From contig CM048848.1 in NCBI GenBank assembly GCA_026545225.1, positions 17,597,353 to 17,661,352 of the forward strand: 64,000 nt of DNA, in the 5' to 3' direction. The stretch comes from Cornus controversa (Eukaryota; Streptophyta; Magnoliopsida; Cornales; Cornaceae). A program made the position numbers and the translations under genes. Positions 1 through 64,000 of the stretch are shown here, in pieces. The stretch's first letter is position 1. The number at the start of each line of letters is the position of its first letter. The notes under the pieces were generated by a model, which saw nothing but the letters and a program-made list of their open reading frames with translations, did not search any database and had not been told where the DNA came from.

Positions 1-2990
1 ATAGCGTGCTAATTGTTTCCTTTAGATGTCCAAATGTTCGAATTTGGAACAAAGCACCATACGATTGTGATGAAGATCGGATTGACATGGTCATCATATC
101 TTTTGGACACTTTGATGGTCTAATTTGGAAAAAAGCAACGTTCGATTCTGATTATGGCACGACTTCTCCAGGAATGGGATTTTTGAATCAGAACAACTCA
201 AACTAAACTTGTTTAAAATCATCGATAGCTTGCTAATTATTTCTTTTAGTTGTCCAGATGGTCGAATTTCGCACAAAGCACCATACGGTTTTGATCATTC
301 GTGAGTGCAGCAAGGAATTACACTTTTCGATTCACGACTACCTCACGGTTGAATTTGGCATAAAGCAACGTATAATACGATTTCACTAGGATTCGGACTT
401 TTCGAATCAAAACAAGTCAAACGAAACAAGTTCGAAACCGTTGTTGTCATTCTCTATTCTTCTGAACATCCAGACGGTCAATTCTAGCAAAAAGCATCAT
501 ACGGTTGTGGTCATGCCTGATTTTTGCATGAAATTGTTCTTTTCGACTCAGAACAACTCAAACAAACTTGAATGAAGATCGGATTAACATGCACGTTTCT
601 TTTGGATGTCTTGACGGTCTAATTTGGTAGAAAGCAATGTACGATTCTAATTATGGGATAATTTCTTTACGAATGGGGCATTTCAAATCAAAACAACCCA
701 AGCGAAACAATTTCAAATCATTGGTAGCTTGCTAATTGTTTCCTTTAGATGTCCAAACGGTCGAATTTGGAACAAAGCACCATACGGTTATGATGAATAT
801 CAGATTGACATGGTCGTCATTTCTTTTGGACGCTTTGATTCTCTAATTTGGAAAAAACAAAGGTACGATTCTGATTATGGCACAACTCCTCCAGGAATGG
901 GGTTTTTGAATCAGAACAACTCAAACTAAACTTGTTTAAAATCATCGATAGCTTGCTAATTGTTTCTTTTAGTTGTCCAGATGGTCAAATTTGGCACAAC
1001 GCACCATACGGATGTGATCATTTATGAGTGCAGCAATGAATTACTCTTTTCGATTCAGGACATCCTCACGGTCGAATTTGGCATAAAGCAACGTATAATT
1101 CTAAGTATGGCACGATTTCACTTGGATTGGGACTTTTTGAATCAAGACAAGTCAAACGAAACAAGTTCAAAACTGCTGTTGTCATTCTCTATTCTTCTAG
1201 ACATCCAGACAGTCAATTCTAGCACAAAGCACCATACGGTTGTGGTCATGCCTGATTTTTGCATGGAATTGTTCTTTTCGCCTTAGAACAACTCAAACAA
1301 ACTTAGATGAAGATCGGACCGACATGATCGTCGTTTCTTTGGCACGCTTTGACGGTTTAATTTCAAAAAAAGTAACATATGATTTGTATTATAGCACGAC
1401 TTCTCCTGGAATGTGGTTTTCGAAACAAAATAATTCAAATGAAACAAGTTTAAAATGGTTGGTAGCTTGCTAATTGTTTCCTTTAGATGTCCAAACGGTC
1501 GAATTTGGAACAAAGCACCATACGGTTATGATGAAGATCGGATTGACATGGTCGTCATTTCTTTTGGACGCTTTGATGGTCTAATTTGGAAAAAAGTAAC
1601 GTACAATTCTGATTATGGCACGACTTTTTCAGGAATGGGATTTTTGAATCCGAACAACTCAAACTAAACTTGTTTAAAATCATCGATAGCTTACTAATTG
1701 TTTCTTTTAGTTGTCTAGATGGTCGAATTTGGCACAAAGCACCATACGGTTGTGATCATTCGTGAGTGCAACAAGGAATTAGTCTTTTCAATTCAGGACG
1801 TCCTCACGATCGAATTTGGCATAAAGCAACGTATAATTCTAAGTATGATACGATTTCACTTGGATTCGGACTTTTCGAATCAAAACAAGTCAAACGAAAC
1901 AAGTTTGAAACCGTTGTTGTGATTCTCTATTCTTCTGGACATCCAGATGGTCAATTCTAGCACAAAGCATCATACGGTTGTGGTCATGCCTGATTTTTGC
2001 AAGGAATTGTTCTTTTTGACTCAGAACAACTCAATCAAACTTGGATGAAGATCGAATTGACATGCTCATCATTTTTTTTTGGATGTCTTGACGGTCTAAT
2101 TTGGTAAAAAGTAATGTACGATTCTAATTACGGGATAATTTCTCTAGGAATAGGGCATTTCAAATCAAAACAACCCAAGTGAAACATTTTCAAATCATTG
2201 ATAGCGTGCTAACTGTTTCTGTTAAATGTTCAGACAGTAGAATCTGTCACAAAAGACCATACGGTTGTGACGTTGCACGATTTCTCTAATGACTTGCTCT
2301 TTCGAATCATAATGGCTCAAACAAAACTAGATGAAGATCGGATCGACGTGCTCATCGTTTCTTTGGGATGCTTTGACGGTTTAATTTCAAAAAAAGTAAC
2401 GTATGATTCTTATTATGACACGAGTTCTCCTGCAATGGGGTTTTCGAATCAAAATAACTCAAACGAAACAAGTTTAAAATCGTTTGTAGCTCGCTAATTA
2501 TTTCCTTTAGATGTCTAAACGGTCGAATTTGGAACAAAGCACCATACGATTGTGATGAAGATCGGATTGACATGGTCGTCATTTCTTTTGGACGCTTTGA
2601 TGGTCTAATTTGGAAAAAAGCAACGTACGATTCTAATTATGGCATGACTTCTCTAGGAATGGGGTTTTTGAATCCGAATAACTCAAACTAAACTTGTTTA
2701 CAATCGTCGATAGCTGGCTAATTGTTTCTTTTAGTTGGCCAGATGGTCGAATTTGGCACAAAGCACTATACGGATGTGATTATTCATGAGTGCAGCAAGG
2801 AATTACTCTTTTCGATTCAGGACGTCCTCACGGTCGAATTTAGCATAAAGCAACGTATAATTATAAGTATGGCACGATTTCACTTGGATTGGGACTTTTT
2901 GAATCAAAACAAGTCAAACGAAACAAGTTCAAAATTGTTGTTGTCATTCTCTATTCTTCTGGACATCCAGACGGTCAATTCTAGCACAAT
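1..2990. repeat. Higher-order satellite array (about 730-bp unit)
   Basis: A tandem array runs off the left edge. The recurring word is close to gtcgaatttggcacaaagca. Two monomer flavours alternate, one continuing roughly accatacggttgtgat and the other aacgtacgattctgatt, so the basic building block is a dimer. Three dimers form a unit of about 730 bp. Unit anchors lie near 35, 759, 1498 and 2520, giving spacings of about 724, 739 and 1022; the third unit contains one extra dimer near 2233-2480. The array stops abruptly around 2990. The short reading frames of 60-108 codons repeat with the array and are by-products of the periodicity, not genes. I do not recognise the family, and the array length to the left is unknown. 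Confidence 0.9.
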
Positions 2991-3565
2991 AACATTCAAA
3001 TTGTGAAGGGTATTGTGGTTATTAAAAAGGTTATTTTTGGGTGTTCTAAGCCAAAATTGATAGTCAACTGCTAGAAAGGGTAATTGCCCTTAGTTTCCAA
3101 ATGTTATGGAGTTATATGCACGTACATAATTGGAGGGGTGTTCTTTGCACATTTTATGTATAGCTTGTGTATTTTTTGCACTTTACTCTTGAAATTATAT
3201 ATGTTATGTTTATTCATGCCATGTTTGGGTATCTATTGAGGTTTTGTAATTTGATTATAGGATAGTCAACATTGTTATCATGAGGATGTGTAATTTGTTA
3301 TTTCGGATGTTGTTACAATGAAACTCTTTGTCTTTTGATCTTAGAGACATTTATGTAAGAATGATTGATAAGTTCTACAATGGGTTCGATGTATGCGTTT
3401 TGGTTATTTTACGGTTAAAATGGCAAAACTATGAATTTACTCATATTTATGTATATTATGATTATTTTAGACTTGTATAAAATCATTGGGAGCACACGCA
3501 TGTTAAGGGTTGAAGATTGATTTGAAATGAAAAATTAGGAAATTTGGGAATTCACCTAGGAAGAA
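2991..3565. other. AT-rich spacer, no gene seen
   Basis: Between the satellite and the palindrome array lies AT-rich DNA with no coding potential on either strand. I see no terminal repeats or target duplications here. It may be part of a degraded LTR that also includes the 3566-3757 array, but I cannot define its ends. Confidence 0.5.
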
Positions 3566-3757
3566 TTATGATTGATCGTAAGTCACATAATGATTGATCG
3601 TAATTTTGAGTAAAAATGGATGTCAATTCTAGTGTGTTATGATGGATCCTATGATACATCTACGGTTGATCGCAATTACGATTGATCGTAAATTCAATTA
3701 CAATTGATCTTATTAAGAGTTACAATTAATTATAGCTCAAGACACGATTGATCATAC
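3566..3757. repeat. Palindrome-word array A (TTACGA-ttga-TCGTAA type)
   Basis: Eight 16-nt words have two 6-nt arms around a 4-nt centre, starting at 3566, 3588, 3637, 3660, 3676, 3698, 3720 and 3742. The word at 3676 is a perfect palindrome, TTACGA ttga TCGTAA; the others carry mismatches or G:T-type pairs. Spacings are 22, 49, 23, 16, 22, 22 and 22 bp. The host element is not identified. It lies just upstream of solo LTR E2 and could be the remnant of another LTR. Arrays of the same geometry occur at 5921-6108, 34074-34287 and 47789-47897. Confidence 0.75.
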
Positions 3758-4181
3758 TGAGCAACTGCTTATGAAATTGAAGATTGGAGCTAAAGTACAC
3801 ATTTTCCTTACAAGAACCGTGACCATTTTTGTCAGGTTTTCTTTTAATTTCATTTATTGTCATATAAATGCTTTAAATAATTATTTATGTTTTTTAAATA
3901 TAAAATACATGTTTTGGAACTTATTTAAGGTTTGGGAAAGTTTTCGGAACGTTTAACAAAAGTTGACTTTTTTAGGTCCGGTTAACCGCGCGAGCCCCGT
4001 GGGCCCAAAAAATCTGAAAGTGTTGGATTGACACCAAATTAGGAGGGTGGCTTAAATAAAATATTTGACGTGCTACGGAGTTAATTTCGTATTAATTGGA
4101 GTTACGAAAATTGAAAACGGAGTCTGAGAAGGTTTAGTGAAAAAGTAGTGGTACTTTTGTAAATAAGTGAAGATTGAATTC

Positions 4182-4191
4182 TATAAATAGC
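4182..4191 (+). promoter_or_regulatory. TATA box of LTR E2
   Basis: The sequence ctataaatag is followed by a pyrimidine-rich stretch (cattctcttcatcc), the usual arrangement of a plant core promoter. It sits about 375 bp inside E2 on the plus strand. The related LTR E4 has a TATA-like motif at about the same distance from its minus-strand start, which supports the orientation given to both. Confidence 0.6.
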
Positions 4192-4239
4192 AAGAGAATG
4201 ACCCAGCCCTCATTTCTCATTCTCTTCATCCTAATGGAG

Positions 4240-4241
<2 letters not shown>

Positions 4242-4280
<39 letters not shown>
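4242..4280. repeat. (AT)n microsatellite
   Basis: About 39 bp of perfect AT dinucleotide repeat lies just downstream of the E2 core promoter. Similar AT runs occur at 10789-10826, 33160-33190 and 56740-56767. Confidence 0.95.
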
Positions 4281-4281
<1 letters not shown>

Positions 4282-5920
4282 CTACATCTTCTTATTCACT
4301 TCTCCATTGAATTGGAAGGTCTTGGGGTGAGAATTGGGCGACACCGAAGAAGAGAGAAATGGTCTACGCACTAAGGGCTCAAGATTGATCCATCTGAAAT
4401 CAATTTTAGAGAAAGTTGGTTTTTAAGAGAATTGGAAAAATCATTTGGAAGCTCTTTCAAATTGAGGTAGGGATGCCTAACCAATAGAATTTGGAGTTTT
4501 TGTGAGTATATTGGTTGTTTTGGCAACCAATTGGTTATGTGGGTATAATTAGATATTTTTCAATACCAAAGCATGCTCAATTATGCTAATTAATAAATTC
4601 TCTATGTTAATTGATGTATTTACATGTCTATAATTGCCTTAGTTAATTATGAAACATGTTAAAATTGAGATGTGGAAGAATTATATGTATTCATGTATAT
4701 GTGATAAAGTGACACTTTTGTATTTGTGAAAAGGTCTTGAAAGTATGTCTACGTGCAAAGCATGATTAGTTATCATATTAATTATGTGGAATGTAGAAAA
4801 TGTGAGACATGTACAATATGGTTGCATGTAGTGCTTAGTTAAAGAATTATGTAAGCATGACCCTTAAATGATATTTTGTTTCAAATTGCTCATTCATAAT
4901 TGTCATGAGTATATATAATCCATCATCATTTGTGGGTAGACATGTGGTGAGGTTAGTGAGCTCAATTGGGCGGTTAATTCCTCTTGAGGAGTGACGAGGT
5001 AATTTGGTCAAGGGAACCCTCGTGGGGCAATCTGGTAAAGGAACTAGCGGAATGATCTGATAAGGGTGCTCCAGTTAGTATGGAAAAGGATGTTCCCCAA
5101 AGAGGATTCTTATGATTAGGTAATTCAGTCAAGGAGCCTCAGTTAGGTGGTATTAGATGATCTTGAGTAGCGGAGTCCAATGGAAGTGTGATGAGTACGA
5201 GGGAGTATTCATATCATGTTGCATTATAACTTGCTTATGATATGGTTGTGATACATGGATATTTGCTTAATATGATTAAATACAAATGTATGTTTATGTA
5301 GTATTCACGGGACTTGCAGAATTGTATTTTAGACATTCTTACTGAGCATGTGATCGCTTATCCCATGAGGATTAACTCTTTTCAGGAAATGGAAAGGAGG
5401 TGGTAGAGTCTCCCCAATGGTAGGGTTGGCGTGGAGTAATATCAGTTCACTTAAAGACTTTATTATTGTTTTATTTGAATGCATGTCCGAATTGTGGACT
5501 ATATGCATGTGACAACATGTAATGACCATTTATGTTTCGGGAACATATAATATTTATGCTTTATGGTTGTACATGTTAAATATAGTTTTAAGCATGTGTT
5601 GTTATTACTTATGATTTCATTAATTATAAGCATGATATTGAACATGGTAGAATGCTAGATGATGCAAATGATAATTTGTATTTTCATTAATATCTAAATT
5701 ATGCTTGTATGTTAATGGGAGGTGGTGGAGTTGAGAGAGCATGAAATGTACTAAGTGTTGTATAGGTGAGGAATTCCCTCCCTCCATGATTGTGTATGTA
5801 TAATGATGAGGGATATAGTAGAAAATGAGGGAAATGATGTATAAAGTAGTTTCCTTGAGTTATGGACGTTGTGGAGGATAAATTTAGATTTGAAAATAGT
5901 GAGAAACAGGGTCTGAAGAG

Positions 5921-6108
5921 TTTCAACTGGCTGAAACATCCATTAGCCTACCAAAATGGTGAGATACCAAATGTTTGAATCTGCAGGTTCTGCAGGTACC
6001 TATTTCAGTCAATCGAAATAGTCCTTCAACTGACCAAAAGACCCCCTTTAGCCGACCAAAGCTGAAGGATAGCCAGCCGCTGAATTGCCATGTTTCAGCC
6101 GACTGGTG
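5921..6108 (+). repeat. Palindrome-word array B in LTR E2
   Basis: Degenerate 16-nt words of 6-4-6 geometry (type TTTCAG-ccga-CTGAAA, with CCAAAA variants) start near 5921, 5941, 6003, 6024, 6046, 6071 and 6093. Spacings are 20, 62, 21, 22, 25 and 22. An eighth word appears if E1 and one target duplication are removed: positions 6116-6120 join 10916-10926 to give CATCAG ccga TCGAAA, 23 bp after the seventh. E1 therefore inserted inside the array. Several arms pair only with G:T-type matches, so this is the most eroded of the four arrays. Confidence 0.6.
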
Positions 6109-9100
6109 AGACATCCATCATGTCACGCCTTGACTTCCGACACCCAGTTAGGAGTGAAGGAAGTGGGGTGTGAACTCATGATATCACACATCAAAGCCTC
6201 GGTCACCGGAGATTCCATCACCGTGCCGAGGTCTCAACCCTTAAGTTAATGCAGAAGCACAATATATGTATATTCTAAATCATCAATTTATATCTCAACA
6301 CTCTCATAATCCTTATACAAGTCTTGCACAATACATATCCAATTTCTCACTTTTCTAATATCCATAAACTCATATAAATACAAGTTACATAAATGTAATT
6401 GCAATCTCACATCAATATAATTCACATGCCACATGCCAACATGGATAGCCAAATATACAATTCATAACACTAAATCCAAAGAGAAATTCTAAAGTATTCT
6501 TTCAAATCACTCTAGCACTCTAAGCCTCATCCTTCGGTGATGCTTTATCTAAAAAAGAGTTTGTAAATAGGGGGTGAGCACCACTGCGACTCAGTAGGAA
6601 TGATCCACCCAACTCTACTCTAACTCAGGCGGCCATACATGGATACATATGAAATCATTACATTTCTACATGACAGATATCCATGCTTTTTACCCATAAA
6701 CAATCACATTTTTCAAATCATGCGTGATGACATTTCAATGCATATACATTTATATATTAAATTGGACAAGTCACAATTAAAATATATAACTCGCACCATA
6801 TAAATCCGAAAATCAATTCAAAGGGGGCCATCAAATCACTCCAATAGTAAGGGTCTCAAGGGCGCCCAAACTCTGCTTACACTTTATCGGGTTGCTAACC
6901 CGAAGAGAGCACCTCCTTTTGGCCAAGTTTTGGGTCTTTCATCCCCTCATCTTAATTCACACTCCTGCCCCAAAATCATCACATAGTAATCACAACAATG
7001 CGCACATCCCACACAATGAAATGCATTTTATCAAATCAATGTATTTTCTTTCTCAAATCAAGTTTGTCACAACGTCAATCACTCATTTCATGAAAATTAT
7101 CATGCTTATGCATTTTTAAGAAAATCATATCTTTATGCATTTTTAAGAAAATCATATCTTCATGCACAACTCTACATTGAAAAACATTTTTATATTTTCA
7201 TCAAATGAACACAATTTCAACAAAAGCATTCATAATCTCAATATCATATATGTAACATATATAAGTCATAACTAACATGTTAGACATATACATATGCATA
7301 AATCACATTTCTATATACATATAAATACACAAGACCCTAACCTCATGAAATCACAATCCTATCTTTCATGTCACAGATAAGAGACCTATAGAATTAAAGT
7401 AAGGATGAGTCTAGCACCCCTACCTCAATTTGGAGTGAGAACTCCAAAAATCTCCAATTTCAAGAGGGCTGAAAGGGTCACCATCCACTGCTATGCCGAA
7501 GATGGGGTTACACGTCCTTGCGTATCCGAAGTCCACGAAAAGTCTCCATTTTTAAAGGAGAGTGGGCCTATGCCCAATGCCGATCCAGCCCAACACCAAA
7601 TCCACCATTTATTTCTCTTAAACACTACTGGGCCTATTTTAAGTTTCTGGCCTAGTCCAAATGCCAAACTCAAATCATGTGTCCAAATTTCTCATCCTTG
7701 GGTTTGGCTCAATTCATTAACACTATTTAAAATGAGTCCAAAACAAAGCCCAATTCATATATGTAGGCCCATTATAAACCAAATCCAACTTTGGCCCATC
7801 ATCCACATGCAATCTCAACCCTTTCATTAGCCCAAAATCAATCCATGGTTAAATCAATTATTGAAACCCAATATGTAAACCGAGACCCTATTATTTTCCC
7901 CCAATCCACCAAAGCCACCACCACTGTGGGCAACCACCAAGAGAAACACCAGCTCAAGCCAATCTCAGCCTAACAAAGACCAACATCAAACTATCACCAA
8001 TCACCATGGAAGACCCTTCAAACAAGCTTCCATCACAGCCACCTCGCCACTACCTTGGCCTCACCGTGAACCCATATGGTAGCCATGAATAGCCAAGCTC
8101 ACATCAACTGAAGCCCAACCAAGTCTCGCCGGCACCATCACTCCAACTGCCACCACCGGACTGTCACCTCCACGGACAGCCGCTAGCACCAACCAGCCCC
8201 ATCATTCGATCCATCCCTGTTCTGTCACCTTCCTCACCCATTAACCAACCTTCAACCTCAGTCATAGTTGTCCCATAAAGGAAGGCCCAGCCATGCACAA
8301 CGCAGCTGCTGCCAACCTCAAAGATCCACACAGCCAGCACCACCCGAACAATCTCCATGAACCACCCCTTCATGCACTACATACCCAGCTACCAACACCA
8401 CCATGAACCCAGCCAGACTGCCACAAGCCAACGCCACCACCATCACCCGAACCAATAACCATCTACATGTGATGACCCAGCCAACATCAAACCAAAACCA
8501 ACCAAACCTACCAAGATCGCTGTTGAAGTTCAGCTCGTCACCATCAGCCTTCATCTCCTTCACCAAACCAAGCCTCAACCTAAATGGGTCTCCTCCCATG
8601 AACCCATCAGTTCATCATCTATCCACTATCACCCTCGCCACTTCAAGCTCAACCATCGACTAAGGCACTACCTCTATCAATAACCTACACCATGAACCGC
8701 CACAATACGGCTCCATGGAAGAAGACCCAGCCAGGCTCACCATGAAGGTCCAACCAAAGCACCCTTCTTCTCTCTATTATCGGTTCTCTCTCTTTCTCTC
8801 TAGAACCCCTCTTTCTCTCTCTAGCTTTCTCCCTCTCAAACTCTCTACAACTCCTTCTTTTTCATTCTTTCTCTTTCCTTTATTTCTCTCTCTCTTCTTC
8901 TTTTTACTCTTCAGTGCATCCCCTGTAAACTTCCACTTTACCATATATAAATATATATCTATCATATATTTATATAACACCTACTGAGCCGACCATTCCA
9001 CTTGGGATAGTTTTATCTCTTTTGTTCCTTATCTTATCTCTGCCGACATCATTTTGTGATATTTTATCACAGTAAAATATCTTTCACCTTTTCTTCTTTC

Positions 9101-9295
9101 TTTTCATTGTTTTTGCTGTACACCACTTGTTTGCTCTATCAATAAACTCCACACTAAATATATATAATATATATATATATATACACACATATAATAACGC
9201 GTGTATATAAAAAAAAACATATTCACTCCTATATATATATATATATATATATATCTCACCATAGACAGGTATCTCATTTCTCTACATATATATAA

Positions 9296-10496
9296 GGGTA
9301 AAATACACTGACCTCCCCTGAGGTTTGGTTTAATTACACCCAGCATCAAACTATTGAATTTTGTTATAATGACCTCCCTGAGGTTTGCTCCGTTAGACAA
9401 AGACCCCCCTCCGTCCAAAATTCTATTAGTTTTGTCCAAAAATTTGGGGTAATTTACACTAACCTCCCCTAAGGTTTGGTGTAAATTACACTGACCTCCC
9501 CTGAAGTTTGGTCTAATTAATATTTAATATTTAATATAATATTTTAATTTTCATAATATAAATATTAAATATTTATTATATATAATATTTTAATAATATT
9601 ATATATAATATTAAGATGTAATTATTAACATTATATAATGTTAATATAATATATATACATATATAATATTGTATTAACATTATATAATGTTAATAATTAC
9701 ATCTTAATATTATATATATATAATATTATATAATTAAAATATTTATATGTATATATATAATTAAGATGCGCAAAAGTATATTTTAATTATACAATATTAT
9801 ATATATATATATATAAATATTTTAATTTTTATATCAATATAATATTAAGGGTAGAATAGACATTTCACCCATCTTAGGTTTAAATAATATATGTTCCCAA
9901 GGTTGGACTCTTTTTTTAAAAAAGAATATATAAATATTTTTCTATTTTTCTATTATTTTAATGTTTTTTAATGATTTTTTTAAAAAACAAATCGTATAAA
10001 ATAGAAAGACCATTATGCCCTATCTTTTATTCCTTACTTTCTTTTTCATGCCAATCCCTCTCTAAAACTCTCTTCTCCTCTCTCTAATATTCTCTTACCA
10101 ACTCAAATCCTCCATAATCGAAATCTGTAAAGGCCAACAAAATGAAAATGAGGAGAGAGACTTTTTAAATTATTAATGAGGGTATTTTTGCTCATTGCAT
10201 TTTGTTAGAATGAAGGTATTTAGGTAATTTCAGAAGAATTTTCAAGAGGATAACAATGTCTTTACATATGCTTCAAGGATAAAATGAATATTTTGAAAAT
10301 CTAAATTGTCAAGAAAAATCTGATTCAAAAATGCCTTTACCTCTATATTTTTTTATATAAACACTATATAATATTATATAATGTTAATAATTACATCTTA
10401 ATATTATATATAATATTATTAAAATATTATATATAATAAATATTTATATATTTATATTATAAAAATTAAAATATTATATTAAATATTAATTAGGCC

Positions 10497-10527
<31 letters not shown>

Positions 10528-10711
10528 CAAACCTCAGGGGAGGTCAGTGTAAATTACCCTAAATTTTTTGACAAAACTAACAGAATTTTGGACGGAGGGG
10601 GGTCTTTGTCTAACGGAGCAAACCTCAAGAGAAGTCATTGTAACAAAATCCAATAGTTTGATGCCGGGTGTAATTAGGTCAAACCTCAGGGGAGGTCAGT
10701 GTATTTTACCC
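9296..10711. mobile_element. Mutator-type foldback MITE with long terminal inverted repeats
   Basis: The left end gggtaaaatacactgacc and the right end ggtcagtgtattttaccc are inverse complements. The match continues inward through the acctcccctgaggttt words and an AT-rich stretch to about 9650 and 10365, so each arm is roughly 340 bp. Exact 9-bp duplications, tatatataa, flank the element at 9287-9295 and 10712-10720; 9 bp is typical of Mutator-like elements, although an AT-rich site could partly mimic this. The spacer of about 700 bp has no coding sequence, so movement would depend on a transposase elsewhere. It sits inside LTR E1. Confidence 0.85.
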
Positions 10712-10785
10712 TATATATAATATATATGTATCTAAAAATATTTATAATTAAATATAAATAAACCCGCTATATATATACACATGAC

Positions 10786-10788
<3 letters not shown>

Positions 10789-10826
<38 letters not shown>
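10789..10826. repeat. (AT)n microsatellite
   Basis: An uninterrupted AT run lies near the terminus of LTR E1. E3 has a comparable AT run (33160-33190) at the corresponding place near its end. Confidence 0.95.
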
Positions 10827-10828
<2 letters not shown>

Positions 10829-11114
10829 GCATTTTCGAATTTTAATAAATTCGAAAAAAATTAACCCGGTCCAAAAATAATCTGGAATCGATTAAAATAA
10901 CCCGGTGACACATTAGCCGATCGAAACCCGAATGTGGGTTATGTGTGTTGTTGAATACTTGAGAGTTCACGTATCCTACTTAAAGACTCATGGTGAGATT
11001 GTTAAGCTTCTGCTGTATTGTGATGATGATTATTTGGAGTTGAACCTAAGTGTTTCATGTAGGAGACTTAGTGTGAGTTTGTAAAAGCTTCCGCGACAAG
11101 TCATGACCCGGGAG

Positions 11115-11145
11115 TCGAGATGTGACAGTTTGATATCAAATCATG
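11115..11145 (+). other. Relic LTR-end plus primer-binding-like motif inside LTR E2
   Basis: About 310 bp before the true end of E2, gatgtgaca is followed by ttgatatcaaatc, which resembles an LTR end followed by the tRNA-iMet primer site TGGTATCAGAGC (about 8 of 12 positions). E4 has the matching arrangement at 47530-47552. The shared sequence after it (catgagtgtg) shows the two places are homologous. Confidence 0.4.
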
Positions 11146-11440
11146 AGTGTGATTGATGTTGGAATAGTTTATGTGGTTAAGTGAACGGGTTCACACCCGA
11201 AATTCGGGTTTGGATCGGGGGAGTCCTAGCGGTCTGGGTTTCGAGGCCTGATATACCCTAATGATGGACCCACTTTTATGAGTTAAGATATGTACACATA
11301 TATACGTTTTATGTATGTTTATGATTATACTTCTGCAGTTATGAGATTTTGAAATTGATTAAAGGTTTAGATGACGGATCATATTCAATCACTCCCATTT
11401 CCGTCGCTCTTAGCTAGGTGTTGGAAATCGGGGCGTGACA

Positions 11441-12290
11441 AGTCTAGTATATATAGTTAAGCTTTGGTTTTTAAGCGCTTTATCCATTAAAATTGTCGTT
11501 ATTTAGAAATAGGATAAGTGCAAAAAAAAAACCCTGAACTATTGCCCTTTTGCAAATAACTCACTAAACTACAAATTGCCCTCCTGAACTAATAATTTAT
11601 TGCAATTAAGGACATATCTATCACAAGAAGATAATTTTACCCATTCATATTAAAATTTTCATTTCTTATTAAATTATCTTTATTATATTTTCTCTTATCT
11701 ATATATTAATTATACCATTCACTTTAATTTTATTATTGTTATCAATTTATCATAATAATGGAAAAGAATACACAAAGTTGTAACTACCACCAAATTTATT
11801 CATTTTTAAAACTGATTAACTTATTATTAAAATTTTACTATTTATAATAAAACTTATTATACCCAGTTTAAAAAATTTTACAATAAAAAATACTTTCTTT
11901 TTTTCTTACAATTTATATTAATGAAAAATTAAAAAATTACTTAAATAAAAAAATTCTCTCTCATGCTGTATATTCATGAAAAATTAAGAAATTAGTTAAA
12001 TTGTTTTAAAATTTTCTACTTAAGATTTTTATTAAATGAAATAATTTCAATAATTAAAGGTAAATTTATGAAAATTTAATGGAGAATATGTCATCAAAAT
12101 AGTCTGAATTTTTTTCATAATTTATTTTAATAAAAAAAAATGGGCTAAGTGTAATTCAATAAGACAGAGGATTATGGTCTAGGACTGGCTCAATCCTTAG
12201 GCGAATTAGACGGTTGACTCAGGCCTCAAATCTCTCACAACTCGTGCTAGTCCAAATTAGCTCATCTCATCCCCCTCCCCCCCCCCCCCC
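11441..12290. other. AT-rich region, no gene seen
   Basis: No coding sequence is recognisable. The text around 11515-11580 (ccctgaactattgccc) resembles ends of small plant DNA transposons, but I could not find a matching inverted end. A stretch at 12160-12260 resembles another dispersed repeat of the window (53890-54010). A run of about 17 C followed by about 9 A ends near 12300, where LINE copy 1 sequence begins. Confidence 0.5.
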
Positions 12291-12382
12291 CAAAAAAAAA
12301 TAAAAGGCATGTCCATAGAGTAAGGCTAAGAACTCTGTCATCTCCTCAATTTCCTAATCGTGCAAAAATCTCTGAAACTGAA
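12291..12382 (-). pseudogene. LINE copy 1, piece 4 (downstream of RT)
   Basis: Minus-strand translation across 12382 into this piece gives HDxEIEEMTEFLALLY, which continues the segment between RT and zf-RVT that ends at 20803. Removing the LTR element 12383-20802 and one 5-bp duplication rejoins them. The piece breaks off near the C/A run at about 12290, so the LINE's true 3' end is missing. Confidence 0.55.
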
Positions 12383-13747
12383 TGATGTTGTTTTAAAAGT
12401 GTAAAATAACTCGTAAGTGTACGAATCTATTGAAATATAGATTGGTAAGAATGTGGTCGAACCCAAAGGAATGCTTTGAGACAAAAAACTAATACAAATT
12501 TAAATTAATTTAAAACTAATCTAGTTTAAACAAAAGATGGTTGATTTGAGATAAATTAACTAACATGCAAACAAAATAACACTATTGAAATCAAAGAGAT
12601 AAAATAACTAAGGTGTCGGATTCCAACACCATTAAATCCATGAAGCTTCTAATATTCATTTATTAATTTCCAAATTTAGAGTAGCAATCAAGAAATCAAT
12701 CTATTGCTTACTCAAGATTTAATAATAAAGTACTATGAAAAATATATCAAAAAGGTAGATTTTTCTTCGCTTTATTAGTATAAAATTCTAAGCATCTTAT
12801 GAATCCAATTTAATGTAAAACATAAAATTAAAGATTATCACTTTTAAGAAATACAAATCCAAGCTTAGATTAATTATAATACTTTCTAACTACCACATAT
12901 ACATGATATAGATGGTGAAAGAACTATAAAATAATTAATCACAAGAAGCGAAAATCATAAGCATTTAAATCATACACATCAGAATCAATTAATGAACAAA
13001 AGAACTTCACTTCATTAATGGAGGTTTCCTCCTCAACCCTAGTTGAGGAGTTTAGTTACACATGGTAGAAGAAGAAGATAACAAAATAATAAAAGACATA
13101 ATGAAATAAAATAAATAAAACCCGGATTGTCTCCGTCTTCTCTGCTCTGGTGTTCGCTTCTTTTTCTCCCCTCAAAACAGCCTCCAATTCTCCACTTTAT
13201 ACCCAAAGAGAATACATAAAGTCCTCTCGCAGCACTAAACAGGTGGATTTCCTACTGACGTTCGGCCCGAGATTTGACCCAGTAGAAGTTCGATTCATAA
13301 AATTTACGTGAAATACAAAATTTACGTGAAATACAAAAGTGTCCAGAATCGAATTTCGTTCAACATATATAGGAATTGAGTTGAATTGACACTCAGAAAT
13401 ATGAATTTTGGGCCACTTTACAAAATAGGATTAAAACTGGATTAAGCACAGAATTACGCTTCAGACCCGTAACCTCTTTAAGCGGTTATAATTCTCTTGG
13501 ACCACTTTCTTGGGTTATTTTGAGTTAAAATATGGAGTTGAATGGATCCACTTGATGTAAGCTTCATATAACCCTCTTCAATATCTTCTTTAAAAGCCCA
13601 AAAAATCATGTTTTTAACTGAAATAATTATTAAGGCCCTGAAAAGACAGAAAACACAAAAATAGAGTAAAATCACAAATAAACTATCGCTAAAAGAATAA
13701 AATATGCAAATTAAGAGACTAGAATGCATAACATTCAATGCCGATCA
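12383..13747 (-). repeat. 3' LTR of the gag-protease element
   Basis: The plus-strand text starts tgatgttgttttaaaagtg and ends caatgccgatca. It matches 19478-20802 along its length, but has extra sequence around 13125-13175 and lacks a segment present in the other copy near 20265-20300. Confidence 0.92.
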
Positions 13748-13762
13748 CACCCCCAAACTTAC
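13748..13762 (-). other. Polypurine tract
   Basis: Read on the minus strand, agtttgggggtg lies directly before the 3' LTR. This is the expected priming site for plus-strand DNA synthesis and is typical of the Athila/Tat group. Confidence 0.75.
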
Positions 13763-15990
13763 ATATTGCTAGTCCCTTAGCAAAAGAACAAAATAAAACT
13801 AGAACAAAGAAAACTAACTAAACACAAACTAAACTACCCAACTCCTCTTTCGTGGGAGAAACGATTGCATTTAGCATATGCAACAAGCCTTTAAACCCCT
13901 AGGTTCCTCCTATTGGACGAGTTATAGTCTCGTGAGGGTTTCCAGAAATGTTACCCACAAACATTCAAAATTCTTGTTTAAGAATTAATTCAAGAAGAAG
14001 ACTACAATATATAGTTACAAACTTGCATTCAAGAATAACTTCAAATTTTCAAATTCTATAATTCAAAGTAATGGTCCCCATGCATAATTCACATTAACAT
14101 ATCTCAAAGCAACTAACTCTAGCTCGCTCGTGAAAAGTGAACCAGCAATCATCTCATGTGGCATAACCTAGCTCCAAATATATTAAATCACATACCCCTT
14201 CAACTCACTAGCTCCCTTATTGAAATCATACTTCCAAACATGAATACATGACATTTTTCTCTCTTTTTTTATTGCTTTATTGGTTGTGTAATGTCTTGGT
14301 CTATTAAGCTTTCTGAAAGATTCATGTAGCAAGCTTACAGTCAGTGACTCCCAAACCAGATGGCTTTAGGGAACTAGGTGTTAAGACACCCGAAGAACCT
14401 AATAACTCGAATCAATCAGGCTATAAATCAAGACAACCAATGCTCATCTTTTCTCACCCTTTCATTTTTTACGCAAACACTCCGTGCTTCTAGAAGCATA
14501 GAGGCCCAGTTACTAAAAAAAAAGATCAAATTAATTTTCTATTCATCACATATTGTTTTTTTTTCCTTTTTTTTTTCATTGGAGTCATGTGAAACGCATC
14601 ATCGGTACTCATTCTCAAGGGATACCGATTAATATCAAGTATATGTAACCCAACAACTCAAAGCCAAAGTTTATACCCCATAAGATTATGCTAGTATGCC
14701 TATGTATGTGAGGAAACTAAAACCAATCAACCTAAACCATGTCAATGCAAACAATAATTAAAACCACTAATTTAAACCACGGTTTCTCAAAATTTAAAAC
14801 ATACCAAAGAATTGCAAGTTAAGCACCTACATAAAGTATAAATCCCTTGAATAATGTAAAAACATGTTATCTAAAAACAAAACAAAATAAAATAAAAATA
14901 AACTATGAAAATAATGTAACCAAAAAGTCCTAAAAATAAGAAAATGTTCATAAAAATCTCCCCCTATTGAAATACAGCATATAAAAAGGCATCACCTCAC
15001 CTCCAAACTTTAACTATACATTGTCCTCGATGTACACCCAATCGAAGCATAGATAAGCGTTAGAACGATATTACCAGAAAACGGGAGTAGTGGCAAGAAA
15101 ATAGAGAAAACCAGTAGCATAAAGGTAATGAGGCTACAACCTGTCAAAATAACGACTCTACTCCAACAACCAAGTGAAATAACATGGGTGAAAATAAATA
15201 TGAAACAGAAAGTAAAAATAAAAATATATTTCTTTTTTTTTTAAAACCTAATCTTTAGGCGAAAACAACGGGTATTACTCTTCTCCTCATTCTCTGAACT
15301 GGTGGGTCCCAATTTTTCAAGGTGTATATGTGATAAAATATTAATTATCCAGACACCCTAACGTATAGAGTATAAAGGTGTAGCCTTTCTTTATTAAAGT
15401 CATATAGGGTTGAAGCAATCTCGACAGTATTGGGTATCGAAACCAAACTTTAATAAACGAAAATCATCAACTTTATCAATCATATCACAACTTGTAGAAT
15501 TGGTACTACATACATAGTCAAAGAATGTGTGGCTATACTGGACCATTATGAATTTTTTTTCTTTTTTTTTCTTGTTAAAAAAAATTTTTAAATTAAATAT
15601 ACAAACTAAAAGAAGAAAATGATTGACACAAACTAAAAATAAAAAGACGCAAGAGTTATAAATCCTAAAACTAATAATGTACAATGATGATGAAATGAAC
15701 TATAACTCAACCGATACCTTGGCTTTCCATCTTGGCTTTTCACTTTTTGGTGTCTATAAAATTGACTGAATTTAATGAAACATTTACATCCAATAAAGCA
15801 TTCATATATTTACAAGCACTATCAATATCAAAATCACAGCCAAAATTAGTTAGGCTTACATCTAAAGGGTCCTTATAACTAGCATGAGGCTTGCATCTAA
15901 AGGGTCCTTATAACTAGCATGAATAAAAGTATCCTGATCTAGACTCTCTATTAAATTTAACTCACAATTATCCTCAGAGTCTAGTGATTG
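13763..15990 (-). other. Non-coding part of the gag-protease element
   Basis: This stretch lies between the protease and the 3' LTR, where an autonomous relative would carry RT, RNase H and integrase or an env-like frame. No RT (xADD), integrase or other domain is visible in any frame. The frame at 15400-15684 is low-complexity. A 35-bp direct duplication lies at 15853-15922. Confidence 0.65.
15853..15922. repeat. 35-bp tandem duplication
   Basis: Two adjacent 35-bp copies (15853-15887 and 15888-15922), beginning ggcttacatctaaagg and ggcttgcatctaaagg, differ at a single base. Confidence 0.9.
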
Positions 15991-16341
15991 TCAGTTTACG
16001 TTAAAAACATTAAGCTCAATCGACATGTTTCCAAAAGAGAGTTTCACAACACCATTCCTACAGTTGATTAGAGCATTTGAAATGGCTAGGAATGGACGAC
16101 CTAAGATGACAGGAATCTGGCTAGTAGGATTAGCTACAGGTTGAGTATCTAAGACAATAAAGTCTACAGAAAAAAAGAATTTATCAACTTGAATAAGCAC
16201 ATCCTCAATAGCACCACAAGGTATCTTAACTAAGCGATCTGCTAATTGGAGTACCACCTTCGTATGTTTCAACTCACCAAGACCAAGTTGCTCGTAAACA
16301 GAGTAAGGCAATAAGTTGACACTCGCACCCAAGTTAAGCAA
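15991..16341 (-). pseudogene. Retroviral-type aspartic protease, decayed
   Basis: This would process Gag in the virus-like particle. The translated segment holds LNLGASVNLLPYSVYEQLG, later QLADRLVKIPCG, VDFIVLD and PVILGRPFLA, the usual order in plant Ty3/gypsy proteases. The family motif is D-L-G-A-S; here the catalytic aspartate is read as asparagine (codon aac), a G-to-A change that should abolish activity. A TAA stop separates it from gag in the same frame (16342-16344). No RT follows. The next part of a normal polyprotein is absent, so the segment ends near its natural boundary. Confidence 0.85.
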
Positions 16342-16344
16342 AGC

Positions 16345-18275
16345 TTATTCAATTTTTTGATCACCTATGGTACATGAAATCGTAGGACATCCAGGATCCT
16401 TAAATTTAGGTGGAGTACGATGTTGGATGATTGAGCTAACATGCTCAGTGAGGAAGGCTTTCTTGTGCACATTAGAGCCACATCTGACCGTACACAAGTC
16501 TTTCAAAAATTTTGCATAATAGGGGACTTGTTGAATTGCATCAAGAAATGAAATATTAATTTTGACTTGTTTAAACACTTCCATAACCTCATTATAGTGA
16601 TTCCCCTTCTTAGGCTTTTGAAGTCTTTGAGGATATGGTGCAGTAGGAACAAAGTTCCTAACTGGTGGACTTATTGGAGATGGTGGGTCAAGACTAGTGA
16701 CTAGAATTTTTGACTCAACTACAGATGTAGTTTTATCCTCCCTTCCTAAACCACGAACATGGTCCTTTTCAATTTTCTCATTATGTATAGGCATTTGGAC
16801 TCCATTATTAACTTGTCTACCTAGCCTTAGGGTTTTGATAGACTGAACCTGCTTATATGAACTAGAAGTGGACTGGTCACTAATATGAAACTGGCACTTT
16901 GGGTTAGAGACAGGTTGACTAGGAAACTTTTCTTTCTCCCTCTCTCCTACAACAGTGGCTAATTGAACTATTTGAGTTTCTAACTTAGAAATCGACTGAC
17001 TAGTCTGTTGCATGAACTGTTGGAGAGTATCCTCCAAATTTGGTCTCTGTTGAGGTGGGGGAACATACGAAGGGGCATTTTGGAACATGGAAGAATATGA
17101 AAATTATAGTTACCCTTAGGGTTGCATAGGTTGCACCCTTTGGTTGTTCCAATTTTGGTCTTGCCTCCAAGAAAAATTAGAGTGGTTACTCCAATTAGGA
17201 TTGTATGTGTCAGAATAGGGGCTATCAAATGGTTTCTTAAATAAATTGAGTCCATTGGCTTGTTCGGCTATACATTTATGAAAAGATGCAATAGATGGAC
17301 AAGTTTTAGCTGTATGAGAAAAACTCTCACATAATTGACACACCTCACTAACTGTATGAACAAAAGAATTACTTCCTTTACTCATCTCTATAGCCTCGAC
17401 TTTCTTAGTTAGAATAGCTATCCTCGCACTCAAATCAGTCTCCTCTTGGACCTCGTAAATTCCTCCCTTTTTTGGGTTCTAAGAGTATTGATAGAGAACT
17501 CCTTTCAACCCTCCCTGAGTACTCCCATTGTTGAGAGTTTTCTGACAACGCATCAAGAAATTTTCATGCTTCATCCTCATTCTTAGACATAAATTCTATC
17601 CCACCTCGTGACTCAATTAGTTGACGATTATAGGGTGACAACCCCTCGTAAAAGAATTGAACTAATTGCCACTTGGCAAAACCATGATCGGGACACTTAA
17701 GAAGGAGATCATTAAATTTTTTCCAACACATGTAAAACTGCTCACCCTCTTTTTGAGTAAATTGCATGATATTTCAGCGAAGGGCATTAGTTTTGTGCAT
17801 GGGAAAGAACTTGGTAAGGAATTTGGTGCATAACCCATCCATGAATTGACGGACGCAGGTTCTAGTGAGTATAACCAAGATTTTGCTTTCTCTTTCAAAG
17901 AGAATAGAAATGACCGCAATTTAGTTGACTTTCAGAGATATTTTAAAATTTTAGTGTGGAACAAATCTCTAGAAATTCCTTGACATGGAGGTATGGGTCA
18001 TCAGAGCTAAAACCTCAAAAAGTGGGCAGTAAATTAATTACCACCGCCCGTATCTCAAAATGTCCATGTTGGGTAGTAGGTAACACAATGCAAGATGGGT
18101 TTGTAATCTGCACAGGGGTGTAGTAGTCCTTAAGGAATTTAGTTTCAACATGATCTGCCATCTTCAGCAAAGAAGGATCTCTAACACTATAATTTTTCAC
18201 ACCCTTTTAAAAGGTTCTCTCAATCTCAAGATCTAATGGAAGCAACTCTGGATTTAGAGATCGACGACCTAACAT
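16345..18275 (-). pseudogene. gag polyprotein, frameshifted
   Basis: Gag would form the retrotransposon particle. The best start is the ATG at 18275 (MLGRRSLNPELLPLDLEIE), followed after one stop by the DPSLLKMADH region. The capsid-like part includes KEGEQFYMCWKKFNDLLLKC and FFYEGLSPYNRQLIESRGG, matching the retrotransposon-gag domain of the Athila/Tat group. A CCHC knuckle, CQLCESFSHTAKTC, lies at about 17300-17345. The C-terminal part (16345-17088) is proline-rich and ends before the protease. At least three frame changes and several stops break the frame. Family assignment rests on these motifs and the tRNA-Asp primer site. Confidence 0.85.
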
Positions 18276-19453
18276 ACGCTAGAAAAACTTAATGAAATGG
18301 ATCACTAAGAACAATGTAATGTAAGATGACCTAATGCAAAAGAAAGAGAAAAAAATAATGGACTCCTAAAATTACTCACAAAAACACCAACCAAATAAAC
18401 AAGCAAATTTTTTTTTTTTTGAAATTTAATTCAAAGTTAGAGATTTCTATTTTTTTTTCCTAAAGAACTATTTGGATCACTTCCAAAATAATTCTTACAT
18501 AATTAGACAGCTTCTACTCCCTATCGGAGAAACTAGAGGATTACCAGTTAAGCCCCACCAATAATACAACCAGGAAAGTTTCTAATATAGATTGGAGGGG
18601 TCACAAACTGTCCCACTTAAAACCCAATCTCCTCAGAACTTTCCTAGACATTGTGAAGTTGGAAGATGCTCACTGGAGTAACCAAAAGTTAACTTTGTCC
18701 AAGAGGGTTCTACAAACTATGTGAATTCCTATGGCCAACTTGATTTTAAATTTAAACTAAATTTGGCTTGGGATAGACAAATGCAATAGAATTTTTAACC
18801 TAGGTGGGCAAGGAATTGGTGATGAAATCCAATCCTTATCTTGTTGGGGTTCGTGACCTTATTAGAATTTTAATGCAAAAATACTAAATTAAAATGCACA
18901 AACAAAACACACCATAAAAATAAAAATAAAATAAAAAGTGAATGAGTGTGTGGTCTTTCTTCTTTTTTTTTAAACTAGAGAGAAAAAAAAATAAAACAAA
19001 GAAAATAAAATAAGATATAAAATAAACCTAAAGAAAGTGTGACCCTAGGGTTATTTCTAAGTTATTCTATCCTAGAGTTCTCATGCAAAAGTTATCGACC
19101 TAAAACAAAAATCTATGTTTTCCTAATCTAAGACAAGAAAAATATAAATAAACGAAAAAAATGTACTTACTTGGATTCCAAAGTAGTGCCCAAGAAAATG
19201 CGAAAAAGACAATTTTCAACAATACCACCTATAGAATTCAAGAAGTATCAGGTAAATCATTAATAATAAAATAAAACTAAAACTAAACTAAAAGAAATAA
19301 AAATAAAATTAATAAAACTAAAACTAAAACTAAACTATAATAGTAAAGAATTTTTTTTTTTATAATAATAAAAAAAGAAAAGAAAAAAAAACTAAATTAT
19401 AACTAGTAGAAGAATTATATCAATCGAAATTTGATTAGTTTCTTATTTGCGAT
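18276..19453 (-). other. Untranslated leader of the gag-protease element
   Basis: About 1.2 kb lies between the primer site and gag. It is A-rich with homopolymer runs and no coding sequence. Packaging signals would be expected here but cannot be identified by eye. Confidence 0.6.
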
Positions 19454-19471
19454 TCCCTAGCAACGATGCCA
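19454..19471 (-). other. Primer-binding site, tRNA-Asp type
   Basis: On the minus strand TGGCATCGTTGCTAGGGA lies 6 nt after the 5' LTR. The plant tRNA-Asp complement is TGGCGCCGTTGCCGGGGA. The four differences are all C-to-T or G-to-A transitions, three of them at CpG positions, as expected for decay of methylated DNA. Confidence 0.85.
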
Positions 19472-19477
19472 AAAACT

Positions 19478-20802
19478 TGATGTTGTTTTAAAAGTGTAAA
19501 ATAACTCGCAAGTGTACGAATCTATTGAAATATAGATCAGCAAGAACGAGATCGAACCCAAGCGAATGCTTGAGACGAAAAACTAATACAAATTTAAATT
19601 AATTTAAAACTAATCTAGTTTAAACAAAAGATGGTTGATTTGAAATAAATTAACTAACATGCAAACAAAATAACACTATTGAAATCAAAGAGATAAAATA
19701 ACTAAGGTGTCGGATTCCACCACCATTAAATCCATGAAACTTCTAATATTCATTTATTAATTCCCAAATTTAGAGTAGCAATCAAGAAATCAATCTATTG
19801 CTTACTTAAGATTTAACAATAAAGTACTATGAAAAATATATCAAAAAGGTAGATTTTTCTTCGCTTTATTAGTATAAAATTCTAAGCATCTTATGAATCC
19901 AATTTAATGTAAAACATAAAATTAAAGATTATCACTTTTAAGAAATACAAATCCAAGCTTAGATTAATTATAATACTTTCTAACTACCACATATACATGA
20001 TATAGATGGTGAAAGAACTATAAAATAATTAATCACAAGAAGCGAAAATCATAAGCATTTAAATCATACACATCAGAATCAATTAATGAACAAAAAGAAC
20101 TTCACTTAATTAATGGACTCCTCAACCCTAGTTGAGGAGTTTAGTTACACATGGTAGAAGAAGAAGATAACAAAATAATAAAAGACATAATGAAATAAAA
20201 TAAATAAAACCCGACTTCTTTTCTCCCCTCAAAACAGCCTCCAATTCCCCAAGAGAATACATAAAGTCCTAATCCAATTAGGAGATAATTAAGGTTTTTC
20301 CGTAGCACTAAACAAGTAGATTTCCTACTGACGTTCGGCCCACGTTTTGACCTAATAGAAGTTCGATTCATGAAATTTACGTGAAATATAAAAGTGTCCA
20401 TAATCTAATTTCGTTCAATTTACATGAGAATTAAGTCGAATTGATGCTCAAAAATATGACTTTTGGGCCACTTTACAAAACAGGATTAAAACTGGATTAA
20501 GCGCAGAATTGGGCTTCAGGACCGTAACCTCCTTAAGCAGTTATAATTCTCTTGGACCACTTCCTTGGGTTATTTTGAGTTAAAATATGGAGTTGAATGG
20601 ATCCACTTAATGTAGGCTTCACATAACCCGCTTGAATGTCTTCTTTAAAAGCCCAAAAAATCATGGTTTTAACTGAAATAATCATTCAGGCCCTAAAAAG
20701 ACAGAAAACACAAAAATAGAATAAAATCACAAATAAACTATCGTTAAGAGAATAAAATATGCAAATTAAGAGGCTAGAATGTATAACATTCAATGTCGAT
20801 CA
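19478..20802 (-). repeat. 5' LTR of the gag-protease element
   Basis: The plus-strand text starts tgatgttgttttaaaagtg and ends caatgtcgatca. In sense it begins TGATCGACATTG and ends ACAACATCA. The partner LTR is at 12383-13747. Confidence 0.92.
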
Positions 20803-22035
20803 CTAAACATCTCAAACCAGTCGTCTGCCATCATGGTGATAGCACTGGGCGACCATTACCTGTCTATCTATCATAATTCTAATAAGTCTTGAGTAGATAC
20901 TCTCAAACGATCTCTCGCCACACCAATAGTAATTCTAGAATCTTACAAACTGTCCATCCCTTACCTTAAAATAAATGTGCTTGGAGAACTCATTCTAGCC
21001 ATTCACAATGTACCTCTATACCCTAACCCCAACTGGTGACCTCAACATCAACAAGCATCATCCCTCTCTATCCTCTCCGTATTTAAGACATAGAACTCGC
21101 CTCCAAATCTTGTCTCTCTCCATCCCAAACCACCAAAGCCACTTACCCAATAAAACTTTATTGAAAAAGGTTTAATTTTCACACCCCTAGCCCTCTCCTC
21201 TGAATGGATCAATTAATCTACTCCTATCTTACCAGATGATATTTAGTCTCCTCACCCATACCACCCCATAGAAATTTCTCACGTAATCGCTCTGGCCTCC
21301 TCAGCACAGAAGCTGATAATAAAAATAAAGACATTAAGTAGGTAGGAAAGCTCGAAAATGTGCTCTTCATCAAAGTTAATCTACCCCCTTTCGATAAATA
21401 TTGTTTCTTCTACCAGTTAACCGCATCTCAAATCATTGCACAACAGGATCCCAAGAAGAGGATCTCCGCACCTTAATGTCTAGTGGAAGTCCTAAATAAG
21501 TCAAGGAAAAAGAGCCCACTCTATATCCCAAGATATTTGCCAAATGGTCAATCTCCTCCACCTCCCCTATAGGAGCAATCTCATTTTTTTCCAAAGTTCA
21601 CCTTCAGACCCGAGACTTCCTGGAGACAAAGCAATGTCCCTCTTAGGTACCTCAACTGCCTCATCTCTGCATCATAAAACACAATAATGCCGTTTGCAAA
21701 AAGAAATTGAGAAACCTCCATTTGATAAGCTGGATTCCTCCCCATATGGAAACCTCTGTAGTAGCCCACCTTATAAGCTCTCTTCATCAGTCTACTGAAA
21801 GCCTCCATCACAATCATGAAGGGGAAGGGGCTAATTGATCCCCCTGTCTTAACCCTCTCGAGTTGCCAAAGAAACCAGAAGGAACGACATTAATTGGCAT
21901 TAAGAATCTCACTGTGGAGATACAAAATTTAATCTAACCCCTCTATCTCTCCCCAAACCCCATCCTCTCGAGAAGATAAGTCAAGAAGTCCCAGCTCACG
22001 TGGTCATACATTTTCTCCACATCAAGCTTACAAAC
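20803..22035 (-). pseudogene. LINE copy 1, piece 3 (RT palm to downstream)
   Basis: Minus-strand translation gives, in order, RT motif A ([16 protein letters not shown], completed across the insertion at 22036-27921), motif B ([14 protein letters not shown]) and the motif C region (EVSQFLFANGIIVF). Motif C should read FADD; here it reads FANG, so both catalytic aspartates are lost. Downstream, FSKHIYFKVRDGQFVRF matches the segment before zf-RVT in copy 2. Several stops and frame changes are present. The piece is bounded on the left by the LTR element 12383-20802 and on the right by the hAT composite. Confidence 0.8.
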
Positions 22036-22542
22036 TAGGGGTGCACAAAAAATCCGTCAATCCATGAATCCAATCTAGTCCGATCCGATCGGATTGGATT
22101 AGATTGGACGACTAACAAATCGATTGCAGATTTAGAAAATAAAAATCTGTAGACCACAAATCGGATTACGGATTGAGGGTTCAAAAATTCGATCTGATTC
22201 ATGAATTCGATCCATAGCAATCCGTTAGTATTTATAATATTTATTATATATATATAGATATATATATATATATATAATAATATAATATAATTTTTAATTA
22301 TAATATTATAATATCTTATATCTTTTAGGCTAAATTTTTTTTATTAGGCCCTAGTTAAAAAAATAATTATATTGAGTTATTTCAATTAAGTCCAATCCAT
22401 CAATCCAATTCGATCTAATCCGTTATTTCACGAATCAGATCAGATCAAATTGAGTCTTTCTCGCGAATCGGATCGAATTACATATTCACCAATCCGTAGA
22501 CCGCAGACTAATCCGATCCAATCTGATCCATGATCACCCGTA
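22036..22542 (+). mobile_element. hAT-type MITE, left copy
   Basis: The 507-bp element starts taggggtgcacaaaaaatcc and ends gatcacccgta. Its subterminal parts are full of gatccgatcc-like words and the middle is AT-rich. The left flank is ttacaaac and the right flank gccacgat, which do not match each other. The copy at 27471-27921 has the same orientation and the same two flanks in exchanged order. Confidence 0.88.
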
Positions 22543-22787
22543 GCCACGATTGACAACTATTGCCATGCATTGTTATTTGAGGAAACGCTTCCAAAAGTTA
22601 GGGTCTTTTTCTTTGGGTATGCATGTTGATTCTACTAGCATATATCATATGCTAGTTGCCATATATATATAAGTTATCAATTTATATAGGGAAGCGATAT
22701 TGCATTCCCTTTTTCTACTTTGCACTCTTATTTTTAAAAAAATAATATTTATAACCTTAACTTCACAAGTGAATATTTTTTTTCAAA

Positions 22788-23825
22788 TTAAACAACTACC
22801 CTTTCTAATATCAATTGTTTGAATTTTTGTTCACTTGTTCTATTCAACTCCACAAACGATCCCGACATAGATTCTTTAATGCGTTCACAATAATATGGGA
22901 CCATTACGTAACCATCCTCAATGAACTGTTTTGTAATCTCCTTTTTCCTCCATATTTGCATGTAATTCAATTGAATGTTGAATGTCTTCATCAAATCATT
23001 ACCCCTATCTCTTATTTGATACTACGGTGATTCTACAAACTTTTTCACCATTAGTTTACCTAAATGCTTTGGACGTATGTTTAACTTCATACTAGCTATG
23101 TCTTGTGCATTATGTGAATGCACGTTTTTGAAATGTTTCACCCTTACTACATGACAGTTCCCATCACAAACGGCCGTTACTTTTTATGGACATCCTTCAA
23201 TTGCACATACTATCCTATAGTGACTAAAGTGTAGTCACTTATCTCCAAAGTAGTTCCTCAAAGCAAACTCATTCACAAAAATTTTGAAAGCCTCTAGGCT
23301 TTCAAACAATTAACTTGACCTTTCAAGTTTTTCAATTTCCACAGTAGAAATGGAGCTCACGCGGTGATCCTCTTCAAAATTTTGCGAAGAAGCCCCCTCA
23401 CCAAATAGGTGTGTATTGTTGTTCATGTAGTTACGCAAATGCTAGAATGAATCAGTTGAGGCCCTATGATTTAATTTAATAATCTTCAATATTTAAAATA
23501 GAGAATACCACAAACATTACATTACTAATGTCTCATAAATATTTGTATAAATATTGTACATGGAACTAATAGGTTGAGATGGTAAGACCGCCTCCAAAAT
23601 GATAGATGCATCGGTCACATAAATGTTAGTTGTATCGCCATTGAGTCTAAACATTGTCTTGAAAATACCTTCGTTATACAGATGCACTAGATCAATTTTT
23701 TTAAAGCATACTGGTATGTTGTAACTGTTTGCCATCCAAATCAATTGCATGTAATCATAATAAGTGTCGTTGTGGAGCCACCGCGATAGGTAATTTTGTG
23801 ACACATGGTATGATTTCACCACCAA
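22788..23825 (-). pseudogene. MULE transposase remnant
   Basis: Minus-strand translation shows FKIFVNEFALRNYFGDK, RIVCAIEGCP, VTAVCDGNCHVVRVKHFKN, then MQIWRKKEI and YYCERIKESMSGSFVEL. This is the usual order of the N-terminal DNA-binding part and the start of the transposase domain in plant MuDR-like proteins. The catalytic DDE part that should follow (toward 22550) is absent. Stops break the frame. The segment 23517-23825 may be the upstream part of the same protein, with less certainty. It lies inside the hAT composite and was carried along with it. Confidence 0.65.
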
Positions 23826-23899
23826 AGTGGCATATGCAAACTAACTCCTTCACTAAATGATCCAACATTCTTACAGTGCTATAATAAATGTAAATGTTA

Positions 23900-24481
23900 T
23901 GTTGGCTTAAATTCCTATTGTGATTAGGTTTTTATTATAGAGTTGTATCTTATTAGATAATTTCTCAGTAGGCAAGTCTTGGTCTCAAGGAAGGAAAGTA
24001 TTTGTTAGGCAAGTCTTGGACTCTAAGGAATTGTAATCCTTGTCCACTAAGGAATTGAATTTTGGGCTCTATAAATAGTTACATATGTTATAGGTTGAGA
24101 TAAGTGAAAACAAAAAAGGCAATACTCTCATTGTATTTGAGAAGTTACTTTCATTATTTTGAGAGGGCAACTCTTGCGTAGAGGTAATACTCTCATTGTT
24201 ATTGAGAGGACACTTAGAGAGATAATTCTTGTTTAGAATTTGCAATTCCCTTTTGAGTTAGATTTAGTGTACAAGGTTAAATGGGAGCGTACTCTTGATA
24301 CAATTCTTCAACTTGTATTGTTACAATCTATATAGTGAAATCATATTCTTCGTGGACGTAGGCTTGTTTAAACGAACCACGTATATTTCGTAGTGTGTTC
24401 TTGTAAATTTCTTCGTGCTTGTTTACTTATCATCACATTGTAATATTTGGTGATTTGTGATTGGGGGCTTGTTTCTTAACA
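23900..24481 (+). repeat. Ty1/copia-type LTR (5' LTR of a truncated element)
   Basis: About 582 bp start tgttggcttaaattcc and end gtttcttaaca. It contains ctctataaatag (near 24067-24078), a TATA box. A primer site for tRNA-iMet follows three bases later. Only the first codons of a gag-like frame (near 24590-24630, MAGNIVTQYKV) survive before the sequence changes to unrelated DNA, so the rest of the element is missing. Confidence 0.75.
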
Positions 24482-24484
24482 AAC

Positions 24485-24496
24485 TGGTATTAGAGC
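24485..24496 (+). other. Primer-binding site, tRNA-iMet type
   Basis: TGGTATTAGAGC matches the canonical TGGTATCAGAGC except for one C-to-T transition, and follows the LTR end by 3 bp. Confidence 0.85.
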
Positions 24497-24799
24497 TTTG
24501 AGGTACACACAAAATGTTTGATAAAAATCTTGTCTAGATTTTTCTTTATAACATGGGAGTTGTTCGTCTTGAGTACTTATGATAATCATGGCTGGTAATA
24601 TTGTCACACAATACAAGGTGGATAGAGTAAGGGAGGGTGAAGGACATCCTAGTTCAACAAGGCTTAGCGCAGGAGTTGAATGGATTATCCATTGTGGAGT
24701 TGAAATAGCCATGTCTATGTAATTGGTTCTTGCAATGGTTTGATTTGTCATGTTGTTGATCGATTCAACGTCATGCCAAAACCAACCAGTACTCCTCTC

Positions 24800-25600
24800 C
24801 ACGTCTGTGAAACTATTATTATGGGTTTGCTTTTGACTCCTACGACCATAATTACAAGGTAATTTTGGGCTAAGATACATAATTCTTCTAAACGGGTGCG
24901 CTCTCGCGCTCACAGGAAGAAATTGAATTTTTTTTGCGGCTCCCGCTTTATATGACTTAGGTTTTGGGAACTGAAATTATTGTTGATGCCTCTAAAAATA
25001 TCAGATTCCATATGTTTAGTCTTAGACACAATTCTTGGAGAAGAATACAAGACCTGAGTTGAAGTCATTTAGGGAGATTCTCAATGTCTAGTAATGCAAT
25101 TTTTTTGAATGGAGCTCTTCATTGGCTACTGATACCCAGAGTCATTGGTTTTGAACCACTTCACAGGATAACTATTTCTTTTGATTTATCAAAGGAGGTA
25201 TTTAGTGAGATGTCCTTAGATATTCAGGGCTTGTTTTACATACTGGGGGCTTTTTGAAGAATGTTTGTATGCTCTGTCTCTCTCGTATAATGCTAGTAGG
25301 TGTTTTGTTGAGGTGTGGTTGATGAAGGAATATGGCATGAAGGCATCTTGGACTAAGTTTATCACCATCCCATGTAACGTGGGCACTTCTTCACACTATT
25401 ATTCTTGAGGAATGGTGAACTTCTACTAAAGAGTGATAGAGTTGGTCAAACAACATTAGAATCGTACAATACTATAAAATAAAAAAAAGATTTATGAAAG
25501 TTTGTAATTGTCTCCGTTCTTCTAAAGCAATTTTGTATGTGGAGAGTCTGGTTTCACCCAACAACATTGATGGGAATGACAAGCGACTGCAAGCACTGGG
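24800..25600 (+). pseudogene. F-box-associated (FBA) domain pseudogene
   Basis: Plus-strand translation in shifting frames gives YGFAFDSYDHNYKVILG, then VDASKNIRFHMFSLRHNSWR, FLNGALHWLLIPRVIG, ITISFDLSKEVFSEMSL, VEVWLMKEYGMKASWTKF and ILYVESLVSP. This is the characteristic order of the F-box-associated domain of plant F-box substrate adaptors in SCF ubiquitin ligases. The N-terminal F-box itself is not seen. Stops and at least two frame changes show it is dead. It lies inside the hAT composite, downstream of an abrupt change of sequence near 24630, and is probably a genomic fragment that moved with it. Confidence 0.75.
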
Positions 25601-27470
25601 CCAATTGCAGTCAAATTATTTATGATTATGTTGATATGGTTGATCTTCATTTAATTGTTCTTCCTTCTTTAGCAATGGATGAATGTTGAATCTTGAATGT
25701 CAAACGTAGAAAGAAAAACTGACTGTGTTGGACATTATACCTAGAGACTGATGTGCAACTAGTGTGCTAACTTTCTTTTTCTTTTTCTTTTTCTTTTTCT
25801 TTTTTCCCCTGTGAATGGTATGCTGAAAATCTATTTTGGTTATATATTGAAAGTTGACAGAAACAACTAAATTGTTTGACCATTTCTTTGTGGTAAGAGG
25901 GGTTGCTTTGATTTTCTTGACAGAAATTTGTGCATTTGTTTCTTGTCTTTTTTTTTTTTTGGGAGGTTTTCATTTTCTTTTGATTATAAGTTAAATTCGT
26001 TTTCTTCTGTCTTCCACCAACACCGATCTTTAGATGGTGAGCATCAAATCGCAACTCACCCTATAATTAGAATGGTACGTTTCAATTTGAATAGGAGAAC
26101 ATCTTTGTTAACAAAGATTCGAATAGAACTTTGATTCTTTTCTTTTTCTTTTTCTTTTTCTTTTTCTTAGTTTATTTACTCAATTTTTTTTTCAATACTT
26201 TGATTTGAAAAATCAGTTTTTCTTTTTTCTTAGTTTATAAAGACACTCTTTGGATTTTACCAAGTACATTAGTTCATCCACCACTAGTCCAAGGTTCAAC
26301 CCTTCAAATAATTCTTTTCCTTTTTTGAGATTGAGATACTTGAAGCACAGCGTGATCTCCTATTAGAAGAATAGTTGAATGTTGAACCAGGAATTTTCTT
26401 ATTTTCTTTTGTTATTGTAGTTGACACCTTTTAATATAGAATTCATAGAAGTTGAATTCTTGTTACTAGGATAACTTATAACTTAGAGAGAGCATCCATA
26501 TATTTTGCATTACTGGAAGCCTCTCATATAATTTCACATATGTTGTCTTTTCAATAAATTTAACTGGATTTTATGTGTTTTAATTTGCATTTACAATTTT
26601 TTTTAATATGTACTTTGATGCTTCAAGGTTGCGGTTTCAAGAATTCTCTTGTTCATAATCATTTTAGTTAAAATGGACAATTTGTTAAATCAAAGGATTT
26701 TTTTTATTTCTTTTCAATTCTTACTATCAAATTTTTAACCCAAAAAAAAAAGAAAGGGTTGCCATATATTCTTATGTGGTGTGATTAAGAACAAAACTTT
26801 GGACGACATCATTAAATATTGGTTTCAAATTGAGAAGCTTGAGTTATCCATTTATCAATATTTTTTTATTTGAATTTTGAATGGTGCAATAAACTTAAAT
26901 TGGCTTCCCCTATTATTTTCTATTTGAGGTTGAACTCACATATTTTATAACTGGCACTAAAAATTTACAATAAGAAAGATGCACTTTGTTTGATTTCTTT
27001 GGTAAAAGGGCATTTTTTTTTTTTTTTGGTTTAGGGAGACAATTAAGGTTTGATTATTTTTTAGACAATCATTTGTTTCAAAGTTAAGGTAGTCCCCATG
27101 TCGAATAATAAGTAGTAAAGAAAAGGAGGAAGGATGAGCTATAAATAGAGTTTTAGAGGATTAGAGCTATGAGTTGTAAATTGTAATACAAGGCTCGCAT
27201 ATTTTTTTGGGATTAAATTATTTATGTGATCATACATGGTGGGTAGTTGAACAAGTGATAAACATGACACATTTGTAACCTTTACGACTTACAAAAGAGA
27301 ATAACAAAAATTATTATATAATAACATAACGTTTACATACCAAGTATGAATATAACAATTTCCCTCTTTTTCTTTTGGTTTTTTTTTTTATAAAAAAAAT
27401 GTTGTCTTCTGGGATACAAATGTCAAAGATAAATGTACGCCATTACATATGGCTCGTGTGTAGCCACGAT
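25601..27470. other. AT-rich interior of the composite, no gene seen
   Basis: Two (CTTTTT)n-type microsatellites lie at about 25769-25805 and 26135-26168. The rest is AT-rich, and short frames such as 25767-26054 come from homopolymer tracts. The right edge carries gccacgat (27463-27470), a second copy of the word at 22543-22550. Confidence 0.6.
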
Positions 27471-27921
27471 TAGGGGTGCAAAAAAAATCCGTCAATCCGT
27501 GGATCCGATCCAATCCATGCAGATTGGACTGGATTGGATGACTAATGGATCGATTGCGAATTTAGAAAATAAGAATTCGTAGACCACGGATCGGATTACG
27601 GATTGGGGGTCAGAAATCCGATCTGATCTGTGGCAATCCGTTAAAATTTATAATATTTATTATATATATATATATAATAATATCTTATAACTTTTAATAA
27701 TAATATTATAATATCTTATATCTTTTAGGCTATTTTTTTTTTTTTTGGACCCTAGTTAAAAAATAATTATATTGGGTTGTTTAGATTAAGCCTGATCCGT
27801 CAATCCGATCCGATCCAATCTGTTATTTCATGGATCGGATTGCATATTCACCAATCCGTAAATCGCATATCAAATTAGAATTATGCCTAATCCGATCCAA
27901 TCCAATCTATGATCACCCCTA
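27471..27921 (+). mobile_element. hAT-type MITE, right copy
   Basis: The 451-bp element starts taggggtgcaaaaaaaatcc and ends gatcacccct followed by a. It lies in the same orientation as the copy at 22036-22542, with shared internal text and several indels. Its left flank is gccacgat and its right flank ttacaaac. Confidence 0.88.
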
Positions 27922-27929
27922 TTACAAAC

Positions 27930-28976
27930 CACCCTTAGATCACCAATGCAAGATCAGTCATCCACACACTCACTAGCCAAACTGAATCCAGAATCTGACG
28001 ACTTTTGACAAAGGCATTTTGCGATTCAAAAATGATTCCCTCCATCACTTCCTTCAATCTTATCCCTAGGATTTTTGCAATGATCTTCTATACTCCCCAC
28101 CAAACTAATGAGCCTAAAATCTCAAATGTCATCGGGCCCTCCCTTCTTCGGAATCAAAGTAATGAAGGTAACATTCATAGACTTCTCAAACTTACTGTGT
28201 AAATGGAAAGCATGAATAGTTGCCAACAAATCCCTCTTCACTACCTCCTAATTATGATGAAAAACTGCCATAGAAAAGCCATCTGGACTGGGGGTTTTGT
28301 CTTCTTGGCAACACTTTAAAGCAAATGTCACCTCCTCTCCAAGTGATCCCTATCCTCCGCAAAAATCATGTCAAACTCCAAACCCCTAGAAGAGGTCTCC
28401 AATTCGCAGTCTCCTTATACAATCGCTGATTAAATAAAGTCACACCTCTCACCACCTCTTCCTTTTTATTCAACACAGTTCCATCTACTTTGATTCTCCC
28501 TATGTGGTTACCCTTCCTATGAGCATTGGCTATACTATGAAACAGTCTCGTATTCCTGTCCCCTCCTCTTTTAAGCACAAAGCTCAGGATTTTTATATCC
28601 ATGAAATCTCTTCCATTACAGCAATCTCCTCAAATTTTGTCTTACAATCCTCCCTTTTTGATCTTTCCTCCTCCCCCAAACCCTCCAAGCTCTCCTTCCT
28701 ATCCAAATCAGCTATCTCTTCCATAATCCTGTTCTTCCTCCACTCAAGATTACCAAACATCTCCTTATTCCACTTCTTTAGGTCCTCCTTCAATCTACGA
28801 AGTTTCCCCACAAGCATAAAACTAAGGTTGCCCAAGACCTCATAACCAATTCACCATCATTGCATCATCTCCTTAAACCCTTCTGCCCGAAGCCACATAT
28901 TCTCGAACTTAAAAGGTGTTTTTCTCTTCCTCAAGCCCCCACAATCTAGTAACAACGAAACATGATCTAAAGTTAG
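27930..28976 (-). pseudogene. LINE copy 1, piece 2 (endonuclease end to RT fingers)
   Basis: The minus strand encodes the end of the endonuclease (LDHVSLLLDCGGL, then KTPFKFENMWLRAEGFKEMM), the linker (LRRLKEDLKKWNKEMFGNLE; RNTRLFHSIANAHRKGNHIG) and the first RT blocks (FITLIPKKGG, DFRLISLVGS, IIAKILGIRLKEVM, SQNAFVKSRQILDSV). Stops and frame changes are frequent. On the left it continues into piece 3 after removal of the hAT composite. On the right it continues into piece 1 at 35777 after removal of the copia LTR. The SDH motif of the endonuclease reads LDH. Confidence 0.85.
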
Positions 28977-29034
28977 TGTTGACCTTAAGGTTTTAACCAA
29001 AAGGTTATTTGAGTGATTTTGATGATAACAATCT

Positions 29035-32000
29035 TGTCACGCCCTGATTCCCGAGGCCCGGAAACCGAGGTGTGAACCCCGTGAGATCACCCTCACGCTC
29101 TAACCACCACCTGATCATGCAACCTCAATTTCCTATCATTTTTACAAAAATTGGGCATGACCCACTCTAAATAATCAGCTCCTGGCATGATATACCTGCT
29201 TTACAATTTATATGGACACTTCTGGGCACGTGTCCCCCCAGCATTTATATCTAAACAATAAAAATGGACACTTCTGGGCCCGTGTCCCCCCAATATTTCT
29301 ACAACATGCATAATTCAATCATAAATATACATGCCTCAGTCCTTGAATGTCCGTATTAAATACATACATCACATGAATAAAATACAACTAAAGGAACTGA
29401 ATCTACGTAATTGCTTCATACATTTAATCCAAATGTAATACATCTATCTATCCAAAATCCTGAACATAAATTAGATTCTAAGGAATCTAATTACTACCTC
29501 TGTAACTGGTGCTATCAGTTTCCCCAACTGACTCCAAAACCAGCAACACCTGCAAAACCTGGGAGGGGGTGAGCTCAAAGGCCCAACAAGGTATGTAGAA
29601 CCATACTATCACTGCTGCAGCAGGTCGATCCTCACATATTCTCAAAAATATACATGCACTCAAATATATCACAATATTTAAGACCATGCCCCACCTAGCA
29701 TGCATAAACCAATGATGTATATGGCTACTCTAGCACATATGAACATACGAAACCCACAACACATGATTTTAGAAATCGTGTTCAACATGCTTGAAAGCAG
29801 TAAACATCAGGCATCAATATGTATATAGAACATATATATATATCAACACATTTACATAACCAATGTAAATCCATCACCACGTCTCCTACTCAACAAGTAA
29901 CACAACTCAAATGCAATAAAAATGCATTTAAACAGAAAGACATGCTTAACAGATAAACACATAAGCATAAAGGTATTTTTTCACCTTCCACGGTCATAAT
30001 CCGATACCCCACATGATTGGCCCGCTCCGAGGATCATGTGACCTAGGACAACTCCGATAACCATCCTATGACCTTGACCTACTCCGCCAACGTCATACTT
30101 CCGGGGCAATATTTTGGTTTGCCCATTGGTGATTAGACCATATCAGCACCGTCACCAATTATTTGTTTACTCAAGGTGATTAGACCATATCAGCACCGTC
30201 ACCGAATATTAGGTAGCTCAAAGTGGTTAGACCATATCAGCACCGCCACTGAGCTTATTTTGACTCAAGATGATTAGACCATATCAGCACCGTCACCGAG
30301 TCTTAGATGGTTCAAGGTGGTTAGACCATATCAGCACCGCCACCGAGTATTTACCTACTCCAAAGTGGATAGACCACTGTCACCGAGTATTTACCTACTC
30401 CAAGGTGACATAACCGCTCCAACGCCCTCACCGTGACCGAGTATTGACCTACTCTGGGTGATTTGCCTACTTTATGACCACAACCATACCCGAGTGTTAA
30501 CCTACTCTAGGTAATTCAACCACACTTCCCCGTTTCCTCACAACGGCCCCATATATGCATTTCAAACATATAAACACTAAGCATTCAATTTTTGTGCTTC
30601 ACAATGTACAAGCTAGTTTTAAGAAAACATAGTGTACATTCCGTCTCCGCATAACCACACATATAATTACCTATACGTGTAAACCCACGTACAACCTCGT
30701 ATGTGTCATTTCCCTCCTATACATGCGATATGGATGCATATATACACAGCATAATACTTTCATGCTTCAACCCATGCTTCTGAATACTAAAAAGAAGTAT
30801 CTAGCATGCTTCTCATCACATCCCAACACATATAGCACATATATGTTCAATACCCGCATAACACATCACATATGCCAACAATTTCAACCCTAGCACTTAT
30901 TTATCATGCTATAACCCATGCATGCATTTTCTATAAACAAATAGCATGCATTTCATTCCCGTAAACCCACATGTAATCACGTACATGTCAAATCATGCAT
31001 ATAAGTCACATATGCACCTACGCTAGCATAAATACAGTCATGCTCTCATTCAATGCATGTATTCACTAAAGGTAGCTAACATGCATTCTAATCACAATAT
31101 ATATATACACATATATACGTTACGTCACCCACATATGTATCAAGAACATATAATGCACTTAGCACATTTCATGCTTTTCAAATACTCGCCAAAAGTAAAT
31201 TCATGCTTAGCATGCATTTCTACCGCTGCAACCATATATATATATAATCACATACATATATATACTTCCTGAACACCATGCATAAGAACCACATATGCAT
31301 ACAAGACAACACAGAGCTGAACAGGTATTATTTAGCATGCTTTCCATAGACTTTAATCTATACATACATGCATATCACAATGCAAATAGGCGATTAATCT
31401 AACATGTTATCGCTTCCCAAATCCGCACATACATATATATACACACACTCATATGTATATCCTCTCACATCCCATGTATATGCCACATTCCCTATACATA
31501 TATATATATAAGCGCCTACATATATATGTACATACACATATCACATATGATTAAATTGAGACCTATGTAAATTACTCAACATACATAAAATATCTGTATG
31601 AGATAGAGGCAAGAATCAACTTGCCTTAGGTCCCGCTCTCAGCCAGTCCGTGCCTGCAAATCGGCCTTTACCAAGTCCGGTCCAGTTCCGTGTCCAAGTC
31701 ACCCACAAACCCGCTTTCGTTCCTTCTCTTTTTGTTTCCATGCTTGGTCCAACCTATGGTCAAAGCCCATACGATCAATCCCACATTGTCCAACCACCGT
31801 GAACTACCATCCCCCTCACCAACCGTGAGCAAAGTCCGACCAAATCATAACCTGCTGTGAATCCCTCTCGTTCGGATAACCAAAACAACTCACAACCCAA
31901 CCTACCACCAAACAATTTCAAACCGGCAGTCAACGCCACCCGGTTCAACCATCAACCACCCAAACAAATCGGATGCATCATCCAAACGAGTCATCTTTAT

Positions 32001-33158
32001 CCAAAACAATGGAACCCATAAACCAGCCCCATCCAGCTCTACAAACCCAAGTTAACCATCCAACAACAATGCACAACCCACATAACAGCCCAAAAATGTG
32101 GCTACCCAAGCAAAACCCATCAACTACAAACCTTATCCAAACTCACCACAGCCGTGAAGCCATAACTCCACAGACCCGTGAGTCACGCTCCTCCATTACC
32201 ATGGCCGGACATCAATTTCCGACCACCATCCATGTCATTGTCCCAGTTGAACCTTGCACTGCCGGACCACCTCCCAACCAACAACTATGGAAGTGAACTC
32301 AGCCAAACCACGAACCCAATTATACATTAGCCTCAGCCATCCCAGCCGAGAATCACCCAAAGCCGAACCAGCAACCACCTCAACACAGTTACCACCTGCA
32401 CACCCAGCCGTGAGAAATCCTTTGGTGCCCAATATAAATCAGCTAGCAACCGAACCCAGCCCCTTCATCAACCATCGGACAGCCGTTACACTCAAACCGT
32501 GAGCCTCCAATCGGGCCGAACAGAACCCCAAACCCCAACCGTGGAGGACCCAGCTCCACCGCCGGAACCACCATCACTCGCCACCGTCACCGACGACCGG
32601 CTGAAGCTCCTACCGAACCAGCGAATCCAACGGCGACCGAAACCCCAGTCCGTGGAACCTTCGTCGCTGCTATCCACCGCAAGCCACCATCACGGCCAGT
32701 CACAACCGCCGTGAACAGACCCAGCAAGGACCGCCCGAGCAGTCGGCAGCCACGGCCACCGTCGGCGCTGGAGTCGGCGGCCCCCTTCTCTCCTTCGGTC
32801 TCTCTCTCCTTCGGTTCTCTCTCTCTCCCCGATTTCTCTCTCTTCTCTCTTCCTTTTTCTTTTCTTTTCTTTTTCTTTCCTTTTCTTTTTCTTTTCTTCT
32901 TTTCTTTTCTTCAGCCAGCCGAGACCACTTGTGGTCTCTTTCTCCTTTCTTTTATTGTGGTCCAAAAGTTCTTTATTCTCCCTCATTTTGGTCCACATAA
33001 AATAATACATATGTATATATATCATCCATATATGTATCTAACTCCACATGTGTATTTTTCTAAATACACTTACACACATAATACAATATGCTCCCACATT
33101 TTCTCATAATTGCGTAAAAGCCCACCACATATTTATAATTAAATATAAATATAGGTAC

Positions 33159-33198
<40 letters not shown>

Positions 33199-33330
33199 CA
33201 CACACCTCCCACTTATATGGAAACATAAATGTCCACACCCTTTCCGGAATTTAATTAATCCGAAAAAAAAAAAAAATCAATCCGGCCCAAAAATCATCCG
33301 GGACCGGTCAAAATTATTCCGGTCCTTACA
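29035..33330 (-). mobile_element. Solo LTR E3, Ty3/gypsy-like, nested in the copia LTR
   Basis: The plus-strand text starts tgtcacgccctg and ends ccggtccttaca, giving TG...CA. The exact 5-bp duplication aatct flanks it (29030-29034 and 33331-33335). Read in sense it ends cagggcgtgaca. At 4296 bp it is the longest LTR of the window. It contains a 47-bp tandem array (30128-30347), a C-rich part with cccagcc words (31900-32700), a pyrimidine tract (32785-32910) and an AT run near its sense start. Its sense start is closely related to that of E1. The many short frames at 31973-33254 follow composition and resemble no protein. Confidence 0.85.
30128..30347. repeat. 47-bp tandem repeat with covarying stem, in LTR E3
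   Basis: Five units start (gattag or ggttag) at 30131, 30178, 30225, 30272 and 30319, exactly 47 bp apart, with decayed copies to about 30420. Each holds two 5-nt arms around a 19-nt loop rich in the word accatatcagcacc. Arm pairs in order are GGTGA/TCACC, GGTGA/TCACC, AGTGG/CCACT, GATGA/TCACC (one mismatch) and GGTGG/CCACC. E4 has the same array in the same order. Confidence 0.85.
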
Positions 33331-34073
33331 AATCTATTATAGTGTAGATCTAATAAGTTTACTTGAGTGTGCATTTTATAAAGTATCAAATTATCTTAAG
33401 TATCTTAAAGGCTTTGAACTTCAAAGGGACTTACAAGAAGATATATGAACACACATGATCATAGAACTCGAAGATAAATAATCAAGATCAATGGTGAAGT
33501 TGAAGCGAATTCAAACCATATGATGAAGGAACCCAAGAGCTTAAAAATTTGAAGATCAAAAGACATAGGTAGGTTTGTTTTGGGTGAATGTGTATATTTA
33601 TTGTAAAGTTACTTTGATGTACTGACATGAAAGCTCTAAGACCAATGTATATCATTCATAAGTCCTTAGAGTATAAGTAATAGGTCATAAACTTCATTTA
33701 TAACATCATGAAGCCTTTACTAAGGTTGAGTTAGTTCAAGCTTTCATAAGTTTTGAAAGAACTCAATTATTAAGTCATAACTAGGATCATATGTTTCAAT
33801 CATATCATTTGGAATGGTCTCTAGTAATTAGAGCAATAAGGCTTGGATCAAATTGATTCATAAGGGATTTATTGACTTGAGTTGGTTTAAGCGTGTCACA
33901 TCTTTTGAAGAACTCAATTCTATGATAGGACCATACACTCATATTCATATCATTCCTTGGTCACTAAATCACTTGAAATAGGTTTCGATCTTAACATTCT
34001 TATTTTCTAAGACCAAGCATACTCATAATCCTAACCTTTATTTAGATTTCTAACTCTTTAAAGTTTAAAGGAT

Positions 34074-34287
34074 TTTGAGGCACCTCAAACTTCAGTTTAA
34101 GGCACCTCAAACTTTAGTTTGAGCCACCTCAAAGTTACAAAAGAAAATAGAGCTTTCTAGAAGACTTTTTGAGCCACCTCAAACTTTATTTTGAGCCACC
34201 TCAAAGTTTATGAGACACCTCAAACTGCACTTTGAGTCACCTCAAAATTTATGAGGTGCCTCAAACGGCACTTTGAGCCACCTCAAA
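34074..34287. repeat. Palindrome-word array C (TTTGAG-ncac-CTCAAA type)
   Basis: Nine 16-nt words start at 34074, 34096, 34118, 34168, 34190, 34209, 34231, 34250 and 34272. Spacings are 22, 22, 50, 22, 19, 22, 19 and 22. Six have perfect 6-nt arms; the words at 34096, 34209 and 34250 have one arm mismatch. The first base of the 4-nt centre varies freely. The array lies 94 bp upstream of the LTR TATA box, in the region expected to hold U3 regulatory sites. Confidence 0.9.
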
Positions 34288-34380
34288 CACGCTCGATTAA
34301 GATCTAATAGGTAGTTTAGATCATCTAATGCTCCCAACAACTCCTAATAGCTTTGAAATGCCTATATCTCTTAAAGGGAT

Positions 34381-34388
34381 TATAAATA
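34381..34388 (+). promoter_or_regulatory. TATA box of the copia LTR
   Basis: tataaata is followed by caccttgtatgtgc, placed after the palindrome array. This supports plus-strand orientation of the LTR and puts the array in U3. Confidence 0.55.
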
Positions 34389-35776
34389 CACCTTGTATGT
34401 GCATTTTACATGTATAAGAGTCTCCCATAATCCTTTATAATCATATCTTGTCGGTAGAATTCACCTCTATGATTAGATTTCATATTCTATAAAGGTAGAA
34501 ACCACACATGAGCTTAATTATTCATTCTTGTGGTTATTCATCATTCTATAGTTGAGCTTTCATATTAATTCATTAATTGTAACTCTAGGTATGTGAGCTA
34601 TCATTTGTATATCTATCCATTGAGGGATATTCTCTATTATACTCGAACTCCTATTCATCCTATTTGAGAGGAAGTCCAAAAGGCGCTCTTGGCGAAAGGG
34701 ATTGCTTTATGGAAGCTTGTAAAGGTTCATTCTTTACCTTAAAAGGAGAATGATTGGGTAGTGTTCTCTGCCTTTTAGAGTGAGCAATGAACTCACTTAA
34801 GCCGTCAAAAGTGAAAGGAAGCCCAAGTCATGCACTTGAGAAAGAAGTCTTGGTGAGGTTTTCATTGAGCAAGGAAGCTCAAGTAATTCACTTGGCAATT
34901 GTATGGTTTGCTTTGCACCCTTAAGAAAGGCTCTATAGTGAAAACCTAAAGAAGTGCTCTTGAGGTATAGACGTAGGCAAGAAGGGCCGAACCATGTAAA
35001 AATCATGGTGTCAATGTTTGTAATTCTCTATCCTTACTCTCTTTATATTGTTAAATGTCTTTATGTTTTGAATAGATATGAAGAGCATAATTGCATAGAG
35101 ATATTGCACACCATGTATTTGATTAAATATTTTAATGAGTTTTAATTCTATTTTACCATTGATAGACATATATCCACTTAGCTCATTTCATTCCTTTTTC
35201 AATGAACCATTTTATGAATGAATGAGTAGCACTCTAAGTGCTTGATTAACTGCCTATGTAAGTTTTACTTTTTATATCATATTCATAGGTAATTGCTCAA
35301 GTACCCTTTTGACATGTTTACTCCTTTATTTTGCTAGCATTTATTTTATAATTATTTATTTAATGAATGTTGTTTAAATGCTTCATATGAGGTGCATGAG
35401 ATGTATGCTTGGAGTATATTGGTTAAGTTGTGGAATTGATTGTATTGTAAATTGATTGAGTATTTATTTGATTAATTTTTTGCCAATCAATTTGCATATC
35501 ATGTTTTTGATAAAATGCGCAATTAACATTTTCACACACTATAAGCATGATACGTTGCACTCTTATGAACACTTCATTTGTTGTATCCACTAGATCATTT
35601 TAAATGCATAATAGGTAGGGCATTCTTATTCTCACTTATTGAATATATAAGTTTATCAAGTGTTTAACAAAATTCCAAACAAGCCTACTTTTGTCAAAAT
35701 AAGCTAACTAAAAAAGTTTCGTCATTTGCTTATTGTCCTTATTCACCCCCTTTCTATGGACAATTCTTAGGTAACA

Positions 35777-37730
35777 GTTAGCCTTGACAGCACCACTTGA
35801 GCCACATCGGAGAATCTCTCCTCCCAATCTCGCTAGATCAGGAACCGATCCAAACAAGAGAATGTCAGAGCTTCTCTACCACTAGACTAAGTGAACCGAG
35901 CTCCTTCTAATGGTAAATCAATCAATCTCTCACCATCAATAAACTCCGAGAAAGAATTCATAGCAGTCGTCCATCTCCCACCCGAAGACTTTTTGTCTAG
36001 GGATCTAACAACATTTAGGTCTCCCCCCACACACCACGGGACCCCCTATCGCTTGCCCAGATAGTTCCTCCCATAATACACCCCTCTTCGTATCCTCCTC
36101 TGGACCATACACTCTAGAGAACATCCATTTGACTCCATCCTCTTCTAATTTGAACAAGCAAGAGATCGAATATCTCCCCTTCCACACATTCGCTCTAAAC
36201 ATACCACCAAAATGCCTCCTACCGTCCTTATAGCATCTAGCGCCTCCCACTCCAAGAACCGCCCACCACAAACACTCCTTACAATCTCCTTAAACACATT
36301 GCTCAACTTGGTTTTGTGAAGACAAGTCACTTGAGCCCCCCACTTGCGCAGAGCCAACTTCACCACCTTCCTCTTACTCGGGTCAGTAAGCTCCCGAACA
36401 TTCCATGACACTAAGCTCATCTTCATAGGCAAATGATGACTTTCTCCTCCTCCCTCCTCCCCATTGACTCCTTCCCCTCTCTGACCCACTCCTCCCTTCA
36501 TAGTTGACATAAGAGATGAGGTTATCCAATATGAGTTTTTCTTTCTGTCAGCAAACTTTTGTTTCCCCTTGAGAACACCAAAAATTCCCATAGTCCTCTC
36601 TTTTTCTCCTGTATATGTCAACCCAAGACTCTGAACCATCTCCTCCATATTACTTCTCAACTAACTCTCCACTTCTTCATTTATAGTATGATTTCCCGCA
36701 TAAACCCATTCTTCTTCGGAGCCCATAGCTGCCAATGGGTGAGTCAGCCCCCATCCTTCCCCTTCCTATTCAGTCCAAGTCACAATAGCATGGTTAAGAT
36801 CAAATGGATCAGCATGATGACCTCCCTCAGCCTTCCTCCCCCCCCCCCAATCCCCTAATCAGAATTAAACCCATCTCATGTTCTAGGTTCAATAGCATCT
36901 GTTGAACTGAATCCATTCCCGAACTTACCTAAATCCACCCCATTGTGCATCTTCATCTCACTCATTAAAGCTGCTACAGCTTCTTTTTGAAGGCTCAGCT
37001 GAATCCCTTTCCCAACATACAGGATGATTCCTCCATAAATTTTGTTTGGCTCTGAGTTTCATTATCCCACAGCTTGTCCTCTGCACCCACCTTCTCTGCT
37101 GCCAGTAACTACCTCGACACAGGGCCTGATACAACACCCATCCCACTCCTTCCTCCATTAATCAACCAATCATCAGTAATATCCCTTCCTATTCTCCCCT
37201 TCGAAAAAGAAGAAGAAGGAGAAGAAAATACATAAACAAGGGCCAACCTCCTACAGTTAGAATTACCCTGTACAGCATCGCTCTTCTATCCTTGTTCCGA
37301 TCTTAGCTTCATGACCCACTTTTGTTTTTCTTTTCTCGACCTTCTCTTACCCATGAAAGATTTCACAACAGTGTTGCGATCACGACTCTTGATCTTGGGG
37401 ATGGACCAAACACCTGTATCCCATTTGGTTTTGGATCTTCTGTCATTTCCACCATTACTGTACTTCATCCCTGACCTATGCTAGACTATCCCATTCTTAT
37501 CGGCATCCTTACTTCTCCTTTCTAGCACTGCCACGTCATCAATTCACATTGAAGCCATCGAAGCTCTAAGAGATTCGCTGAAGGAGAGACGAGGTCTTGA
37601 GATAGGATCTGTTTGTGCGATCATTATTTAATCCATAAAACTTAGCATTAGCTCCTTTTAAATCAAGCCCAAACTTTGTTAGCCCATATGAGTGATCCCT
37701 AAGCTTTCCCACATTGGGCCTTTAATGCTT
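35777..37730 (-). pseudogene. LINE copy 1, piece 1 (ORF1-ORF2 linker and endonuclease)
   Basis: The minus strand encodes an APE-type endonuclease starting near 36426: MKMSLVSWNVRELTDPSKRK, then LRKWGAQVTCLHKTKL, FLEWEALDAIRTVGGILVV, and VKWMFSRVYGP. The active-site asparagine (WNVR) is present, but the usual ETKL reads KTKL, so the catalytic glutamate is lost. Upstream (36430-37730) is a poorly conserved linker with SRPRLSFSESLRASMASM near 37560-37610, but no ORF1 zinc knuckle. The piece is therefore 5'-truncated or was cut by copy 2. At 35777 the frame stops at ERFSDVAQVVLSRLT and resumes at 28976. Confidence 0.85.
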
Positions 37731-38358
37731 TTTTTATAAGTAAAAATTGTATTAGAAATCACCCAGATAAAGGGAGGGGTGGCCCTTAAACAAGAACCAA
37801 TTAAGGATCCGAAACAAAGAAACCTAGGAAATCAATCATTTCTCTTATGGATTTATAAGATCTACCACCATGCACCCAATAAAAGAGTCTGCTAATAATT
37901 GAAAATCTAAGCACCCCAGTAGGAGTCTCTTCATTGTCAAATGTTCTTCAGTTCCGTTCCCACCACAAACACCACCACATGCACAGGGGGTCGCCTTCCA
38001 AGAGACCACTACTCCAAGCTTCCATCAAACCTCTAGTAGAGCTAGGCATGACCTATTGAACCCCAAAAATCCCAGAAGCAAGTTCCAACAGTCTCGGGCC
38101 ACTGGAAAATGAAGTAAAAGATCGTCAACTCACTCTTCATCTCTCTTGCATATACAATACTAGTTCATAATGATCCATTGCCTTTTCCTCAAGTTATCAA
38201 TCATTAAAATCTTCCGAAGAACCAATGTCCATCTCAAAAAGGCCACCTTGGGGGGAGCCTTAGTGCACCACATAAGCTTCCATAAGAAAGTCGTTCTTGC
38301 AAACACATAAATGATCCTCTAAAAGGATCTCACCTCGAAACCCCTTTGGAGAGGGTAT

Positions 38359-40257
38359 TCACACCCGAGAATCGTCCCTCCCGCTATGCACAACTTGGAG
38401 ATAAAATAACTCCAAAAAGTGAATGGCATCCTTGGTCTCCTTAGTCCTGAAGATTTCTCGTGAAACCAATATCCTAAATTGTTCTCCCACTCTCAAGATG
38501 ATAGTAGTTAGATACAAAAACATGATGGTTCTGTGAAATCCGATAGAGTCTAGGAAATAATTGAGCCAGATGCCTATCACCACACCACCATTCCTCCCAA
38601 AAATGAATGTCTCCGCCATTCCCGACCCTGAATCTAATGTATTTGGAAAACTCTAGCCACCCCTTTCGAATTGACTTCCAAACACCTACACCCCCAGGAG
38701 TCCTTACCTCCCTAGAGTGCCACCCTCCCCTCTCTTCCCCATACCTAATAAAGATGAGTCTCCTCCAGAGCCTCTGCCTCTCTCCCCCAAACCTCCACAA
38801 CCACTTCCAGAGAAGCCCCTTATTGAAAGCTTCCAAACTCCTTATGCCCAACTCTCCTAATTTGACTGGTTTGCAAACCTAATCTCATCTGATAAGGTGT
38901 TATTTAAATTCATCACCTAGACCCACCCCCCCCCCAAAAAAATTGCACTACAACCTCTCAATTACTGAGATAGGAATTTGGAATAGGAAAAGAAAATAGG
39001 TAGGGAAACAAAAAAAAGTGTTTTTAATCAAAGTAACCTTACCTCCTTTGGACAAGTACTGTTTCTTCTATCTCGCAAGTCTTCTCTCAAACCTCTCCAC
39101 TACTCGGTCCCATCTTCCCACCCTTCTGGCAGGGTCCCCCAATGGTAGACCTAAGTATGAGATTAAGAGAGAACTAACACCACAGTCCAGAATATCTACC
39201 AAGATAGCAATATTAGGCACATCTCTCACCATAATAGTATCATCTGCAAATAGTAAATGAGAGACCTCTATCTGACTGGCAGCGTCTCTGCCCACCCTGA
39301 ATCCCCTAATGAATTCTAGATCAACTGCTTTCCTCATCAACCTATTGAGGCCCTCCATCACGATAAGAAACAAGAAGGGGGATAGTGGTCCCTACCAGAG
39401 CCCCCGAGAGCTACTAAAAAACTCGATGGAGATCCATTCATAAGCACTGAGAAACAAACTATGGATAAATAGAACTTGATCTACCTCCTCCACCTTTCCC
39501 CGAAACCCATCCTTTCTAGCAAATATAGTGTGAAGCTCCAACTTACATGGTTAAAAGCCTTCTCAATGTTCAGCTTGCACAAAATCCCTGAAACCCGCTT
39601 CTCATTCTAGAATCTACGCACTCACTAGCAATGAGAGCATAATCTAAGATCTGATGCCCTCCTACAAAGGCATTCTAGGGTCGATATGAGGCCATCCATA
39701 ACGTCCCTCAATCTTGTGGCTAGGACTTTAGTTATAAGTTTGTAGATGTACCCCACCAAACTAATAGGTCTAAAATCTAGAAAATCAATAGCACTACCCT
39801 AATTCGGAATAAGGGCGATGAAGGTGGCATTTAAGTTTTTCTCAAATCGATAATGGGAATAGAATGCATAAAAAGTGCCCATCACCTCTCCCCTAACCAC
39901 CTCCCAATTTTCCAAAAGAAAACTTGATGTAAAACCATCTCACCCTGGCGCTTTGTCTGCTTTGCAGCTCTTCAAAGCCAACAAAACTTCTTCCTCACTA
40001 AAAGGCCTCTCCAACCCATCTAGACCCTCATATGGTAAATGATCAAATGGTATCCCATCAAGCTGAGGTCTTTAGCTAAACTCCTCCATGTATAGTCTCT
40101 GGTAAAATGAAGCCACTCCTATTCCCACCTCTTCCCCTCTGCTAAGAACCTCCCTGTCAACTATGATCCTCCCAATATAGTTTCTTCTCTGATGAGCATT
40201 AGCAAGCCTATGAAAGAATCTTGAATTCTTGTCGGGCTCTTTTAACCAAAGAGCCAT
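38359..40257 (-). pseudogene. LINE copy 2 reverse transcriptase and zf-RVT region
   Basis: Linker and RT segments appear in shifting frames: PDKNSRFFHRLANAHQRRNY (near 40235-40175), then MEGLNRLMRKAVDLEFIRG, EVSHLLFADDTIMV (motif C with both aspartates) and SYLGLPLGDPARRVGRWD, ending near 39068. The downstream part is RSLEAFNKGLLWKWLWRFG and FSKYIRFRVGNGGDIHFWEE, leading toward the zinc-binding region. Unlike copy 1, motif C is intact, but stops and frame changes elsewhere make the protein non-functional. Confidence 0.82.
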
Positions 40258-40599
40258 AGATTTTTGACACCACCAAATCTCCTATGAAATAGCTATCTCG
40301 TAAATCTCAGTCTGGCACTCCTCTCTCCTCTTCCCCTCTTCCCTGAGACCTCTAGAATCCTCCACGTGATCCAACTCAGTGATCTTTGACATCGCCCTAT
40401 TTTTCCTCTATTCCAAGTTCCCAAACACCTCCCTATTCCATGTTTTGATATTCTCTTTAAGCACACGAAGTTTGCCAGCTAGGATAAAACTTCGGTTACC
40501 AAACACCTCGTATCCTCCCACCAACCCCTCACTCTCTCCTTGAAGTCCTCAGCCCGTGACTATATATTCTCAAACTTGAATAGAGTCCTCCTCTATGTC

Positions 40600-41298
40600 A
40601 TGCCCCCACAATCAAGAACTAATATAATGTGGTCAGAGGTAATTCTAGTCAGAGCTGCCAGCACCACATCTGGGAATTTTTCCTCCCAATTGTCAGATAT
40701 AAGAAACCTATCCAACTGTGACAGGGAGGGGCCTCCATCCCACTGGTCCATGTGAAAGTAGCACCCTCTACAAGCAAATCAATTAGATGATGCTCATCAA
40801 TGAATCCTAAAAATTGCTCTTTAAACGGTGTTGGCGTACCCTTTATAGATCTCTCTATTAGGTTCTAATTGTATTGAAGTCTCTCCTAATACACCATGGA
40901 AGAGGCCATCTCCTCCTCACTGAACTGAGCTCTTCTCACAACAAGTGTCTCTTACCATCCTAAATTGGACCGTAAATACCAAAAAGACCTAGTGGAATCT
41001 GTTTTCCTCTAAAGAAAAAGTGCAAAAAAATAAGAACCTCCCCACCCAAACATCCACCTTAGGCACCCACCCATTACCCCACATCACAAGGAACCTAAGG
41101 CATCTAGCATTTCTCATGCCACAAATATTCCCCCCCCCCCCGACAAGCTTCTAACCACATTATTCATGATAGATGCCAATTTTGTTTCTGCAAGCATACC
41201 ACATGAGCATTCCATTTCCTCACAGCCATCTTCACCAACTTCTTTTTGTCTGGGTTATTGAGGCCCCAGACATTCAATGAAATGATTTGTAGCTTCAT
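40600..41298 (-). pseudogene. LINE copy 2 endonuclease
   Basis: From an ATG at 41298 the minus strand reads MKLQIISLNVWGLNNPDKKK, then LVKMAVRKWNAHVVCLQ and, after a frame change, ETKLASIMNNVVRSLS. Both the asparagine (LNVWG) and the glutamate (ETKL) of the active site are visible, in different frames. A run of G on the minus strand (C run near 41131-41141) marks further decay. Confidence 0.8.
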
Positions 41299-43517
41299 AA
41301 TTAGACACCAGAGCTCCCCCCTCCCCCTCTCCACTTCCTTCTTCTTCCCTCCCTCACCAACTGGAGCATCTCTTCAACCTGGCCATGGTTCTCCTTATAA
41401 AACATGCCAAGTTAGTTGCACACAGTCCCTACATTCTCCTGAACCAAGTCCACCCCTCCCCCTCCATCTTTAAAAGTAAGTAACTCATCACTAGCTTCGT
41501 TGGGCGTTATTGCCTTTAGAGGAACCACCATCTACCCACCGGAGGAGCTCCCTCCTTCCTATGGCATAATTTTCCACCCAATTTATGTATGATTATTTGG
41601 CTCCCCAGTCTCAAAGCTTTCACATTTCGAGAAGTCAGTGGTGAAGGCATATTTCTCATTCTACATTTTGAACATCTCAGGGCATTTCAGTCCTCCAAGT
41701 GCGTTGTGCATTCATAGTTCCCAAAGGGCAGCCTCTGATACATCCTCACTGAATTTGAGCTTCATTATTTCAACATAGCTGTTAACTTGCTTAAAACTCA
41801 ATAGGTTGCTCTGTTCATTTATGCATTCAACCAAAGAGACATTTTCTTGCCTCCTGCTTCTATGTAAATCTATGCACCTAATCGACAGTCTATTCTTGTC
41901 AACTGCAGGCTTATAAACAGTGCCCAAACAATCCTCTGGCCTGTTCACCAATGTTAACAGTGCATTGGTCATTCCCACCTGACGATCTTCTTTAACTTCC
42001 CCACAACCCATATATCAAGTAGAAGAAGGGGTAGAAGAGGGCTAGAAGTTTTCGTGAGAGATTGTACCTTTCATGTTGAGGTTTTGTGGCTTTGTGACCC
42101 ACTTCATTTTTTCAGCTATTAACCATCTCTGACCTTGTTGGCTTCGATTATTTGTCTGTGGGACCCACTTCATTTTTTCAACTCTAGACTACCTCTGGCC
42201 AGTGAACTTCTCTTTTGAAGAGTTTTGAAGTCCCTTCGTGTTCATGCCTTGTTTCATGCTCGCCATCTTAGCCATGAGTCGTTTAGTCTCATCCTTCCTC
42301 GTATATGCCTTATTGAAGTTGTTGTCGTCCCTTTCCAGCAACGCCATCCCTCTCCAAACAACCCCAAACTCACTGGCATTCTCTTTCCTCCTTTGTAGTA
42401 CCTTCACATCTCTAGCTGATGCTTTGACCCTTTAAATACTTGGGAGATCCTTTTAGAGAAAGTAATGGACTTGGGCATCTTCAACTTACTCAGGTTCTCT
42501 CCAATTTGATTTGAGGCATTGTAATCCCTGGTCAGGCAAAAAGGCCCTAATTTATGAAAGGGAGCTTGGGATTGGCCCAAAGGATTTCTTATATTAGGTT
42601 GTGCCAATTTGCTTGCCTTGGGCTTCAACTGAGCCTAATTGTTTAATTGGCCAACTTTGCTCCTCTCTCTTCAGCACCGAAACTTAAGGTCATTCCTCCT
42701 CTCTTCAAGCCCAAGGAAAGTGGGTTTGAGAAACCAACCCTTTTGACTTCACCAACATTTGGGCCTATCTCAATAGGCCCAAAATGATTTTGTAGCTCAA
42801 ATCTCGTCCTATCATAATTCAAATCACCTTTTTTCCTGTCACATGGTCTCTTATCTCATCTCATAACACATCCACCTAGGTCACGTGACACCTTATCTCT
42901 TAAGCTGTGGTGTCTACTATAAGCTGTAACCCATTTGTAATGTTCACAGACTCCAAACTCGACACATGTCACTACTTATTTTATCCTCTCACGTGCATAA
43001 CTCGCATGGTCAATCACACGTCCTTTACCTTCTGTCTTGGCTTTCCTATATGATTCCCATCCTGTAACATATGTCACCGTGACTATTCTGGCATACTGAT
43101 CTAGCATCACCACCACTCCTCCGTGATGAGCTTACTCACATCTCGTCCAATAATGAAATCATGTTTTAGCATGAGTTAAGGTGAAAAAGTTTCCATGAGA
43201 GCAACCTTATAGGCCACTAACTCATCTTCAACCAACATGTAGGTCGAAACTTCACCACCATCAGTAACTACAAGCACACCTGTCTCGGTATTTGCCATTT
43301 CATTATATTCAATCTTCAAAAATCCCACGCATAAATCCCCAATGCCAACGAACAGTTTCCGACACCCGAGATGGAGTGGCAAACCATAACGCAGAAGACA
43401 TCTTTCCTTCCTTCTTATCATCAATCCAGCGCAACCCACTTTAAAATACCACACATCAAGCTGAAGCATTGCATTGCCCCATTCTCTCTTACCTTCTTTC
43501 AAAACCCTCCTTGCTTC

Positions 43518-44086
43518 TATAATACCCCGCTCCAACACATGGTATGATATTGTCCGCTTTAGGTCTGAGCCCGCACAGTTTTGCTCTTGGATTTTACCCC
43601 AAAAGGCCTCATACCATTTGAAGAGAACATACTACATATAAGCACATCCCCTTTTCTACACCCAAGTGATGTGGGATTGAGCACCCTATACCTTGTCAGT
43701 GTGGTAGCTCAACCCAGTGTCTATCTTTGCACCCGCCCACTCACACCCGTCCACAAGGGTTACTACAATTCACCCCCCTACGAGGCCCGACGTTCTCGTC
43801 GGCACACTTCCCGCTGTGTTCAGGCTCTGATACCAACTGTAATACCCCGCTCCAACACATGGTATGATATTGTCCGCTTTGGGCCTGAGCCCACACGATT
43901 TTGCTCTTGGGTTTTACCCCAAAAGGCCTCATACCATTTGAAGAGAACATACTACATATAAGCATATCCCCTTTTCCATACCCAAGCGATGTGGGATTGA
44001 GCACCCTGTACCCTGTCAGTGTGGTAGCTCAGCCGAGTGTCTGTTTTGCACCCGCCCACTCACACCTATCCACAAGGGTTACTATA
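43518..44086 (-). mobile_element. TRIM retrotransposon, complete
   Basis: Two LTRs of about 250 bp (43518-43767 and 43838-44086) flank a 70-bp internal part. Exact 5-bp duplications gcttc lie at 43513-43517 and 44087-44091. On the minus strand the primer site TGGTATCAGAGCC (43823-43835) follows the 5' LTR by 2 bp, and the purine tract GGGGGGTGAAT (43768-43778) precedes the 3' LTR. There is no coding capacity, so it depends on proteins made elsewhere. The block atattgtccgctttgggcc and the inverted words atggtatga/tcataccat are typical of a widespread angiosperm TRIM. It lacks 5S rRNA-like sequence, so it is not Cassandra. Confidence 0.93.
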
Positions 44087-45020
44087 GCTTCCTTCGTAGA
44101 TGGAAGTTGGAAGAGAAACAGTGAGTCCGGCAAGGGGAAACTGTCACCCCAGTTAAGATCTTCAAGCTCCTTGAAGCCTATTTCCTGATTTTGTCAAGGC
44201 AACCAACATCTCTATCAAATCTCCCGACTAAACAAGAGCATAATGCCTTTCTTCACAGTGCTGTGTTGCGATCATCCACCTTGAAGACATGTCCCCTATC
44301 CGTCGCTTTGCCTTCAAACTCACTAGAATTAGGAAAATAGGGCATTTTTGCTACATCCAAGAAGGATCGCCTCCCTCGTATAGGCTAGTTTATAGTAACG
44401 TGAGATCGTGTCCCTATGGCCCAATCCCTTTTTACCACGTTGCCCCTAGCTGTCGCCCACCACATATGTTCGTTAGCATCTGATGACCTATATGCCCACT
44501 CACTTCTTCCCTCGTAACCACGTGTCTCAGGTACGTGACCATCCCCTCATCCCTGATCTCTCACCGTTTCTAATATCTGTCATCCCTTTCTTTGGTCAAC
44601 CCTATTGGAAATACCGAATCAGTTCCCGTGAGCACTCTTATCCCTCATCCTCCACCATTCCTCCTCTGTCATAAGCTCCCGTTCATCATGCCCTATAAGA
44701 GACACTACTGTTGGCACCATCTCAGACAATTTCTCCTCCATGATAGCCACCTTACAGCAAAGTTAATCATCTTCAATCCAAACGAAGTCTGGAATCTCGC
44801 CACCTTCCCTGATCGAAATAGTAGCCTTCATAGCATCTCTCGTAGCATCAACCGCCTCACCCATAGTGACAAACAATGAGTCACACCAGATGTGCAACGA
44901 CAAGACAAACAACAGTATTAGATATTCCTTCCTTACCCTTAGCCCTGTAGAAATTCCTGTGCGAAAATACCACACATCAATTCTCAATTTTACCTCACCC
45001 CCATGTCCAAGAACCTTCAA

Positions 45021-45270
45021 TGTAATATCCCGCTCCAACATATGGTATGATATTGTCCGCTTTGGGCCTGAGCCCGCACGGTTTTGCTCTTGGATTTTAC
45101 CCTAAAAGGCCTCATACCATTTGAAGAGAACATACTACATATAAGCACATCCCCTTTTCCACACCCAAGCGATGTGGGATTGAGCACCCTGTACCCTGTC
45201 AGTGTGGTAGCTCAGCCCAGTGTCTATCTTCGCACCCGTCCACTCACACCCGTCCACAAGAGTTACTACA
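45021..45270 (-). mobile_element. TRIM solo LTR
   Basis: A 250-bp sequence (tgtaatatcccgctcc to gagttactaca) is closely similar to the LTRs at 43518-44086. The flanks ttcaa and tttga match only partly, so the target duplication is eroded. It interrupts the other ORF1 copy of LINE copy 2. Confidence 0.88.
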
Positions 45271-45609
45271 TTTGAGTAAGACTCTGACAGCCTCAGCATG
45301 CAATGACAACCGAAACAACAAAAGGGAATCCGGCATCGGCACCACCTTTACCTCGCAAGATATACACCAGGCCTTAGTTACCATTCTGCAATCCTTTCGA
45401 TCGAACTAACTTCTTTGTCAAACTTCCCAATAAGGCACGCCCATAACATCTCTCTTCTTTGCCACAAACCTTTGTCCTCCACTTTGAGGCATAATCCTCC
45501 CATCTCAAGCGCAGGCAACACCACAGCCTTCCCCCCTGAGAACAATCATAGCAGCCGAGCGACCTCTGCATATGATGCTTTCACCTCCATCACTAATTTC
45601 TTGTGGCTA

Positions 45610-46849
45610 AATTGAGTTACTTGGGCATTTTATTGATTGTTTGATTTATTTTGTGTAGTAATTTTATTTGGGAACTGTACATTGAGGTCATTCTAATGTC
45701 TTTTTCTTAACTGAGCTATTTAGGCCATTAAGATTTTGTGATCCTTTTTGCTAAATTGATTTAGTTAACATTGATTGACGTAGGATCTTTAGTCTCAGGA
45801 TTAATAAATTCATATTTGAGAGGAAATAACAAACTGATTTTGAAAGACTCTACAAGAAACTATTTTTATGCTCCCTTTGGTAAGAGGAGGGATGGAATAA
45901 TGGATGGAAGGATTGACGAGGCATCCTTAGGGCTAGTTGGATGGGAGGAAATGAAAGGAGTTCTATTATTATTTAATCAATATTGTACCCCTAAAAATAT
46001 AACTTATCATATTTGAATGAGGATACTAAAGTCTATTTATTTTCATCAAACAAATATCTAACTTTCTCTCTCTTCCACCCACTTTTGGATGGAAGCAAAA
46101 TGGTGGGTCCAGAGGGATGTCTCATCCCTTCTCTCATCCTTCTCCTTTTCCTCTCTCCTCTACCAAACAATAGAAAACTTACTTAATCCCCAATCTCTTC
46201 TCATTCCCCTTCCCTCCTACGAAATGAAGAATTAATGAAAGAAGGAAAAGAATGGATTTAGTGAATAACATCAAATTACTCTTAGAGCACCTCTATAATT
46301 CTTGAGTAAATTATGAAGAACTCAAAATTATTGGAACAACTTGGGCTTGAAGGTTTAATATTAACAATTAACTATGAGTGTAAATGATCTAAGACCTCTA
46401 TTCTCAACACTAATAGCTTAATAAGGAAAGAACAACAAAAGAAATGGGATTGAAAGTTATAAGAAAGAGAATGGAGAATAAGAGTGAGAAGCCTAGGCAA
46501 TTGCAATAACACCAAAGAGAGTATGCATCTCGCATCACAAGTTCATAACTAATATGCCTAAAAGATTTCTATTTTATTTTCCAAGAGAAGGCCAATGCAT
46601 CATCTCATATAAAGGTCTAGAGATGGGATACCAACGAACTTTGTGAAGAAGCAAGCTTGGTATCTAAGTTCGACAAAAAAGGTTTGACCCATCAAAAAAA
46701 ACTTTTGACAAAAAGGTTTGGACTATTTAAAACTCACAAACCCTGTCCCAAAATACACAAGTAAGCTCACAACGAAAAGCCCAACATGGGATCCTTCGGA
46801 AGGAATGAAACAATAGATCCTTTGAAGATGTTGAGTCTCTATGGGGGAG
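45610..46849. other. AT-rich region with a possible MITE (45860-46240)
   Basis: The segment contains tttggtaagaggagggatgg near 45876 and, inverted, cctctcctctaccaaac near 46152. These could be ends of a MITE of about 300 bp, but I could not fix a target duplication. The rest is AT-rich without genes. A stretch at 46277-46380 resembles 47309-47405. Confidence 0.35.
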
Positions 46850-47033
46850 CTTAATTTTTTTATGCTTTGCTCTCTCTTTTCTTGGGTTCATGGAAGAAAT
46901 TGTAACTCATTGAGTGAGATGGTTGATTTGTTGGATGCTCTGAGAGGTTGAGGGCCTCTCTGCCCTTTTGTATCTAGGATGCACTCCCCATTTGAGTGCC
47001 TTTTTATACATCTTTACTTATAAAAAAAAAAAC
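46850..47033 (+). mobile_element. LINE 3' end fragment, plus strand
   Basis: The text ggcctctctgcccttttg, then tttgagtgcctttttatac and finally acttataaaaaaaaaaa is the usual 3' end of this plant LINE group with its tail (47020-47033). It is the only LINE piece on the plus strand. The rest is missing, so it is a severely 5'-truncated insertion or a remnant. Confidence 0.75.
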
Positions 47034-47529
47034 CAAAATTACCAAAGTGACGTAAAAAAGTTAAAAAAATAAAATAACAATATGAAAATAAGGAAATTAA
47101 TTATTTTGGAAAGTTCTACATTAGAATCTTGTCAAGTGACAATATTGGCCCTCAAATCTGGATGTTTTCCTTTTCTTTTTGTAGTAATTTCTAAATCTTC
47201 TTGCACTTTATTTGCATGAGTAAATCTTTCTTTTTTTTCTTCTCTTTTTAGATCTTATTGAAAGATTAAAAGAATGGAAATTAAATAAAATTGGCTTAAA
47301 TGAGTTTTAAATCACTCTAGCGATTCTTGAATAATATAAGGAGAATTCAGAGAATTTTACAACATTCATAGCATGAAGGTTTAATGATAACGGTAACTTA
47401 ATGGTCCTATATTGTCACGCCCTGGAACCCGAACCACTGAGACTTCCCCGGACCGACCAGAATTCTGAGTCGTAAACCCGTTCACTCAACCCTATGAACA
47501 ACCTTAACCACACTCATGTAATAGTATCC

Positions 47530-47552
47530 AACTATGATACCATCCAGTCACG
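47530..47552 (-). other. Relic LTR end and primer-like site inside LTR E4
   Basis: On the minus strand ggggcgtgac is followed after 4 nt by TGGTATCATAGT, which matches the tRNA-iMet primer site TGGTATCAGAGC at 10 of 12 positions. The real LTR end, proven by the target duplication, lies about 120 bp further on (47413). Confidence 0.5.
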
Positions 47553-47788
47553 CCCCAATTCCCGACTCTCGGAAAATTGGAGGTGAACTTGTTCATTAAA
47601 CCCCAATGAACCTCCTCCTATTTCTCGATTACCACGGAAGCTAATCATACGCAAGTAATTATCTATGCGTATACTCATCACTATCCATTCCAATGGGCCA
47701 CACATCGATCTACGCATCCATGACATTCCATTTCTACTCTTAGATCATGAAAAATCATAAAATTCTCCATTTTTAAGGTTTACAGGAC

Positions 47789-47897
47789 TTTGAGTCTCCT
47801 AAAACTTCAGTTTTAGTCGCCTGAAACTTCCAAAGAGTTTGTAATTCAAAAAATAGCACTTTCAGTTGCCTGAAAGAGAACTTTCAGCAACCTGAAA
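47789..47897. repeat. Palindrome-word array D in LTR E4 (TTTCAG-nnnc-CTGAAA type)
   Basis: Four 16-nt words start at 47789, 47811, 47860 and 47882, spaced 22, 49 and 22. The last two are perfect, TTTCAG ttgc CTGAAA and TTTCAG caac CTGAAA; the first two have one or two arm mismatches. The text inside the 49-bp gap (caaaaaatagcactttc) resembles that in the 50-bp gap of array C (aaaagaaaatagagctttc). Confidence 0.85.
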
Positions 47898-49080
47898 GTA
47901 CCTGGGCCTGAATTTTTGACAGCATTCTTCAACCTGACTTCAAATGCTAATATCTCACAATCCGTAAATCCGTTTGACTTGAACTTTGACATGGATCATC
48001 CTTAACATGTCTAGTTTCTAACTCAATTTGAATTATTCAAAAATACCAACCACAACTCAATTTATCCTCAAATTAGTGGGTATGGGTCAGATTACCCACT
48101 CATGCACCAAAACATGCATATCTCCCTCAATTTAAATCCAAACAAGGTCCATGACCTATCAAAATGAAGCTAACACAATTCTCTTACTATATACATAAAT
48201 TCCATTCACTCCTTGAACTCAAAATAGACACTTTTGGGCATGTGTCCCCCCAATGGCTACTCTAATGCCTCAATGGCCATTAAGTAAATTCACATAACAT
48301 GCATTTCAAACTTGAAATGTAATTTCATCTATTTTTCTTAGCATCTTCACTCCACAACTCATGTATACATACTTTCCATACTCCATTTGCTCATGATTAA
48401 CCATATAAGAAATCATAGCTAAAGAGGAAAATGGTCTTATGGTACCATACATCTCTAACACACATTTTTCTCAAAAGGTACATATCATTTATTTAAACCA
48501 CATATCCATACACTAACATCATTTATTATACATACACGGTCCAAATGAACATACAAGTTATATATAACGTGGATGTAACTATAACCCAACATAATCCATA
48601 TGCCACATGCCAGCATGGATAGCCAAATATACAAGTGTCCAAAATATAACAAAATAAAATTAGAACTCTTCTTGGACATTCAAATCCCATCCATCGTCAG
48701 TGCCTTATCTGTAAAAGAGTTTATAATAAAGGGGTGACCACCACTGCGGCTCAATAGAGGTTTTCCAACCCTTCTAAGTGCCGACCCGACACGACCTACA
48801 TGAATGCATGTCACTACATACCATGTATCATCCAACATATACCATGTTCATTCACAATGCAATGCATATATATATATAAGAATGCATTGAACATACATCA
48901 TGCTTCATGATTTAAAATGAAAGCATTATCACACACTTGTCTCCCTCTCGGACTCAACTTGGTAACCTAACATGGTTTTTGACCAACCATGTGACCTGGG
49001 ACACCTCCCATAACCGTCTCACGACTTTGGCCTACCCTGCCAACATCATACTCCCAGGGTAATATTTTGGTTTACCCATT

Positions 49081-49310
49081 GGTGATTAGTTCGTATCAGC
49101 ACCGTCACCAAATATTCGCTTACTCAAGGTGATTAGACCATATCAGCACCGTCACCGAGTATTAGGTGGCTCAAAGTGGTTAGTCCATATCCGCACCACC
49201 ACTGAGCATAATTGGATTCAAGGTGATTAGTCCGTAGCAGCACCGTCACCAAATCATTGGGTGGCTCAAGGTGGTTAGTCCATATCTACACCGCCACCAA
49301 GCATAATTGA
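49081..49310. repeat. 47-bp tandem repeat with covarying stem, in LTR E4
   Basis: Five units start at 49084, 49131, 49178, 49225 and 49273. Arm pairs in order are GGTGA/TCACC, GGTGA/TCACC, AGTGG/CCACT, GGTGA/TCACC and GGTGG/CCACC, all fully complementary. The unit order equals that of E3. Confidence 0.85.
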
Positions 49311-50520
49311 CCCAAATCACCGACACCTAGTCTTGACCATATTTTCCCGTTTTCTCACAACGGCCCATATATATGTATTTCGAACATATACATACCAAGC
49401 ATTTAATTTCATGCTTCAAAATACATAAGCTAGTTATATAGGAACATAGCATGCATTTCATCTCCACGAACCACACATAGCACATATATGTATACACATG
49501 CATATAACCTCTCATATGCACACAACTTCAAAATTAGCATACTTTAATCATGCTATACTCAATGCATAATTCTAGGATATAGAACTAACATGCATTTAAT
49601 CACCACATATTTCACATATAATCACATATATGAACCAAGGTTACACATTTGCACATAAACCCCAAATTGAGCACATAACACCTATATACCCAATTTCTTT
49701 CATTCACACACTTTAACCCACATGCTAAAACCAACACAAGGAATACCAAATGTGCAAAGATATGATTCAAGAGAAGGAGAAAATATGACTTCCCACCCCT
49801 CTCACTCTCCTAAAGTATGTGATACTCAACCTACACCTCTCCTCTTAACCCGAAGCCCTAGAATCGACAATTAGAAGAGAAGAAGAACTCCTACCTCAAT
49901 AAAGACCTTCCAAGAACTTTCCAAAAATCTCCAGCAATGTCCACCTTGCCGGATCGCGACTTTGTTCGGTTCAAATCGAAGGCCTAGCCGTCCCCTACGC
50001 ATCTCCCTTCTTCGGCAAAACCCGAATCGCACCCGAATGGCTCCAAAATGTAGAGAGAAGGTAGAGAGGAGAAGAGGGAAATGTTAGAGAGAGAAGGATC
50101 CTTGTGAAATGGCTAGGATCAACCTCAGCCAGATATTTAAAATATCTAAGGCATGAAAAATAACTAAAATGCCCCTTGGCCACTTAACGTACCTTCCCAG
50201 GCTCCGTTTTCTATTTCAAAAACTCCTACGGCCTCGAAATTACTTCCTCTACTCTCTAAATATTTCATCTGAGCTATTCTCAAAAATAAATATTTCTAAC
50301 AATTTTTCGGATTCCCGGGCCCACTTAAGTCACATCCCGGGCCTCGATTTGACCAAAAAGTCAAACTTCTATAAATGTCCCGAAAACTTTCAGAAACCTC
50401 AATTTAACCTTTCAAACATGTTTTCTACTCTAGAAACATCCATAACATCATTCAAAATGCATTTATAGCGAAAATGATGAAAAATCGAAAAATCGGCCAA
50501 AATTGGTCACGGTCTCTACA

Positions 50521-53500
50521 TATATACTTTTTTCCCCCCAGTTGACACAAACAGACTCACCCCCAAAGAATTGTTTGCACCCAAGAGAACTTGATCTTTA
50601 GACCTAATGCTTGCTAGACACTAGGGCCAAGTTCTTTATTCACTTGAGCCAACCCCTTGGGGTAACGATCCTATATAGTTCTCTATATGTTATTGTAGAA
50701 ATAATTTATGTCATGCCTTCATGGATGCTCATTTTTTTTTTTTTCTTTTGCTAATTTTGGTTTGTATTGGTCATCAGTTTGGGATCAAGTGTTGCTTAAA
50801 TTTGAGTGATGTTGAGAAGTCAATTTCTTGTTATGGAATGCAAAAGATTTTAAAAAATTGTTATGAAGGGCTCATTGAATCTGGGTTATAAACAAAATTT
50901 TGTAGTTTGGGACGATGCTCAATAATTAATTAGATAGTAGGATTACAATTGCAGTCAATTCAAGAATATTAATCAACTTATAATTTGGATGAGGTGGGTG
51001 AGAAGACAAAGGGTGTTATGTGCATCTACAAATTATACTGCAGGGGATGATGCATCTGCTCTTGATGTGAGTCTGACATAGCATTCTATCATTTGCTTGT
51101 GAATTTGGTGATTGTAATTTTTGGCAATGTCCACATGGTGATGGCTTTTCATTTTTCAAATCCCAAAGAAATAAAGTGGTTTATGGTTTGGTCATGAAGC
51201 AATTTTAAGAGTCAAGAATTTTAATCCACTAGTAAAGAACAAAATTTATGGAAAAAAAAATTGCTACTTTGCTCATGAAGCAATTACTTGGTCTGTCCAT
51301 CAAGTATTGAGATAAAAGATGTTGAGTTGAATAGCATGAAATTTTCTTTCAAGTTCTATAATTCAGCTAATATATGTTCTTTCCAATAATTTTGTATAAC
51401 CTTACTATTTGAACTACAACTAGTCCACTAAAACTAACATAGAAGGTTTGTGATACACAAGAACTTACTTGCTAGAATATGGAATTGTGTCATAACTAAA
51501 ATGCAAGTTTGGACTTGATTGCACAAGAATGATTTACCACTGGTTTGACCGTTTAAGAAATTGTTAAAGGAGGTTGACTTTGTTTAGGAAATGGTTTGAC
51601 CATACATTTGTTAATTTTTTCGCTTTAGATATGGCAATAACTTTTGTTAATTGTAGGACAATATGAATCTTTCTAGCCTTCATTGGTCTTCTGATTTATC
51701 TTGTCTTCCTCTTGGCAAATTAGTGACATACATTATAATGGAAGAGGCTAAAGCTCATCTCAAGCTATATGAGACAAAGTTGTTTGGTAGAATCATAGTC
51801 ATTCTCACATTTAGGTGATGGATTGAAGTGTATGATTGATGTACTTGAAAAAGAGAAAAAAATTAAAGAAAAGCATATTGTGTATTGGATACGTTGAATG
51901 GTTCATAGATACTCAAATATGTTTTACATGCTCCACAATGTTGTTTTGTTGTTGCAAAATTTCATTTTCAGCAATTCCCTTGTGACCATCATCATTATCA
52001 TATTGCCATTCTTTTATTTCTATCAATTATCATTATAAGTTTGCCTTTTTTTTTGGATTTCAGGGCGTGCTAAGTCGGTTGAACTTTACTTAATCTAAGG
52101 AGATTGATCAAAGGGCATGTTAGAGTAAGTAGTTGTATACTTTATATTGACCTTGAATTATATGATCTCATGTTGAATTTTCTTGTTCTTGATTTCATTT
52201 TTTGTTCGGACCATATTAAAGTCTTCTTGCTTTGTTATAGGGTTTTACTAAACCCATCCTCAGATAAGCTCCTGTTTTGCACCTCATGGAGCAGCACATG
52301 TTTACGCTTGTTTTATATCTCAATGAGACTAATATACTTTGATTAGAAGGTAAGGTTTGATTTTTAATGGCTTACTTTATTGCAATTCTTTATTTTAACA
52401 TTGTTTAAAACTAACATAGTGCTTGTATGGCATCATTACTGACATCTGTTGCAATTATATTTTATCGTCATGATCAATGATTTATTATACATAGACTAAG
52501 ATTCAAATAAAAATTTGAACAAATTTCATATATCAAATCTAAGATTCATATACATAAACACATATTCATATTATATAAACAAATTCATGTATATATATTA
52601 TATATATGAATATCTAGAGATTAATCCATCACTCTCTTTCTATTTTCATATCGATTATTACCCATCTCCTCACAAATCACAGACCTAAAAATGAATTGTG
52701 CATCAACTACATCATATGAAGAGAGATGAGAGATAAGGGATGAAGTGTGGCGGCACATGTGAGAATGAGATAAGATACACCAGACGAAGAGAGATGGAGG
52801 ATTAATAAGCTAGTCTAGCAGCACATATGAGAATGAGATAAGATTTAGGGCTAAATGAGTGAGCGGTGGGGGATTAACATGAAGATAATTTACGGTTTTT
52901 TAATTCTAAATGTATCTGCGCATATAAGTTGGTGAAGTAAACATGGACTTTTTTGCATGGGGTTACACATTTTGATGAGGGCTTAACTATACGTTTTAAT
53001 GGGCTGATCATAAATATATATTTATAATATATATTAAACATGAATATTGAAAAAAAATGATAAATTCATAAGTATACACGAGCTTATGTTCACGAGCCTA
53101 AATGAGTCGAGCCCACTATTGTTTGAATTCTGCTTGTTTATTAAATGAACGAGCACAAGCTATTCCTAAACAAATCGGTTCATTTGCAGCCTAACCCGCA
53201 CCCCCATCCCCACCAATCCCGTCCCATTTAACCTCCCACTCAAATTATTATTTTCTAATTTTTTCACTCAAATTTTAAAAAATAATATCTAAGAATATAA
53301 ATCAAATAAAAATTCTTCTAAAGTTTACACAATTGTACCAAATTAAGCAAATAAACATTAACAATTTTCTAACAAAAAAAAAGTAATTTGTATTTAACAT
53401 AAGGTATAGTATTTTCGCATTATAAACTCGGAAGGAAGGGGCAAGTTGACCTTCCTCCATCCCTGTCCTGCACTCATATGGTTTTCATTATACAATCCGT

Positions 53501-55384
53501 CCTGGCCTAAAACCATTAAATGAATCTCTAAACCATGTTAAACAGGGCGAGACGATTTATTTTGCCATCCCTAGTGGATGGGACTTAGAGTGACCAAGTG
53601 CCATAACAACAGTGAAAAAATGGCAATAATTTGAACCCTTGTGACAACTACTTTAAGGGCCTTAATTCACAATCATACCTAGTGAAAATGTTGCAGAAGC
53701 TTTGAGGGAACAAGTTTCTTGTCTTGAAGATTTCATGGGCGCCCCATAATCAGATGGTGTGGTTTTCTTGTCACATGAACAAAACGAAACTTTGTTGAGT
53801 TGCATAACCTGATGAGCGAGTTTGTTAAGTTCATGATAGAATAAAGCTCAAAATTATATATTAATGAATGCCCTTAAGAGTAATTTTTTTTAATTAACCA
53901 GGGTATCCGAGACTTCACCCAGACTAATCCTTAGGACTCAGGAAGGGCGCCTCCCCACTTCAGACCAGGTAAGTCACGGAATTGTCTGTGAATATTGGCT
54001 CCAAAGAATTGTTTGCACTCAAGAGTAACTTGAATAACATAGAGGACAAAGTGGCTTTTGTCAACTGAATACTTCATTGCTAAGCTAGTGTTGGTGATGT
54101 TGCATTAACACTCTCAAAGCTGTTTGCTATTAGAGAATTTTGATATTGTGCAAGTATTGAGTTATTTGTGAAGGCCAAGGTACCACAAATGTAACACTCG
54201 GGCAAATTTTTGATTGTAGAGGAGGGATCTGCATCCTTTTCTATCCTATGTCTCTGTGGGTCAAAATAAGAAGGATAAAAAACAAGAACACAATATGTTA
54301 TATGTGTTACAAGTGAAAACAAGTTTTAAAAAGATAAAATAATCTATCAGGTTAAAATGATGAAAATAAAAAAAGTTTCAGATTTGGTAAGGTTACATTT
54401 TTAGATCATTTGTCAATGTGATACTACCAAAGTGTAAGTTAAAATTATAGTGTCACGTGTTTTATTAATGTTGTCCAAATGGAAGAGGCTAGTGTAATTT
54501 TTGAAAACACCAAAAAATTGATGTATTTTTAATAAATCTTAGCAAGTTAAGCCTAATTCTCCCAAATGAAAATATATCAAGTAAAGGACAATCGCAAGTG
54601 ATTGCAATATAATTGCGGCATTGCAAGTTTCTGTAAAGATTGTTGATATTAGCGTTCCACAAAAGTTCTTCCTATTATTCTAAAATTAAATTATGAAAAA
54701 GTCCCTAAACTACAAAAAAAAAAAAAAAAACATTTTCTAATGTTATAGTTGCCCTTCTATGTTAGCCTGTGATTCATTTTATCTTCTTCCTCACACTCTC
54801 TCTTAACCGAGCAACACGACATCCCTCGAATCACTAACAAAAAGACCAAACACCTGTCACCCAAAGCTTTTTTTTTATTTAAAAATTAAATCCATCTATA
54901 CAATCATCTAGTTGAGAATTATAGGAGAGACACTCTTCTTTGCAATTGAAACAAAGAGGATAACATTATTAAATATTTTTCAATTGAGTTTCAAATTAAA
55001 ACTTGTTGCTTATATTTTAGAACATGACAATGGTAACATTATTAAATATATAAATTAATTAAAGAGAAATATAACTTTTCTTCTAGATAGTCCATACAAG
55101 TGATTTTTAGTCACCGCGCATATGTTGCAGCGGTAATAAAAAAGTTAAAATACATTTTTAGTCACCGCATCTAAGTCATTTTAAATAAAACGATCACAAG
55201 TTTTACTTTGGGGTGGTCGTGCTTGTTTTTTTGTAAATAAGGTAGTACTAATCACTTCCACAAATCTATGCATCTATCTCCACAATCCTCTTTAAAAATA
55301 ATTATAAATCTTCAAGGAGAAGCTTTAATGATACGAAAAATGTGAAAGAGTGCTGATACGAAGAATGTGGTGTTGTCTTGTAAA
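50521..55384. other. AT-rich intergenic DNA, no gene recognised
   Basis: No reading frame here resembles a known protein. Debris of small DNA transposons is likely: 53050-53190 has gagcctaaatgagtcgagcc and aacgagcacaagct words, and 53550-53575 ends ttttgccatccctag, like a hAT MITE end. The word ccaaagaattgtttgcac occurs at about 50565 and 54000 within otherwise different repeats. A run of about 20 A lies at 54713-54730. Confidence 0.5.
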
Positions 55385-55915
55385 CTAGGAAGCATGGACA
55401 CGGACACGGGACACAGGTACGACACGACACGGACACGGCGATACGAGAAATTTTAAAAAAATAGGACACGGACACGGCGAGGATACGGCTATAAAATAAT
55501 AATATAATATATTAATATCTATTAATTATTCAATAAAAAAATACTACATTACATAAATACTTCAATTCATCATCAACAATTAAAAACCAAACAAAATTAT
55601 AAACAAAAATAGACAAATAGATTAAAATAAATTAAAGAACCAGACTTATTTAATCATAACTTAGATTTTAATCATAACTTAGTATCATATAATTTTCATT
55701 CGAAATATTATAATATATATCACTGCTATGAAGTGTCCGATACGTCTTTGAGGAGTGTCCAAGAAGTGTCCGAGAAGTATCCAAGGAGTGTCCGAGAAGT
55801 GTCCTAAAAAGAAAAATATCAGGACACGGGTACGAAGTGTCCGACACGTGTCCGCGGATTGTCCGAGTGTCCGACACGGATACGGCACCATCGGTGAAGT
55901 GTCCGTGCTTTCTAG
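55385..55915. mobile_element. hAT-type MITE with gacacgg subterminal repeats
   Basis: The left end ctaggaagcatggacac and the right end gtccgtgctttctag are inverse complements with two mismatches. The exact 8-bp duplication cttgtaaa flanks it (55377-55384 and 55916-55923), as expected for hAT elements. The left 110 bp carry many gacacgg words and the right 190 bp many gtgtccg words, i.e. inverted clusters that in autonomous hAT elements bind transposase. There is no coding capacity. Confidence 0.9.
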
Positions 55916-56230
55916 CTTGTAAATAAAGTGAGAGAGAATAATAAATATGATATTAGAATAATATTTTGTGTGTTTTGAAATTTTTTTTTTTAAAGTATCA
56001 TCAAATATACACTTAATTTTATCAAAAAAAAAAAAAAAACGCACTAAACAATTGAGGACCAAGCTACAAAATCCCAGATTAAATCACAGCCGTTAAACCA
56101 CCACTCAAATTAAAACTACAGTCAGAATACACTCAAATTGACACAGCTTTCTTCTGATCCCTAACCTTCAGAGATCGCTACGCCGAGAGATCGCTTCGTG
56201 ATCTCGTGGCGAGACCACTCCCTTAGATTC

Positions 56231-56706
56231 CGGCGACTCCGACGTCAGAGTCCGGCAACCAGAGAGCCGCTTTCCCGATCCATTTCCTCTGCTGTCTTCT
56301 CCGATCGGCCATCTTCCTGAGATCTTCCAACGCTTGCAAGAACGATCTCGAGAAGAGAATATCGGCGATCTTGGAGCACGTGACCGTCGACGACCTCCTG
56401 GTCGTGTTGTTCACGTACGACGGCGAGACGCTGTTTGATCTGGAGAGCGTGAGGCGGATCATATCGGGGTTCGTGGAGAAGGAGAAGAGCGTGGCGGTGT
56501 TCAACGGGGGTGATTTAAGGGAGGTGTGTTCGACGGCGATGCAGAGGGTGGCGAAGACGGTGGACGCCTACCTGGGTGAGATTGCGACGTGTGTTGAGCT
56601 TAGCATCTCCAAATTCAATGGGATCTCTAATCTCGTGCCCAAAGGGGCTCGCAAACTCGACGATGATCTTTACAGAGCCGTTGATATCTACTTGAAGGTG
56701 AGTTAG
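56231..56706 (+). pseudogene. NPH3-domain gene fragment (one exon)
   Basis: In one open frame from after a TAG at 56224 the segment reads FPIHFLCCLLRSAIFLRSSN, then LEKRISAILEHVTVDDLLV, TYDGETLFDLESVRRIISG, VAVFNGGDLREVC, QRVAKTVDAYLGEIAT, and DDDLYRAVDIYLK. This is the middle of the NPH3 domain of plant BTB-NPH3 proteins, CUL3 ubiquitin-ligase adaptors in phototropism and auxin-related signalling. The frame ends exactly at AAG|gtgagt, a canonical donor at the place where relatives have an intron (YLK|AHP). The BTB part and later exons are not in the window. The upstream TAG may be real decay or lie outside the exon. GC-rich codon use contrasts with the neighbourhood. It could be a fragment of a still larger gene to the right. 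Confidence 0.8.
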
Positions 56707-56732
56707 CCATAACTGTTGTTTCAGTCTCCAAA

Positions 56733-56769
<37 letters not shown>

Positions 56770-57864
56770 CATTGTTTGATATTAGATCTTGAGAGATTGT
56801 TGGTGAAATTGAGACTCAAATTTTGTTTGCACATTGTTTATCAAATATCTATGTTTAAGTGTATTTATTAATTATCATCATATAAAATTCAATATGGCCC
56901 TGTTTGGTATATGCTTTATTTTGGTGTTTTGTTTTTGGATTGGTACTGTTCATGCTGTTTTAGCCCAAAGCATGTTTGTACCGGGCCAGAGGCTCTGTTT
57001 TGTGTCAAAACGTTTGAGAAAAATGATCCAAAAATGAAACACCAATTTGGTGTTTTCGGGTGATTTTGGTACTGTAGTGCTCCAACGTCGAAACAGACTT
57101 AAAACATGGAATTAAACTAAAAATGAGATACACACACTCACAGTAAACCCACATGTCTCTCTTCTCTTTACTCTTCTTCTCTCACATCATCTTTCAGAGG
57201 CACAACCTCAAACAACTCATACACATTCTCTCACGGGCACAGCCCCAAACAACATAACCTCTAACGGTGCCCCAAACAACACAACACCCTCTCTTCTCTA
57301 CAAAAAACACCTATATAAATATAGGCTTCACCACTTGCACATTATGGCACCACACAAGCACCCACTCTCTTTGCAGCCGACACAAGCGCACACACACTGT
57401 TTTGGATTTTTCTTCACTTTGCAAATGCACTTTGCACACACCTTCACACTTTCTCATTTCCTTTTGCCTTTAGTCATGTGGGTGGAGCTCACGTCCTTTT
57501 TTTTCTTTTTCCATTACATCGCATACACATATATCTTATGCCATACACACATACATGCATAACAACCACTCATATCCTTGATGTGTATGCTAACTCACAC
57601 ACAACACAAATTCTTTTAATTTATTTTTCTTTCAATTGTGGGTGGATATCCCAACATGATGTCATATATCATTTATCTAGTTTGTTTATTTATAATCATC
57701 TTTTATTATATTTATTGGTTCCTTGGTTTTTATATATATGTGTGTGTTCTATTTTTTGGGTTTTACGTTTGAATTTTTAATTTGTTTGTGATTATCCTTT
57801 CTTTTGTTTTGGCGATTTCATTTTCTTTCCTTTTTTTTTGCTGGGTATTGATGCTTCATTAATT
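56707..57864 (+). other. Intron-like sequence after the NPH3 exon
   Basis: It starts with the donor gtgagt, then an AT microsatellite (56740-56767). The part at 56900-57080 (ccctgtttggtatatgc, ggtactgtagtgctcc) resembles a small transposon. Further down it is C-rich with cacacac words. No exon of the NPH3 family is recognisable. LINE copy 3 follows. Confidence 0.5.
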
Positions 57865-57887
57865 AGTTCATACATAATTTTTTTTTT

Positions 57888-58994
57888 GAAAGGTCAGTGT
57901 GTTGCATTCATTCAATAAAAGTCATTACAGATTGACTTGGGGCATACCCCAAGGGGGCAAACAAAGGTGGAATCCCCACTTCCACCAAAGCAACAAAAGC
58001 CAAATAAAACATCTGCAAGCAAAGTAGAAACACTGCAATACAAAAATAGACAAACCAAACAAGCACCTAACAGCGCAGAGAATACTGGCAGCAGCATCTG
58101 ATCTGATCCCAAACCACCCAACAGATATAACTCTCCAACACCAATAGTATAGGATCTCCATATTAAAACCAACTGTCCACCTAACCAAAACAATGACATA
58201 GATCACACTAGATTGCCAGCAGATCCGATAATTGACAGCCTGTGATAGGAACCTACCCTTCCAAATAAAATACCAAATCAGCAACACAAAACAATTAGAC
58301 ACAGTGGAAACTTTAACCAAAAAACCCATCACCATCAATATATCTCAATCTGTCCAGGTACACATCACCTACAACAAATCCTGCCACCAAATATAACAGA
58401 TAGGCCTGGTCTTAACAGCTTGACAACCAAAACTGACTGTCCACCTAACCAAATCAGTGACAAAAAGCACACCAGATTGCCGACAGGTCCGAAAGTTGAC
58501 AGCCTGCCATATGAACGTACCCTTCCAAATAAAAACCATATTAGCAACACAAAACAAGTAGTCATAGTGGAAACTTAAACCCAAAACCCATCACCAACAA
58601 TGCAACTCAATCTGCCCAAATACACTCCACCCACAACAAAATCCTACGACCCGATATAAGATATAGGCCTGGTCTTAACACAACCAACCCAAACATTCCA
58701 CAAATAAATCCCAGCTGGGCAATAGAATAGCAAGAGTAGAAATAATCCTGCCAAGACAACACAAAACAGCAACACCTACTATAAAGAGATCCTACATTCA
58801 CAAACATACAATCAATCATATTTAAAAAATAGAGTCAGGGAGCATCCATTCCTGCTGCAACCACATATTAACTGAAGATCTCTTAAAACTCTCCAGTGAG
58901 AAGAGAGTTTAAATCTGATTGTTTGGATGACCACTTTAAGAATGCTTTCTCAATCCCTATATTCTTCACAAAAAACTCTTTTATTCCTTTCCTT
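57888..58994 (-). other. 3' part of LINE copy 3 with tandem duplication
   Basis: After the last coding domain about 1.1 kb remain. Two copies of a unit of about 264 bp lie in tandem (58172-58435 and 58436-58690), both with actgtccacctaacca, gacagcctg and ggcctggtcttaacac words, diverged by about a tenth by eye. The coding frame probably extended somewhat into this part (KERNKRVFCEEY after a TAG at 58992). Confidence 0.75.
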
Positions 58995-59603
58995 CTAGAT
59001 TTCATACACAACAGCAGCAAGAGACATCCTATTAACAATGGATACTAAGGATTTGCCTTTAAGGGTCAAGCTAGCCCAATTAATAATAGTATCCCAATCC
59101 TGATTAGGCCACTGCATAGCACATTTCACCACCACAGACCCCCATATTCTTCTTGTAAAGCTACAATCAAAGAATAAATGATCTCTGTCCTCGGTTCTAC
59201 TTCTGCAGAATATACAGCAACCTGATTGCACTAAACCAACTTGCAGCATTCTTTGTTGAGTCCATAATCTATTCTGAACAACCATCCACAGCGGCAGCAG
59301 CACTGAATGTTTAGGAATAGCCTCAGGAAACCAAACCACATCCTTCCATTTTACTATCATCTGCTTCCTCCTCAAGAATTCCCAAGCAGTTTTAACCGAA
59401 AACATCCCCTTACCAGGCACCCAAATAACTTTATCACCTTGACTAGGAACATGTTTAAAATTTGCAGGTATACTGTCCTTGAAGTTCATCCATTCTAAAG
59501 TATTAGTAGAAGGCCACCTCCAACCATTACCCTGAATAACATCAGCCACTCTTGCATCACCCCCCAGTCCTGAATCTCTAATAATTCGATTATCATATTG
59601 CAA
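58995..59603 (-). pseudogene. LINE copy 3 zf-RVT domain
   Basis: This zinc-binding region follows RT in plant L1-type LINEs. The translation holds GKGMFSVKTAWEFLRRKQ, VVWFPEAIPKHSVLLPLWM, then CCIFCRSRTEDRDHLFFDC, the C-x2-C...H-x4-C pattern, and RRIWGSVVVKC. It is in frame with RT but separated by two stops near 59705 and 59638. The frame ends at a TAG where relatives read tryptophan (YEIWKERN). Confidence 0.88.
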
Positions 59604-59702
59604 ACATATAGGACCACTTGGCAGCCAATAGTCATACTACAATGATGTTAACATCCCATCTCCAACTTCTATATGGATAGCCTTCCTAAAAGAGTCCCTC
59701 AG

Positions 59703-61135
59703 CTACAAGATTCTTCTCCAAGTCCAAGTACACTCAGATGGCACTTTCAGATTCCAGAAACACCTCTGTTTAATCAAATGCTTTTTAATCCAATCAACCC
59801 ATATAGAATCAGTATGAAATTGAACCACCTTCCATAAGTTCTTAGACATAGCAGCAACATTCCAGACTGCCAAGTCTTTCACCCCAAGCAGATAGATATT
59901 CTCCCAGGAGACTTTGTTTCCTCCCTCACTAATAGCAGACCCCTTCCATAAACATTTCCTTAAAATAGCTGAAATCTCCTTCATGATAGCCTTAGGTAAT
60001 ATAAAGGTGGATGCCCAATACACTTGAACTGAGAACAACACTGTTTTGATCAATTGCAGCCTACCTGCATATGATAGATACCTACTAGTCCAAGACTTAA
60101 TTCTGGCTGTGATTCTACCCACCGATTCATTACAATATTCACCCTTCAGCTTAGATGAAAGCAAAGGAACTCCGAAGTATCTCACTGGAAGTTCTCCCAC
60201 ATTAAAGTTCAGGGTAGCTTGCAGCTCCTCCATTAAACCAACACTCACCCCAGAATGAAACATGACACTCTTTACATTATTAGCCACCAAACCTGAAATT
60301 GCCCCAAACTCAGCTAATGTATCCTTTATAATTCCAGCAGAGGACAAATCAGCTGCTGCAAATACCATAAGATCATCTGCAAAGATGAGATTTGACAATT
60401 TCTGTGCTGAACACTTCCAATGATAGGTAAACTGACCCTGTTCAATTTTATGTCTTAACATACCAGGCATAATCTCCATACCCATGACAAAGAGATATGG
60501 AGACATAGGGTCCCCCTGTCTGAGGCCTCTGCCACTTGCAAAATAGCCCTCCAAGCTACCATTAATGTTTATAGAAAACTTAGCAGTACACACACAATTC
60601 ATTATCCACTTAACCATCAGCTCAGGAATCTGAAATGCCCTCAATGTTGCCTCCAAAAACACCCAGGACACTGTATCATATGTCTTCCTCAAATCTACCT
60701 TCAATGCTATTCTTCCAGGTCTAGTATGTTTGTGATAATTCTTGAGCCAAGTAAGATGTTATCAGTTATACTCCTACCAGGCACAAAGGCACCCTGATTA
60801 GGACTGATGCACTCAGGTAGCACTGGTTTTAATCTATTAGCTATTATTTTGGCTATGCACTTATAAACCACATTACAAACTGAGATGGGTCTAAAGTCAC
60901 CCACAAAAGAAGGATTCTGCACTTTAGGAACTAAAGTAATTGCAGTTGAGTTTACCTCCCTTAACAATTTCCCAGTCAAGAAGAAGGAATGGATAGCCTT
61001 CATAACATCTTTCTTAATAATATGCCAAGTCTTCTTAAAGAACAGAGCATTGAACCTATCACTACCTGGGGACTTGTCTTCTTTGAGAGACCACGTGGTA
61101 GCCTGAATTTCATCATCAGTAACAGCCCTCTGCAT
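59703..61135 (-). pseudogene. LINE copy 3 reverse transcriptase
   Basis: RT blocks run in order: SPGSDRFNALFFKKTW, VNSTAITLVPKV, DFRPISVCNVVYKCIAKIIA, NQGAFVPGRSITDNILL, then after one frame change near 60750 KVDLRKTYDTVSW (motif A), SGRGLRQGDPMSPYLF (motif B), NLIFADDLMVF (motif C) and VRYFGVPLLSSKLKGE. All catalytic aspartates are present. Only a frameshift separates the fingers from the palm, so the RT is unusually well kept compared with copies 1 and 2. Confidence 0.93.
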
Positions 61136-61174
61136 ATGAACAATCTGATCTGAATTTAGAGGTTTAGCAACAAA

Positions 61175-62299
61175 CTACTCCAAATTAGGCACAACTCTCC
61201 CCTCATCAGCACTGCTCAACAACTTCTTGAAGAAACTGACAATTTCTTCCACATACAACTCTTTTTGATCAAATTTCTGACCCTCCTCAGTAGTAATAGA
61301 CCAGATAGCATTGTGAGCCCTTCTTTGATTCACCTGCTTGTGGAAATAAGATGTATTTTTATCCCCCAGTTTAAGCCACTGGACCCTAGATTGTTGTCTA
61401 TAGAAAACCTCTTCAGCCTTTGCGAGATGATGGTACTTCTGTACCATCTGCACACAATCCCTCTCCTCCTATAGTAGCATGGGATTCAAAGGATCACAAT
61501 CCAGTTTTGAATTTTATCTAGATCAGTTCTGGCCACTTTAACTTGTAGAGAAAGATCATCATAATGCATCAAATTTAAAGCTTTCAGTTCAGCCTTCACC
61601 AATTTCAACTTCTGAGTAACTACATACATAGGAGTGCCATTGATTCTGCAATTCCAAACTCTACTCACCTTAGGATGATCAATAAGAAAATTATTGAATT
61701 CAAAAGGCTTCTTCTTGTTTACCCTCATAGCAACATTCACTTTCAACAGAGTTAGAGAGTGATCTGAGATGCCTGGAGTTTCAAACACAGCTTCAGAAGC
61801 AACATACTGTCCCAACCATTTATCATTTACCAAAACTCTATCCAGTTTCCGGAAAAAAGTCCCATTCGACCATGTAAATTTTAACCCAGTGTGCCTTAGA
61901 TCCGTTAACTCAGCACCTTCCACACACACCAAATTCCTTCATACTTTCTGTCCACCCTACTGAGCCTCCAACTTTCTCATGTTTATATCTAATGGCATTA
62001 AAATCCCCTGCCAAAAACCAAGAGTCATCCTTATAAGCAATAGACAACACCCTTATATCTTCCCACAGCCTCCTCCTTTCAATAATATCATTGGACCCAT
62101 ATACAAATGTAGCAAAGCACTTGAAACAACCATCCTTAGCATGAACTAGACAATGCACAAATTGATCAGAAACTTGGATGCAAACCACTTCCAATACATC
62201 TTTATTCCAACACACCCAAATCTTACCACTTTGAGCTGCACTATAATTATGATAACACAATTGAATATTCTCTCCATATTGAACTTTTGTTCCACACAC
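61175..62299 (-). pseudogene. LINE copy 3 endonuclease and linker
   Basis: The visible part starts at GTKVQYGENIQ and goes through GKIWVCWNKDVLEVV, FATFVYGSNDIIERRRLW, SWFLAGDFNAI, LKFTWSNGTFFRKLDRVL and PGISDHSLTLL, then linker text (LGDKNTSYFHKQVNQRRAHN). The N-terminal 30-40 residues with the active-site asparagine are missing, and the ETKV glutamate reads glycine, so the nicking activity is lost. The later DFN and SDH motifs remain. Frame changes occur near 61920 and 61490, and a stop lies at 61172. Confidence 0.85.
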
Positions 62300-63642
62300 C
62301 CATCCATCTGCTTTGTAGGCATAGCTCTCAACACATTTCCTCCCTCATTTGACTTAGTAGAAGCAGGACTACCACCCTTTTCCACCCTTTGAGTAGCTGG
62401 GCACAATTGCAGTGCGTGCCCAAAACTACAACATTTAGTACAGATCCTTGGTCTCCATTGATACTCTGCAGTAATTGGAATCTTCTCACCATTCTTCAGT
62501 TTCAGTTTGAATGAATTTATCAGCTCTCTTTTAGGTACAATTTCAACACACACACGAGCATAACTGATACGTTTCTTCAATAATGTCAAAGAATCAGCAT
62601 GTAGAGGACGCCCAATTGAACTCGCTATATAGCTCAGCTCCTTCGGAGTCCAAAATTCCATAGGAACATTAAAAAGCTTCACCCACACAGGAATTTTATC
62701 AAGTTGATCCTAATGGAGTTCCATACCTTCATGCCACTTCTTCAAAACTATATGCCTTCCCAAAAAGTGCCACGGTCCTTGGTCATAGACTTGATCCCGA
62801 CAACATTCATCTTCAAATTTGAAAAAGAACCCCTTATCTGTGCCCAACACTTCCCTGAGCCCCTGTTTCCTCCAAATTTTTTGAGCTATTGAATTTATTG
62901 TAAAGTAAGGTAGCTTTTTATCCACAAAATACCCAACCAGAGTGTTATTCCACTCACCCATATCAACTTCAGCAACCTCAAACGGTGGTGCCACAACTAT
63001 CTCTTCATCCTCTGTTCCTGGTGGAAAGAATTCAAACTCAGCATTACTAGTTTCTGTAGGACCTGTCACAATAGATGCCCAAGTTTTGCCTTCTGGGTTC
63101 AATCCCCATGTCCCTTTAACCTGAGGCTTATGAGTCTCAACACCCAAGAGACCCCTCAAAAACATCAGATCCAGGCATAGTTAAGTTTGCCGAACCATCA
63201 TGTCTGCTTTTGCGTATCACCAGATTCTCACTATGCGCGTCAAATCTACGCTCCCCGCTTCGTTCACGCGCCTCCTCAGCTCCATTGAAGTTCTTTACCA
63301 ATCAGATCTACCAAACCCACCATTATTGAAACTCGTTCGTCCTCGACTACCCCCGAATCGACCCCGATTACCACCTCGCCGACCACCAAAATGCCCCACA
63401 CCAGAACGAGAACCTCCACGTACTTCTTCATGAGTGAATTCAGAAGTTGAAATGTTCCTCAACTCCATGTTCTCTTGCTGTAACACAGCCATAGCATCCC
63501 GTAAAGCAATCATTTCACGATAAATATTATGAATAGTTTCCTGATTATGTACTTCCATATCTATTTCCTCTGGTACATCATTCACCAACAGAACATCATC
63601 ATCGTCATCCCCCAATCCTCCTACCGCCTCACTGCTTTCCAT
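62146..63642 (-). pseudogene. LINE copy 3 ORF1 (DUF4283 and CCHC zinc knuckle)
   Basis: ORF1 binds element RNA. One frame runs from the ATG at 63642 to 62146, broken by stops at 63295 and in the following 130 bp and near 62710. The N-terminal part is acidic with a coiled-coil-like IYREMIALRDAMAVLQQENM and an RG-rich stretch (GGRRGGNRGRFGGSRGR). The DUF4283 part includes VDKKLPYFTINSIAQKIW, VYDQGPWHFLGRHIVLKKW and MWVKLFNVPMEFWTPKEL. The knuckle CTKCCSFGHALQLC (C-x2-C-x4-H-x4-C) is intact. After it the sequence runs into endonuclease text in another frame, marking a deletion near 62300. Confidence 0.9.
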
Positions 63643-63842
63643 TCATAACATACCAAATTCGCCAGACGCAACTCAATTACTACCCCACAGATATTGCAAA
63701 CACGTTCCACACGACCAGAAATCAAAGTCAGTAAAGAAACTGCAAGAAAATGAAAGAAAATTGAGCCAAACAGTCACCGTTTTATTTTTAGAGAGAGAAA
63801 CTAGAGAGAGAAGCTCTCAAAACCCTAAGTTCATGCATAATT

Positions 63843-64000
63843 ATGTTGCTTCTTGATTTTGGTTTTCCAATATTGATTTTTTTTAGCACTGAAATGTCTA
63901 GTCTTTTGGTCAATTACATATATGTTTTCTCATGCTTTTTGTCCCCCCTCCCCAATCCCCCTTTTTCTTCTACAGTCTCCGGGCATATGATGTTTTGATA
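63843..64000. other. Right flank of LINE copy 3
   Basis: This AT-rich flank continues the sequence left of the LINE insertion and may still be NPH3 intron. The text tttttcttctacag near 63960-63975 looks like an acceptor, but the following bases do not encode the expected NPH3 continuation. Confidence 0.4.

Follow-up and report, generated by a model that had tools for sequence, protein, structure and literature searches.

A MITE-bordered composite with exchanged donor flanks in a Cornus controversa LINE, possibly moved as a unit by a hAT transposase

The window, a stretch of 64,000 nucleotides of the Cornus controversa genome on C4, contains a LINE that is interrupted by a composite insertion bordered by two MITEs, with the two flanks of a donor site lying between them in exchanged order. 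We favour, at slightly better than even confidence, the explanation that a hAT transposase moved this MITE-bordered composite as a unit, that is, as a macrotransposon. The order ttacaaac-MITE1-gccacgat ... gccacgat-MITE2-ttacaaac, noted in an earlier sequence-only reading, was confirmed. The left copy of the outer target duplication (22028..22035, + strand), which is identical in a duplicate on C1, is followed by MITE1 (22036..22542, +), a hAT-type MITE by family comparison with the ends TAGGGGTG...CACCCGTA, and by the first inner donor-site word (22543..22550, +); this edge reads aagc-TTACAAAC-(22036-22542)-GCCACGAT-tgac. On the right, the second inner word (27463..27470, +), MITE2 (27471..27921, +), which alignment and tree identify as a direct copy of MITE1, and the right copy of the outer duplication (27922..27929, +) read tgta-GCCACGAT-(27471-27921)-TTACAAAC-cacc. 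In a search of both strands of the whole window, GCCACGAT was present at positions 22543 and 27463 only. The outer 8-base duplication encloses the whole composite with the two MITE copies as its borders, which is the arrangement of a macrotransposon.

The insertion site lies in LINE copy 1 (- strand), a decayed copy with stop codons close to the join. The part left of the insert (21777..22027) encodes reverse transcriptase and aligns over 21777-22004 to positions 39327-39551 of a second LINE copy in the window, while the part right of the insert (27930..28949) aligns over 27960-28949 to positions 39612-40616 of the same copy. When the flanks were joined over one TTACAAAC, the alignment with LINE copy 2 was ungapped at the join, and with the insert skipped the reading frame was continuous, 17 residues being read over the junction. 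The earlier assignment of ttacaaac to a duplication within the LINE was borne out.

The MITE family was investigated by searching the window's own genome (772 Mb), and the best 40 of 855 first-look candidates were scored. The control set consisted of 38 other copies, 30 with recognisable ends and eight without clean ends. The MITEs are short (453-528 bases in the 30 copies with recognisable ends), repeated and carry the terminal inverted repeats TAGGGGTG/CACCCCTA, as a hAT-type MITE does. Target duplications of 8 bases are linked to hAT transposons, and on their account we take the family to be of hAT type. The 8-base flanks were identical in 10 of the 30 copies, differed by at most two mismatches in 23 and by three or six in another six, counts that are generous because the ends were picked for the fewest flank mismatches. 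The exchanged flank pair, with seven mismatches, occurred among these 30 copies in the C1 counterpart only. One MITE-end pattern was also searched in viral and prokaryote contigs and gave no match there.

The original order of the donor DNA was found on C5, where the sequence left of 27470 adjoins the sequence right of 22543 through one gccacaat, without a MITE; the donor flanks are therefore exchanged in the composite. This is the locus for which the sequence-only reading had proposed a search. Its statements that gccacgat belongs to another locus and that the MITE ends bound the moved DNA were likewise supported. A donor with the interior in its present linear order and different flanks at its ends, which that reading named as contrary evidence, was not found with the queries 22551-23550 (best 40 of 740 first-look genome candidates scored) and 25700-27470 (best 40 of 60), the latter of which matched over more than 360 bases on C4, C1 and C5 only. 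The pattern gccaYRat, with at most one mismatch, was found immediately 5' of a MITE start 96 times; at the eight of these loci that were compared, including all six exact ones, the donor flank was present at the window's own locus only.

Within the composite, the DNA shown to be of C5 type is confined to 22543-22645 and 24681-27470, and the middle is transposon sequence, so the earlier statement that 4.9 kb of genome had been moved holds for these two segments but is loose as a figure. The donor-site right flank (22551..22645, +), which adjoins gccacaat on C5, amounts to ~0.1 kb (89% identity over 22544-22645). The alignment is poor past 22645 (34 of 146 columns differ over 22543-22690), and C5 sequence beyond this ~0.1 kb had no match at the composite. 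The adjacent stretch (22646..23896, -) proved mostly repetitive in the repeat search, with broken reading frames that look Mutator-like by eye only, and may have arrived after the transfer. Pfam returned no families for two of its frames; overall, three of the four frames tried gave no family and the fourth gave sub-threshold matches only. Comparison with C1, which holds a second repeat copy, delimited a copia-like long terminal repeat and the start of its inner part (23897..24677, +), the copia label being our reading of the primer site and the gag start. The donor-site left flank (24681..27462, +), matched to C5 by BLAST, includes an F-box pseudogene (24681..25560, +) that lacks its 5' part and is nearest to Cornus florida F-box proteins. 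Gapped BLAST gave 85% identity to C5 over 24681-27006 and 73% over 27003-27471; substitutions amounted to 6.6% over 24681-26728 and 10.8% over 27000-27470.

A collinear block on C1 shares the LINE site and the order of the interior and carries the arrangement TTACAAAC-MITE-GCCATGAT, and the 35 bases 5' of its MITE are identical to those in the window. The composite is thus already in both LINE-site blocks found (C4, which is the window, and C1). Since the C1 block has the same structure and words, the composite, as judged by this comparison, is no assembly artefact and is older than the C4/C1 block duplication. An unrelated coincidence or an assembly error appears extremely improbable given the second copy on C1, the donor order on C5 and a probability of ~4^-16 for a chance match of two exact 8-base words. 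The window interior has been shortened, as C1 holds ~9.4 kb extra at 24678-24684. This position (24678..24684, no strand assigned) is a later deletion junction and not the original fusion; the abrupt switch there from the copia-like element to the F-box pseudogene had been a candidate for the fusion point, which the C1 duplicate ruled out. As C1 retains the ~9.4 kb, the 5' part of the F-box pseudogene went missing later in the window.

The favoured explanation would begin downstream of the F-box pseudogene in a locus of C5 type, with a hAT-type MITE inserted at gccacgat. Two MITE copies would then come to enclose the donor flanks, now exchanged to MITE-right flank ... left flank-MITE, by one of two routes. 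In the first, a single alternative transposition during replication would engage opposite ends of the two sister copies, both flanks would be re-replicated and the broken ends fused, as in a maize Ac composite insertion. In the second, a tandem duplication of the locus would come first, and cut and paste by the outer MITE ends would follow, as in macrotransposition. The choice between re-replication and tandem duplication is a matter of interpretation; in both, the two MITEs would stem from one element. The composite would enter the LINE with the 8-base duplication ttacaaac and leave a single MITE-free donor site. Later the LINE region would undergo the duplication that gave the C4 and C1 blocks, and ~9.4 kb of interior would then be lost from the block in the window.

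The donor site bears on how the composite was made. C5 has one donor word, which is unoccupied. Both routes predict an empty donor, and the MITE-free C5 site leans towards transposition; we favour a transposase over homologous recombination as the maker of the composite. No ordinary excision footprint was present at the C5 site. It contains three identical 53-base units, the first of which begins one base inside the site; as an excision scar this triplication was set aside, because identical units look too young. Although the favoured explanation implies a MITE at this C5 site in the past, there may never have been one. The sequence-only reading had proposed homologous recombination between an extrachromosomal circle, carrying gccacgat-MITE-gccacgat with its flanks, and a MITE that the LINE already contained. 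Such an event yields exactly the order seen, and the order on C5 matches the expected content of the circle, yet the arrangement seen is equally produced by hAT alternative transposition with re-replication and by macrotransposition from a tandem array, the latter already named in that reading. Besides the circle itself, this model requires a MITE already in the LINE and an ectopic crossover confined to ~500 bases, and it leaves the MITE-free donor unexplained. We regard it as possible yet unnecessary, and on balance as unlikely.

The fusion junction of the two flanks was not found when 19.8 kb of C5 was compared, neither side matching in between, and it must lie within positions ~15541-25691 of the C1 block. 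Very unequal tracts (~0.1 kb and 3 kb) would be tolerated by a two-ended ectopic repair, in which a break in a LINE-borne MITE lets both ends copy outward into the donor flanks before they are joined. Such a repair would reach the observed arrangement with a linear donor and no circle. Like the circle model, it depends on a MITE inside the LINE and leaves the MITE-free donor unexplained, and the join was not found; we consider it improbable.

Whether both MITEs were one element at birth was assessed from their divergence, and the results are mixed. MITE1 and MITE2 are direct copies with 84.8% identity over 434 aligned columns, differing by 48 transitions, 18 transversions and several indels. 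Non-CpG distances in the F-box flank were 0.043 (window-C1), 0.057 (window-C5) and 0.059 (C1-C5), and those of the MITEs were 0.114 (MITE1-C1 MITE), 0.150 (MITE1-MITE2) and 0.144 (C1 MITE-MITE2). A C1/C5 clock for copies identical at birth predicted 0.155 between MITE1 and MITE2 against 0.147 observed, an excess of -0.007 (95% -0.087 to +0.054). For the circle, this clock leaves no pre-event divergence, although up to 0.054 is within error. In a tree of 40 copies MITE2 clustered with MITE1 and the C1 MITE within a star-like family; the support for this trio (bootstrap 96 but SH-aLRT 8) is not settled. MITE2 was nearer to MITE1 and the C1 MITE than the star fit predicts, lower residuals being found in 42 and 16 of 777 pairs, respectively. 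The pairs MITE1-L012, MITE1-L017 and MITE2-L017 had star residuals below that of MITE1-MITE2, and by raw distance L063, L019 and others are closer to MITE2 than MITE1 is. Copies from a young burst could be similar enough to recombine, as the circle would need.

Non-CpG changes were also polarised against the family consensus. The MITE1 lineage before the duplication carries 16 that are absent from MITE2, 11 of which are common to at least four other copies, and a 17-base deletion also absent from MITE2; private changes of MITE2 number 12. This share of MITE1-lineage changes has P 2e-5 at an event/duplication age ratio of 1.35 and 0.008 at a ratio of 2, values that weaken when only rare changes are counted. 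Judged from the sequences, a single-element origin would thus fit the total distance and not the polarised changes, and the 16 versus 12 changes therefore allow two different MITEs. Such signs of two family members agree with the circle. They are also allowed by reversed-ends transposition, in which the inner ends of an ordinary MITE-X-MITE composite of two different MITEs in the LINE re-enter its own excised, circularised interior at gccacgat, or, as a variant, a macrotransposon at the donor, with gccacgat as its outer words, gives a composite insertion. Here both inner words would come from transposase alone, and PMC12312487 reports spacer circles in alternative transposition. This reading presupposes a previous composite, yet no sign of one was found, and C5 shows one unoccupied word; the two forms are even taken together quite unlikely. 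That the target words are intact although the MITEs diverge by 15% (P 0.07) had first looked like a sign of two MITEs; the clock later fitted one element and the polarised changes did not.

The composite is an old natural case with small MITE borders, for which one genome offers both the duplicate (C1) and the donor order (C5) for comparison. Any assembly can be searched for its signature, an outer word and an inner word that each occur two times. Such searches make it possible to test how commonly host DNA is moved by non-coding MITEs, and whether a transposase or recombination is responsible. No MITE-bordered case appeared in the titles and abstract openings among the matches listed. Alternative transposition and composite insertions have been described for selected maize Ac alleles (PMC4270019) and for somatic Arabidopsis VANDAL elements (PMC12312487).

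In the hAT macrotransposons of Huang and Dooner (2008), as cited in PMC4270019, two elements likewise serve as the ends of one large transposing unit; by our reasoning the two inner words of an ordinary macrotransposon should differ, whereas here they are identical. For VANDAL21 in Arabidopsis, PMC12312487 describes alternative transposition with excised spacer circles detected by PCR. There too two nearby transposon ends rearrange host DNA, but the elements are head-to-head and the events somatic and recent, whereas the present case involves a MITE and is old. The composite insertions of maize Ac/fAc, attributed in PMC4270019 to alternative transposition with re-replication, have transposon termini at both ends, an outer 8-base target duplication and an interior of two donor flanks with switched positions, and are called macrotransposons; all of this is shared by the window composite. 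The maize donor consists of two nearby elements (Ac and fAc) with reversed ends, in contrast to a small MITE with one donor word on both inner sides; the maize kind also entails a twin deletion or duplication product. Donor and targets in maize share a chromosome, at distances of 13 kb to 1.7 Mb, whereas donor and target are here on different chromosomes. The maize re-replication tracts reported there measure 4.8-18.9 kb, against a right tract of ~0.1 kb in an ancient event whose junction was not found. It is conceivable, if rather doubtful, that a lone non-coding MITE used the opposite ends of its two sister copies during replication to re-replicate both flanks and, in one reaction, delivered them exchanged to another chromosome, emptying the donor; with the same reserve, this reaction could be seen as the maize composite insertion in a natural form that involves one element and two chromosomes.

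The composite occupies window 22028-27929 inside LINE copy 1, in the order ttacaaac-MITE1-gccacgat-interior-gccacgat-MITE2-ttacaaac. The two hAT-type MITEs (MITE1, 22036-22542; MITE2, 27471-27921) are in direct orientation and 84.8% identical over 434 columns, and within the window the inner word gccacgat has no occurrence beyond its two copies in the composite. When the LINE flanks were fused across a single ttacaaac, the outer target duplication, their alignment to LINE copy 2, elsewhere in the window, showed no gap at the join, and the reading frame was continuous through it; the peptide read there is what we take to be reverse transcriptase motif A. The flanking words, the direct MITEs and the gap-free join confirmed the exchanged-flank composite that the sequence-only reading had described. 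Searching the 771.7-Mb assembly for MITE1 yielded 855 first-look candidates; the best 40 were scored, and 38 further MITE copies were fetched for comparison of ends and flanks. Clean ends were recognised in 30 of these 38 and none were clean in the other 8. The 8-base flanks of the 30 were identical in 10 copies, differed at no more than two positions in 23 and at three or six in 6. Exchanged flanks were present in a single fetched copy, C1:40072972 (left TTACAAAC, right GCCATGAT).

Several blocks of C1:40058000-40098000, among them the counterparts of window 20802-24684, 24681-26728 and 58670-62288, were collinear with the window, and the 35 bases upstream of the MITE were identical in both. 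C1 holds a second, duplicated copy of this composite, which is therefore older than the duplication. C1 has no counterpart of window 26729 onward, MITE2 or the right half of the LINE. It retains ∼9.4 kb of interior absent from the window, in which lie a second long terminal repeat and the 5' part of the F-box gene, so the copia/F-box join at window 24678-24684 is a later deletion. The blocks diverged unevenly (3.0% substitutions in 58670-62288, 8.7% in 2982-6119, 7.5% in 10916-12229), and gene conversion or selection is worth considering.

On the LINE side the C1 match starts near 20802, at the right edge of one member of a direct repeat pair (12383-13748 and 19478-20803; ∼1.35 kb, 89% alike, ∼7.1 kb apart), possibly the terminal repeats of one element. 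The window also holds a diverged tandem array at 2-2989, with copies ∼735 and ∼224 bases apart, and at 9287-10719 a long inverted repeat (arms of ∼370 bases, 91%, ∼0.7 kb spacing), which resembles a palindrome or a foldback element and was split into two arm pairs by one repeat search.

On the minus strand of C5, the homologue of 24681-27006 and 27003-27471 joins that of 22544-22645 directly, near C5:28626141. The junction reads TGTGTA-GCCACAAT-TGACAAG and the MITE is absent. Matches longer than 360 bases to the query 25700-27470 were confined to C4 (the window's contig), C1 and C5, and shorter F-box relatives lay mostly on C5 at 38.3-43.9 Mb, with one on C10 (best 40 of 60 candidates scored). 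A pattern search for gccaYRat immediately preceding the MITE start gave 96 matches with at most one mismatch; among the 8 loci compared, which included all 6 exact ones, only the window's own had the donor flank. No MITE-bearing donor was found in the flank search (best 40 of 60) or the pattern search (8 of 96 loci compared). Three identical 53-base tandem units at C5 ∼28625982-28626140 (9483-9641 of the fetched locus L048) begin a single base within the empty donor site; they are too similar to match the transfer in age and are possibly a later break-repair scar.

Two transposition routes would account for this arrangement. Sister copies of a single MITE could provide opposite ends; each inner side would then carry an identical donor word, as it does here, and the donor would be empty once rejoined. 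Alternatively, a tandem duplication followed by cut-and-paste through the outer MITE ends would give the same composite, with a single MITE-free donor remaining. Taken jointly, we slightly favour these routes. Because both leave an empty donor and recombination models do not predict one, the MITE-free C5 locus leans towards transposition, although C5 could be an allele that never held the MITE. The sequence-only reading had called for a locus in which sequence left of 27470 runs into sequence right of 22543, and C5 bears out this exchanged donor order. The DNA circle it proposed is not needed; recombination of a circle into a LINE-borne MITE produces the same order but requires that the LINE already held a MITE, does not predict the MITE-free donor, and is in our view rather unlikely. 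Two-ended break repair also yields this order, with the same need for a pre-existing MITE and the same failure to predict the empty donor, and appears improbable.

To the right of the site, C5 and the composite were 89% identical up to 22645; the match beyond was poor (over 22543-22690 the two differ in 34 of 146 columns). Farther right, the following 2.2 kb of C5 had no composite match on C4 or C1 and found itself alone, plus short repeats, mostly one adjoining the homology break; the C5 stretch farther out likewise found itself alone, repeats aside. The donor right tract was therefore short, or was trimmed back later, and the fusion point between the flanks was not located. The C1 interior (block positions 15541-25691) had no match on either side of the 19.8-kb C5 stretch that was fetched. 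On both C1 and C5 the left flank starts with part of the repetitive element that adjoins the right flank. C5-type DNA is demonstrated for 22543-22645 and 24681-27470, and the transposon-rich middle may have arrived with it or later. The top five protein matches of the F-box fragment were Cornus florida proteins. Since an insertion of ∼30-34 codons relative to the Cornus florida relative, together with stops, is common by inspection to the window, C1 and C5, the gene was probably already a pseudogene.

Sequence comparisons divide over whether MITE1 and MITE2 were once one element: total distance, tree and residuals would speak for it, and raw distance, lower-residual pairs and polarised changes against it. 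Non-CpG Jukes-Cantor distances were 0.043 (window-C1), 0.057 (window-C5) and 0.059 (C1-C5) for the F-box flank, and 0.114 (MITE1-C1 MITE), 0.150 (MITE1-MITE2) and 0.144 (C1 MITE-MITE2) for the MITEs. Had MITE1 and MITE2 been identical when the interior left C5, 0.155 (95% 0.104-0.232) would be expected between them; 0.147 was observed. A tree of 40 copies grouped MITE2 with MITE1 and the C1 MITE (bootstrap 96, SH-aLRT 8), and a grouping including the copy at locus L017 had support of 95/91. Star-model residuals of MITE2 with MITE1 and the C1 MITE were low, with lower values in 42 and 16 of 777 pairs. The pairs MITE1-L012, MITE1-L017 and MITE2-L017 (L012 being another fetched locus) had lower residuals than MITE1-MITE2, and by raw distance several other copies were closer to MITE2 than MITE1 is. 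Polarised by the family consensus, 16 non-CpG changes absent from MITE2 fell on the MITE1 lineage before the duplication (11 of them also found in at least four other copies), and 12 were private to MITE2. Under an identical-birth clock, roughly one fifth to one third of changes should fall on the MITE1 stem; the share there had P 2e-5 at an age ratio of 1.35 and 0.008 at a ratio of 2, or 0.02 to 0.45 at the same ratios for rare changes only.

The composite is real and old, and its product, duplicate and donor order are all legible in one genome. Maize Ac composite insertions have transposon ends as borders and an outer 8-base duplication, and their interior consists of donor flanks in switched positions and can behave as a macrotransposon (PMC4270019). 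The Ac system yields the same anatomy as the window composite. The kind of event is already known from maize; the window case, MITE-bordered and interchromosomal, is a variant of it.
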